This document shows, in pieces, positions 1-64,000 of a stretch of DNA of 64,000 nucleotides (position 1 is its first letter; every line of letters starts with the position of its first letter). The DNA comes from Thalassia testudinum (taxonomy: Eukaryota; Streptophyta; Magnoliopsida; Alismatales; Hydrocharitaceae). The notes below the pieces were generated by a model. That model saw only the letters and a program-made list of their open reading frames with translations. It had not been told where the DNA came from and did no database searches. The translations under genes and the position numbers were made by a program. The stretch spans positions 9,672,001-9,736,000 of the forward strand of contig JAZHRO010000022.1 in NCBI GenBank assembly GCA_037157565.1, read 5' to 3'.

Positions 1-1090
1 TCTTGCTCCTCTAGGAGACAACATTCCCCCTGAGATAAACTGCAAAATCAAAGGTAGAACATCGATCATCCATAAACCTAGCATAATTTACATCAAAGTA
101 AGCAAGTATCTCTAAGCTTCCACCATCTCTGTAACATAGCCCGCTACCTGGTATCCCATTAAGGTACCTCAGGATGAGGCATACCTCACGCCAATGGCTG
201 TAACGTGAAGCCTACATGTATTGACTAGCTCTACTCACTGTAAAACTGATATCAAACCTCGTAATAGTAAGATAGAGTAAGCGACCCAATGTACTATGGT
301 AATGAGTAACATCCTCATACGATGGATCCTCCTCGTCAAAAGAGCGTGTAGGAGGTGGCTCCACAAGTATACCTGAGCGCTTAGTCCCAAGTAAACTTAC
401 CTTATGAAGAATTTAAAGTGTATACTACCTCTGTGACAAGGACAAACCTTACCCCTGTTGTACTACCTCAATCCCCAAGAAGTATCTCAACTCTTCCAAG
501 TCCTTGGTAACAAAAGTAGACTGCAAAAAGGAGTTAGTCTAGGCAGTCTCATCCTCATCATTACCTGTAAGAACCACATCATCCACATACACCGCTAAAA
601 CAACAACACGGGTATCCTCTCCATACCCCATCTTCCTGATGAAGACGAAGTAATCAATAGTAGATAGCTGGAACCCAATCTTCTAAATCTTTGTACTAAG
701 CCTCTCAAACCAAGCACAAGGGCTCCGTTTCAATCCATGTAGCACCTTTCTCATATGACAAACAAGCTCCCCTTAGCTGTTATAACCTGGTGGCTATCTC
801 ATGTACACCTCCTCAGATAAATCACCATACAAAAAAGAATTTTTAATGTCAAGCTAATGTAAAGGCCACTTCCTGATCACAACAACAGAAATGGTAATCC
901 TGAAAAGGTAATACGAGCTACTTAAGAAAATGCCCCAAAATAATCTACCCCGTATGTCTAAATAAAGCCTCTGGCAACAAACCTAGCCTTATACCTGTCG
1001 ACTGTGCCATCAAGTCTATACTTAATAGTGTAGGCCCATCTGCAATCCACCACGGTAGGGCCATCAAGGCAAGGTATTAGCTTCCATGTA
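1..1090 (-). pseudogene. copia reverse transcriptase and RNase H, degenerate
   Basis: Minus-strand translation across several frames gives the copia RT blocks in order: a Trp-Tyr-Thr-Ile-Lys start region near 1040, DRYKARFVARGF near 990, the polymerase box VYVDDVVLTGND near 560-590 (catalytic YVDD intact), and DLEELRYFLGIEVVQQG near 470-500. RNase H-like sequence (SRASQYM, then LRYLNGIPG) lies at about 150-240. In-frame stops occur throughout. The sequence is cut by the window start, so the RNase H end and 3' LTR are not seen. Confidence 0.85.
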
Positions 1091-1229
1091 TCTTGTGACT
1101 ATAGGGCATGCAGCTCTTCATCCATCGTACCCTACCACCCAGGATCATGGGAAGCCTGAGTAAAATCTTTAGAAATAATAGAGGCAGTAATAGCTGAAGC
1201 AAACTGTTAAACGCCATCCTCAAGGTGAG

Positions 1230-2480
1230 CAACACCTATGGGCTAAGAGAAAGGATGGAGCGCTTTACTAGGTCTCCTCAAAGGTAACTGCTCTTCTGTG
1301 TCTGAACTGCTCTCATCTGCCAAATTAGGACAAGGTCCAGTGTCTGGCAACGCATGCAATCTCCGGTGGTAAACCTGAGTCTCCTCCAAGGCAGCCTGTA
1401 TAGATGTTCCCTTCTCTGAGAAGTAAGGAATCTTCTGAAAGAAGGTAACATCTGCAGTTACAACATACCTCCTACGACTCGGGTCATAACACATGTATCC
1501 CTTCTGTGTCCTGGAATACCCAAGAAAGACACATTTTACTACTCTAAGAGAAAACTTGTCTTGGTTACCATATACTTGGACAAAGCAATTGCATCCAAAA
1601 ACCCACAAGGGTAGAGCAAATGGCCTATCACTGTCTGGATGAATCACCTAGAAGGGGATCTATCCTCAAAGAACCGACGAAGGTACCTGATTAATCAGGT
1701 AACCAGCAGTAGGTATGGCATCTCCCTAGAATTGCTTAGGAACCTTCATATGGATCATCAGGGTCCTAGCAATATCGAGAGGACATCGAAGCTTGCACTC
1801 AGCCACACCATTCTGCTAGGACGTGTAAGCACAAGACGTCTGGTGAATAATGCCTCGAGAAGAAAAAAGACTATGTACATCTCACTGCATAAACTCCAAG
1901 ACATTATCATTACGGAAGACACGAACTGTACTCTCATACTGAGTCTGAACCTCTACCAAGAACTGTTGAATAATATGGAAAATCTCTGCACGGGTCTTCA
2001 TCAAAAACACCCGAGGCGGCTATGATAATCCACAATAACAATGTAGTATCGGTGTCCTAAAGTAGACACCCTAAATGATCCCCATACATCGCAATGTACT
2101 AAGGCAAAGAGGGCAGTACTCACTCCAATGTCCCTCTATGAATAAGTACTTCGGTGGTGTTTCCCAAGCTGACAGTTCTCACGCTGCAACGTCAGAGAAT
2201 CTGGCAAACTTGGATACATCTGTCACATTTTCTTAAGCGAGGGGTGCCTAAGTCTCCTGTGCCATAGCGATGAATCAAAAGTTATGGATGTTGCTCATTC
2301 GAATAACGTAGGTGTGTTAAGATAGTAGAGTCCATCCCGCTCTATATCCCCACCTACAATATCTCCTGTCTACCTATCCTGGAAGTAGCAATAGCCCTCA
2401 TCAAACGCAACGCGACACCCAAGTTCCTTGCAGATGTAACACACCGATAGCAGATTCATCAGGAACTCGGGGGCACAATG
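1230..2480 (-). pseudogene. copia integrase, degenerate
   Basis: The best open stretch (1243-1647, minus) reads VFGCNCFVQVYG, then KCVFLGYSRTQKGYMCYDP, the conserved linker at the C-terminal side of the copia integrase core. Upstream, about 1790-1860, a broken frame shows the QTSCAYTSQQNGVAE block that carries the third catalytic acidic residue (Glu). Between 1900 and 2480 the frame changes repeatedly and has stops. The integrase would insert the element's cDNA into the genome; this copy cannot encode a complete enzyme. Identity is secure from the conserved blocks; exact domain edges are approximate. Confidence 0.82.
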
Positions 2481-3200
2481 AACTCCAATCAACATCTTCG
2501 AGGAAGCACATACATGCCCTACAACTGTGATGGGTGATGTGGCTTCATTGGCTACCCTAACTTCCTTGATCCCACACAGTCTTGGGATCCATAAGACGTA
2601 CGTCTCCCGTAAGATGGATGGAAGCGCCGGAGTCCATTATCCACCTTCATCCAGTTCATTAGGTTGCCAATGCAAACCCCTTCAAATCTGAAACTTGACT
2701 TGTTGGTGAATGAATCACCTCTTTGGTGCACGAGAGAAGGCTCATCGCGCTTGAGGGAGCAAACTTTGCTACCAACGGTGAGAGAAAGCTCATCACCATG
2801 ATTAGGAAGTGTGACATATACTTCATCATGCACAAGGCTGTATCAAGAACTACAAACCAAGGTAGTGCACGCCTTGACTAGGCCACCGGCGGACCTTTAA
2901 TGAATCTACTGGCATCGATGGAGATGCCGATGACCTGCAGTGCATGGCCGGTCGAATCGCCAACCATCTGCTGGGCAGCAACACTGGCTTTGAAGCCGCC
3001 AGTAGAGGCGACAGGTGCAAAGGGACCACCAGCAGGGACCGTAATGCCGGTGGAACCCTCAACAGGAACAGTGGCGACAGTGGGACTCCCTGCAGGAGCA
3101 GCGACGGTGGTGGCGCAGAGGCAGGAGGCACTAACGCTACTGCTGCTCCTTGCCATCTTCGAATCATTGATCGAATCACCACAATATTGGTGATTCAATC
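2480..3200 (-). pseudogene. copia gag start and protease, degenerate
   Basis: A methionine-started frame at 3198 gives a Ser/Ala/Val/Pro-rich N-terminus. Around 2580-2640 another frame reads WIMDSGASIHLTG, the aspartic protease active site (DSGAS) of copia elements, followed by DVRLMDPKTV. Only about 240 bp separate the gag-like end from the protease, and no CX2CX4HX4C zinc knuckle is visible there. Most of the gag C-terminus has probably been deleted. Both strands are open around 2880-3270, but only the minus strand fits the element's order. No functional product is expected. Confidence 0.7.
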
Positions 3201-3247
3201 ATCCTATGGTGGAATATTTGGGGGAATATCAGAGCACAGGCCTAGAA

Positions 3248-3264
3248 CCACTACTTTGATACCA
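3248..3264 (-). other. Primer binding site of the copia element
   Basis: The minus strand reads TGGTATCAAAGTAGTGG immediately after the CA end of the LTR. The usual plant copia primer site, complementary to the 3' end of initiator tRNA-Met, begins TGGTATCAGAGC. This one has one substitution in the first ten bases. Confidence 0.8.
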
Positions 3265-3392
3265 TGTTGAAGAAAATGAATATCTTATTTCAAAAAAGAA
3301 ACCCTAACCTCTTTTATATAAGAGAGGTTTAGGAAAATTACAAAGATACCCCAAAACAAACATAAATGTTACGAAAGTCCCTAGGCTCAACA
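3265..3392 (-). repeat. 5' LTR of the copia element (128 bp)
   Basis: On the minus strand this begins TGTTGA and ends TCAACA, a perfect 6-bp terminal inverted repeat, directly followed by a primer binding site. It contains a TATA box (TATATAAAA on the minus strand, plus coordinates about 3312-3320). Beyond 3392 the sequence changes to LINE coding sequence, consistent with insertion next to or into LINE C. The outer boundary was set by eye from the terminal repeats. Confidence 0.7.
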
Positions 3393-3800
3393 AAAAGAAA
3401 AGAGGGCCTATTCCTTTGCAACCACAACACTCACAAAATCATCAAAGGATAAGCCCTTTCTTTCCTTAGCCAAAATGTGCCACCACCAAGAGAGCTCCAA
3501 AATGTAACTACTAAATCTATCCAACGGACATTTGCATGCTCCCAAACTTGCTTGGTAAGGACACAAAAACAATAAATGCGAGCAATCCTTCGCATCACCG
3601 TGACAAAGTGCACATGTAGCATTGAAATCTCAGACAAACTTCCTTTGATACGCTTTTGTCAACAGGCTATCCCCTTTAAGAAACCAAGCACACATGCTAA
3701 TTTTAAGTTGCGCAATAGTTTTTCATATCAAGTTGCATTCTCTACTAAAATTGGCATCTTGTGTTATATCGTTTGCCCTTAAATTGCTTCAAGAAAAAAA
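3393..3800 (-). pseudogene. LINE C ORF2 C-terminal zf-RVT domain
   Basis: Minus-strand translation gives RANDITQDANFSREC, then KISMCAWFLKGDSLLTK and CALCHGDAKDCSHLLFLCP, the zinc-binding domain (zf-RVT) found near the C-terminus of plant L1 ORF2 proteins, with the usual C-X2-C and downstream H/C residues. Stops interrupt it. It lies on the same strand and in the expected order after the RT block at 4975-6302, so I assign it to LINE C. The (TA)n tract and LTR at 4157-4974 sit between them. Confidence 0.72.
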
Positions 3801-4151
3801 TCATCTCCCCTCGGAAGCTTGTAAGAAGAGTATTGTAAAAATCAATCAACTAGGCTGACCACTTAGCCGAGTAGTTCTAGTTGATCCCCCCATCGACCCA
3901 AGTACTCATACTCAAGCCAATAGTCAACCGACCTGACTACTCAACCAAGTAGCTGGCCTAATCGGGTGACTAAGGTCGATTTCTATATGCGGGTCCATTA
4001 TCAAGTCCCAACCCAACCTAATTATAAGTTAAAATGATTAAAAACTTTGAGCTTAAATTAGGTATTTCCTCTTGACTTATGGTTCGTAGCTTATTTTCAT
4101 TACCTTGAACTTCAAAACTGTTGATCTTTATGTGATGGTATATTTTACTTG

Positions 4152-4156
<5 letters not shown>
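3801..4156. other. Unassigned spacer
   Basis: No gene recognised. About 3840-3990 is rich in GACTA/CCGAC-type short motifs (CCGACCTGACTACTCAACC and similar); the rest is AT-rich. It separates LINE C fragments and may be another old insertion, but I could find no ends. Confidence 0.4.

Positions 4157-4233
<77 letters not shown>
4157..4233. repeat. (TA)n microsatellite
   Basis: About 38 uninterrupted TA units directly before the LTR at 4234. The open frame across it (alternating Ile/Tyr) is an artefact of the repeat. Confidence 0.97.
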
Positions 4234-4238
<5 letters not shown>

Positions 4239-4974
4239 GGAATCAAAGAAGAGACACATGGCACATGCCATGTGGTAGCCATCAAACCACATGGCAGTTA
4301 TCTAGAAGGCCACTTGGGCCACCGGTTCTAGGTCTATAGGACCAAAAATAGGAATTGGTTTATTAGTTAGCAATTAGCCTAATTTAGTTTATTTGTTTTA
4401 AGGAGATTTGTAAAGATTTGGTTGCTCCAATCTAGAAATTTTGATTAGATTTGATTAGTTGAGTATAGTTTTAAAAATAGGAATATTTGTTTACTATTTT
4501 TAAGGGATATGTACTCTATAAAATAGAGAGCATTCTCATATGTTTTCTTTGAGCAATAAAAAAATTCTTCCAATCAATTAAGCCCCTCTCTCTACTCCTA
4601 GTGCTGCAGTCGACCATCCACAGAGGCAAGAAGCCTCGCAGCTAGCTCCATAGGAAATCCAGCCGATCCCTGGCACTTTGCAAGCTGATCTGCATCAAGA
4701 CCGGCCCACCTGTCCTGCCTGCAAAGGCCAATATGCACATAGCAAACCGATTTCCAGCCGTTCAAACCAGTTTACATCCCGCAGATCAGGTTGTCCCTTG
4801 GTCTACACAGCAGACTAGATGCTCCTTCAACCTCTACAAGACTTCTTCACGCTCCGAATCACCACAAATCCCAACACATATATATAAGTACCTGATCGAA
4901 TACTCTCTTGTATATTATATACTCCTTAGTCGGTAACCCAACTAACTAAATATCTACTAACAACTTCTACAACA
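4234..4974 (+). repeat. Solo or orphan LTR, 741 bp
   Basis: It begins TGTTGGGAATC and ends CTTCTACAACA, with the 5-bp terminal inverted repeat TGTTG/CAACA. It contains a TATA-like box (CTATAAAATAG, about 4513-4523) and an AATAAA signal at about 4555, the layout of a plant copia LTR. The next bases, CTGGCC, share only TGG with a tRNA-Met primer site, so an internal region is not evident. The 5 bases on each side (TATAT and CTGGC) do not match, so a simple solo LTR with target duplication is not proven; microsatellite growth on the left could hide it. Confidence 0.6.
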
Positions 4975-6302
4975 CTGGCCTCTTTGACAAAGTAATCATC
5001 ATCTTGCCACAACCAACCATCGCTTCCATCTAGCCTGGCCAGAGGTCATTTAATTCTTGCAAGAAAGATAAAAATTCTTCTAGTCCTTGTTCAATAGAAA
5101 GGCTAAAAACAAAGGCATGCATACACTTCCATCTCATAAGTCTACTGTAGTCACTTGGGATTCTGATGACAAAGCAAACAATCTCTAGTATCACTCAACC
5201 AATGGCCCATTTCCTCTCCAAGCATTTAGTCAGAATCTAGACTACTTGCCATTCCAAAGCTTCATATTAAAAAAACAATACAAGTAATGGGAGTGTAACC
5301 TACATCAAGCCTTTTCCAAAAGGATGGAGCTCCACAACTAGGTAGTAAGACGTCCCACCAACCAATTCTCTCCCCATAACAACTCGACAAGAATGTGGAG
5401 AGAAGGTCCATTCTTTTGTCCATAATACTAAGGACCTACTTGGACAATAAAGCATGGTCCATGGTTTATAGGTGAACTCCCAAACAACCAGCATAGGTTG
5501 CCCTACAAGCCTTATCTCAAGTAACAAAAGGACATCCTGACCTTATAAACTTAACTTGCTCCTCTTCAAAAGAATCTTTTGCAAATGGCTCCAACCTCAT
5601 TTCTACCTTTGCAAGCATAAAAACAAGGATATTAAAAATAAAGGAATAGCCATGAGATCAGAGCCTAAAAGGAATAATCAACCTCTAAATAAGAGTCTTA
5701 ACCTCTAGCCCTACAGTCTCCTCTCCAAGAAAGAAATCACAAGCATCCAATCTTCTGGTGTCACGCTTTTAGCTATTAGAGGGCCAAATACTTAACTAGC
5801 AAAGAACAAATGGGAGATTGCAATAAATTAATGCAAGTAATCTCCTCATCCTCTTGGATCCTGAAGGATGTAAAAGCTAACTTCTCCCTATTAACTCTAA
5901 GCCCAAAAAAGTCCTTGAATGCTCAACAAAAATGGAAGTGTTCCTTGCCTCCTCAATTGACCCCTCTACAAAAAAATATAGTGCCATCTGCATATTACAA
6001 TAGCAGTATCATAATCTCATCACTAGCAAGAGAGCAACCAATGAAAACCACCATCACAAGCTATGTATGTACAAACTACAAGAGCATCTATTGCCAAAAT
6101 GAAAAGAGGAGCTAAAGGGCACCCTTGTTGATTACCCTATGTGGCCGAATCCAACCCTCTTCCAATCTCCTATTAATAAGTACAACGAAGCAATTATTCA
6201 TTATGTAGTGCTCCATCCTCCCAATCCATCCGCCTAAGAAATCTCACCTATGAAGAGAGCCCCATAGAAAAGACCAATTCAAGGGGTCATAAGCCTTAGT
6301 AA
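4975..6302 (-). pseudogene. LINE C reverse transcriptase, middle and C-terminal part
   Basis: Minus-strand translation near 6120-6300 gives VTKAYDPLNWSFLWGSLHR and GWIGRMEHYIMNNCFVVLIN, then PLAPLFILAIDAL and a polymerase box changed to QYADGTIFF (normally YADDT). These are RT palm-domain blocks of plant L1 elements. Stops and frameshifts are frequent. The block is interrupted at 6302, exactly in the KADFTKAYD motif, by LINE A; the other half of the motif continues at 12573. The left part (4975-5500) is less clear but keeps the same strand. Confidence 0.78.
6289..6302. repeat. Target-site duplication of LINE A, left copy
   Basis: ATAAGCCTTAGTAA occurs here and again, unchanged, at 12559-12572 straight after the LINE A poly-A tail. 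A 14-bp perfect duplication is typical of L1 target-primed insertion and fixes both ends of LINE A. Confidence 0.93.
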
Positions 6303-6459
6303 CAATGAGATCCAAGACTCTCAATTGCTTATTCGAGCCAGGAGAATCCATTTCCCAGGCAAAGAGACCTCACAAAAGAGGCTAGATGGCCGAGGAAATT
6401 TCTTGATGAAGTCATCATAATCGACCCACTGTGGATTAATCCAATCATTCTGATCGGGG

Positions 6460-8816
6460 GTGCAAGATGAGCGAGAGAGAGAGAGCGGAAGGAGGGGCGA
6501 CAAAGAGAGAGACCGTGGGGAGGAAGAGGAGGGGGAGGAGGGATACCCGCCTAAGAGGGAGGGCGAGGTTGTGAGGCCCAAGGTTGACGCATGCTGGTCA
6601 ATGGTGGCAAGGCGAAGGAAGGAGAGCCAAACCTTGGTTGGTCTCCAGAGGGTTTCTCATGGGGGAGGAGACGCGGCAGAGAGGGGAAGATGTTTCAGAT
6701 GTCTGGGGGTTGACCACTGGGCACGTGAATGCCGCAAGTCGTGGCGTTGTTGGAAATGTGGTAGCATAGGGCACAAGAGCTTCAACTGCTGTGGCGGTCG
6801 CGCTTGGGATGTTGGGAGCTTGCCGTCACCACCACCCGGGGGATTGCCGCAGGCGAAGATCGAGGCACCATAGTTAGAGGGGGTTAGATGCCTAAAGGAG
6901 GAGGTGGAGGGTGGGCTGGTGGGTGAGGTTCTCTGGGTGACTAAGGCAATGGTGGAGGAAGCTTTGGGCTGGGATTTGGAGTGGGAGGGGGCTAGGGTTT
7001 TGATGTTGGAAGGCAGGAGGTTATTGGTCCTCGGCCTCCCTGTCGAGAGGAGGGAAGAGCTTTGCTTCTTGGAGGTCGACACCAAGATGGGGAGGTGGAG
7101 ATGGCGACGCCCATCCCCGCCACCGGAGAGACCGATGTTCGAGGTGTCCATCGAGGGGATCCCTTGGTGGCTGAGATCGGTGGAGTTGGTGAACGCGATC
7201 GTCTCACCTTTCACTCGCCTCAAGAGATGCATGGCAATCGACCTCTCCAAGGGTCCGGTGGTGGCAGAGGTCGAGATGAAGATCGGAGCGAGGTTGATGG
7301 AGAAGGTCATGCTACGACTGGGGAGCTCCTCTTGGGTCTTTTCCTGCGCAATTCAGGGAGCTCATCGGGGATTAGGGATGAAAACGGGTCGGGTTCGGGT
7401 TGGGTTTGCCTAAACCCATACCCACCTACTCATCGGATATCCATTTATAAATTGATCTTGCAATCAAATCGTGTCAAATTAGAGTCAAAGACGAAAAATC
7501 TATAACACAATTGTTTATTTTTAGCAAGCTCTCAATATAGGAACTCGGCTTACTTTAATTTTATTGATCTCTACTAAAATTATTACAAAAAGAACCTTCA
7601 AAGGGGAATACATCAAAAATAAAAATACAAAAAATACAAAGAAAGACTAAATACAAGTACATTTCAAACAAAAAATCCATGTCTCCAAAATAAATGTTTA
7701 ATGGAAGCTTCAGAAGCATTCCTAGCCTTCAAAATCATGGAGGGAATTATGAAGAAGATTAAGGTTTGGGGAATGAGGGACTTAAGGTGGGAGTAATATA
7801 TATCTCGGGTAAATGGAGATGTTATTCGGGTATTCAGGTAAGGTAATCGGGTATAGATTCATACCCATACCCAAAACTGGTCGAGTTTTTTAAACAAAAC
7901 CCATACCTGAACCTAATCGAGTTTGGGTCGGGCTTTACCCATTCTTTTCGGGTCAGGTTGGGTCATCAAAACTGCAGTGCCGGTGCGGAGGAACATGAAG
8001 CACCATCCGGTGATGGCGAGGGCGACTCAATCAGTCACTGATGTGGATCCGAGGCCTAAGAGATCTGCACAGATCTCGTCTACTTCGCTAGCATCGCCCA
8101 AGATTGGTGCTGCTCCGGAAGCTACAAGAGAGGAAGAGGCGAGGAAGGGCATTGATGAGAGACGACCCCGCATTGAGCAGCTAGCGAGGGCTCTTAAAGG
8201 GGTTACATCCACAGCACATGCGGAGGCATGCTCACGTGGCTGGAGTGCAGAGCCGAATCTGCGTGCGGGATCCGGGGAAAACCTTTCGCTGGATTCGAAA
8301 GGTGCAAAGAACCGAACTCGATCCCCGTTTAGCGCCTGCTCGGAGAAGAGCTCTCCCTATCCCTCGACCTCAAAGGGGGTAGATGATCGGCAAGAGGCCG
8401 GTGGAGCTGGGGAAGAGGTGTGTGCCCGAGCCTCGGTCGGGGTGAAAGACGCGATCTCCCTTGCTGCGACTCCATTGCGAGGGGTAGGAGAGGTGGCGGA
8501 CGCACCGACTGCATCGAGAGAGGCGTCTAGTGGTCTGAGGGCCAACGAGGCTATGGTCAGGGGCCAGCGCGAGGTGGAGGAAGCTGAGATTCATGCTGGT
8601 GGTCCCGGGGATACTCCTTCGCAGCAACAGTTGGGGTGCACTTCGGTGTCGCCCAAGTGTAGGGAGGAGATTACCTTAACAGGGTGGAGACCGCGGATGG
8701 TGCAGGGTGGCAGAGGCGGGGCTCTTCGTTATAGGAGGAGATGGAGGTTTCGTGGAAATCAGGGATCGAGGGTGGTGGTTGATGGTCAAGGCAAGACGCC
8801 ACAACTACCACGTTAG
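6460..8816 (+). pseudogene. LINE A ORF1, zinc-knuckle RNA-binding protein
   Basis: The first open part (6460-6873) begins with an Arg/Glu-rich stretch and ends with two CCHC knuckles: CFRCLGVDHWAREC and CWKCGSIGHKSFNC, both C-X2-C-X4-H-X4-C. Such gag-like ORF1 proteins bind LINE RNA and act as chaperones in the ribonucleoprotein. A stop follows at about 6871. The frame resumes at 6904-7370 (EVSIEGIPWWLRSVELV, matching the same region in LINE B), is broken by a hAT-like insertion, and resumes at about 7968-8816 with a low-complexity Ala/Glu/Arg-rich tail. Three pieces of one ORF, none functional alone. Confidence 0.8.
7372..7967. mobile_element. hAT-like non-autonomous insertion in LINE A ORF1
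   Basis: The left end reads TAGGGATGAAAACGGGTCGGG, shown here in full, and is followed by TTCGGGT-type repeats; the right side carries CGGGTCAGGTTGGGTCATC. TAGGGATG resembles Ac/hAT termini, and CGGGT-rich ends are known from plant hAT-type elements. The interior (7490-7800) is AT-rich and non-coding. No clean 8-bp target duplication was found, so ends are approximate. Confidence 0.5.
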
Positions 8817-8912
8817 ACGACGTTGTTGGATCGTGAAGATGGTGAGGTGGGTAGGATGGCAGAGGCATGTGGCTTCCGACAATCTATGGAGGAGGCCTAC
8901 ATTCGTTGTTAA

Positions 8913-11900
8913 ATGAATGGAGTGATAACATGGAATGTGCAAGGTCTCAATGACCCAGGTAGAAGGGCGTCACTGGGGCACTATATTCGTATGTGGAAAG
9001 CCGATGTTGTGCTGCTTCAAGAAACGAAGATGGCCAATTGCAATGCCCGAACTTGGAAGGAGGTTAAGGGTTCCTGGATGGAGGGGTTCCAATCCCTTGG
9101 GGCAAATGGCCGCTCAGGAAGGCAAATTTTGGGATGGTGAGAAGATGTATTCTCCTTGGATGAGTTCTACTGCAGGGAACATGTCATCTCTGCGAGGTTG
9201 ATCAGGAGGGTGGGAGGCACCAAAATGTGTGTTACAGGGGTATATGGTCCGTTGGACGCCCAGGCCAGAGGAATCATGTGGGAGGAGCTCACGACCGTCG
9301 CAACGGAGTGTCAAGGTTTTCCTTGGCTGCTTGGAGGAGATTTCAACATCACCTTACAGATAGGGGACAGGCCTGGAGGGCGGAGTAGGCAAGATCCTGG
9401 GTAAGATCTTTTTGTGGATTTTATGGCTACGCATGGCCTTGTGGATTTGGTTCCAGCGTCCTGAGCTTACACGTGAAGGAATAACAGTGATCAGATGTCC
9501 AAGATCGACAGATTCCTTTGCAACGTGGAGCTAGCAAAATCTTTTCCGATTGCGGATGTGTCCGCCTTGGAAAGGCCTTTCTCTGATCACTCGCCCCTCA
9601 TGTGGAGGTCTAATGAGGGGGCGCTTATTGGCACTTACTATAAATTTAACAGATCTTAGTTGTTGAAAGAAGGGTTTTGGTATATGGTAGAGGAGAAATG
9701 GAACTCCATGATGGTGGAGGGATTTGCTGCATGTTGTCTAGCAAAAAAGTTGGGTATGCTACGTGATCACCTGAGGGTGTATAGGAGGGAGATCAGAGCG
9801 ACCAAGAGGAGCAAGAAGGAGGAGGCACTGGCGGAGATTACCAGGATCGATAGGCAGGAAGACCAAGCCCCTATATCTTCAGAGGATAGGGAGGGTAGAG
9901 CGAGAATGACGCATGCAGTTCAGGAAGAGGACAGGAAGGAAGAGGTGGAGTGGAAGACGAGATCGAGACAAAGATGGTTGAAGGAGGGTGATTTTAATAT
10001 CAGATTTTTTCACCAAATGGCATCTGTCCTGATGAGGAGAAACCGGATAAACAGGATGTTAATTCATGGGGTCAGCTTCTCTGGTAGGGAGCAGGTGGGT
10101 CAAGCCGCTGAAGATTACTTCAGGGAGTTTACTAGGAGGCGCGTCAGGGGGGTTGGAGGTGGAGAGGGGAGAATGTACAGCGTGTCACAGAGACCTAGGC
10201 AGCGAGACTCACAGCTGATTTCTCAGAGGACGAGGTAAGGCAGGCGGTGTGGAGCCTGAATGCGGAGGGGTGTCCTAGCCCAGATAGTTTCCCTTTCTTC
10301 TTCAGGGTATTCTGGCACCTGGTGGGGGCAAAGGTGCTGCAAATGATGGAGGAGTTTGTGGCTGAGAACAGAGGTTTTGATAAGCTAAACAAATACTATC
10401 TTTTTCTGCTTCCCAAGAAGGAAAGGGCGGAGGCAATCCAAGACTTCAGATCGATTGCGCTCTCGAATGCCATGTACCTTATTGTCACTAAAGTCCTGGC
10501 AAATAGGCTCAGGGACATTCTTGGAGACTTGATCTCATCTGTTCAGATGACTTTCATCCCGGGCAGAGGAATCCTGGACGGTTTTGTGGCTGCCATGGAG
10601 GCTTTAGCCCTCTGGAGGAGGGAGAAGAGGGCCTTCCTATGGAAAGTTGACTTCAGCAAGGCTTACAACTTGGTGCAGTGGGATTTTGTGTGGGTTTCCC
10701 TGAGGAGGAGGGGGCTCCCTACGATGTGAATTGATTGGATGAAGAGGTGTATGACGACATCATCTTTCTCAGTCCTAGTCAATGGGAACCCGACAGGAGG
10801 ATGAGTGCAACCTAAGAGGGGGGTCAGACAGGGTTGCCCCCTTGCACCTATGTTGTTTGTGTTGGCAGTGGATGCGCTGGCACAGGCTACACAGAGGGCC
10901 TGCGATAGGGGTTTGGTCAGAGGATTCATGGTTGGTGAGGATAAGGAAACAGCGATCCTACAATATGCTGATGATACGTTATTCCTAGTCGAAGGAATGG
11001 AGTTAGAGACCAAGAGGATGAGAATCCTTTTGGAACTTTGTGGCGAAGCGTTAAGGTTGCAAATCAATTACCAAAAGTCAACGTTTGTCCCGTTCAACTT
11101 GTCGGCTGAAGAGGTGGGGAGGGTGAGGGGGACTTTGGAGACGAAGGTGAGTTCTCTACCTCTAGTGTATCTGGGCCTTCCGCTGTCAGATCGACGCCTC
11201 AGGGTACAGGATTGGATTCCTCTGCTGGAGAGGATGGAAGGAAGATTAGCTGGATGGTCATTTAGACTTCTTTCTAGAGGTGGAAGGTTGATCCTAGCGA
11301 AAGCTATGCTAGCCTCCATTTTGTCATATTTTCTCTCAGTTTTCATACTACCGTGCCAGATTAAGAAGATATCGGGTTTGATGAGGGATTTCTTTTGGGC
11401 CAATGCAGGGTCGACAAGAAGGGGGACGAGGTTGGTAGCTTGGGAGGAGGTATGCAGACCGCTACAGGAAGGGGATCAGGGGGTTAGAGATGTAGATAAG
11501 GTGAATATCAGCCTCCTGACCAAATGGATAGTGAGATTGGTGGGACGGGAGCTGGGGCTCTTCAGTGATGTTATGCAGCAGGGCTACGACCTTTTCCTCT
11601 CTGGGGCGCCTCTGGGGTCCCCCCCTCCAAGTGTCTCACAGTTTCTTAAGGGCTTGGCGTCAGTGACGGCGAAGGTGCGCGATTTCTTTTCTCCTACTCT
11701 TGGGAAGGGCGATGCATTCCATTTTTGGTAGAACGACTGACAAGGGGTGGCTCAACCCTTGCGGAAAGATTCCCTCGCCTTGTTGGGGGTCTTGTGGACC
11801 CATCAACTACGGTGGAAAGTTGTTGGGATGGAACATGGCGTCCAACTTTTTGGGGAGGGCTTTTTGACCAGGGGTGTGAGGAGTTCCAACGTCTGCTACA

Positions 11901-12475
11901 GGAGCTGGAGGGTTGGGCACCAGAGGAGGGCGATGATGGTTTTCATTAGGGAGGAGACTTCTCTGTGGCAAAAGTCTTCCATAGGTTGGGGAGTGGCACG
12001 ATCAACTTTGACACCGATTTTTTGAGAGATTGCAGTCTGATGTGGAAGGTGGAATATCCTTTGAAGGTGAAGATCTTTGCTTGGTTGGTGAAGGAAAGAA
12101 TTATGATGAAGTAGTGGAGAGCTAGATAGGCCCATTCGGATGATCTTGCACGTTCCCTCTGTGATAGAGCATGGGAAGATATTCAGCACTTTTTCTTTCA
12201 GTGCCCTTTTGTGGCGCAGGTTTGGCAGTGGATGGGAATCGACTAGATCGCCCATCAGGATGCGGGCAGCTTCTGGGAATCTTTCCGCAAGAGTAATGCC
12301 TACGGCGGAGATTTTGCCTTTAGATCCAAAAAAGATAGGGTAAAGGTCTTGGTGGTCCTGTGAGGCGTATGATTGGGGAGAAATGGGGTGATTTTTAGGG
12401 GAGAGAGGCCTTCTGTTGAGAATTTTGTTTCGGCTATTTCTTCTCAAGTGGTGTTTTGGGAATCTATCCTGTAAT
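8913..12475 (+). pseudogene. LINE A ORF2: endonuclease, reverse transcriptase, zf-RVT
   Basis: ATG at 8913 opens an APE-type endonuclease (ITWNVQGLND, then VVLLQETK with the catalytic Glu). After a frameshift near 9135 it continues with WLLGGDFN and, near 9590, SDHSPL, which holds the catalytic Asp-His pair. RT blocks: RSIALSNAMYLIVTKVLANRL (10450-10510), FIPGRGILDGFV, FLWKVDFSKAYN, RQGCPLAPMLFVLAVDAL, and the intact polymerase box YADD at 10964-10975. A zf-RVT-like region follows at about 12140-12240. In-frame stops occur at about 9402, 9657, 10727 and 11729. The product would nick target DNA and copy LINE RNA into it; this copy is dead but keeps its catalytic motifs. Confidence 0.87.
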
Positions 12476-12517
12476 TTTGATGTAACCTATTTTGTTAGAA
12501 TGAAATGATTTTTTGTG

Positions 12518-12558
12518 GTTATCACTCGGATAACTATTCTTTCGTTTTTCAAAAAAAA
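12518..12558 (+). terminator. LINE A 3' stem-loop and poly-A tail
   Basis: GTTATC (12518-12523) pairs with GATAAC (12529-12534) across a 5-base loop, about 17 bases before the A run at 12551-12558. The same hairpin stands at the same place in LINE B and LINE D. Some LINE reverse transcriptases recognise 3' stem-loops; that role here is an inference. Confidence 0.6.
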
Positions 12559-12572
12559 ATAAGCCTTAGTAA
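12559..12572. repeat. Target-site duplication of LINE A, right copy
   Basis: Second copy of ATAAGCCTTAGTAA. LINE C reading frame resumes directly after it on the minus strand. Confidence 0.93.
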
Positions 12573-12586
12573 AATCTGCTTTCCAA

Positions 12587-13316
12587 CAGTGTTGTCAAGC
12601 CACTCACCTAAGCACCAAGGTGAGACAAGGTAAGGCCTTAATGCCTAGCCAAGCACCAAATGAGGCCATCTGCCCAAGGCGTTAAGCATCCAAAGCAAGT
12701 GCTCAAATCAAATTTGTAGTTTCTCATGTTTAAAATGATTTTTGAATTTTTAATTTCTTTTTACCTAATCGTTGAGTGTTCTCTTAGTTAAATGCATACA
12801 TATGCATATTCATAGATATATACATTTACATACATACATATAATTGCACATACATAGATATGTACACGAATAAACACCTATAGACATAAATATGCATGCA
12901 TGCAGATATATGTATGTGCATGTATCTATGTACATGTGCACATACGCATATACACGTAAATATAAACATATACATGCATGCATGTAGACACAAACATAAA
13001 TGTATACTTCTAGATACAAACATAAATGTATACTTCTAGATATGTGTGTGAATGTACATATAGGAAATTGTATATACATAAATACACATGTATTACATGT
13101 TTGTGTTTGTTTAAGCATTTATATATCATATCTATGCATAATGTATCATATTTTTATTACTACATAAGTATGTATGCATATGTATGTGTGCATGTGTATA
13201 TATGTATACGTATCTACAAATCTTTTAGCACCTCGTGTTTCTTGAGAGAGCACCTAACGCCTTGGGTGTTTTAGACCCCTCTCACCTTTTAGCACCTCTT
13301 GCTTTTAACAACACCG
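12587..13316. mobile_element. hAT-type non-autonomous transposon in LINE C
   Basis: Flanked by the perfect 8-bp duplication CTTTCCAA (12579-12586 and 13317-13324), the size made by hAT transposases. Termini CAGTGTTGTCAA and CGGTGTTGTTAA (right end reversed) match at 10 of 12. Subterminal sequence is also inverted: CCCAAGGCGTTA near the left end appears reversed near the right end. The 730-bp interior has no coding sequence; it is AT-rich with TACATA/CATATG-type simple sequence and a 26-bp tandem duplication. Removing the element and one duplication restores the LINE C RT sequence. Confidence 0.85.
12990..13041. repeat. 26-bp tandem duplication inside the hAT element
   Basis: Two consecutive identical 26-bp units (12990-13015 and 13016-13041), each beginning ACAAACATAAATG and ending CTTCTAGAT. 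Confidence 0.9.
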
Positions 13317-13324
13317 CTTTCCAA

Positions 13325-14496
13325 AGGAACCATTTTCTACCTATCCACTTCCACTGACTAACAATCCCGTTTGCCAAGATTATACTATCCAACATGCATC
13401 TTCAAGGGACAAAGGCGAAGTACACATTACGAATTAAATCATCAACCACCACCTATAACCTATTGGCTAACACCTTGGCCACAATCAAATACACAACATT
13501 GGATAGAGAAATTGGTCTATAGTATTGGACATGTTGATGGCTTCTTTCTTGGGCAACAAAAATAATAGGGATTATTTAGCAATTCAAAACCTACATTCCC
13601 TTCCTAAAACTCCTAGATCATGGCCATGATATCCTTTCCCAACTACACCAGAACTCCCTAGAAAATAGGACAAAGAAGCCATCTACTCTTGATGCTCCTT
13701 TACCATTCAAATCACATAGAACCTCCTTCGTTTCCTCCTTTGTACTCCACCTTTCTAGCAAAGATGCCTGCTCAAAAGAAAGATGTGCTCCTTTGCCACT
13801 CCAGTGCCACCTCCCCCTCTACCCCCTATTAAAGTGGTAAATATGCTCTACTTATGCATGCCCAACTTCCTATCTACCGATACTCTCTCTACCATCGACT
13901 ACTACTTTTGGATAAAATTCCGATGCCTACATTCACTAGCAACAATGTGAAAAAAGCAAGTATCGAAGCAACCTATCAAATAGAGATGTCTAGATCTCTG
14001 GCACCAGAGTCTCCTATCAAATAAAGATGTCTAGATCTCTAGCACCCTTCCACCTCTAATCTTTTGTTTTCATCTCTAACCATGTGCTATTGCTTGCACT
14101 TCTCAACCACCTCAGACTCCGTAAGTGGTATGAATCTTTCAATCAATCTAGATGCTGAATAACCACCAAAGCCTCTACCATTTCTTCTCTGTCAGCCTAT
14201 AATTTCTTCTTGAAATCAAATAGCTACCCTTCAACCCCCATAATCACCAAGCAAGTGTACAAGTAGCTATGCCATACTCAAAAGAAGAGGTCCACCATCA
14301 CCCCATGTCCTCTTTACAAACCCAGCTGAAGCAACCATGATTGGTTCAAACTTGAAATAAGTAGACAGTTTTAAACCCTCACTCAAAGACCATATCAATA
14401 GCATATGATCAAAAGAAGGGCGAGCCTATCCCTAAACCATGTTAAAGGATATGCCTCCATCATAGCAATCAAACATAAGAGACAATCCAGTCTTAA
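13325..14496 (-). pseudogene. LINE C: endonuclease end and RT N-terminal part
   Basis: Minus-strand translation gives, from right to left, a decayed endonuclease end (SFDHMLLIWSLSEG, where L1 elements have SDHSPL), KFEPIMVASAGF, then an RT lead-in (ERWSTKEETKEVLCDLNGKG; FFVLFSREFW), and RT blocks FELLNN..LPKKEAINM, SNVVYLIVAKVLANRL and KWIGRKWFLWKADF, running into the hAT insertion. The last motif is completed past the hAT and LINE A insertions at 6302. Stops and frameshifts are many. The right edge is the LINE B insertion site, beyond which the endonuclease continues at 21309. Confidence 0.75.
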
Positions 14497-14510
14497 TTTT
14501 TAAGTTCTGA
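14497..14510. repeat. Target-site duplication of LINE B, left copy
   Basis: TTTTTAAGTTCTGA here against TTTTGAAGTTCTGA at 21295-21308: 13 of 14 match, with 9 identical bases (AAGTTCTGA) nearest the element's left end. Confidence 0.75.
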
Positions 14511-14549
14511 GTAGGCGACCATGAGTGAGTAAGAGAGCAATGGGGGTGA

Positions 14550-16286
14550 CGGGTGAGGGCGATGGAGGATGGTGGACAGGAGGAGGGTGACCCCCTGTGC
14601 TTTGCTTCAAGTGCCTTGGGAGGGGTTACATCGCTGTGAAATGCAGGGACCCCATTCGGTGCCTTTGGTGCGGAGGGCTTGGCCACAGAAGGGCAGGGTG
14701 CTCCACATGTGGAGACGTGGAGGGTGGACGAGGGGCGACAAAGGTCTTCCCTCAGCTGCCGGATGGTGCTCCTGTGGTGTAGGCGGATGTCCCTTGGTCT
14801 CCGGAGGTGCACACCATTAAGCAGGAGCTAGCGGGCGCACTGGTGAGGGAGGTGGTTGAGGGGGTCATGCTTTGGCCGCGGGTGAAGGATGATGTAGATG
14901 CTATGGCGGGAGGGCGGCTCTATTATCTCCCTCGAGGTGCCTCATCTTTGGCATTGGCCGATAGCTGGCTGGTAGGGCAGCTTTCGACACGGTCGGTTTT
15001 GGTGGAGTGTGTGTTCGATGGAGGTGGCCAACCAAGCACGATGGGGCTTTGTCGGAGAGACCATCGATGAAGGCGGAGGTCACGCTAGCCATCGAGGGGA
15101 TCCCTATCCGAACGAGGGAGGCGATGGTCTCGTCATTCACTACGCTCAGTGGGTGTTCCCCCTTGGGGGTGACAGAGGGCAACATGACGTGTGTGAAGTG
15201 GTGGTGGAAATGACGCTAGGGGTGGACATCTCGTCAAAGGTAGTGCCGAAGCTTTGCTGCTCCGCATAGGTCGTCAAGGTCGCAACCGCTGCTGGTGGAC
15301 CCAAATCCTTCAGAGAGGCTCTCGTCGAGGCTCCGCCTCAGCCACAAGGGGCTGTAGTTGGGGGACCAGCGGCAACTGGTGGTGCAAACCATGGTGTGGG
15401 AGGCAACCACATGGGGAGGTGAATGATCGTCAAGTGTGTTTGGAAGGTGAAGGGACGAGGCACTGATTGGGGGCACGGTTCCCTCGACCTCGATTGATGT
15501 GTCCGAGGATAGCGTTGGGGGAGGTAGATCGTACAGGAGATCTTTTGCTCCTTCGAGAAGATCTCCGTATTAGGAAGGGACCAACCAAGGCAGTTCGGGG
15601 GGGGGGGGGGGGGGGGGGGACCCGCCTGTAGATCCGATACCACTTCAAAAACCATCCGAACCCTGCCCTAATGACCGAGCGAACGAGTTGGGGCAGTCAG
15701 GTATGGTGGGGGACCCCGATCCAACTAATAACCTGATATCGTTTCATATAAAATCTAGAATCTGCCCTAATGACTGAGCAATCTCAATGGTAGAGGGTTT
15801 GTTGCGAGCGGGAGAGTGCTCCGCACCTGGGGCAACAGAGTTGATGCGAAGAGCCCCCTCGGTAGATGGGCCCCCTTTGCTCGGGGGGTTGGGGGACCTA
15901 AGCACTTCCACCAACGTCGGATGGAGCAGATGCGGGCGGCGATGGGGATCTCTTCTGCAACGTCTTCGACAACGAAGGGAGGAGTCATGGGTCCAGCAGG
16001 GGATATGATGGCCCTTGATAGAAGAGAGGTGCCGGCGAAGGGCTCCTCCATTGCTGTGCCTCCTCTGGCAACAGAGGAAGCTTCAAAGCTGGCAAAGAAG
16101 ATGGTGGTAGCAAGTGGAGGGCCGGAAGGGGGTAACAACTCCATGCTCAGCAACGGAGCTAACCAAGGAAGTCAGAGCAGCCTGGAGGTCGGTTTGGGTG
16201 ATGTTGGGATAGAGGCTAGCCCACCAGTAGCTGAAGGTAGCTGGGATGGGCTAATGCAGAGGGGGGCCCGCATGCCACTGGGATGA
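14550..16286 (+). pseudogene. LINE B ORF1, zinc-knuckle RNA-binding protein
   Basis: Near 14597-14700 a frame reads CFKCLGRGYIAVKC then CLWCGGLGHRRAGC. The second is a complete C-X2-C-X4-H-X4-C knuckle; the first has Tyr where the zinc-binding His should be. Downstream pieces (14807-15480, 15780-16286) in changing frames include EVTLAIEGIPIRTREAMVSS, equivalent to the EVSIEGIPWWLR region of LINE A. A 23-base G run at 15597-15619 and an out-of-frame segment split the ORF. No functional protein. Confidence 0.74.
15597..15619 (+). repeat. Poly-G run (23 G)
   Basis: 23 consecutive G inside LINE B ORF1, replacing coding sequence. It could be a true expansion or an assembly artefact; long homopolymers are often miscounted. 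Confidence 0.85.
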
Positions 16287-17934
16287 ACACTCGAGAGGTG
16301 GATGGTCAGCACTGGGCTGCGGATTTTGAGGAGGTCGTGGTTGATGAAGTGGTGGCGGCTGCAAGCTTTGGGCAAGCTGGAGGAGGGGTTCACATATCTT
16401 CCTAATAATGAAGGTCCCGACGTGGAATGTTAAGGGAGGGCGACGTTGAGGGCGTATCTACAGAGATGGGAGCTAGATGTTGTGTTGCTCCAGGAGTCGA
16501 AGTTGCGGCAATGTGATCCCCGTGTCTGGAGGGAGATTGGGGGGGCACATACGAGAAGTTTATGGCTCTGGACTCGGCGGGGCACTTTGGAGGCATTGTG
16601 GTGGCATGGAAAGGGGATGTCTTTTCCGTGGAGGACTCGGTCGTTGGGAGGTGTGTTGTCTCTGTTCGGCTTAAGAGACGACAGGATGATTTTGTCGTTG
16701 CCATCTCTGCAATGTATAGGTCGATTGATGATTTCGACAGGCATGTCCTATGGGAGGATTTGAACCAGGTTGCATATGCTTTCCAGGGATGTCCATGGCT
16801 GGTTGGGGGTGACTTCAATGTCATGCAATCAGCTGATGATAGACTGGGAGGGAGAGGCAGACAAGACCGTGGTTCACAGGAGTTGGCGGAGTTCATTGCC
16901 GCGCATGGGCTGCTTGACATAGCACCTTCGTTTTATGCTTTCACTTGGAGAAGCTTTGAGGGGCTGATGTCCAGATTGGACAGGTTCCTTTCTTCGGTGG
17001 AGCTTGTGAAGGTGTACCCATTGGCGAAGGTGCGAGCGATGGAGAGGTCGTTTTCCGATCAAACTCCGCTCCTGTGGGACTCGAATGAAGGAGCTAGCTG
17101 TGGTACTTCAAGTTTGAGAGGGCCTGGCTGTTGGAGGACGGGTTTAGGGCGAAGGTGGAGGATAAGTGGAGATCCATGCACCCTCCCGGGTTGACTGCGG
17201 CAAGGCTGGAGGGAAAGCTTAAGGATCTCAAAGGTTATCCGAGAGAGTTTAGAAGACAGCTGAAAGAAGAGAGGTCCAGGAGGAAGGAGGTGCTGGGGTA
17301 GGTTGGCAGGTTGGACAGGATTGAAGATCTGGGTTTATTGACAGCGCAGGAAAGGGTGGCTAGAGCTGAGCATATGAAGGTCATCTAGGAGGAGGATCAA
17401 AAGGCGAAAGTTGAGTGGAGGACGAGGTCTAGGCAAAAGCGGATCAGAGAGGGGGATTCTAATACTAGATACTTCCACATGGTGGCTTCTGGCAGGAGGA
17501 TGAATTGGATTGACAATCTCGCAATGGATGGCACAGTGTTTCGTGGTGGAGATGAGGTTGGCAAGGCAACTGCGGATTACTTCAGGGAGTTTACGGGTAG
17601 GAGGACTGGAGGCTAGAGATGGAGGGAGCTAGATGTCCCATCCATCAGGGAGTAGCAAGCTGCAGAGTTGGTGGCACCTTTTGCAAAGGATGAGGTGCGG
17701 GAGGCGGTGTGGGGGCTAAATGTGGATGGTTGCCCGAGTCCATATGGGTTCCCAGTGCTCTTCTACAAAGAGTTCTGGCCTTTGGTCAAGCAGGATATTT
17801 TGGAGGTGATGGCGGAGCTCGAGAAGGGGAACAGAGGCTTTGACAGACTTAAAAAATTCTTTATGTTCTTATTGCCCAAGAAGGATGGTGCGAAGGCTAT
17901 TAATGAGTTTAAACCCATTGCTTTGTCCAATGCA

Positions 17935-18381
17935 GTGTTTCAAATGCTGACGGCTAGTTTTGGAAATCGTCCTTGCCGACATGCCAAGCTGGGAGGGAGA
18001 TTCAAATTGCACTTGGAGGGAAATGCAGACGGGAAATGGCTATTTGGGAGGGAACCTCGAAACCATAAAAAAGGAAATGGCTCAAAATGGTTGTTTGGGA
18101 AGGAATCTGGAAACCACACACACACACATACAGAGTATTTTTTGACATCATTTTGAGTATTTATGTGATTTTTTGCACACACACAAAATTTGAGTATTTT
18201 TTGACATCATTTTGAGTATTTATGTGATTTTTTGTCGGCATGCCCTCAGCATTTTCACGGCGTGCCCTCGACATGCCCATCGGCATGGCCATCGAAAAAT
18301 AAGCATTTCCACTACATGCCTACGAAATGCACACTTAGAATTTCATCGGTACAACGTTGAAATCGGCATTTCGAACCTTGA
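17935..18381. mobile_element. Mutator-like MITE in LINE B RT
   Basis: Flanked by the perfect 9-bp duplication TCCAATGCA (17926-17934 and 18382-18390), the size produced by Mutator-like transposases. Ends are weakly inverted (TTTCAAATGCTGA left; TTCGAAATGCCGA right end reversed). The 447-bp interior is non-coding. Removing it and one duplication restores the LINE RT motif SNAIYLIVTK. Confidence 0.75.
18133..18234. repeat. 43-bp direct duplication with CA repeats
   Basis: Two identical 43-bp units at 18133-18175 and 18192-18234 (each starting GAGTATTTTTTGACATC), each preceded by CACACA-type sequence. Slippage or unequal exchange at the CA tracts could have produced the duplication. Confidence 0.88.
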
Positions 18382-19057
18382 TCCAATGCAATCTACCTAA
18401 TAGTGACGAAGGTTCTGGCGAGCAGGTTGAGGGGGGTAGTTGAGGGAGTGGTCTCGAAGCTGCAGAATGTATTTGTGCTGAGGAGGAATATACTTGATGG
18501 CTTCGTGGCTGCCATGGAGATCCTATCGTTTTGGAGAAGGGAGAGGAGGCTTGCTTTCCTCTGGAAGGTGGATTTCAAGAAGGCTTATGATTCGATCCAT
18601 TGGTCCTTCCTCTAGCTTATGACTTGAAGGTGGATTCAGCTGAGGGAGGTGCGGCAAGGCTTCCCACTGGCACCTATGCTCTTTGTTTTGGCTGCGAATG
18701 CCTTAGCGAGATCTTCTGTCAGAACATGCGAGAGGGGTTTGTTCACGGGTTTCGACGTGGACCAGGAGACCATGGTGACTCTTCTTTGTAGAGGGGACAG
18801 TGGCAAAGGCGAAAAGAACTAGGATTGTTGTTGGAGATGTTTGGTGAGGCGTCGGGCCTGCAAATCAACTACAGGATGTCCACATTCATCCCTTCCAGGC
18901 TGTCGAACGAGGAGGTTGTAGCTTGCGGTGTTGCACTTGACACAGAGAGGAGAGTCCTTCCTATTTCTTACTTGGGCCTACCCCTGACGGACGGTGGGAT
19001 TTCTGTGCATGACTGGTCTCCTCTGATGGAGAGGGTAGAGAGGCAGATTGCAGGCTG

Positions 19058-19546
19058 CAACATTGTTGAGGCGGTCGCCTCAAGCAACGAGGCAAGGCGA
19101 ATCAAGAGGTCATCGCCTCGAGGAGGACCCAGGCGAGGCCCTTCGAACAGGCGACGCGCTTCCTCGCCTCGGGCGGCGCCTCCTCGCCTCGCCGCCTCAT
19201 CACTCGAACCCTAGATGCCTCTGTGGAGAGCTTTCTTATCTCCACGGCAACCCTCACCGCCTCACGCCATTATCGCCTCCGCGGCGGAGTAGCTTGAGTA
19301 GCTGAGCTTCGTCGACCACCATCGCCGCTCGAGCGTCACCGATTACCATCTGCGATGCCTCATCAACAACCTCAGTCGCCCAGGTATCTCCTCAGCTCGA
19401 GCTTCTTCAAGTTCAACCACACCACTGCCACTTCTTCATGTCAGGGCTTCCGGCTTCGTTTCTTCTCCTCGAAACGAAATGAACTCCTTTCATTCCTATT
19501 ATATATATATATATATATGTTAAATATATATATGTTATATGTTATC

Positions 19547-19628
<82 letters not shown>

Positions 19629-19815
19629 AAACGGTAAACAGTAAACTATGTATATATATATGGTATATATATATATAACATAAGAAATACATATGTATGT
19701 AATATTATATATAATGTATGTATGTATAAGTAAGACATAAGTAATGTATAAGTATTTTTATAAGTATATACATAAGTATGTTGTTATATTATATATGTAT
19801 GTTACATTATAACAT

Positions 19816-19883
<68 letters not shown>

Positions 19884-20002
19884 TGAAATGGTCCTAAGGC
19901 TGTCGCCTCAATTCACTCAGGCTGTCGCCTTTTTGTCGCCTCTCGCCTCGGGCGATTTTGAGTAGTGTCACCTTGCTATCGCCTTTCGCATTGACAGCAT
20001 TG
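19058..20002. mobile_element. hAT-like insertion with (TA)n tracts in LINE B
   Basis: Ends CAACATTGTTGA and (reversed) CAATGCTGTCAA resemble the CAGTGTTGTCAA end of the hAT element at 12587. Flanking 8-mers GCAGGCTG (19050-19057) and GTAGGCTG (20003-20010) match at 7 of 8. Both arms are full of CGCCTC/GAGGCG motifs in inverted orientation, and the middle is TA-rich. No coding sequence. LINE frame resumes right after (GRLVLLKAML). Confidence 0.6.
19497..19880. repeat. (TA)n/(TATG)n simple sequence block
   Basis: Long TA runs at about 19500-19520, 19541-19625 and 19821-19880, separated by TATGTA-type variants, all inside the hAT-like insertion. Confidence 0.93.
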
Positions 20003-21242
20003 GTAGGCTGGTGCTTCTCAAGGCCATGCTGGCAGCTATCCCTTCCCACTTTGCAGCGGTATTGAAGATACCACGACAAGTAGAGAAGAAGATTCTCACT
20101 CTTGTGAGAAACTTCTTCTGGCCAAACTATGGGGCAGATGACAACGGCGCGAGGCTGATGACTTGGGAGGAGATTTGCAGGCCCCTCAAATAGGGGGGTC
20201 TGGGGGTGAGGGAGGTAGGAAAGATGAACGATAATCTCCTAACCAAGTGGTTCATGAGATTGCTTGGAAGGGAAAACTGTTTGGTTGGTAGAGTCTTAAG
20301 GTCCTATTATACAATCCCTTGTGCCTGGGGGCTTATGGCTTCTCCTTCTAGGGGAGTTTCCCATTTTGTCAAAGGTCTATCCAAGGTGGCGCCCAAAATC
20401 CGCGGTTTCTTTACACTGGTCCTTGGAGCAAGAAGGGAGTTCAAGTTTTGGCTGGATGATTGAACTGAGTAGGGAAGGTTGTGTCAACGCTTCCCTAGGC
20501 TTGCAACGTTGGTAGTGGACAGAGAGGTGGTAGTGGCAGATGTTTATGCTGGCAGTTGGTGTCCCACTTTTTTGGGGAATCTATCAGACCAGAGGTTGGG
20601 AGAGGTGCAGGAGCTGTTGCAGATGCTCGAGGGTTTCCAACCGGAGGAGGGGGTCAATACCTTTGGGTGAGAGGAGGGAGACTTCTCGATTCGGGCGACT
20701 TACAAGAGGCTGGGAGATTGGGTCATGGTGGATGACTTCGACCTTGCCAGAGACTACCGGTTGCTTTTGGAGGCCGAGCGCCCTTTGAAGGTGAAGGTTT
20801 CTGCTTGGCTCTTGAAGAGGTGCTGGATCATGACGAGGGCTTGGAGCGCAAGGTGGGTTCAAGGGGCGATTACTATTTTCCCCCTTTGTCATGGGGGGGT
20901 GGAGGATGTGGATCACTCATCTTTCGCATGTCCCATGGCAGCGAGGGTGTAGGACCGCTCTGGGGAGGTTTGGTGGGAGCATGGCTCTTTTGACGCCTTC
21001 TAGAGATCTTTTTGCAGAGGCACTCAGAATGCTGGATCTAATTCTTTCCGATCCAAGGAGAGGGTGCATCCGTTTGTCGTTCTGTGGTCCATATGGCTTG
21101 GGAGGAACTCCATGGTCTTTACAGGGCAACACCCTTACATGGAAAATATTGTAGAGGATGCTCACACTTTTATTTCAAGGTGGGCTTTGTAATTTTTAAC
21201 ATGTGTAACATGCCTTAGGGCCTCTTTATTAATGAAAATCTA

Positions 21243-21294
21243 GGTGGTTATTGATCGGATAACCACCCTTTCACTTCTCAAAAAAGAAAAAAAA
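21243..21294 (+). terminator. LINE B 3' stem-loop and A-rich tail
   Basis: GGTGGTTAT (21243-21251) pairs perfectly with ATAACCACC (21259-21267) over a 7-base loop; an A-rich tail follows from about 21280. It corresponds to the LINE A hairpin with a longer stem. Confidence 0.68.
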
Positions 21295-21308
21295 TTTTGA
21301 AGTTCTGA
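21295..21308. repeat. Target-site duplication of LINE B, right copy
   Basis: TTTTGAAGTTCTGA, matching 14497-14510 at 13 of 14. Confidence 0.72.
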
Positions 21309-22093
21309 AGCTGTACTTCTTAAGATGTAATGTCAATTCCTCACCCCCATTTCTTACCGTCCAAATTCATACATAAATTTCCAAAAATCTTTTTATCCAC
21401 ATCCATGCCCTTGATTGCCTAGTTTGTTGTCAACATCCAAAGTCACACTAAAATCTCCTCCACAGATCATTGGCGAATAACCATAATGTAATGATATTTG
21501 CCGAAGGTCTGACCACAAAGCTGGCCTATTCTCCACTAACTTTGGCCGATATACACATATCACCATAAATTCAAATCCATCTTCTCTTCACTTCGTACAC
21601 ACCCCAGCCACATGTGACCCCAACCAATCACGGTCCTTATCAAATAAGTCCTTTTTTTTTTGAAAAAAAATCAAATAAGTCTTTTTTCCATGTTGCTAAC
21701 AACACGACAGATTTGCCCACTATTGGAATAGTCACAAAATCACCATAATATTTCCCCAGGAGTCCAACACTCACCCAAACCTGCAACAAGCAAGGCTCCA
21801 TCTTCATCTCCTATAATAATAGCTCCACTCCATCTACATCTCTATAATAGCGTCACATCCCATCTACATAAACAACTCCTCAACTCCTCATTGAGTCTCA
21901 AAAATGCCATACGTTCCATGATAAAATCTTCATTAATTGCCATCAATACACGCCACTGCAAAAGGAGATTCCGACCAATCCCTATCGCTCAGGCCATCTA
22001 TCCCATCCTACCACCCTTATCTTCACAAACAAGACGAGAAGAGCTCTGAGCATTTACCTCAGAGTCTAGTGATGCTAAAGTGTCAATGCCTCC
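21309..22093 (-). pseudogene. LINE C endonuclease, N-terminal part
   Basis: Minus-strand translation gives GFEFMVICVYRPKLVENRPALW and MICGGDFSVTLDVDNKLGNQG: the region of the APE-type endonuclease with the GGDFN block. It joins the endonuclease end at 13900-14496 once LINE B is removed. It has several stops and is cut on the right by LINE D and its duplication. Confidence 0.7.
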
Positions 22094-22106
22094 CCAACAA
22101 AGGCAA

Positions 22107-22280
22107 TACCAAGTCAAGCTGGGGAGAATTTTGTTTCCTCGATTTCCTCCCAAGTGGTGTTCTAGAGATCTATTATGTAATATATGATGTGATCCACTTT
22201 TTTGGAATGGAATGAATTTGGATGGTTATCATTTGGATAACTGCTCTTTGGCTTTTCAAAAAAAAAAAATTAAAAAGTCG
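22107..22280 (+). mobile_element. LINE D: 5'-truncated tail of the LINE A/B family
   Basis: About 170 bp matching the 3' end of LINE A: GAGAATTTTGTTTC, CAAGTGGTGTT, then the stem-loop GTTATC/GATAAC (22225-22230/22236-22241) and an A run at about 22258-22269. Flanks CCAACAAAGGCAA (22094-22106) and CCAACAAGGCAA (22281-22292) form a target duplication with one base difference. Severe 5' truncation is common in L1-type insertions. It lies inside LINE C. Confidence 0.8.
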
Positions 22281-22292
22281 CCAACAAGGCAA

Positions 22293-23930
22293 CAACAGAC
22301 ACTCTGCCCCACCCTGATGTCACTCACTCTATTGGGTTAAAGTCTTTGCTAAAAGTCAAGCATGCCTGCACTTATACACCTAGCAAGTAGCTATAGCAGG
22401 ATCAGACTTTGGCTGTGCACACAAACCTCCAAAATCCCTTCCACAGTCATGCGCAAAGCAACAATATCCAAGAAGGGACCCTCCCCTTCTAACTCTAAAG
22501 GGGTACATATCCTAAGCTGTCGTGCAAAGGTCCCAAATCCAAAATCAAATCCAACTTCGACAACAATAGGGTTATCTCACCACATGTCGACTTGGTTAAG
22601 GATGCTTGAACTAACCCCACCTCACCCATTTTCAAAGCTACCCTAGTGAAATTGGCCTCCAATTGTTTATCTTCCCCACCAGTATATCCATCAAAACTAT
22701 CTTTTTTTACAAACTATGCTCAACAAACGATCCTCCACGCCTCAAGCTGCCAACTCGAGAAGCAAATCACCATTCCCCTTTTTATGCCTCCAAACATGCT
22801 ATTACTGTTGGCTAAAAACAACATGCTATTACAATTTACAACCATCACCCTTTTTCCAACGACTGTTGTTGCTATGGCAAACAATGGGAAGCATCCTCCC
22901 CTCCAATCCTCTCACCACCATCGATGCGTAAGATGGCCTCTTCACAAAATAAACCACAAACCAACAAAATAAATAGCCCCTTTCCCCCTAACAAAATCTT
23001 CAGGAGCCACAAATCAACCAACAAAAAGCAAAACGAGCTTTGGAGGGATATCTTTAATTGAAAAGACCTCAACAAGGATCTCCACCTTCCGAAGATCCTC
23101 CATTGATAGGCCAAGTCCATCACACTACTTAAGGTGCACAAAAGCTACCACCATGACCTCAACCACCTTCAAGTAGTAGAGCACCAACATAATCCCCTAT
23201 AGGGCAACCCTTAGAAGTATCTTCATCGAAGGACACTCATCTGAGGCACCATCAACCATCAAAAGTCCCCCACCTCACTACACTGTTGTTACACTCCATC
23301 ATCAAGAAGCAAAGCTCTTCCCTTTCTTCTCAGAATAGCCACAAAAGAGGACCTTGGGTGACAGGTGATGCAAAACCCACTCTTCTCCCCAACCTTCGTT
23401 TCCACGACATTGAGAATGGCCTCTTTTTTAGGTACTCCATCCACCACTACACTCAGCAAGCTCCCAAGAAGTGCCCGTTCATTCCTCTGAAAGGCCTCTA
23501 TCCATGGGGCAACAACCTCATGCATTTTTCCCATCAAAGCATCCAAACCCATCCCTCCCTGAACCTCTCTTCCTGTCCACCCCATAGGACCCAACCATCT
23601 TCTATGTCCGACCCCCATGCATTGCAAACATACTACAAGATCCTGACAATCTCGAGTGGCATGCCCATACTTGCGGAGGTTAAAGGGGAAGTGCTTCTGG
23701 CTTTCCTTTCAAGTACAGGGACAGGAACGATCAAGTGATAGCATCCACTCTACCTAGGAGAGTTCAGGAACACCAGGAGCCAATGGTCGCATTTCCTACT
23801 TGGAATGTGAATAGCAAGCTTTTTCTCAAGTGTCATGAAGAAGAAAGAAACGGGAACATGAGCTTCACCTTCCTCCTTGCTCAATCACATGGGCTTGCAA
23901 AAATTGATAAAGGCTGACGCAAGTTACAGA
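22293..23930 (-). pseudogene. LINE C ORF1, zinc-knuckle protein remnant
   Basis: Near 23590-23660 the minus strand reads KYGHATRDC, followed by CLQCMGVGHRRWLGP, corresponding to the paired zinc knuckles of LINE A ORF1 (the first Cys pair and the last Cys are damaged). Downstream, 23289-23480 has KKEAILNVVETKVGEKSGF and FVAILRRKGRALLLDDG, the post-knuckle region. Broken frames continue to about 22300. The gene is on the expected strand and on the 5' side of the LINE C endonuclease. The 5' limit is uncertain. Confidence 0.62.
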
Positions 23931-24697
23931 GATCCAAGGAAACCCCATGCACTTGTTTTCCAAGTCTTCACAAAGTCATGACAAGTTCCAGTTCTCAACG
24001 CTCTCATGTATACCATCCTTTGTTTTATCCACAGGGAGAGGAAAGGAGAGGAGAGGAGGGTATTAGTAATTCTACACCTCTATATTATACCGACTGTGAA
24101 TTCAACACGTCTTGAGCAATTCAAGATCGAAAATTCTGGGCTCCCTCCGTACCTTCTTGGGGACCGAAGTTGATGCAACTACCACTGCACCGAGACGCGC
24201 GCAACACACATACACCCACCAACTCAATTCCACTTGAGTAACATAGCATAAACTGTACGAAACTGATAGCTCTACTATTAGTAACTCTGCTGAGTATAAT
24301 TGCAAACCCGGGCACTGTGATATCTCGCCTCCGACATCACATTTGCTCTCTTATCAAGTCTCTCGGCTTATGCACCTTTCCTACTATCAACCAACTTTGA
24401 GGCTATTAAGTGCATTTTCCATGTGCAACGTCAAACTCGATTGACCTAGCGGTTATTCTGATGCCGGAGATCCTATAATAATTTGTTTCTGAATATCTTG
24501 GGAGAGCCTAGGTGTGACGGGGCGTTGTGCTAATTAGATTTTATTTCAAAAAGGAGAAAAAAAAAAAAAAAGGTACAGAAGAAAGTTTGGATAATAAATA
24601 GACTTGCAATTTCGACGATCAAATAGGTTATCTTTTGTTTTTGTTTGAAGAAATAGCTGATAGGAAGAGGAGAGAGGTGGTGGGGTGTTGGACTGAC
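23931..24697 (-). other. Putative proximal part of HASTY intron 1
   Basis: Non-coding on inspection. Just after the exon 1 donor the minus strand is T-rich, as plant introns usually are (T run at 24555-24571 plus coordinates). I looked in all three minus frames for the expected second HASTY exon (residues after LES, usually beginning with Lys and a GDVRV block) and did not find it. The 67-codon frame at 24102-24305 has no recognisable similarity. Confidence 0.5.
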
Positions 24698-24808
24698 GGA
24701 TTCCAAGTAGGAGAGGGCAGCCTTGCGGGCGTCCGGGGAGGAGGTCCAGTCCACGGCAGCCGCTACGGCGCGCACCACGTTCGCCGCAGCGCCGCTGAAG
24801 TCGTCCAT
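24698..24808 (-). CDS. HST: HASTY (exportin-5 orthologue) exon 1
   Basis: ATG at 24808 (minus; context GCGAAGATGG) opens 37 codons: MDDFSGAAANVVRAVAAAVD, then WTSSPDARKAALSYLES. This matches the N-terminus of plant HASTY, the importin-beta family exportin-5 orthologue that affects miRNA biogenesis and movement and acts at the nuclear envelope. The exon ends at TCC followed by GTCAGT, a good 5' splice site in phase 0, at the place where the family continues with a GDVRV block. GC content is far above the surroundings. The rest of the protein is not in the window: exon 2 is absent from the left-hand 24.7 kb, which is filled with transposons. Either intron 1 is very long or this is a detached duplicate. 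Confidence 0.75.
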
Positions 24809-25140
24809 CTTCGCCCTCGATCGTCACCGGAGGTTAGACTTGCATTCTGCTGATCGAAATGGCAGCCTGGTGCTCACATTGGAGGGGTTTTTAGGGTTTC
24901 GCCAGGTGCAGGGAAGGTCCTTAATTGGAGATGAGAAAAAGTGTTGCATAGATACATCCCTACTTACATGTCTATTGACTGACTCCTGCTGCCGGATGGT
25001 ATTCATCAATAGGGTAATAGTTTGTCAGTGCGCTTTTCCACGCTTATCTACTCCGGTGGATCTCCTCCGTCAGGTTCAATTATCGGAATGCGACATTAAT
25101 GCGTGGATTTTTCACTCTCTCTCTCTTTTTTTTTTTTTGC
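24809..25140 (-). promoter_or_regulatory. HASTY 5' leader and core promoter region, with telo-box
   Basis: Upstream of the ATG the minus strand has AAACCCTA at 24892-24899 followed by AAAACCCC. Such telo-boxes are common in 5' leaders of plant housekeeping and translation-related genes. A pyrimidine tract on the plus strand lies at 25112-25138. No TATA box is obvious. The start of transcription cannot be fixed from the sequence. Confidence 0.5.
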
Positions 25141-26436
25141 GTCGAAAGATTCATAGGAAAGAATGTTGATTTTTAATTTTTGTTGGCAATACATAATTGC
25201 GTTCGATAAGTGAACAAGCTTGTCAGCGGTATATTATTTTAAAAGATAGGATAGATGAGTTAGGTTGAATCAAAAATCAACTTTATATTGATTGATTTGA
25301 ATAATTCACTAATTTAAAAAAAGTGGAAGCTTAAGTTAAATAAGTCGGTAGTAGAAAGGATAGAACCAAATTAGTAATGTTAGATTAAATTTTTTACTTG
25401 AATATTTAGGGGATTTTGTTCAAATTATATGTGTATTATAGGAGAATTAAAGTCTCTTGATTTCCTTCGTCATGTTATCAAAGTATTTGGAATAGGCAAA
25501 AGGGACGATACTGGTCACCAGTAGGTAAGTTCAATGCAAGTGTTGTTCTTCACCGTTGGATATGATTGAGAGGCACCGTTGGATATGGTTAAGATTAAAT
25601 CACTTTTCCCCCCAAAGACAGTAAGCCTCCCCTTTTCACTCCTTCCACCTCTCATTACCTTCCCAAAGTCACTGTCACCTCATGGGTGACAACGGCTGCA
25701 GCCCTCTCCTCCCCCCTCCGATAGGCTTCTCCCCCTCTCCTCTGCAGCCTACCATTTTCTCTCCCACCTCTCAACACCTTCCCAAAGTCATCATTGCCCC
25801 CTAGGCAGCGATCGTAGCCCTCTCCACCTCGCATGCAGCAGCGGCCCGCACCCCCACCCTCTTAGCAGTCTTCTTCTTCCTGGTTTCTTCTTATTCTTCC
25901 TCTTCTTTTAAAAGGGTAAATATTTTCTCTTTTTTTCTATAAAGTGTATTTTCAATCTCTTGTTTACATAAAGTAGTGTTGAAATGTTGGTAGCATGACA
26001 TTGATTTTTTTAATATAAAGTAGTATTTTCAATTTCATAGTTGTGCTTGAGGATTTTGGAGTTGTATTTGTTGTTAGTAGAAGTGCTTAAGAATAGCATA
26101 TACTATGCCTCACATCATATCAATCTTATAGTTATATCTTTCTTAGTAAAAATGTGGGATGGGTAAGCAAGTGGACTAATTTACGAGAAGGTAGATTTTG
26201 TATTTTTTTATGTGATATTTTGACATGGCATTGTTACTTTAAATTGTAAAATACAGCTGGTTGTCCTTAATTCATTGGTTGGAATGAAGACAAAATTGAA
26301 AACTACGGAAAAAAGAGTGATAGGGAGAGTAGGCCAATGAAAGGTATTTGCTTTTTTTAATGACTTATGACTAACATTAGTTAATTTTAAAGGCTATTGT
26401 TTTTTACTACTTCATTTTTTAATTATCATAGATCTT
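25141..26436. other. Intergenic region with a pyrimidine-rich imperfect duplication
   Basis: No gene recognised. About 25640-25725 and 25758-25835 share an imperfect direct repeat (CACCTCTCATTACCTTCCCAA and the variant with CAACACC; both continue to a GCAGC/GTAGCCCTCTCC block), period about 117 bp. The remainder is AT-rich. The left end of the Mutator-like element should lie in here, but I could not find a terminal repeat. Confidence 0.5.
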
Positions 26437-28846
26437 TTGGTGTTACAACATCATTGTTACATAGTTAATTATGTTAACACGATGAAAAGATTGGATCTTA
26501 AAAAAGAGCATATAGAAGTCATAAAGGCCACTCCATTGCATTGGCTTTTGTATTTACAAGTTATATCAATGAATGTAAGACTTCTACAAGAGATTATTCT
26601 TGAGTTTAAAGGGTATAACATATTTTTACTTGGGAAGAAACAATTTGAGTTTTGTGTTGAGGACATGAGTGTCATACTTGGTCTTCCATTTAGTGAAAAA
26701 CAAATCATTTACAATGGTCGAGTTAAGCCCACTTTAACCCAAGAACAAACTTTTGGAGAGGAGGTTGTTTTAGGTAGAAAAGAATTGGAAAACATGTTGC
26801 GCAAGATGATTCATAAGAAGGGCAAAAAGGAGGTTGAGAAGTTCTGCAAAGTATTGATTTTGTACATGTGCGCCACTTTCTTGTTTCCAAATTCACGTGG
26901 GTGTGCTCCATGCACACTAATGAAATATGTGGATGACATTTACACATGGCATACATACAACTGGTCAGAGGCAATCCACAATTGCATTATGCGTAATGTT
27001 GAAAGCATTTGCAATGACCCGAAGATGCGGAATGGAGACTTGCAAAGCCTGCACAAGGTTGTACTTGGATGCACAATTTGTTTGTTGGTAAGTAATATTA
27101 ATTTGTATGTGTTATAGTTGCATTAAATTTTTTAATTTTCTCATTAAGTTTAAAACTTAATTGTAGTTGTGAGCATATAAACATGTAAACCTCCTAACCC
27201 CAACCTTTCCTTATGAGTGGCCAAGAATTAAAAAGTACAAAAACATGAGTGACCCTCATAAGTCCTTGGTAAACATTCAAGTAGAGGATTACAGGAGTTA
27301 CATCATTGCAGAGGAAGAATGATTGAATCTAAAGAATGTAGCAAGGCCCGTGCATTCTTCAACCCAAAAGATGCTTGACTTCAAAGAAGACACCAATATT
27401 GAATGTTATCGTCAGTCTGCTAAGTGTACTAAAGAACTGTTCAAAACAAAAGAGGATGATGGAATGAAGTTTGATGTCGGTGAGCTTGAGAGAAAAATTA
27501 AAGAAAAATTCAATGGTCGATTCTTGGCACTAGAGGAAATATGTCAACTTCGTAAGGAGAATAAACAGTTGAAGATTCAACTGTCTTCTAAACACTTGCA
27601 AATAGTTGAATCAACAGCCATTCCTGCATGTGTCGCTTCAAAGAATATCTCAAGTCCAAAGTCTACTTCCAACAAGCGAAAGAGAACTTGTCGCACTCAC
27701 ATTCAAAGATTTGCTGTGAAGGAAATTTTTGGAATGAGAAAAAAAAACAAGGAAGGTGAAAGATGTTACAAATGTTGATAGCTAAATAAAAAGTGACACT
27801 ACAAAGATGGTATACACATACAACTAAGCTTGACTCATTTCTATCATTTATGATGCTATTTTAAAGTATATATTGATTGACACTCTCTGGTTTTTGTGTC
27901 AACTGACATGATTAAGAAATCATGTGGATATTCAAGTCTTCCTACTGTAAGGCAAGAGATAGTGGAAAGTTTTTTGGGTGAACTAATCACTGGATATGTT
28001 ACAATTTTCATTAATTGTTTAAATTTAAAATTTCACATTTCTTATGTCTATTCTCAATCTAAATAAGGAGGTCATATGCAAAGGGTTTAAAGACAATTAT
28101 GTGAGTGGATTTCAGGTAAAGGACATGCTTTTTGGAGTAATGATAGAAGATGACAAAAGTAATATATAATTATGTTTATTGTTCATTCATAATAACTCAT
28201 CATTAAGTTTGTAATGTACTATTGTCAATTATTGTAGATCATCAATGTTTGCCTATATAAGATTCATAAAGAAATGTGTCATTTGACACCAAATCTCTAT
28301 AACCATATCTTATTTTCCATGTGTGCAACTTCCACATATCAATGGCACAAAAAAAAGAATCAATTGGATTTTTTTATTGAAAATTTGAAGAACAATTATT
28401 ATGGAATGTGTGATCCTAAATGTAGCTTAAAGAAAATGTTCTTGATTTTACATTCCAACATCGATTGGCACTTGGTGATTTGTGATTGTGAGACAAAGCA
28501 ATTTTACTCCTTTAACTCAATTAAAAGACAGGCTTTCCATGAGAAATTAGTTATAGAATGGGTTAGTATATTCTTCACCATTTTTCTTTCACTTTTGTTT
28601 AATGTATGAAATTTACTTTTGCTTAACATCTTTTGTTCTTTGTAAAAGATGTCAATTTTAGGAAATTTCCTAGAAGAGCACTTTAACATTTCAGATGTAA
28701 GGAAATGGAATCTCATTTTTGAAGAGTATTGCCCCAGTCAAACAAAAATGAGTTTGAACTGTAGATTATTTGTCGACAAATTTGTTGAATGTCTTCTACA
28801 TGGTCGAGCGATAAATTTCAATGATAAAGACATGACTTCTTATTGA
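26437..28846 (+). pseudogene. Ulp1-like (C48 peptidase family) transposon gene, decayed
   Basis: Exon-like blocks on the plus strand. 26437-27117: a 226-codon frame with EFCVEDMSVILGLPFSEKQI and FPNSRGCAPCTLMKYVDDI, the N-terminal domain typical of transposon-borne Ulp1-like proteins. 27323-27778: Lys/Glu-rich, coiled-coil-like. 28274-28609 and 28649-28846: the peptidase-like region. Expected catalytic order is His, Asp, Gln, Cys. His is seen in DWHLVICD (28469); the Asp position appears as Asn in YSFNS (28514); a Gln is in CPSQT; the Cys stands in LNCRLFV (28760), where DCG is usual. Stops between blocks imply introns or decay. With Asp lost and DCG changed to NCR, activity is unlikely. Authentic family members cleave SUMO-type conjugates; a role in transposition is not established. 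Confidence 0.68.
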
Positions 28847-29782
28847 GCTGACCTTGCAACTATGTTGCTAAAATCAAGAGGACGTGAATAATACAATTCT
28901 GTACGTAGTTAAATTTTACCCCTTTTCAATTTTGCTCTCGATTTGGAAATTTGAACTCTATTAGATCTAATATTGAACTTGTACTGTACAGGTCTTCAAT
29001 ACATATATGAGGCCGCTATAAGCAAGAAAGATAAGGCTGTGGGCTGGGTGTGTTGTGCCAGGTTGAAGGTGTTTTGAGTTTTAGTTGGAGTAGGCTAAGC
29101 CTTTTGGGGTTGTGTGGTCCTTATGTTAATAACATAATGGGTGGTGATTAAAGGGGAGAGGTGATTGGTGTATAGGTGGACCATCAGGTTCTTGTTCTTA
29201 TGAGTTCGTTGAGTCATGACTTGTAAGCTGTAAATGAGTAAATGTTTCAAACTAGTGTTAATGCATTGAACTATGCAAAATTAGCAGAGTAAATGAATGC
29301 TTTTAGCTTCCAAGGTTCCAGTAGTGCATATAATATGGTTGTGATGTTTATGACATTCATTTTTTTTATGATAGTGTACTTGGATTCCAACAATCTATTG
29401 TTGGTATGTTTGTGATGTTGTGAGGTAAAAAATCATAAATTAGCATGACACTAGTAATTTTGCAACTTCGTCGGAGGTGACTCAAAGTTCCAAAGTTTCG
29501 TAGAAATCCAGTTCATAAAAATTTCAAGAAAGGAGATAATTCCAACCAATTTGCAGATTCTATGGTTGATTGTTTACAACACTGGTGCATGCAACTCCAT
29601 CATAGGACAAAGGTTAGATGGAAAACATGCATGTGTAACCAGGCATGTGTTCACAAATTCCCTCACATGTCAATTAGGTTGTCTAAATTCATAAATCACT
29701 AAATTCAGCTACTTTTGATTTACCTTAACTGATCAAGGTTTATTGACAGGTGATTGACCACACAGGCAGACCAGAAATTACC
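28847..29782. other. Non-coding interior of the Mutator-like element
   Basis: No gene or clear repeat recognised. A G/T-rich stretch (29030-29200) is followed by AT-rich sequence up to the solo LTR-1 insertion site. Confidence 0.4.
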
Positions 29783-31109
29783 TGTAACGACCCGGTTCCC
29801 GAGTCCCTACGAGACACGAGAACCGGACCGACTCGACTAATCCCAAGACCTAATCGCCCAACGAGGAAGTAACCAAAAGACAGTAAAATAAACCACATTC
29901 AGCATGAATATAACTAACAGTAAGGAAAGAAACTACTACAGTAGGTACCACCACAACAGTAAAACATTTATCATATAACAAGAGCTGCAGGTAAAGAAGG
30001 TACAGCGGAAACAAAAACTACTCACTAGAACAGAAACAAAAGAGGTACAAAAGACTGTGGTAACTCTACTGGACCCTACTCGGCCCAGCGTCCTCTGCAG
30101 CCGCCGACCCTGGCTGCTCAACACCTGGTCCTGAAAAAGGTAACGAGTGTAACACGTCAGCAAAACGCTGAGTAGAGTGGCAAACTAACTAAAGGCAACA
30201 GTAGAGTGTACAGTAGCTGTTATGTTCTATTACTTCCTTTATTCGCATCTTTCAATTTTTCTCACTATTTCATTTGTTTCTCAGATCCTTTACTTGATCT
30301 CGAATGTCCTCGTGGGAACGATCTTGATTGCAGTCTTTTCCAAAAGTAGAAGTAGCACGTGGTGCTCTCCTGGCCGGGAGAGTCCCCCGTGGTGATCCTA
30401 CCCTCAGTCAACCACCCCAAGGTCACTGACAGACGTAACGGTGACTACGGCACGTGCGATAAACGCATAGGTAGCTAGCCCGCACTGGCACGCGGTCAGT
30501 CGTTTCCGTTAACGGGTGCGCCCAAAGCACAGCACGGAACCAGGGCAGAGCCCTCTCAGTAACAGGGGTCCAACCCCTCCACAGTAACCAAACTGGGGCC
30601 TTGCCCCTCCACAGTCCGCGCACCCTCGCCTGACTACCCTGGTTTGCCCTAGTGGGCCTAACAAGTCGGTGAAGGAGGCTAGCAGAACCCCGGGGCCCGT
30701 GGGGTAGCTAGTACTCTCCTAACACTACTAGCTCTCCTCGGTACTACGTACACGAGGGCCAACAAGTCGGTACAGAGTGGCCAGTCCTAACCCCCGGGTC
30801 CCTGGGGTGGCTAGCTCAGCTCTGCACTAAACAGGGGGACAGTCGCTCTCCTTGGTACTCCGTACTCAAGGGCCAGCTCACTTCCCCAATTCTATTCCAT
30901 TCGCTTTCCAGGAGTTCCGCTCCTACTTCCCCGTAGGGTTCCAGAACATCTTATGTCTTACTTTCCAGTTTCACGTTCTTACCAACCATGATCCCAATCA
31001 TGTTTCTTTATTCATAACAGGCAGCTGTGAATTCAATTTACAGGCAGCTTCATATATTCCTTTCCATTTTTCCAAGACTGCATTATTACATATTCCACTA
31101 GTTTTTTTC

Positions 31110-31250
31110 CATCCTAGGATTCATGCCATATCCTAGGGTCTATCATACAATCTAGTTTTCCGGTCCTAGGATTCATGCAACACCTAGGAACTATCATTCC
31201 ATATATTTCTCATTCCTAGGATTCATGCAATGTCCTAGGTTCTAGTTATG
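31110..31250. repeat. Tandem CCTAGGATTCATGC repeat in solo LTR-1
   Basis: Three imperfect copies of a unit of about 55-65 bp, each with CCTAGGATTCATGC and a second CCTAGG, so each unit contains an inverted CCTAGG pair. The same block is present in the other LTRs of this orientation. Confidence 0.75.
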
Positions 31251-31535
31251 GTTCCATACTTTAACAAATTTTATTAATACTTAAAGCCACTCTACCAGGT
31301 ACAACGGGAGTAATGGGGGCGTGATCGGGAATCCCGCGTGCCTCCGCGACTCTCAAGACTGCAACTGAACGAGGTCCTATCACAAGGATCAAACACAAGG
31401 AGTGTCTCAAAATAGTGTATAGCTACTGTAGACAGGTAGAGGAATTAATTCTGAAAGGAACGCAACTCGAATCGCGGAAAACGGAGCCCGAACGGGCCCT
31501 AAACGGGTCGAAAAAGACGATACTGTGCAAAATCA

Positions 31536-31877
31536 GACGTCTGGAACTCCTTCCAGACGTCTTAAACGGTGGATCAGAGAATTACCTGTTCAGCGTGGTT
31601 TCCCAGACGTCCAGAAGTCTGTGGGGACGTCTGGCCTAGATCCCAGACGTCCGATGGTCCATACGGACGTCTGTAGGTCACTCCCGCCGTCTGGTAGAAC
31701 TTCCAGACGTCTGATTCGCAAAGGATGGCGAATCAGCAAACCTACGCACAGCCAACCCCCCCTCCCTCAGTACGGTCAGTCGACAAGAAGGAAGAAGAAG
31801 GCGGAAAACTCACCTTTCAGACGTCTGTATGATCTTACAGACGTCGACCTTGCCGTCTGGCTATCAACCCAGACGTC
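31536..31877. promoter_or_regulatory. Phased GACGTC array, downstream clusters of solo LTR-1
   Basis: Core hexamers (GACGTC or one-base variants) start at 31536 and 31556; then at 31606, 31626, 31646, 31666, 31686 and 31706, each exactly 20 bp apart; then at 31820, 31840, 31852 and 31872 (20, 12, 20). Most are embedded in CAGACGTCTG. GACGTC is the C-box form of the ACGT core bound by plant bZIP dimers. The pair at 31535-31562 can also form a perfect 12-bp stem with a 4-base loop. Function is inferred. Confidence 0.72.
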
Positions 31878-32339
31878 TGATCCTGGAAATTTTTCCAGAA
31901 TCAGGACCCTGCTCGGCCTCTGCTCGCGACGCCGCCCGCGTCGCACCTCGCGCTCCTGCTGCTCAGACCGCAGCAGGTCCCTCTCCGCGTCGCTCCGCGC
32001 CCCCTACACCCTCCGCCGGCTGGCCAAGCCGCTCCGGCGAGCTCGCCCTCACGGCAGAGCTCCGCCCTCACACGCCGCACCTCCGCGCTCACTGCGGCCG
32101 CCGCTGCCGCCCTTGCATCCGCTCGCTCTCGCGCACAGGAAGGAGAAGAAGGAGGAGACGGTGGAGACGGGAGGGGAGGCGTGGCCCTTTTAAGGCCGCG
32201 CGAGGAGGAGAGAGGGGGTGGCAGGCCGCCTGCAGCCGCAGAGAGAGAGAGAGGGAAAAAGAGAGAGAGAGAGAGGAATCGCGGGTCTGCGCGCACAGGC
32301 GCGCAGACGACTGTCCCGTGCGAAAATAACTGTTTTCCA

Positions 32340-32441
32340 GACGTCTGGAAACGATCCCAGACGTCTGTTCAGACGTCTGGATGTGATCCCAGACATCTTG
32401 ACCGACGTCTGGGCCTCCTCCCAGACGTCTTAAAAGACGTC
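32340..32441. promoter_or_regulatory. Phased GACGTC array, U3-side cluster of solo LTR-1
   Basis: Seven cores start at 32340, 32360, 32372, 32392 (GACATC), 32404, 32424 and 32436: spacing 20, 12, 20, 12, 20, 12, a 32-bp repeat. In element orientation this cluster lies within the first 125 bp of U3, upstream of the likely promoter. Confidence 0.78.
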
Positions 32442-32466
32442 TGGGGCACGCATTCGTTACATTACC

Positions 32467-33299
32467 AGAGCTCACAAGCATTTCAACTAAAGAGACTGGA
32501 ACTTGAGCATATCTCAAAAGAAGTCCTATGGTCGACAGTGTGTTTGTGTCAGCAAGCATTCATCACAGAGGTACAAAAGTCCATATGCGAATGAATGTGA
32601 AAGCAAATACATGTAGGGAGCCCTATGAGATAGAAAGGTTTCTATGTGCAAGAAAATGGTTTCTCACTCTAAGTTTTCATAGGCATTTGTAACCCTGACA
32701 TTTGTATATGCTGCGGGGGCAAAAAAAACATAAATAACAATCAGATCACGGAAGATATCTTCTCAACATGGTAACCTAGAATTGTCAATAGCAGGGCAAA
32801 CAATAACTTACAAACACTCTCTACATATGCATGCCTCTGCCAACTATGACGTCATTCTCCCCCACAATCATGCTTTTGCACAATAAATGATGCTTTGCTG
32901 ATTGAATTGGTCTGTCTAGATGCAGACGAAAGAAAGGATGAGCAGAAATCAAAGAGGTTGAATGAGAAGCAGACCTCTAGAGATTTGACCTAAGGAAGGT
33001 TGGAACTATGAAAAGGACTAAAGAAAGTGGATGAATGGAAGCAAAACTAGACCTTTGATTCTTGAACTCCTTCAGCCTTTTCTTGGACTGTATGGCAAGC
33101 TAGACATCTCTTGGAATATTGAGAGGTCAATGGTGAATGACGTTGATCAAAAAATGAACTAATTGTCAAGATGCATCACAAGTAGGAGACAATCAAAGAA
33201 GTTGGGAGTTAATATCAAAATGACTCTTTCCAACTTCACTAAGATCAAAGAAAGAAGTTGGATATAGGCTAGTGGATTTGTTACACATAGTTATGGAAG
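32467..33299. other. Non-coding interior of the Mutator-like element
   Basis: No gene recognised; continues the sequence interrupted by solo LTR-1. Confidence 0.4.
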
Positions 33300-34548
33300 T
33301 CTAACTATTTGTGTCTAACTTCACAAAGTTTAAATTGCTTACCATCGTGGGTACTTATGTTAAAAACTTAAATTATTTACCCAAAAATTAAATTTTCACT
33401 ACTTTAAATTATATGTTGGAAACTTAAATAATATGTTCCTAACTTAAATAATGTGTCGCACTCATACGAACCTCAAATTGCATATGACTTGAGGTATTTG
33501 TGTCTAACTTGACAAAGTTTTTATTGCTTACTATCATAGGTTACTTGTGTTAAAAACTTAAATTATTTGTTTAAAACCTAAACTATATGTCACTGATTTA
33601 AATAATTTATTGTAAACTTAAATAATATGTTTCTAATTTAAATAAAGTGTCACACTCATATAAACCTCAAAATGCACATGACTTAAACTATTTGTATCTA
33701 ACTTGACAAAGTCTATATTGCTTACCATCATGGGTTACTTGTGTTAAAAACTTAAATTATTTGCTCAAAACTTAAATTATGTATCACTGATTTAAATTAT
33801 GTATTGTAAACTTAAATAATATATCCCTAACTTAAATAATGTGTCATATTCATACAAACCTTAAATTGCACATAACTTAAACTATTTGTCTAACTTGACA
33901 AAGTCTATATTGTTTCCCATCATGGGTTACTTGTGTTAAAAACTTAAATTATTTGCTTAAAACTTAAACTATGTGTCACTAATTTAAATTATACACATGT
34001 TGTAAACTTAAATAATATGTCCCTAACTTAAATAATGTGTCACACTTATACAAACCTCAAATTGCACATGACATAACCTATTTGTGTCTAACTTAACAAA
34101 GTATAAATTACTTGTCATCATGAGTTACCTGTGTTAAAAACTTAAATTATTTGCTCAAAACTTAAATTATGTGTTTAATTAAACTTAAATAATATGTCCC
34201 TAACTTAAATAATGTATCACACTTATACAAATCTCAAATTGCACATGACTTCAACTATTTGTGTCTAACTTGACAAAATCTATATTGGTTACCATCGTAG
34301 GCTAATTGTGTTAAAAACTTAAATTATTTGCTCAAAACTTAAATTATGTGTTACTGATTTAAATTATGTATTGTAAACTTAAATAATATGTCCCTAACTT
34401 AAATAATATATCACACTTATACAAACCTTAAATTGCACATGGCTTAAACTATTTGTGTCTAACTTGACAAAGTTTATATTGCTTATCATTGTGGGTTACT
34501 TGTGTTAAAAATTTAAATTATTTGCTCAAAACTTAACTAAAAGTGCTA
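33300..34548. repeat. Tandem repeat, about 193-bp unit, six to seven copies
   Basis: The block GTGTCTAACTTGACAAAG (with variants) recurs at about 33311, 33500, 33694, 33888, 34084, 34261 and 34455, a period of 177-197 bp. Within each unit ACTTAAATTATTTG and ACTTAAATAATATGTC repeat as subunits. The array stops at the LINE E insertion; related ACTTAAATAATATGTC sequence resumes at about 43340, so LINE E landed inside it. The block 34535-34548 (AACTAAAAGTGCTA) is the left target duplication of LINE E. Confidence 0.88.
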
Positions 34549-34720
34549 TTTTTTTTTAACAAAATCGGGAGCTAATTTTATTCATCCCCCACTCCCTGGA
34601 GACCAAAAAAGATAGGGGGACTACACCAAAACCTATCAGTACAAGAAAGAGAACCACAACTCCTGGTTTAGTACAAGATCAGCAAAAACAACGGCACAAC
34701 AAAAACCCCACAAGGGAAAA

Positions 34721-37700
34721 CTAAAAAACATAGGGGAGTTGCACCTTGTCGAGGAAGAGAATACCCTGAATCTTCGAAGGAAGCGAGTGGACATTATCAA
34801 AATAAATCCAATCTACAGCACCAAGATCAGCAATATGGCGAGCCAAAGAGTTGACCATACAATGCAAAAAATCTAGCAAGACAATGTGGTGCTGATGGCC
34901 TTGAATAAGTTGGAAGATCAACTTGGCATACCATGGAACATCCACCTTCCCATTCCACCAATAATATAGCATAGAAGAATCAATCTCAACTTGAAAATTC
35001 ATCAAAGAAATAGTAGAGCAAGAAACTGCATTCCAGAGAATATGGAGGATATCACAATCAGAATTAATAACACGCATACTACCAGCAGCACCCTGAATAA
35101 AATCGCCCTTGCAATTTCTAACCACCCAACCACCAAAGATAATGCCATCCCCAAAGGAAATACTGACGTTGAGTTTGAACCCAACTGTAGGAATGACCCA
35201 AGACAATTTGAGAGGGGAGGAGTTATGAGAGCAAAACCAGGAATGAAGATTGAATTCATCCCAATGGCGCTGAAGGATAGAGGCAAAATTCTTGAGAGGA
35301 AAGGAGTCATGTATAATGCGATTCCTGATGAGCTAGATATTAGTCCATATGAAACAAATTAGACCTTTATTGATTTGAGAGGATGTGGAATTGCTCGTGG
35401 AATTCAGGATATCAGCAAAGCGGGAAGGAGAGATAAAGGGTCGATGTGCCTGATCAAAAACCCAATCAAATACATAGATGGCAAGCAGACTCTCCTAAAA
35501 TAAATGATGCGTGGTCTCACAGGAAGGAACACTACAACGGATGCATTTAGAAGCCAAAGGAATACGCAGTTGATTGATATTATCATTCGTAGGTAAGCTA
35601 TTATGAAGGATTTGCCAAGTACAGAGAGTAATTCTAAGAGGGAGTTTAAGATTCTGAAGGAGCTTCCATGATCTATTGTGAGTATGGGAGGGAAAATGAC
35701 TACCATAAACAGAGGCAACCGAAATAAAATCGGAGGTAGAAACCTTCCAAATGGGAATATCCAGAAGACTCTTAGTGGTGCAATTAGAGATGAGGGAGCG
35801 GATGTGATTTGGAATCATGTGAAGCAAAGGTGAACTGTACTCATTAGATAGAACATCTTTGACCAAAGTGGGAAGAGTAACAATAGATGGGGGGAAGGAA
35901 GTCCTTAAGCGGTTGATCACCAATCCACAAGTCGGTCCAGAAATCAATAAGACCCTCATGAATCTCCCAGCAGATGGAAGGCTTCATATGAATAAATGAA
36001 TCCCTCAGGACCTTAATCCTATGAGGGAGAAAGCCCATAAGACGGTCACCATATAGTTGCTTGACCAGCTTGCCATAAGGGGAATCATGAAAAAGGATAT
36101 TCCAAACATGTTTCATTCTAAGGGAATCGATCAGAAGGGAAAGATCCCGGATACCAAGGCCCCCCAGATGATAGGGGCGCGAAATACACTTCCAATTGAC
36201 CCAATGATGTTTTTTACTAGGGTTCCCCGAGCCCCAAAAGAAGTTAGCAAAAAGAGTTTCCAGCTTACGAAAGTTCGCTTTAGGGACTTCAAGAACGGAG
36301 AGAATATTTATAGGAATGGATGATAAGACATGCTTGATCAGAAGAAGTGTCGCAGAAGCAGAAAGGAGGTTAGCCTTCCAAGATGCAAGTTTGGCCTGTA
36401 ATTTCTCAATGATGGAATGGAAATAAGAAAACTTAGCTCTCCCCAGAAAAATAGGGCAACCCAGAGAGGTGAATGGGAAAGTACCCAGTTGGAAGCCAGT
36501 GAGTTGGAGAATACGGGAGATTTTACTAGAAGGGAAAATTTTCCCAACAAAACAGGAGCTTTTGGTCAGGCTAACTTTTTGATGAAAGGTGTTCTCGAAA
36601 CGCTTGATGAAGGCAGCTAGGTTGGAAACGGAATTAATGGAGCCATTTAGGAAAATGATAATATTAGCAGCACAAAGGAGGGCAATAGGGGGGAAACTCC
36701 TCTTTTGATGGAAAAGGGAGAAATCTTTCCCATGAGAACCTGGTCCTTTAGGCCCCGAATAAAAGTCTCCAAAAAGAGATCAAAGAGATAAGGAGAAAGG
36801 GGGTCTCCTTAGCGAAGCCCATGAGATATGGTGAAAAAAGGTGAGGACACCCCGTCAACTAGAATAGAAGACCCACTATGCTCCACACAAGCTTTAAATA
36901 AAGATATGCATTTATGAGAGAACCCAAATTTCTCCAGAATACAGTAGAGAGCAAACCATTCCACTTTGTTGTAGGCTTTCTCAAGATCGAGTTGAAAAAT
37001 AACATTAGAGCCATAGACTTTACGATCAATCCTCTGGGTAAGCTCAAAGGTGGACGCAATGTGATCAAACATAGACCTACCTTTGATAAACCCACCCTGC
37101 TCAGGAGAGATCAATTTAGAGAAAAGATTGCTAAGACGGTTCGCCAGGATCCCAGAGGTAATCTTATAACAAATGTTGTAGAGACTAATTGGCCTAAAGT
37201 CCGACAGATGCAAAGGAGAATCCTTTTTGGCAATAAGCAAAATGAAGGTATTGTTGAAGGCATGTGAGGGATTCGTATGAGAGAAAAAGGAGATGATGAC
37301 AGCCACCAAGTCTTTTTTTATGATCTCCCAAAAAGCCAAAAAGAATTCATAATTAAAACCATCAAGGCTAGGAGAGCGAACGTTGGGCATGGAAAGAATA
37401 GAGAAAATTTCATGTTCCGAAAGCACATGAGAAATAGAATAGGAATCATTATCAAAAACCAGAGTCAGAACAAAATCAAGGAAGTAGTCAAGGGTGGAGG
37501 AACCCTCAGAAGAAAGAATATTCTGGAAGTGACTGATGGAATTGGAAACAGCACTATCCCAGGATCCATTTCCCACGAGAGAAGGGAGTTGTGCAACCTC
37601 TTGGCGAATTTCCATTTAATATAGGAGAAGAACTTGTTACACCTTTCACCCTCTTTGATCCAGTTAACTTTAGCCACTTGAAGAAGGCAATCATTTTGCT

Positions 37701-38704
37701 TAATCAAGGCATAATTGAGTTTTGATTTAGTTGAATTGAGCTCAGTGTAAACCTCGTCATTCCAGAAGGAAGAGAGTCTCATGTCCAGGTCCTCATAGAG
37801 GGTCTCAAGCTTGTCCACCTACTAGTGGATATCCCCAACAGTCGATTGACTCCAAGATTTTATAGCCTTTTTTAAGATGATCAATTTGGAGAAAAAATGA
37901 TCTATAGGATTTTGGGAGGACGAAGAGGAGTAGGCCCAAATTGAAGAAACCAAATCACAAAGGGAGGGTTCCCTAAGTCACATGTTCATAAAGCGAAAAG
38001 GTCGGGACTTGGATTCGGCTGGGGACAAAAGGGTAGTGAGGATCGGAGCATGATCAGAGTTGCAATGAGGTAAGTATTTACCAAAAGGGGAGAAGGAAAG
38101 GCAGTCAGTAGAGGAGAGAATACAGTTTAGTTTCTGATAAATGCGCGCAGAACCTCTACGACCATTACACCAGGATAATTGGCTCCTACCCAACGGAAGA
38201 TCAACCAAAGAAAGGGAGTCAATAAAATAGGCAAAATCTACAGCTTGGGCATCCCTAAAAGGGTGCACCCCCACTCTTTTCAAATGGCCGAAGAATACAG
38301 TTGAAGTCGCCGCCTATCATCCAAGGAAGAGAAGAGGATTGATGGAAGTCAAATAAATACTGCCAAAGGGAGCGCCTGCAATCAATATCATAAGAAGCAT
38401 AAACTGCAGAGATGGAGATAATCTTCGAATTGAACTTACACAGGATAGATAAAGATTGGGGCATGGCATCAATAATGGAAATGTCAATCGACTTTCTAGA
38501 AAAACACCATATATTTAGGACTCTACTATCAACGCAAACATTATCAAAGTTCAAGGCAACCTTAGCAATCTGGGATTGGGCTAAGTCTGCAAAAGGCTCC
38601 ATCACAACAATCACATCAAGATGAAATTTAACAATCAGATGAGTAAGCCGATTGAGGGTGGGGGTATTTAGAATACCCCTACAATTCCAGAAGAGGCACT
38701 TCAT
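34721..38704 (-). pseudogene. LINE E ORF2: endonuclease, RT, zf-RVT, RNase H
   Basis: ATG at 38704 opens an APE-type endonuclease (MKCLFWNCRG; VVMEPFAD with Glu; MIGGDFNCIL; SDHAPIL near 38050). RT blocks at 36809-37615: FRPISLYNICYKITSGILAN, QGGFIKGRSMFDHI, FQLDLEKAYNKVEW, then a stop in GLR-stop-GDPLSPYLF. The polymerase box is LLCAANIIIF (36663-36674) in place of LLYADDIIIF, so both catalytic Asp are gone. zf-RVT region near 35500-35700. A C-terminal RNase H-like domain (34721-35206) starts FKLNVSISFGDG where NVDGS is usual, keeps VEIDSS, and ends NSLARHIAD. The remains show an L1 enzyme that once had all four domains. Confidence 0.87.
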
Positions 38705-38899
38705 AAGTCAAAGGATTTAGATCGGGATTTCGATCGACTTCTAGTAACTCTACCAGTACCACTGAAGGAATGACCACCACAGACTCCTCTAGTCTTAGGG
38801 GAAGAGTGTGCCACATATGCCAAGTCCTTAACACATGGTACTACTAGAGAATCCGAAAAACTTGAGAACTCCTCATCAGACCTGATCTCATAAGAGTTT

Positions 38900-40283
38900 T
38901 CATCATAGCTTGTAAAGGATTCATCACCAACAGGGATCTCAGAAATCAGGGGGGATCAGGAATAGGTGGAGGTAGAGGAGTAGAAAGAGGCAAATAAATA
39001 CCCCATTTGATAGGAAGATTGCCAGCACTAGGAGAACTCCTAAGGCTATCAATGCTAGACAGAACAAACAATTCATGGACACCATCAGAATAAGAAAACC
39101 ATTAGAATCCTGCCGAGAATCAACACAAGTAAGAGCACAAAGCACAGAGTTTAGAGAGTTAAAATCGGGAAAATCATGGAAAACTTGAAGCATCAAGCAT
39201 CCTAAGTACTTTACCACTAAGGGCGACATCTCCAGAGTCATCGAAAGTAACCGGGTACGTGAAAGCACTTCAATCTCCAGATGAGCATTAGATAAAGAAA
39301 TCAAAATAGAGCAAGAACACAACCATTCAGAAATCAAAGATCCAAGAGAACCATCACCACCAAAGGAAGAGGAAGTCACCTGCGCCCCCGAGAGGGGGGG
39401 AAGAGAAGAAGCAGTAGGAGAAGAAAGGCAGATTAGATGAGCAAGACGGATACGCTTAGCTTTATGCCTCCACAGAATGCTCTTATGACGCTAGACCTTC
39501 CTCGCATGCTGATCTTCAGATATAGAAGGTTCCCGCCCTAAAGAAGGAGAAGAATTATTACAGATCGAGGAATTACACGATTCGGCCCCACCCTGATCAA
39601 CAGGCGAGGAGGCAGAGGTCGGTTCTCGATCAACTGAGCTGTCCTCCTTAGGAACATCAGGAGACTGGGATAAAGCAGGATCAGCACGAGGGAGGAGCTA
39701 GTAGCTTCAGGCTTAGCTTTCTCATAGTTAGCACCACCTACAGAGGCAGAAATATTGCAAATCGATTCCAAGTGACCTATCTTAAGGCACTTACGACAGA
39801 AAAGCGGAACCTGCTCATAGATAACCTTTTGCTCAACAAGCTCAGAACCATTAAAGAACCGAATGGAGGAAGGCCTGGGAACCATCAAGTTGATTTCAAT
39901 CGAAACACAAGGGTAACCTGGGCGAAAACCTTCGAGCGAACGAGGGTAGACACAAATCGGCACCCTAAGTTGATAAGCCAAAGATATTAATGCATTAGGA
40001 TGCAACAAATGAAGGTTCAGCCTAGGGAAAGCCACCCAAACTAGAACACGCGTAGTAGGGGCATCCAAACGGAAGGAAGGGCTCCAACGAATCAGTTGAA
40101 TCCTAACCCGCTCAAGGAAAAACAACTCGCGCACAAGGACCTTAGCAAAATCTGCATATAAGGCACATCTGATGAAGAAATGACAAGAATCAAGGGGAAC
40201 AATCGAGAAAGCAGAAATCTGAATCTTCTTCACTAAGAAATCCGATAAAGCTTGAAGAGGGGGTTTGGGACCCCAAGCACTAG
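38900..40283 (-). pseudogene. LINE E ORF1, main part (DUF4283-type, zinc knuckle)
   Basis: The frame 39538-40233 reads VKKIQISAFSIVPLDSCHFF upstream, then VWVAFPRLNLHLLHPNALIS and RPSSIRFFNGSELVEQKVIY, and ends in CRKCLKIGHLESIC, a complete C-X2-C-X4-H-X4-C knuckle. This matches the DUF4283 plus knuckle proteins of plant L1 elements, which bind the element's RNA. The C-terminal part to about 38900 is in shifted frames. The N-terminal part was separated by solo LTR-2 and continues at 43070-43289. Confidence 0.78.
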
Positions 40284-41727
40284 TGTTATGACCCGATTCC
40301 CAAATCCCTATGAGACACGAGAATCAGACCGACTCGACTGATCCTAAGACCCAGTCGTCCAACGAGAAAGTAACCAAAAAGCAGTAAAGTAAACCACATT
40401 CACCATGCAAGTAACTAACAGTAACAAATGTATAGCAGTAAAGAAAAGAACTACTATAGTACATACCACCACAACAGTAGAGAATTAAAAACAGGTACAG
40501 AAACATGGAGTTTACAATAAAAGATACAAGGTGAAACAGAAATACTCACTACTACAGAAAAATGGTACAACAAAGTACAACTACTGGGCTCTACTAAGCC
40601 CAGCGCCCTCCACAGCAGCAGGCTCTGGCTGCTCAACACCTGATCCTGAAAAAGGTGATAAATGTGACACGTCAGCGAAACACTGAGTAAAGTGGCAACC
40701 AACTAGCTAAGAAAACAGTAAAGGTGGACAAGTAGCTGTTATTTTTAATTTCTTTCTTTATTTCTTTAGTTACTCTTCTTGAATTATTTCTTAGATCTTT
40801 CTCTTGATATCGAATGTTCCTCGTGGGAACGATCTTGATTACAGTCTTTTCCGAAAAGTAAAAGTAGCACGTGGTGCTCTCCTGGCCGGGAGAGTCCCCC
40901 GTGGTGGTTCTACCCTCAGTCAACCACCCCAAGGTCACTGACGGACGTAATGGTGACTACGGCACGCGCGATAAACGCACGAGTAGCTACCCCGCACTGG
41001 CACGCGGTCAGTCGTTTCCGTTAACGGGTGCGCCCCAAAGCACAGCACGGAACCAGTATAGGGCAGAGCCCTCTCAGTAACAGGGGTCCAGCCCCTCCAC
41101 AGTAACCAAACAGGGGTCTTGCCCCTCCACAGTCCGCGCACCCTCGCCTGACTACCTTGGTATGCCCAGTGGGCCTAACAAGTCGGTGTAGGACGGCTAG
41201 CTGAACCCCGGGGCCCATGGGGTGGCTAGCTCTCTCCCTACACTAGTAGCTCTCCCCGGTACTGTGTACGCGAGGGCCAAAAGTCGATACAAAGTGGCCA
41301 GACCTAACCCCGGGTCCCTGGGGCGGCTAGCTCCGCTCTGCATTAAATGGGGGGGACAGTTGCTCTCCTTGGTACTCCGTACTCAAGGGCCAGCTCACTT
41401 CCCCAGTTCTATTCTATTTGTTTTCCAGGAGTTTTACTCCTAATTCCCCATAGGGTTCATGCTCATATTTTCAGGCCAAGCCATACTAGGTTTCATCATT
41501 TCAGTTTCATTCATATTTAGCCCGTGTTTCCAACATTTAATATCAATTTATATACAAGAAGCTCAAATTTAATTTCCAAACATCAGGAATACATGAAGTA
41601 GTTACTAGCAGCAGTACTCTACATTTCACAGGCAGCTGTTATCCAATTACAGGCAATTATCATTATTCTGTTTACTATCCAAGACTGCAATTCAGGTATT
41701 CAAGACATTCGTTTCAGTGTTTCTGTT

Positions 41728-41871
41728 CCTAGGATTCATGCCACACCCTAGGATCTATCATTCAATCTAGTTTCCAGGTCCTAGGATTCATGCCATACCC
41801 TAGGATCTATCATTCAATCTAGTTTTCAGGTCCTAGGATTCATGCCATACCCTAGGAATCTATCATTTATT
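41728..41871. repeat. 52-bp tandem repeat in solo LTR-2
   Basis: Units start at 41728, 41780 and 41832, each beginning CCTAGGATTCATGCC and containing a second CCTAGG; the third is incomplete. Confidence 0.88.
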
Positions 41872-42158
41872 TCAGAGATGCATTTATGTTTGTAAGTAAT
41901 TAAGGGGAGCCACTCTACCTGCAAAATCGGGAGTGATGGGGGTGTGATCGGCAGATCCACATGCCTCCGCAACCCCGAGAGCCGCAACAGAACGAGGTCC
42001 TAACACAAGGATCAAACACAGGGAACCACTCAGAACAGAATCAAAGTATTTTAAACAGGTAGAGGAACAAATTCTGAGAAGAACAGAATCTCAAATGCGG
42101 AAATCGAACCTCAAACGGACCCTAAACGGGTCAAAAATGACAACTCTGACTCAAATCA

Positions 42159-42548
42159 AACGTCTGGAACACCTTCCAAACGTCTTAAAAGGTGGTCCAG
42201 GTCATACCTCACTCTGCGCTTCTCCTCAGACATCCAAGGATCCTGCTGAACCATCTGGACCCAGTTCCAGATGTCCTACCACATCTCCGAACGTCTGGAG
42301 ACGCTCTCCGTCGTCTGGTGCTGTGCTCAGACGTCTGAATCGCATTGGAAGGTGTGTCCCGTGCCTTTCCAAAGTGAAACCTGCACGCATATGCAACACT
42401 CTTAACATAACATGAGACAGAACTTTCGGTTGAGCGACCTGCATGGTCGTATCCGCAAAAGGAAGCGGAGGAAGGAATACGTACCTCTTAGACGTCTAGC
42501 GCTCCCTCCAGACGTCGCTCGCGTCGTCTGGACGTAGGTCCAAACGTC
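42159..42548. promoter_or_regulatory. Phased GACGTC array, downstream clusters of solo LTR-2
   Basis: Cores, many with one base changed, start at 42159 and 42179; at 42229, 42250, 42270, 42290, 42310 and 42330 (one 21-bp step, then 20-bp steps); and at 42491, 42511, 42523 and 42543 (20, 12, 20). The spacing equals that of solo LTR-1 although individual hexamers have mutated. Confidence 0.7.
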
Positions 42549-42986
42549 TGATTCTGGGAAAAATTCCCAGAATCAGAACCTCCTCGCCTTCTTTCTGCTG
42601 CGCACGACCGTGCCGCGCTCGCCTGCCTGCTGCCTGAGCTGCAGCAACACCGGGGTAACCTCCCTAGCACCACGCTCCTCTGCATGCCCGTCGGCCGGCC
42701 CCGAGCTGCTCCGGCGAGCTCGCTCTCTCTTCCTCGCACGCTCTCCCTCTTCTCCCCTCTCGCTGCACCTCCTCTCCGCACGCACCCGGCAGCAGCTGCT
42801 GCCCTCGCTCTCTCTCTCTCATGCTCACGCTAGAAGATGGAGGAGATGGTGGGGTGGTGGGTGAGGGAGAGGGAAGGGTATTTGAAGGCGTGGGGGGGAG
42901 AAAAGGCACCTGCAGGTCGGCGGGTTTCAGTCTGCGCGCGCACACGCGCAGACTCGCAATCGTACACATGCAAAAATTTATTTTCA

Positions 42987-43032
42987 GACGTCTGGGAAGG
43001 TGTCCAGACGTCTGGACCAACTCCCAGATGTC
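42987..43032. promoter_or_regulatory. Phased GACGTC array, U3-side cluster of solo LTR-2
   Basis: Cores at 42987, 43007 and 43027 (GATGTC), 20 bp apart, about 35-80 bp from the U3 end. Confidence 0.68.
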
Positions 43033-43069
43033 TTAAAAAGCGTTTGATGTCTCGGGTCTTAACAACTAG

Positions 43070-43289
43070 CTATCAGACAGAAGGAAAAACCCTTGCTAAG
43101 GGAAGAGATCTCATCAGTAGAGAAAATCGTACACGACAAACCATCACGAATCTTCGGAAGATGAACCTGAAGGCCAATATTAGGTAGTGGGGAGGGGGAA
43201 GCGCTTGAACCCTTCACAACAATCGCAAAGGAGGGCTTCTTCGACGGTCGAGGAAGCCGAAGAACCGGGTTTCGAGTGGGGCGAAGATG
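43070..43289 (-). pseudogene. LINE E ORF1, N-terminal fragment
   Basis: Minus-strand translation gives KPSFAIVVKGSSASPSPLP, LQVHLPKIRDGLS and STDEISSLSKGFSFCLIA, the start of the DUF4283-type ORF1. It is joined to 40283 when solo LTR-2 (with its ACTAG duplication) is removed. It begins at the 5' end of LINE E with little or no leader, so the element may be slightly 5'-truncated. Confidence 0.7.
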
Positions 43290-43303
43290 AACTAAAAGTG
43301 CTA

Positions 43304-43462
43304 CATTGTGGCTGCATTGAGCACCACTTGTTAATTCCGTTACAAACTTAAATAATATGTCTAAGAACTTAAACTATTAGTCACTGTTTGAAATAAGCTA
43401 TTTTAGACTTAAAAAATACGTTTCAAACTTAAATATTTTGTCCTCTTTTAAAAGTGATGTGT
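43304..43462. other. Mutator-like element interior between LINE E and solo LTR-3
   Basis: Contains ACTTAAATAATATGTC-type repeats like those at 33300-34534, confirming continuity across LINE E. Confidence 0.65.
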
Positions 43463-43493
43463 TGTTAAGACTTGTGTTATTTGAGCCTTTTAA

Positions 43494-43539
43494 GACGTCT
43501 GGACTGTGGGTCAGACATCTGAACACCTTCCTAGACGTC
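43494..43539. promoter_or_regulatory. Phased GACGTC array, U3 cluster of solo LTR-3
   Basis: Cores at 43494, 43514 (GACATC) and 43534, 20 bp apart, upstream of the TATA box. Confidence 0.7.
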
Positions 43540-43660
43540 TGGAAATCAAAAATTTTGAGTACGAGCTCGCGTCTGCACGTGGACTGTGCGCAAACAGTAC
43601 TCTCGTTTTCCTTCCCTTCTCTCTCTCCCCGCCTCTAGTAAACCCTAAACCCCTCAACCT

Positions 43661-43666
43661 TATAAA
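43661..43666 (+). promoter_or_regulatory. Likely TATA box of solo LTR-3
   Basis: TATAAA within CCTTATAAACCCC, about 200 bp from the U3 end and followed by a CT-rich leader (CTTCTCCCTCTCTCG), a usual plant core promoter arrangement. It places the first GACGTC cluster upstream and the other clusters downstream of the likely start. Confidence 0.6.
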
Positions 43667-43974
43667 CCCCTTCTCCCTCTCTCGTTTTCCCCACACCAGC
43701 CACCTTCCCCTCTTCATCTCCACTCCAGCCAGAGAGCTAGCACGAGCGAGAGAGCGCGAGGGCGGTGTCGAGGAGTGGCGTGAGGAGAGGAGGAGTGAGC
43801 TCACGAGCTTGTGGGGGAGCTCACCGTGAGCGACGCGTGCGCGAAGAGGAGTACGTCGGGGGAGTCCTCCCCAACGCTGCTGCAGCCGGAGCTGTAGGTG
43901 AGGAGGCGAGGCACGGCCACGCGCGATGCGAGAGAGTGGAAGCAGGTTCTGGTTCTGCGTTTTTCCCAGAATCA

Positions 43975-44367
43975 GACGTCTGGAGTGACCTCTAGACGAT
44001 GGAGCGGACGTCTGGAGGCAGTTCCAGACATCTGAGGAGAGGGTTTCGCGAAAGTACGTCCTCTTTGTAGATATGGCCATGCAGGCTGCTTTGCTGCTAC
44101 CCTGTTGCATGCCTTTTTGAGGAGATTGTGTGGTGGCGTTGTAGGATTTGCTTCGAGAAGGCACGGGACACGCCCTCCTACGCATTTTAGACATCTGGGG
44201 AGCTTACCAGACAACTAGAAGCACTTCCAGACGTCCGGAGAGGTGGTCGAACGTTTGGAGCTGGGTCCAGACGGTCTAGAAGAGTTTCTGGACGTCTGAG
44301 GATTGACGCAGAACTTGAGGTACGTTACTGAACACTTTTAAGACGTCTGGAAGTTGTTTCAGACGTC
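43975..44367. promoter_or_regulatory. Phased GACGTC array, downstream clusters of solo LTR-3
   Basis: Cores at 43975, 43995, 44007 and 44027 (20, 12, 20); at 44190, 44210, 44230, 44250, 44270 and 44291 (four 20-bp steps and one 21); and at 44342 and 44362 (20). These are the mirror-image counterparts of the clusters in solo LTR-1 and LTR-2. They lie downstream of the likely TATA box, so they would be transcribed. Confidence 0.72.
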
Positions 44368-46339
44368 TGATTTGAGGCAGAAACCCTATTTTTGACCCGT
44401 TTAGGGTCCGTTTGATGTCTGTTTTACGCAAATAAGATATCAATATTTTCCTTGTGATTTCCTCTACTTGTTAGAAGACTTTCCATACTGTTCTGATAGT
44501 TCCTTTGTGATTTTCCTTGTTATAGGACTTCATTCCGTTGCGGGTCGGGGCTTGCTGAGGCATGTGAGCCTGCCGTTCAAGGCCCCAATACTCCTGGGTT
44601 TACTGGTAGAGTGGCTTCCCCTAATTTAAATACAAACCTGAATGCATGTGTGGAATGAATAATTATAATCTAGGATATGGCATGAATCTTAGGACGAGAA
44701 ATATTGGAAATGTCTGTATTGGATGATTGAACTGCAGTCTTGAATGTGTAGATAAAAATGATAACAACTGACTGTAAATGAATAACAGCTGCCTGTGAAA
44801 TATGAAGTACTTGTGCTAATTAACTGTTGCATGTAACTTTCCTGTTGTATACGTTAAATGACATAATGCGAGTTGCATGTATATAATTTGAGAATGGTAA
44901 TGTGAATGATGGAAATACGAGCTACCTGTGTATAACCTGGGTATGGAAATGTGAACGATAGAAATACAAGTTGCATGTGTATAATTTGAGAATGGAAATG
45001 GAAATGATTAAACCTGGTATTGAATGGCATGAGGCATTTGAGCATGAACCCTATGGGGAGATTAAGAGTAGAACTCCTGGAAATAAATAGAATAGATCTG
45101 GAAATACGTTAGGAAGTGTGCTGGCCCTTGAGTACGTGGTACCAAGGGGAGCGCACATTACCTCTTAGTGTAGAGGGGTGCTTGCCGCCCTTTGGGTTGA
45201 GACCTGGGGTAGGCTTGGCCACTTTGCATCGACTCGGTGGCCCTCATGTACACTGTACCGGGGAGAGCTACTAGTGTAGGAAGAGAGCTAGCCACCCCAC
45301 GAGGCCTGAGGTTCAGCTAACCGCAATACACCAACTTGTTAGGCCCACTGGACAAACCAGGGTAGTCAGGTAAGGGTGCGTGGATTGTGGAGGGGCGAGA
45401 CCCATGTTTGATTTTTAGGGGCTAGACTCCTGTTACTGAGAGGGTTAGACCCTATACAGTTCCGTGCTGTATTTTGGGCGCACCCGTTAACGGAAACGAC
45501 TGACCGCGTGCCAGTACGGGGTAGCTACCCGTGTGTTTATCGCATGTGCCATAGTCACCGTTACGTCTGTTCGTGACCTTGGGGTGGTTGACTGGGTGTA
45601 GGATCACCACGGGAGACTCTCCCGGCCAGGAGAGCACGTGTGCCTTCTACTCTTCGAAAAAGACTGCAATCAAGATTGTTCCCACGAGGAACATTCGAGA
45701 TCAAGAAAGAGACCTGATAAATAAACCAAGTGGTGAAAGGAATAATTAGTTAAAGAAAGTAATTGGAAAAACAACAGCTACCTGTCCACTTTTACTGCTT
45801 TAGTTAGTTGGTTGCCACTCTACTCAGCGTTTGCTGACATTGTGTACTCATAACCCCTTTTCAGGTCCAGGTGTTGAGCAGCTAGAGCTTACGGCTACAG
45901 AGGGTGCTGGGTCCAGTAGAGCCCAGTAGTAGTAGCTTCTTTTGTTGTACTCCTTTTGTAGTAATGAGTTAGACTCTTGTACCTTTTGTTTTGGTACCTT
46001 TACTTTTTGGTACTTTTATGTTCCTATACTTTGTTGCTTTTCTACTGTTGCGGTGGTAATGTGTACTGTAGTAGTTTTTAATTCTTTACTGCTGTACCTT
46101 TTTACTGTTAGTTGCATAGCATAGTGAGTGTTGTTTACTTTCCTGTTTCTTGGTTATTTCTCGTTGGACGACTGGGTCTTGGGATTAGTTAAGTCAGTCC
46201 AATCTCGTGTCCTGTAGGGATTCGGAAACTGGGTTGTAACATGCGTCCCCTTATTTGTATAAAAAATAAATAATTTGTTTGAAACTTAAAGTATTTTTCT
46301 GAAACTTAAACTATTTGATAATTGCTCAAAAGGTTTGCT

Positions 46340-46560
46340 CTATAATACTACAACACCAAAGAAACAATACTATAACACCAAAACAAATTGAGTACATTCA
46401 CCAAAGATAAAGTACTACAACACCAAAAGAAATTGAGTACATTATCCAAAGATACATGACTACAACATCAAACAAATTGAGAACTTTCTCCAAAGATATG
46501 ATAATACAACATCAAAGAATTCAGTACTTTCACCAAAGATACAATAATAGAACATTAAAG
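46340..46560. repeat. Minisatellite, about 44-bp unit
   Basis: Degenerate units containing CAAATTGAGTAC, CACCAAAGATA and ACTACAACACC recur with steps of 43-45 bp (ATTG/ATTC positions 46387, 46432, 46476, 46519). It lies immediately past the 3' end of the transposase gene. Confidence 0.75.
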
Positions 46561-46729
46561 TAATCGAATATATCGTGATCCACAAAACATGTAAAAGTTG
46601 ATCTTTATTTTCCTTCATTCTTTACATCTTCATGTTTAGTCATCCTAAAAATCTACACAAAATGTAAATATTAAATGTACTTATAAGTTAAAACATGTAT
46701 GTAAAAAACAAGTTTAAAAATAATTCTTG

Positions 46730-49027
46730 AGGCATGTGGTGAGATAATGTCATTTCTCTCCACATAAATGACATGTTCTTTTCTTTCCTTTAAACTTCGA
46801 TGTTAATGACTCCATGGTAGACTTGTAAAATTCTGCTTTTCTTGGCTGAGCCTTTGCCTTCACACACTCTAGATCTCGAATATCTAAAAAGCTTCCTTGT
46901 GACTCCAAGATATCTAGAGGAGTGGAGTTGCCTCTTGCAGTAGCTGTTGAATGACCGGTAGATGTAGGTAGAGGAACATGAGACTTAGAATGTTTATTCA
47001 TACAATTTCTAACTTCTTCAACCATAGTCATAGCCAACTGAAAATTTTCCGTACTTGCTCTTCCTCATTCTTATAACTCGGATAAAATGGAGTTAAAACC
47101 CATCAACATATGTGGTGTTAGTTCATTTGTAGCATTATTGTAATCAGGTTGACTACTAGCCATAAATCTATTGTCCTTTCCCCAATAATTCAACAAGTAA
47201 CACTTAGGCAACTCTAGAAATACCTTCTCCCCAAAAATGAACAACACATGGCAACACACGATACCTTCTTGCTCAAATTTCTTGCATGAACATGAACATC
47301 TTCTGTCATTAATAAGAAACTCAACAATGGGGATTCTCTTGTTATTCCCATGCATATACACCTCACAAGAACTCTTATTCACAACACTTGAAATTTTCTT
47401 TGATTCACAGTTGGACATCTTCTTGAACTCCTCTTGAAATATTGTAAAATTGGATGGATCGTAGAAATTACCTGCTTGCAACTCTATAGGATGATTTGAA
47501 GTCAATGGTGGTTTTCTCGTTAAACCTTTGAAATCCCGACTCTCTCCATTCCGATGGGAACATAATGCTCAATCATATTGTTGAACAAACTCAGACAATG
47601 GTGTTTGAGCATATATGAAGCCATCAAAGAAAGAATTTATGCTTTTGACTCTTTAACTCGTTGACATTTTAAGCCAGAATGTGTCTCTAAGATATATAGG
47701 CATCCAATGTTGCCAAACATCATACATCTTGCATAACCAACTTCCACTTGCTATTTCATATTTATCCTTTAATTCGATCCATCGTCTCTCAAATTCTTCT
47801 ATTGATTTACATGTATTGATCCCTCGATTATAATCTTCTTGGAAATGATCAACACATCTTAATTTTTGCATCAATGCATTCTTCCTAATGTGCCTCATAC
47901 AAAATCTATGAAATGATGAGAGAACAATTGTTGTAATTACCTCACAAATAGCTGGATCTTGGTTTGTGATTATGGTTGTGGGCATTTTACCATACATACA
48001 AGTTAACCAACTTCAAAATAACCACTTAAAGGTTTTTGCAATTTTGTTAGCAAGTAACGCACAACCAAACAATGTTGATTGTCGATGATGACTAATACTT
48101 GTAAATGCTGCAAATGGCATCGAGAATTTGTTTGTTCTATAGGTAGTGTCAAAAACCAACACGTTATTAAATTTTACATAAGATGATCTCGATCTACCAT
48201 CAGCCTGAAAAATACTTCTCATAAGATTGGTGTCATCAACTTCAAGTTTAAAAAAGAAATTAGTATCTATTGCCATTTTCTCCAAAAATGATCTTACAAC
48301 TGACCTGCACTCCTTACCAATATTATTCTTTCGACTGACTTTTATTTGATATCTACAAAACTTGCTACTGATATCATTTAGACCCATTTTAGTCATGACA
48401 GCAACAATCTTTAATGGAGGCAAGCCACAAGTATGTAAGGTACTTATCATTTATGTTGCAAAGGAAGGTGCACTCTTATGTGATCTTAACTTCTTAACCT
48501 TAGATGAACTTGCTATTACATGATTATGCTCATCGTGTATTGTTTTCATAGACTAAGTTCATTCTTCATTTCGACATAAATAAATATGTGCTTTACATCC
48601 ATATTGACTTTCCATCATCGTTTAACTTCTCTTCCTTCGGTACCCTTTTTCCTCAAATCTTTAAATCCTTCACTAGAACATACAATCATTTAAGCAACAA
48701 TAAGTTTCAATTTTCTCGATCGACGTATCTAATCCCTACGTATAGAAAAATCCTTCGATTTCATATATGCATTATAAAATTTATGAGTTGTCATCCGATT
48801 TAAACTCCATACCAACTATTGGTTTATCTCCTCCAACATTCACGTTTTCAAAATTACCATCAGCTGATGCTTCACATGCTCTAACATTAGCTTCTGCTTC
48901 GACTACATCGTCATTTTGAATTGGATCAACTTCTAGTTCATTGCCAAATTCATTTCTTCCAACATTGACCATCAATCGATGCATGCTTACTTGCATTAAG
49001 ATCATCATTTAAGTTATACTTCTCCAT
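46730..49027 (-). pseudogene. FAR1/FHY3-type Mutator transposase, decayed
   Basis: ATG at 49027 (MEKYNLNDDLNASKHASIDG) leads, after frameshifts, to a FAR1-type zinc-binding domain (VGMEFKSDDN, FYNAYMKSK, YGCKAHIYLCRN, about 48560-48810). The MULE catalytic core follows: VLVFDTTYRTNKFSMPF (about 48150, first Asp), TTIITNQDPAICEV (about 47960, second Asp), HRFCMRHIRKNA, then WLCKMYDVWQHWMPIYLRDT. A SWIM-type zinc finger (CSCSCKKFEQEGIVCCH) is at about 47270 and a C-terminal CHLCGEK-stop-HY knuckle at about 46750. Full-length relatives are about 650-850 residues. At least two stops and several frameshifts show it is dead. Neighbouring minisatellites and the Ulp1-like gene favour a transposon rather than a host FRS gene. 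Confidence 0.8.
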
Positions 49028-49029
49028 TT

Positions 49030-49851
49030 TCACCTAATTTTAATTTAAAGTGACAAATAAGATAAGTTACAATCTAATAGTTGGTGAACCACTATGAAAA
49101 TGATCATTTCTAAAAAATTAACCATTACAAATATAATCAAAAATTGCAAATTACATATTGACACAAATTTATTGTGTAACCAACATCTATAAATCAGTAT
49201 GGATGATCAACAACCATCTTGAAATTGGTGGTCGTTGGCTAGATGAAATGAATGACAGACGTGCGGTGACAATGGACACAGCATACCTTAGCGAGGTGGC
49301 GTTTGAGTGGGGCGGATCAACAGATTGCAAGCTATTCCATGAGGAGTCGGAGATGGAGGAGAGAGGGAAAACCAAGCATTGTCCACATGGAGTTAGAGAC
49401 AGAAGGGAGGGAGGGACCACTGTCCAATGCAGAGGTGAGGGCGGTCTTGCAAAGGAAAGGGGAGGGAGGGGGGAGGTGGTGTGATCCTGGGAGGGAGGGC
49501 TAGTGCAATGTGGAGAGAGGGTAGCGATCCAACTAGGGAGGGGGGAGTGCAATGGGGGGGGGGGGGGGGGTTTCAGTGCAAAGGGAAGGTCTGGATGGTT
49601 CGGTCTTCAGGAGAGGGAGGAGCTGTGGAGTAGAGGGCTATCAGGGGGGCTGTTGGGAGAGGGTATCGGGCTGGGGGAAACCGTGGTGGGGGGAATGGAT
49701 TTAATCTCAACCATATCTGACAATGGAGACCAGCACCTCTTAGCCATATCCAACAGTGGAGATAAGACCTGCACCCAACTTGCATGCTGGTGACCAGCAC
49801 CATCCCCCATCCCTTTCGAATATATACAAATACACACACTTATATCAGCAC

Positions 49852-49856
<5 letters not shown>
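49030..49856. other. Flank of the Mutator-like element with purine-rich tract
   Basis: AT-rich to about 49180, then a strongly purine-skewed plus strand (49250-49690, GGGAGGGAGGG-type runs), including a run of 17 G at 49554-49570. Frames on both strands look like low-complexity shadows. No gene recognised. Confidence 0.5.

Positions 49857-49937
<81 letters not shown>
49857..49937. repeat. (TA)n microsatellite
   Basis: About 40 TA units. Confidence 0.97.
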
Positions 49938-49939
<2 letters not shown>

Positions 49940-51425
49940 GGCCTATCATGTGAGCACTGTACTTAAAATTGACCAAATAAACACCACATAATAAGTGTCA
50001 TGGATATCGTGCGATAGATACAAAAATCACCTTTGTTCACAATAATGATTCTGCGTTACAGAGTGATTAGATAAAATTATCAAAATTGATCAAATTTAAT
50101 TAAAGAATAAATATGTAACTTCCTTGAATTAAGGGATTTGTTATAAACTAATAGAAGCCACATTCTAAAAATAGTTACGAATTACACTGCTCCTACGAAA
50201 TTTAAAATCGTAATACAATAATTGTTGTAAAGTTAACACATTATGATTTTAGAATAGATTGCATTCAAGAAATTGAAAAAGATTGTAACAGTAATGAAGA
50301 TGTATTATAATTAGAAAGTAACATGATATAAAAAATGTATAGGAGACTTGTAAAATTTATAATGCATTTTGTAACAATAAAGCATGCACGTTGCAACAAA
50401 AACATGGTGATGGTAAATGCAAATCCGGCACATTGATAGAAAATACACGATGAATTAAAATACACAAACTATCACTAAGCTAACGCAATAACCACAAAAA
50501 ATTTGAATAACAACATATATTACGTGTTGGAATACTTAAACAATTATAACAACTTAATAATACTCTTGTAATGTGTTCCAAATGGTGTTGTAACGAGTAC
50601 ACTATTGTGTTATAACAATAAAAGTGGGTTTTGTAACATTATAGTATGACTGTTGTAACGTGTGTTCACATTGTGTATACATGAACTTTAGTGGTATTTA
50701 AATTGTAATACAAAAAGGGTTATTTTAATGTGTCTGTGTAAAGTAACCTAGACTTTCTTGTACCACAAGAAATCCATGGCATTTCATTTTACAATGTAAA
50801 AAAAGTTGTACTGTAAACAATAACATATAAACTTGTAATGCACTATATGAAAAGACATTAATGTAATACATCTTTCAAACTGCATTTCTCACAAAAAAAA
50901 AAGATGTAGCACAAAAGGAAACATGATGACGTTGAGTGTAGGGGGGTGAAAAGATGGGGTGCAGTCTTGCAAAATTCAATAACTACTTTATTTATCTTGT
51001 AATATATTGAATGGGATAAAAAATATTATATTGTGATACAACAAATGATTCACGTTTAGGAGTAATACAAAAAGATACATGATAATGTTGCATGCAAAGG
51101 GTTGAATGTGATAAAAAATATTATAATGTGATACAATAAATGACTTCACTTTTTGGCGTAATACAAAACGAAAGTGATATAATGGATGTCAAATGACAAA
51201 TACCAATAAAATCGTGTTTGCATTACGATAACCTACCAAATCTGTAATATCCATAAATACAATTTCTATTTGTGATAAGGTGATTTTGTTGATTTAAAAG
51301 AAAACCACTTATCATTGTAAAAGGTGGTTTCATTAAATGTTAACTTCATCTAACGATCATAGCACTGTGCTCATAACTATGCTCATATGGGTGTTTATGA
51401 GCATAGTGCTCATAGGATACATATG

Positions 51426-51430
<5 letters not shown>
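49938..51430. mobile_element. Putative non-autonomous element between two TA tracts
   Basis: The left edge reads GGGGCCTATCATGTGAGCAC. The right edge carries, reversed, CCTATGAGCACTATGCTCA. The CCTAT(C)ATG(TG)AGCAC similarity gives a weak terminal inverted repeat. A perfect 12-bp stem (51376-51387 with 51396-51407, loop of 8) stands near the right end. The interior is AT-rich, non-coding, with recurring TTGTAACA/TGTAATACAA motifs. Class is unknown. Confidence 0.4.

Positions 51431-51458
<28 letters not shown>
51431..51458. repeat. (TA)n microsatellite
   Basis: Short TA tract at the right side of the element above. Confidence 0.93.
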
Positions 51459-51460
<2 letters not shown>

Positions 51461-54400
51461 TATTTATACTAGTATGCTGGTTATGTCATTTGCATATTTG
51501 TTAGTTACTTTGTATTCTAATAAATATAATGATTCTTAAAGGTTACAAGTATCCCACATGTTACAAGATTTGCTTTTACATTATTTGTAAATCTATTTGA
51601 CCAATCCAACAACTCAAAACTAGGCAATTTGGTTTTTTCTGTATATGAATGAAAGCACTTATCTAACTAATCAGAGCCACTATTTAAACCACGTTTAACT
51701 TGAAATAGAGCTTTTCCATTTTGATCTCCAATCTAGTTTCTTAAATCTTGTCCAAAAGTGAATCGGATGCAATAACTAAATTAAGATTTTCCTTTTTGAT
51801 AATCAAGGATCACTATTTTTTAAATTCAAATTTCCGATTGGATTATCTATCCACCCCTTGTAAACTCAAAGAGAATTTAATTGAGTTGATTTTATTTCGT
51901 TTACATGTAGGTAAATATAGTGATATTTATGTGCAAATGTAGATGACTTTATATGGATAATTACAGATAAATGTTTTATAACATTGACAATTTAAATGTT
52001 GAAATAGATTTTATGGAGTCCTTAATCCTAGAGTTCCTAGTATTTGAATAATCCACCAGTGCCTTTATTCTTAAGTATAAAAAATCATTAGTATGGTTTT
52101 GAAGGAATATTATTGAAATCAAATTGACTTAAACTAATTAACAATTGAATTGAAAAAATCAATTCAATCTAATTGCTTTCTTAATCTAAGAGTAAATGAA
52201 TATCCAATTCAATTCAATAATTTGTGGAAATGAAACCAAATAATTTTACATGCCTTACTTATATTAATCATTTCAACAAGCAAATAAGTTGAATTCATGC
52301 CCAACCTTAGACATTCCTTTACTTGATGGAACCATAACAAAAGGTTTGTCAACTTATATTGTATAATTCGCTAAAAACAAAACATATATAATAGATATAG
52401 GTTCATAGATACGCATACATGTATAACTACACACACATTCATTAATTTTAAAAGTTTTGTTCATCAAGTTTGTTATATTATAAGTGAAGATACTAGCTAC
52501 AACCTTTTTATGAAAAAAAAAAGAAAAAACAAATGTACTTAGATATATATCTTTGTGAACATGGCCAACTAAGAGGATTAACATAGCTAATTGGAGGTAG
52601 CTATAATGAGTTATATAGAGAATTACTATGAAATAATGTAAAGAATCTAGCGCAAGACATTTTCCAGACTAAGGCATGACTTCCTACTCATAATTTATAC
52701 AAACTTCTATGCATTGTGATTGGTGTAAAGTGGCAAAAGACAAATCTCTAATTGCTTAGCTAAGCGACAACCTAAAGCTAGCACCTATATAAAATGAAAA
52801 TGAACTGTTTGTTGTATTGATTCTACCCTTCGATGCCCAAGTAATTTGGAGGCGATGTCTTCTATAACAGAAGTGCTAAAATTTGGAAGTGCCATTTATG
52901 GGGACTTCCAAGGAAGTGGCAAGACCTACGAACTTCAATGAACCTTTTTCTTGGAAGATGCATCAAAATGACATATGTTGTGAGATCTAGGCAAAGACCA
53001 CGATTTGTGAGATCATCCAAGTGCCCACAAGCAATGTTCGACTATCTCCTAAGTTGTGGCACTTAAAACAGTTGCAGTATTGGTAGCCATTGATCTAGTA
53101 GGTGGACCAAGGGATCGATCTAGAAGATAGTACAATATTGAATATACCCTAGTAGCCTATTGAACTTGAGGTGGATGGTCGATTGTGTCTATCAATAGAA
53201 ATTCTATACAACCATGGATGCTAAGAGGCCAAGCACCACGAGTAGCATGGTATGGGTAACGGATCAAGATCAATATATCTAGGAAGTACATACATGTATG
53301 GAAGTGCCAGCCAACATATTGAGTATATAGGTATATTATACCAATATAAATACACAATAGCATCTAATGAGGACAAGTATGAGTGGGTATACCTAGTCTA
53401 GATAATGAGGACATCTGGATAGATGGGTGGAATATAGTAAATTAAAAGATCATATTAAAAAGTGATTGATATGGGAAATCAAAATAATTAATAACCAATA
53501 GGTAGCATTCCAAACACTTGTTCAAGCCTTGATTTATTCTTGTTGTGCTTAAATCGGAATGCAGTGCTAAGAAAGAGACTATACAGTTTATGATGAAAGC
53601 TATAGTTTTTGTTATATTGGTAACTTCTTGTTTTCACCTTTTGTTTTCTATTATTTGTGTTTATGCTCTTAATACTTGATAAAACTTGGATCCATGGATA
53701 GAGGGAGGGGGGCAAGTAGGGGCCATCGTCCCAAACTTGTAAAATCTATTGGATATTTCTCTATGGCCTCCTTAAAAAAGAATAATGCCATGTATTACCT
53801 ATTAGCTCATCTCCTTTGCATAGTGCAACAACGAGGACCTCCTTTCTCCTTTGACTCTAGAACTTGCAAATCTCCTTAATTACAACAATCAAATACGTGT
53901 TAGTGTTTAGTCTTGTGCTTTGCAGAGATATAAGATTGTATTATGTTGCACATATTTTAACTAATAGTGTAAAAATAAAGATCCTATGAAATTTGTAGAA
54001 AAACGTTAATGGGATATTTAGTAATATTGACAAAAAAAAGTCCTCTAAAAGATAAAATCAAAACATTTTGATATGCAATGCCACGTAAATTTCAATAAAA
54101 TTATAAGCCAATTAAGCTATCGTTGTAATTTTTGCATAAAAAATAGGGTCATTGTACAATTATCAAGTAAAAATATACGCATTGTACATTAGGCAATGAT
54201 ATGTTTAAAATTTTAAATAAAAAAAGAAAAATCAATTTCAATAAATTTATAGGCTAATTTGGGTCTCGTTAAAATTTTTGCATTAAAAATAGGATTTTCT
54301 TGTAATTAGTAAGTAAAATGTAAGCTTTGTAATCTAATCATAATGATATTTTTAAAATAAAAAAAATCAATTTCTAAGTCAATTAGGCCTCAATGCCCCA

Positions 54401-55420
54401 AAAACTAAATCTAATATATTTATCCAAACAATATAAGGTGATTTGAAGTTTATATAAAAGAAAATTGGATTTGGAGATATATTCATTATAATAATTCTGA
54501 GAACGCAAATAATAATAATAAACTAGTATAGATAATTATTTTATTTATTATCATATGCAAGTCTAACATAAATAATGTAGTAAGAACACATAGAAAATTA
54601 GGAATTAAAGCAATATAAGTCGTGAAAATAAATTTATCCTATCCTTATAAACCATATATATAAAAATCCTTGTGTAATTTCACTATATTATAAATGTTAA
54701 AAAAATTATAAATTTTTATATAAAATTTGCAAGATGACCTTGCAAAGTATATATATTTTTTTATAGTCATTCTATAAATGTGTTATAATAATTATTTTTT
54801 CTATACTTTTATAAAATAATAAATAATTATAATTTATTTATATGTAAAACTAAACAAGATATGAAAGTATACTTTTATAATTATTTCTTTTATACTTTTA
54901 TTATAGATCCCTACTTTTATAATTATTATTTAGTATAGAAGATAAATAATTTTATATCATTTATAAGTATTCCTATAAATAATCTTCTTTATAATAATTA
55001 TTATAGAAATTATAAAATTACTATAAAAAGTATCCCTATAATTATTATAAAGAAATATCCCTTTAATAATTTTACAAATTATATCATATAGGGATTGATC
55101 CCTATACTTTTAGTATAAAAGAAATAAATCTACATATCAATTAAGATATTTATTTCTATTATTAGATAAATGTATTGTATGGCAGGGATAGATCTTCTTT
55201 ACATTATAATAAATAATAGGGAGAAATGTATTTTTTATCTTTATAATTATTTATCCCTATACTTTTATAATTATTATCAAAAAGTATTCCTATAATAATT
55301 TTATAGATTATGATTATTATTTATAAAAATGTAAAAGAAATACAAGATTATAATAATTATTATTTGTAGGATGTAAATAAAGAAAGTTTGGTGTGCACGT
55401 TTTAAGTCTCAAATTAACGT
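51459..55420. other. AT-rich gene-poor region
   Basis: No gene, LTR or transposase recognised on either strand; all open frames are short. About 52800-53400 is less AT-rich but not identifiable. From about 54480 to 55380 the sequence is nearly pure A/T with recurrent CCCTATA and TTATAATAATTAT motifs, a degenerate array without a fixed period. Confidence 0.55.
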
Positions 55421-55590
55421 CCCCACACCTCCAAGACAACTAAATGGAATCAGTGACCAATTGCGTTAACAATGAATACAATCATCCTTGCTGACTGATG
55501 TATATGAATAATAATTTCGAAAACGCCTCCAAGATAACTGAATGGCGTCACCGACAAAGTGTGCTAACAATGGCCAATTATATAAATAAT
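55421..55590. repeat. Imperfect direct duplication, offset about 99 bp
   Basis: CCTCCAAGACAACTAAATGG (55429-) and CCTCCAAGATAACTGAATGG (55528-) start two related blocks, each followed by a GTGACC/ACCGAC element and GCGTTAACAATG/GTGCTAACAATG. Confidence 0.7.
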
Positions 55591-56170
55591 AATTTTTTAA
55601 AAAATAGGCATTATGATAGGTCTCACGTACATGCCTTTATCCCTCTTTTACTAGGTTCTGTTTTTTACCCACTGGCCTCTCCTTTGTACAACGGCACAGA
55701 GCTCCTTCGGTTTGGACTTTTGGACACCTACACCTCAAAATACCAAGATCAATAACGTCATTACGTCAGGTACATCCGATCATTTCTTTTCTATTAGATT
55801 TTGTCTTTTATTTATCGGCCCCTCTCGTTGCACACCACCAAAGAAGATGATTTCCCCTGTTCTTCTTCTTCTTCTTCTTCTCCTTGAAGTATTTTTACTA
55901 ATGGAAAAGAACCCAATATAATTAGACATGGAGGTAGACAGAAATATCCTCACCCATCATGGTGTAAAATATTTTCCGGAGGAGAACTCAAAATACAAAA
56001 AATAAGACAAGAAATAAAAAAAAAAGAAAAAAAAGTACTATAAGATTGAAAATCGGATGACTTCTCAAAGGAGGTCGATGTCACGTTCATATGTAGACAA
56101 AGTACTGACAAGACTAATATCAAAGATCACACTAACAAGATAGTCGAAATAATCAACTCGAAGGTCGAAT
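55591..56170. other. Unassigned, with a CTT microsatellite
   Basis: No gene recognised. A (TTC)n tract lies at about 55858-55884; the Leu-rich frame across it is a repeat artefact. Confidence 0.5.
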
Positions 56171-56770
56171 TCGATCATTGACAAATGTAAAAAATTCGAT
56201 CGTAAAAAATTCTAAATCACATGTGGTCCCCATAAAAAAACACACTAAAAAAGAAAAAGAAAATAGCAATCCAACATCAATGGATAAGAACAAGCAAAAC
56301 TCTGCACCATACGACCGACATGCACATCGAGATCGCCTGAGACCGCTGCGTGCAGGACGTGCACATCAGGAAATCGCTACACACTCGAATCGTATCTCGT
56401 CGGATGGAGTTTGCTTCCAGCGAACGGTAGCTCACCGCTAAGGCCCCATTGCTGCTTGTCGTCGATTACTGATCAGCGCTGCATGCCAGCCAAACCGCAA
56501 TGGATCTCCGCATGAACAGGGGAGAGGCCGCTGTTGTCGACACACTAATCGACAAAGCAAAATGCCCGCCACCACCTCTCGGTGATTGACCACCATAGGG
56601 CACGAGTGAGATGCTTTGCATGTCAAGCACAGAGATATTGGAGAGCTTCGGAAGGAGGAGGGAAATTCCGACAGGGAAGGGAGGCCCCAATCAGCCCCGA
56701 TGGCCAATTGGAGCCTCAACTGTAGACAGGTAGCTTTGTCGTAGGAGAGAGGGAGAAGAAATGCTGCACA
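56171..56770. other. Unidentified GC-richer stretch
   Basis: 56330-56760 is much richer in GC than its surroundings and is open on both strands for short distances (93 codons minus at 56438-56719; 87 codons plus at 56178-56441). Neither translation shows a domain I recognise. It may be a captured gene fragment inside AT-rich DNA. Confidence 0.35.
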
Positions 56771-58916
56771 TATCTATAGTCCAAAAATGACAAGTTTTTC
56801 TATACAAGCTTTCCCACCTTCAATTTGGACTTATAAGCTTCTACATCTCTCAATATCAAACATAACTAGTTTTTAATGTGCATGTTGTTGTTGAAGTGTA
56901 AAAGTTAATCACTATAAAAGTATAAAACTCAATTATATGAAAGTCTAATATGATTTTCAATTGATGTATCTTGACTTTCGATCGGTGGAAAATCAATATA
57001 TAGACTGTACGTTGAAAAATGTATTGTCTAGTGTATCTTAGTTTTTGACCTGTGGGAAAGAAGAAACACTAATCGGAAATCGAAATATACCGCATGTTGC
57101 AAAATATATTATTCAATGCATTTTGATTTGCAATCGGTGTCTATACTGCTTGGTTTTGTTATTTTTGTTGAAACATGCTCAATATTAGTCGTTCTCGACT
57201 CGATGTCGAAGAGTGATCGTGGCAAAGATCATGGAGATGCTCTGTGACAAGCGAAAATTCAGGGACCCTCGGGGGGTGGAGTCTCCCCCCTCCCACCCCT
57301 TTTTATTTCAAGAAAAAAGTATACTCAATATTAATCTCTAATAATAAAATTAAAAGATAAGGAAGTAATGACAAAGATAAAATTTAAAATGAATATACAT
57401 GCCCTACAACGTGTAAGATAAGAAAAAAAGAATAGTGAAAACGAGAGATAGAGCAGAGAAAAAGTAGAGGTCGGGGAGAGAGAGAGCGAGGAACCGAGAG
57501 AGCCTGCACCGTAGTAAAATTAAAATGAAAAAAAAAATAATAATGCTAGGTAGAGTGGACAATGCACAATCCATGTGCATCTCATCTTTACTCGTAAGCT
57601 CACGTGATTCATCATTTCTCTCTTCTTCTTTTTTGTTTGTAATTTTTTCGCATGGGCCATCGCACAACCTACGTGGCTGTGTCAAACTGCATGAGAATAT
57701 TGATCAGAATATTTTCATTTTCATTTTGTTGTGACCACCGCAAAGATCTTAGATCAACATCGGCTCCTTTGATCTTAGACCTTTTTTGTTTTACTGTTTT
57801 TGTAGCTCTTATGATTAATTCAGACAAGAGATCTCGTCGAAATTACAAACATAAAAATACATTAATTGTAGTGTGATTTTTTTGATATAGAAATAAAATA
57901 ATTGAAATTTTGGTAAATTTCATATCAAATATAAAAAGACTTAGGATTGTTTTAACCCAGATAAAAAAAATATAAAATGAAATATTAACTAATTAGTTTA
58001 AAATTTTTAAATAAAAAAAGAAAATTAATTGTAATATGTATATAATGAAAATGAGGTAAAAAGATGAAAAATCATCTACTGTAATAAATAATTAGAAAAG
58101 AAATGAAAAATACGGATTACAATATAAAAATAACTTTTATTTCTATTAGAATAAAATCAAATTATAACTATAATTAAGTAGAACATACACTAAAAAAAGC
58201 AACAATAACTAAAAATAAAGATATAGAAATGATCGAATCGGAGAGTAATTCTCTGTGGAGGCAGAATGAAGTTGAGAGGATGATGAAAGAAACGGAGGTG
58301 CGCTGAGATCAACGTGAGATGGGTGTGGCACTCGACCGGAAAAAGAAATAGGAGGGAGAGAGAACGTGGGTGGTGAGGGTTGAGGACCGAACAAAGAAGT
58401 GGAGAGGGAGAGGGAGATGGGGATCCATCGGAAGTTGGAGGAGGGATTTAATAAATAGAAAAAGAAAATTTTTGGGGAGAAGGGGGTTTGTTTCATGGGA
58501 AAGGGAAGAGTTCGGTGGGTTTCGGTGGAGGGGATAGGTTTGGGACATTCGGTGGTGCATGGGATTTGAGTACGTGGGGTTTGGATATGGGAGAGGGTAA
58601 TTTTGATGGCTTTGTATGGGAAGGATTGGGTGGTGAATGTTGCATTGGTGGGATTTTTTTTTTAGGTATTAATTGTTTGAATGCATGGGAATTTCCGAGG
58701 GAATTGACGTGCGTGGTGGAGGGTGGCATGGGACTGTGTTTTCGGTGGGTGAGGATATTACATAGGAGGGTGTTTGTATGAGATTGATGTGGGAAATGTT
58801 TGCTGGATGGGAGGCAAGGATGTTAAGTATGTGGGTATGAGAATTGGGTTTTTAAATAGGCTAAAGGTATTGTTTAATTGGGTTAAGGTGTAGGTAAGCA
58901 AATGGCTCAACCTTTC
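56771..58916. other. Unassigned region left of the gypsy element
   Basis: AT-rich with no recognisable gene. 58240-58770 has purine-skewed, G-rich plus-strand sequence; the plus frame 58488-58781 is Gly/Trp-rich and the opposite frames are Pro-rich, which looks like compositional bias rather than a protein. Confidence 0.45.
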
Positions 58917-60685
58917 TGTAACGACCCGGTTCTCGGGTCCCTACGAGACACGAGAACCGGACCGACTCGACTAATCCCAAGACCTAGTCGTCCAACGAGG
59001 AAGTAACCAAAAGACAGTAAAATAAATCACATTCAGCATGAATATAACTAACAGTAAGAAAGTACAGCAGTAAGGAAAGAAACTACTACAGTAGGTACCA
59101 CCACAACAGTAAAACAACATTTATCATATAACAAGAACTGCAAGTAAAGAAGGTACAGCGGAAACAAAAACTACTCACTAGAACAGAAACAAAAGAGGCA
59201 CAAAAGGCTGTGGTAACTCTACTGGATCCTACTCGGCCCATTGTCCTCTGCAGCCGCCGACCTTGGCTGCTCAACACCTGGTCCTGAAAAAGGTAACGAG
59301 TGTAACACGTCAGCAAAACGCTGAGTAGAGTGGCAAACTAACTAAAGGCAACAGTAGGGTGTACAGTAGCTGTTATGTTCTATTACTTCCTTTATTCACA
59401 TCTTTCAATTTTTCTCATTATTTCATTTATTTCTCAGATCCTTTACTTGATCTCGAATGTCCTCGTGGGAACGATCTTGATTGCAGTCTTTTCCAAAAGT
59501 AGAAGTAGCACGTGGTGCTCTCCTGGCCGGGAGAGTCCCCCGTGGTGATCCTACCCTCAGTCAACCACCCCAAGGTCACTGACAGACGTAACGGTGACTA
59601 CGGCACGCGCGATAAACGCACAGGTAGCTAGCCCGCACTGGCACGCGGTCAGTCGTTTCCGTTAACGGGTGCGCCCAAAGCACAGCACGGAACCAGGGCA
59701 GAGCCCTCTCAGTAACAGGGGTCCAACCCCTCCACAGTAACCAAACCGGGGCCTTGCCCCTCCACAGTCCGCGCACCCTCGCCTGACTACCCTGGTTTGC
59801 CCTAGTGGGCCTAACAAGTCGGTGAAGGAGGCTAGCAGAACCCCGGGGCCCGTGGGGTAGCTAGTACTCTCCTAACACTACTAGCTCTCCTTGGTACTAC
59901 GTACACGAGGGCCAACAAGTCGGTACAGAGTGGCCAGTCCTAACCCCCGGGTCCCTGGGGTGGCTAGCTCAGCTCTGCACTAAACAGGGGGACAGTCGCT
60001 CTCCTTGGTACTCCGTACTCAAGGGCCAGCTCACTTCCCCAATTCTATTCCATTCGCTTTCCAGGAGTTTTACTCCTACTTCCCCGTAGGGTTCCAGAAC
60101 ATCTTATGTCTTACTTTCCAGTTTCACGTTCTTACAAACCATGATCCCAATCATGTTTCTTTATTCATAACAGGCAGCTGTGAACTCAATTTACAGGCAG
60201 TTTCATATATTCCTTTCCATTTTTCCAAGACTGCATTATTATATATTCCACTAGTTTTTCCATCCTAGGATTCATGCCATATCCTAGGGTCTATCATACA
60301 ATCTAGTTTTTCGGCCCTAGGATTCATGCAACACCTAGGAACTATCATTCCATATATTTCTCATTCCTAGGATTCATGCAATGTCCTAGGTTCTAGTTAT
60401 GGTTCCATACTTTAACAAATTTTATTAATACTTAAAGCCACTCTACAGGTACAACGGGAGTAATGGGGGCGTGATCGGGAATCCCGCGTGCCTCCGCGAC
60501 TCTCAAGACTGCAATCGAACGAGGTCCTATCATAAGGATCAAACACAAGGAGTGTCTCAAAACAGTGTATAGCTACTGTAGATGGGTAGAGGAATTACTT
60601 CTGAAAGGAACGCAACTCGAATCGCGGAAAACGGAGCCCGAACGGGCCCTAAACGGGTCGAAAAAGACGATACTGTGCAAAATCA

Positions 60686-61025
60686 GACGTCTGGAACTCC
60701 TTCCGGACGTCTTAAACGGTGGATCAGAGAATTACCTGTTCAGCGTGGTTTCCCAGACGTCCAGAAGTCTGCGGGGACGTCTGTCCTATACCCCAGACGT
60801 CCGATGGTCCATAAGGACGTCTGTAGGTCACTCCCGCCGTCTGGTACAACTTCCAGACGTCTGATTCGCAAAGGATGGCGAATCAGCGAACCTGCGCACA
60901 GCCAACCCCCCTCCCTCAGTACGGTCAGTCGACAAGAAGGAAGAAGAAAGCGGAAACTCACCTTTCAGACGTCTGTATGATCTTACAGACGTCGACCTTG
61001 CCGTCTGGCTATCAACCCAGACGTT
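60686..61025. promoter_or_regulatory. Phased GACGTC array, downstream clusters of the gypsy 3' LTR
   Basis: Cores start at 60686 and 60706; at 60756, 60776, 60796, 60816, 60836 and 60856 (all 20 bp apart); and at 60968, 60988, 61000 and 61020 (20, 12, 20). Identical spacing to solo LTR-1. Confidence 0.72.
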
Positions 61026-61469
61026 TGATTCTGGAAATTTTTCCAGAATCAGAACCCTGCTCGGCCTCCGCTCGCGACGCCGCCCGCGTCGCACCTCACG
61101 CTCCTGCTGCTCAGACCGCAGCAGGTCCCTCTCCGCGTCGCTCCGCGCCCCCTGCGCCCTCTGCCAGCCGGCCAAGCCGCTCCGGCGAGCTCGCCCTCAC
61201 GGCAGAGCTCCGCCCTCGCACGCCGCACCTCCACGCTCACTGCGGCCGTCGCTGCCGCCCTCGCGTCCGCTCGCTCTCGCGCACAGGAAGGAGAAGAAGG
61301 AGGAGACTGTGGAGACGGGAGGGGAGGCGTGGCCCTTTTAAGGCCGCGCGAGGAGGAGAGAGGAGGTGGCAGGCCGCCTGCAGCCGCAGAGAGAAAAAAG
61401 AGGGAATATGCGGTCCTGCGCGCTCAGGCGCGCAGGCGACTCACGTGTGTCGAAAATAATGGATTTCCA

Positions 61470-61559
61470 GACGTCTGGAAACAATCCCAGACGTCTTATC
61501 AGACGTCTGGTTGTTATCCAAGACGTCTTGTCCGACGTCTGAGCCACCTCCCAGACGTC
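61470..61559. promoter_or_regulatory. Phased GACGTC array, U3 cluster of the gypsy 3' LTR
   Basis: Six exact GACGTC cores start at 61470, 61490, 61502, 61522, 61534 and 61554: 20, 12, 20, 12, 20. Compared with solo LTR-1 one 12-bp step with its core is missing at the U3 end. Confidence 0.78.
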
Positions 61560-61664
61560 TGGGGCACACATTCGTTACAATATAACAAACTCAAAGGAAG
61601 TTTCGTCCCCGAAACTTGCGCCAACTAGGGTGCGGGAAAAGATGTCCAAATAACCATAACAAAC

Positions 61665-64000
61665 TCAAAGAGGACCGAAGCCGGTCCGAAAAGACGTACC
61701 CGCGAAAAGCTCCGGGTACCGCTCCCGCATTGCCGCCTCAGGCTCCCAGGTAGCCTCCTCGTACCGCTGGCTCCTCCACAAAACCTTTACCAGGGGTACT
61801 TGCTTTCGTCTCAACCTGCGGATGGCTCGGTCTAGGATCTGCACTGGCCGCTCGGGGTAGGTCAGGTCGTCGCTCACCTCGACGCTCTCGTGACTCAGTA
61901 CGTGGCTGGGATCGGCTACGTACTTCCTGAGGTTGGACACGTGGAACACGTCGTGCACACCAGAAAGCTGAGGGGGAAGGGCAAGTCTGTAAGCAACGGG
62001 TCCAACCCGCTCCAGGACCTCAAAGGGCCCCACGAACCTCGGCGCGAGCTTCCCTCTCACCCCAAACCGCTGTAAGCCCTTCATGGGCGAAACACGAAGG
62101 AAGACGTGGTCCCCAACCTCGAACTGCACCTCTCTGCGTCTGCGATCTGCGTAGCTCTTCTGTCTGCTCCTAACAGTGCGGAGTCGTCTGTGGATCTGCT
62201 CAACTACCTCCTGACTCTGCCGGATCAACCTGGGGCCAACCTCCCACTTGGTCCCCACCTCAACCCAACTCAAGGGTGCCGTGCATTTCCGTCCGTACAG
62301 AGCCTCGTAGGGAGCCATGCCGATGCTCGTGTGATAACTGTTGTTGTATGCAAACTCCGCCAGGGGCAGGTGCTCCTCCCAAGAGCCCCTCCAGTCTAGT
62401 ACACAGGCACGCAAAAGGTCCTCAAGTGTCTGTATCGTGCGTTCCGACTGTCCGTCCGTCTGGGGGTGGTAAGCTGTGCTAAACCTCAACCTCGTCCCCA
62501 AAGCCTGCTGAAACTCAGCCCAAAACTGGGACGTAAAGCGGGTATCCCGGTCGGATACGATCTCCCGCGGAACTCCGTGTAGTCGCACCACATCACGGAT
62601 ATACCTCTCTGCCAACTGTGCTGGTCCCAAAGTGACTCGGATCGGCAAGAATCGTGCCGTCTTCGTCAATCTATCCACTATTACCCAGACTGCGTCGTGT
62701 CCTCGCTGGGTAACAGGTAAGCCCACCACCAAGTCCATGGTGATGCTCTCCCACTTCCACTCTGGCACTGGAAGCGGCTGAAGCGGCCCTGCAGGCCTCT
62801 GATGCTCGGCTTTCACCTGCTGGCACACTAAGCACTGCTGCACGAACTCACCCACATCCCACTTCATCCCTCTCCACCAGAACTCGCGTCTCAAGTCATG
62901 GTACATTTTCGTGTTTCCGGGATGTATGGTGAATCTGGAACCGTGTGCCTCAGTCAGGAGCTCTCTCAACAGCTCCTCGTCTCTAGGGACGCACAACCGT
63001 CCCCTCAAGCGTAACACCTGGTCTGTGAAAGAGAAGTCCCCTGGGTCCCCTGATAGTACTCTGTCGCGCAAAGACTGCAAGTACTGATCGGCCATCTGTC
63101 CCGTGATGATGCGGTCTATCAACTCTGGCCTGGTCTGCCGTGTCACCGTCACTGCCCCACAGTACCCTCGTAACTCTAGAGGTCGCCAACTGCCCACCTC
63201 CTCCAAAAGGCTCCAACTCTGTAACTGGAGACTGGCCAAGCGTGCGGGCGCCTTACGGCTCAAGGCGTCAGCCACCACATTGGCCTTTCCCGGGTGGTAG
63301 GAGATGCTGCAGTCGTAGTCCTTCAGGAGCTCCAACCAACGTCTCTGTCTCATGTTGAGCTCCTTCTGGTCAAAAAGATATCTGAGGCTCTTGTGATCTG
63401 TAAAAATCTCGAAGGTCTCACCGTACAAGTAGTGCCTCCATGTCTTCAGCGCGAAGACAACAGCTGCCAACTCTAGATCGTGGGTAGGGTAGGTATGCTC
63501 ATGGGGCTTCAATTGCCGCGAAGCGTAAGCGACCACGTGACCCCTCTTCATGAGCACACCTCCTAATCCCTGCAAGGAAGCGTCCGTGTACACAACGAAC
63601 CCGCCACTACTGTCAGGGATGGTGAGCACGGGAGCCGAGGTCAACCTCTCCTTCAGCTCCAGAAAACACGCCTCACAGGCGCCTGTCCAAGCGAAAGGCA
63701 CATCCTTCCGGGTCAACTGTGTCATAGGACGCGCAATCTGTGAAAATCCTCTGATGAACCGTCTGTAGTAACCTGCCAGTCCCAGGAAACTGCGAATCTC
63801 AGTGACTGAACGCGGTCTCTCCCACCTGAGCACTGCCTCGACCTTGGCGGGGTCCACCGCCAGGCCGTCTCCAGAGATCACATGACCCAAAAAGGTCACC
63901 TCCCTCAACCAAAACTCGCACTTGCTGTATTTGGCGTACAGCCTGCGTCGTCTCAGAGTGTCCAGAACCATCCGCAAGTGCTGTCCGTGCTGCGTCCGAT
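61665..64000 (-). CDS. pol: Gypsy pol: RT end, RNase H, integrase, chromodomain
   Basis: Open without interruption from 63977 to the stop near 61665 (770 codons from the first Met; the polyprotein continues beyond the window). Approximate residues: RT thumb and connection 1-110 ([14 protein letters not shown]); RNase H 125-245 with VYTDAS (Asp131), [14 protein letters not shown] (Asp194) and [10 protein letters not shown]; integrase zinc finger 340-390 ([17 protein letters not shown]); integrase core 405-560 with TMDLVVGLP (Asp415), IVSDRD and [10 protein letters not shown] (Glu512); GPF/GPY-type region near 650 ([18 protein letters not shown]); chromodomain at the end ([31 protein letters not shown]). 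Chromodomains of such integrases steer insertion to heterochromatin. Catalytic residues are all present. The left end lies about 85 bp from the 3' LTR. Confidence 0.94.

Follow-up and report, generated by a model that had tools for sequence, protein, structure and literature searches.

The window analysed here is a 64,000-nucleotide stretch of the genome of Thalassia testudinum (4.26 Gb in 237 contigs), and it contains several long terminal repeats (LTRs) of one chromovirus family (Table 1). LTR-1 had been described from its letters as a solo LTR and proves to be one, lying on the minus strand with TG...CA ends at 29783 and 32461 and flanked on each side by the target-site duplication TTACC (29778-29782 and 32462-32466). 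It shares 95% identity with LTR-3 across 2669 aligned positions. The element to which LTR-3 belongs has its 5' LTR in a second piece of DNA (locus L055, 2589-5242); its two LTRs are 98% identical and a duplication, CTTTC, flanks the element on both sides. This full element is a Ty3/gypsy chromovirus. Its pol carries an integrase followed by a C-terminal chromodomain, the Pfam order at 61665-63998 (minus) being rve, SH3_Tf2-1 and Chromo, with the Chromo match at E 8.3e-6 and 26.1 bits (cut-off 25.1) and the rve match at 29.4 bits, below its cut-off of 32.6. Matches to Retrotrans_gag, RVP_2 and RVT_1 in L055 place gag, protease and reverse transcriptase ahead of the integrase, and the element also has TG...CA LTR ends, a 5-bp target duplication and, after the 5' LTR, the sequence TGGTATCAGAGC, which we take to be the initiator-Met tRNA primer site. 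Among the 120 pol homologues listed, the best identity is 66%. Four further open frames of this full element (170 to 322 residues, antisense to gag or inside the LTR) gave no Pfam family match. Beside its 3' LTR, positions 61580-61620 of the minus strand are not purine-rich, in contrast with the usual polypurine tract. Two diverged LTRs of related subfamilies (40284-43060 and 43490-46241) lie near each other in opposite orientations.

Table 1. Features of the window. Positions count from the first letter of the window.
Feature	Positions	Strand	Remarks
Solo LTR-1, chromovirus family	29783..32461	(-)	TG...CA ends and duplication read directly
Array D	31536..31561	(-)	one perfect inverted pair, GACGTCTGG-N8-CCAGACGTC
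Array C	31606..31711	(-)	six cores at 20-bp intervals, one reading GCCGTC
Splice-donor-like GTGAGT	31808..31813	(-)	directly past array B; position read, function putative
Array B	31820..31877	(-)	two inverted pairs (31820-31845, 31852-31877); ACGT lacking in one half-site
CpG-rich island	31886..32335	(-)	between arrays A and B
TATA-like TTAAAAGG	32186..32193	(-)	position read, promoter role putative
Array A	32340..32444	(-)	inverted pairs 32340-32365, 32372-32397 and 32404-32429, half-site 32436-32444; period 32
Arrays of LTR-2	42159..43032	(-)	diverged relative, ~61% identical to LTR-1 across the A-D region
Arrays of LTR-4	43494..44367	(+)	second diverged relative, ~57% identical; TATAAA box; opposite orientation
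LTR-3	58917..61579	(-)	same arrays as LTR-1; 3' LTR of an element extending past the window end
Part of pol, element of LTR-3	61665..63998	(-)	RNase H, integrase, chromodomain (Pfam)

LTR-1 carries an array of GACGTC palindromes that is real, above chance and family-wide. The sequence-only reading had claimed 17 core starts; 14 of these are exact GACGTC, while 31686 and 31852 read GCCGTC and 32392 reads GACATC, and two exact cores in 31536..32441 that it had missed lie 20 bp apart at 31536 and 31556. In the 2680 bp of LTR-1 that we examined there are 16 GACGTC, against a mean of 0.77 and a maximum of 5 in 1000 dinucleotide shuffles, and seven pairs exactly 20 bp apart, of which none of the shuffles had any. 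The next most common palindromic hexamer occurs six times, with zero pairs at 20 bp. Within array C the best pairs are 31626-31651 and 31686-31711, with variant pairs at 31606-31631 and 31646-31671. Read in the orientation of the element, the order is array A, the TATA-like box, the CpG-rich island, array B, GTRAGT, array C and pair D, so that array A stands upstream of the TATA-like box and arrays B, C and D downstream. The island has a GC content of 0.68 and a CpG observed/expected ratio of 1.01, compared with 0.23 at 32470-33300 outside the LTR. Eleven of the 13 LTR-1-group copies have the box TTAAAAGG, and 8 of the 12 others have TATAAA or TATATA; GTRAGT follows array B at a fixed offset in 12 of those 13 copies and in 0 of the 12 others, the array position of two copies having come from a separate array mapping.

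The sides of the cores that face the 8-bp spacer are mostly TGG or CCA and the outer sides differ; the unit is therefore GACGTCTGG-N8-CCAGACGTC, and this inverted pair is a better unit than a lone C-box. Genome-wide, the exact unit occurs 104,548 times and its reversed-pattern control 0 times, where simple arithmetic on its 18 fixed bases would predict about 0.06 in the genome. The version with the full 12-bp palindrome on one side occurs 17,766 and 17,520 times on the two strands, the exact unit being about six times as frequent as either. Spacing is strict: spacings of 0-7 pooled give 963 matches (control 0), and spacings of 9-30 give 54,398 (control 13), the latter, among the matches listed from the first 3 Mb of one contig, being all N20 or N28 except for one N27 and one N15. 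N20 and N28 are the next sites along the ladder. Within a unit the core-to-core distance is 20 bp, and the units of array A repeat every 32 bp. For the outward pair, CCAGACGTC/GACGTCTGG, the sampled loci give a gap of 6 bp, or 12 bp from core to core. Six 8-kb pieces at preset positions included one (L060) with a run of cores at 20- and 12-bp spacing and five with 0 to 2 cores; their pairs with at most 2 mismatches had a spacing of 8 six times, 20 four times and 0 once. Of the 50 places listed for spacings 0-7, 33 carry a form without any spacer, GACGTCTGGCCAGACGTC, which may mark another subfamily.

Across the family, the arrangement at 20 and 12 bp in a chromovirus LTR withstood the comparison that had been proposed for it. 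We selected 30 loci by DNA outside the arrays, one of which (L009) is LTR-1 itself; 28 of them have at least 9 exact cores and the remaining two have 1 and 6. In these loci 270 of the 319 successive core distances of at most 60 bp are 12, 20, 32 or 40, and 167 are exactly 20. For sequence conservation we compared 25 A-to-D regions, comprising the four in the window, three of eight exact-pattern loci, three of the 30 loci chosen outside the arrays, and 15 from 13 of 16 pattern-hit loci, so that 18 of the 25 aligned rows (3 + 15) come from loci chosen for holding an exact unit; L040, L045 and L052 were left out because their A-D region was incomplete or untraced. Identity to LTR-1 among the 25 regions falls as low as 0.51. 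Mean pairwise identity among 18 representatives (less than 88% identical to one another, columns with letters in fewer than 60% of rows excluded) is 0.84 for the hexamer and 0.80 for the 12-mer, while spacers reach 0.48, nearby flanks 0.54 and the island 0.58. The cores exceed both spacers and flanks in conservation, in an alignment that is anchored by the cores and hence biased towards apparent core conservation; the genome-wide counts at spacing 8 and at spacings 0-7 are independent of that alignment.

The length of the spacer outlasts its sequence. Among the 25 LTRs, 198 of 202 comparisons with LTR-1 preserve the 8-bp length although 0.40 of the spacer bases differ, whereas background 8-bp windows kept their length in 766 of 1033 comparisons with 0.29 of bases differing; thus the length is held and the sequence is free. 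Of 216 spacer comparisons, 14 were excluded for incomplete alignment of a core, and units 1 and 2 of array A were not counted, being absent or unaligned in many copies. The conservation of these LTR arrays holds across diverged subfamilies, and duplication of a longer unit, which had been named as an outcome that would undo the earlier claim, does not explain the spacing.

We consider the arrays to be, with a probability of roughly 60%, a cis-regulatory docking platform for a dimeric and probably host-encoded DNA-binding factor of fixed reach. The motif has a fixed spacing, is conserved in diverged subfamilies and lies around promoter-like DNA. Each unit, two GACGTCTGG half-sites facing each other across exactly 8 bp, would be bound on double-stranded DNA by a dimer whose reach is fixed, the likeliest candidate being a host transcription factor. 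Neighbouring dimers would sit about two or three helical turns apart and near one face of the DNA, which could permit cooperative binding. The factor would in this way be placed on either side of what we infer to be a CpG-rich promoter, with array A upstream of the TATA-like box and arrays B, C and D downstream, and its presence on the arrays might drive transcription from the LTR. Because the one element examined has the usual gag and pol domains and no Pfam match in the four further open frames tested, the binder is probably a host protein.

Two readings of the same motif compete most directly with the docking array, one differing in the protein and the other in the nucleic acid. GACGTC is established as the C-box form of the ACGT core that is bound by plant bZIP proteins, and the sequence-only reading saw in the array a series of C-boxes occupied by bZIP dimers at helical spacing. 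ACGT is indeed kept at most of the 14 half-site positions, with 22 of 25 copies at A3l, 23 of 23 at B3 and, at the lowest of these positions, 12 of 22 at A1r. It is present, however, in only 1 of 24 copies at B2, 2 of 22 at C2 and 6 of 21 at C5, where CGTCTGG, allowing one mismatch, persists in 22 of 24, 20 of 22 and 18 of 21 copies, respectively. At B2, C2 and C5 the conserved object is thus the half-site and not the C-box, which argues against a plain bZIP array with an ACGT core at each site. Nor would a palindromic bZIP site lead one to expect the flanks observed, an inner TGG that is 84-96% constant and a different outer TCA that is only 61-67% constant; with the 14 positions pooled, base constancy along the half-site is G.90, A.81, C.92, G.89, T.99, C.93, T.96, G.91, G.84, and along the outer flank T.63, C.61, A.67. 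What is conserved is half-sites inverted across 8 bp, and the C-box interpretation is not supported as it was stated; we regard a bZIP array as quite unlikely. Somewhat better placed, though still unlikely, are RNA hairpins, in which each unit would form a stem of about 9 bp with a loop of at most 8 nt in the 5' leader and at the 3' end of the element RNA, with proposed roles in packaging, dimerisation or export, or as a source of small RNAs. Arrays B-D may act in RNA because they lie downstream of the TATA-like box. Predicted RNA folding of the arrays is strong (z of -8.9 for A, -5.6 for B, -3.9 for C and -6.4 for D), complementarity is retained in 61 of the 94 stem cells with changes on both arms, and spacer bases 1 and 8 pair slightly above expectation (46 of 98 against 35.9, P ~0.01), with complementarity at the level of chance for the spacer past bases 1 and 8. 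According to the excerpted text of PMC10760457, palindromes in the LTRs of maize Sireviruses attract small RNAs, whereas Ty3 elements generally have no obvious peak of such structure. Most of the complementary double changes, however, fall at two positions of array C, position 7 of C3-C4 (17 of 24 copies) and position 7 of C5-C6 (19 of 24), and these changes are ancestral; 415 stem cells are altered on a single arm. Among changes to one arm, those leaving a G-U pair (83) are not much more numerous than those leaving A-C (64), and the second stem pair is changed on one side in 22 of 24 copies at B1-B2 and 19 of 22 at C1-C2, with no G-U pair. The stems are mostly one common sequence rather than covarying, the overlapping pairs of the six-site ladder are mutually exclusive, and the base-pair covariation signal is weak. 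Hairpins would furthermore leave the loop freer in length than the stem in sequence, and the opposite is observed, loop length being the strictest feature of all. The data agree better with a dimer site in double-stranded DNA than with an RNA hairpin.

The two other explanations that we weighed concern what the array might do to the chromatin of the LTR and how it might have arisen, and we think both much less likely than binding by a fixed-reach dimer. As a silencing or anti-silencing platform, the array would recruit a factor that sets LTR methylation, in the way that VANC acts on the motif arrays of VANDAL DNA transposons. The CpG-rich island borders the arrays, and the excerpted text of PMC5735166 describes VANC targets as dense arrays of short motifs in non-coding parts of the element, much as here. 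The VANC motifs given there are YAGTATTAY, in the same orientation, and AGTTGTCC/AGTTGTAC, and their binder is encoded by the VANDAL element itself; the present motif is different and forms inverted pairs, no binder gene or extra domain was found in the one element examined, and VANC21 motifs face one direction without a fixed inverted spacing (PMC5735166, excerpted text). We also asked how CpG sites have decayed relative to A/T change in 24 aligned copies (29 candidate loci, less seven dropped as incomplete, giving 22 plus LTR-1 and LTR-3). The excess is about equal in the island (0.074 vs 0.045) and in U5/R (0.034 vs 0.006), regions that are hard to compare because the loci were chosen by U5/R identity (A/T change 0.006 vs 0.045 in the island), and it is larger in array B (0.158 vs 0.069) and array A (0.098 vs 0.033). 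There is therefore no sign of protection, and the decay comparison over these 24 copies does not support the idea that the island is shielded from CpG decay. We hold a silencing platform to be highly unlikely. The remaining explanation is that the array is a by-product of repeat expansion, a single unit having been duplicated in tandem and its spacing simply inherited. Array A has from 1 to 4 units among 25 copies (at most 4 mismatches of 18), so units have been gained and lost, and within LTR-1 the spacers of separate units resemble one another slightly more than shuffled spacers do (0.386 vs 0.341, sd 0.022). This likeness is small, however, and between homologous units the length of the spacer outlasts its sequence, and we give this explanation almost no weight.

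Among known systems, Tnt1 and other stress-activated plant elements carry enhancer repeats in U3, cis-motifs that serve as binding sites. The arrays described here likewise repeat a cis-motif within the LTR, with putative binding, but the Tnt1 type usually has two or three tandem copies where we find about ten inverted pairs in four modules. The excerpted text of PMC2829016 mentions LTR arrays with two or three motifs. The closest known system is the palindromic arrays of Sireviruses, and ours are the same kind of thing in another superfamily. In the excerpt of PMC2829016, the repeated motifs of Sirevirus LTRs (RM boxes) are palindromes upstream of TATA that border CpG islands, and the likeness extends to their many copies within the LTR, to their position a short way upstream of the promoter, and to their conservation in elements that have otherwise diverged. 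Palindromic boxes upstream of a TATA-like sequence and bordering a CpG island are found here as well. Sireviruses, however, are Ty1/copia elements whose boxes, as far as the excerpt goes, nearly all have a CGG-CCG core; the present element has a chromodomain pol of the Ty3/gypsy type, its core is GACGTC with a CGTCTGG half-site, its GACGTCTGG inverted pairs keep a strict 8 bp, and its arrays stand on both sides of the island.

In geometry, the nearest counterpart is the inverted repeats of auxin response factors (ARFs), although their sequence is different. ARF IR7/IR8 elements are described in the excerpted text of PMC10690724 as inverted TGTCNN half-sites at a spacing of 7 or 8, bound by a dimer of limited reach in a caliper model. 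Two inverted half-sites at a fixed spacing are common to both systems, with dimer binding described for ARFs and proposed here. The half-site here contains CGTC and no TGTC, and spacing counted in the ARF manner, as defined in PMC10690724, would be 10. We accordingly rejected an ARF IR7/IR8 element as a candidate, the first T of TGTC being absent from CGTCTGG and the equivalent spacing being 10.

The sequence-only reading knew of no description of such an array in a plant chromovirus LTR. Topical and Sirevirus queries of the open-licence PMC literature likewise gave none among the matches listed, but comparable arrays are known from Sireviruses (PMC2829016, in excerpt). Searches of the same literature for CAGACGTCTG and CCAGACGTC yielded nothing on plant mobile elements in the titles and abstract openings of the matches listed. 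Palindromic LTR arrays are thus already known in plants, and it is this motif with this spacing that looks new. Our findings suggest that CpG-rich LTR promoters surrounded by palindrome arrays also occur beyond Sireviruses.

The arrays offer an unusually clean case of spacing outliving sequence in a mobile element, which indicates a specific protein geometry. With more than 100,000 exact sites, identifying this factor would reveal how so abundant a plant element is activated, and whether that element drains or rewires a host regulator. It is conceivable, though we advance it tentatively and think it somewhat doubtful, that a chromovirus lineage has built its promoter on a composite inverted code (CGTCTGG, 8 bp, CCAGACG) recognised by an as yet unnamed plant dimer of rigid reach, and has spread more than 100,000 perfect sites through one genome, enough for a genome-wide sink or a rewiring network.

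The window holds other repeats alongside these arrays. A tandem repeat of 51-52 bp (CCTAGGATTCATGC type), separate from the arrays, lies inside the same LTRs (31105-31239, 41727-41867 and 60251-60395). Directly outside LTR-1, a 194-bp tandem array of about 6.5 copies occupies 33303-34536, with a short related stretch at 43330-43442. The open frames at 9660-11731 and 34721-38707 resemble, by eye, the reverse transcriptase and endonuclease of non-LTR retrotransposons.
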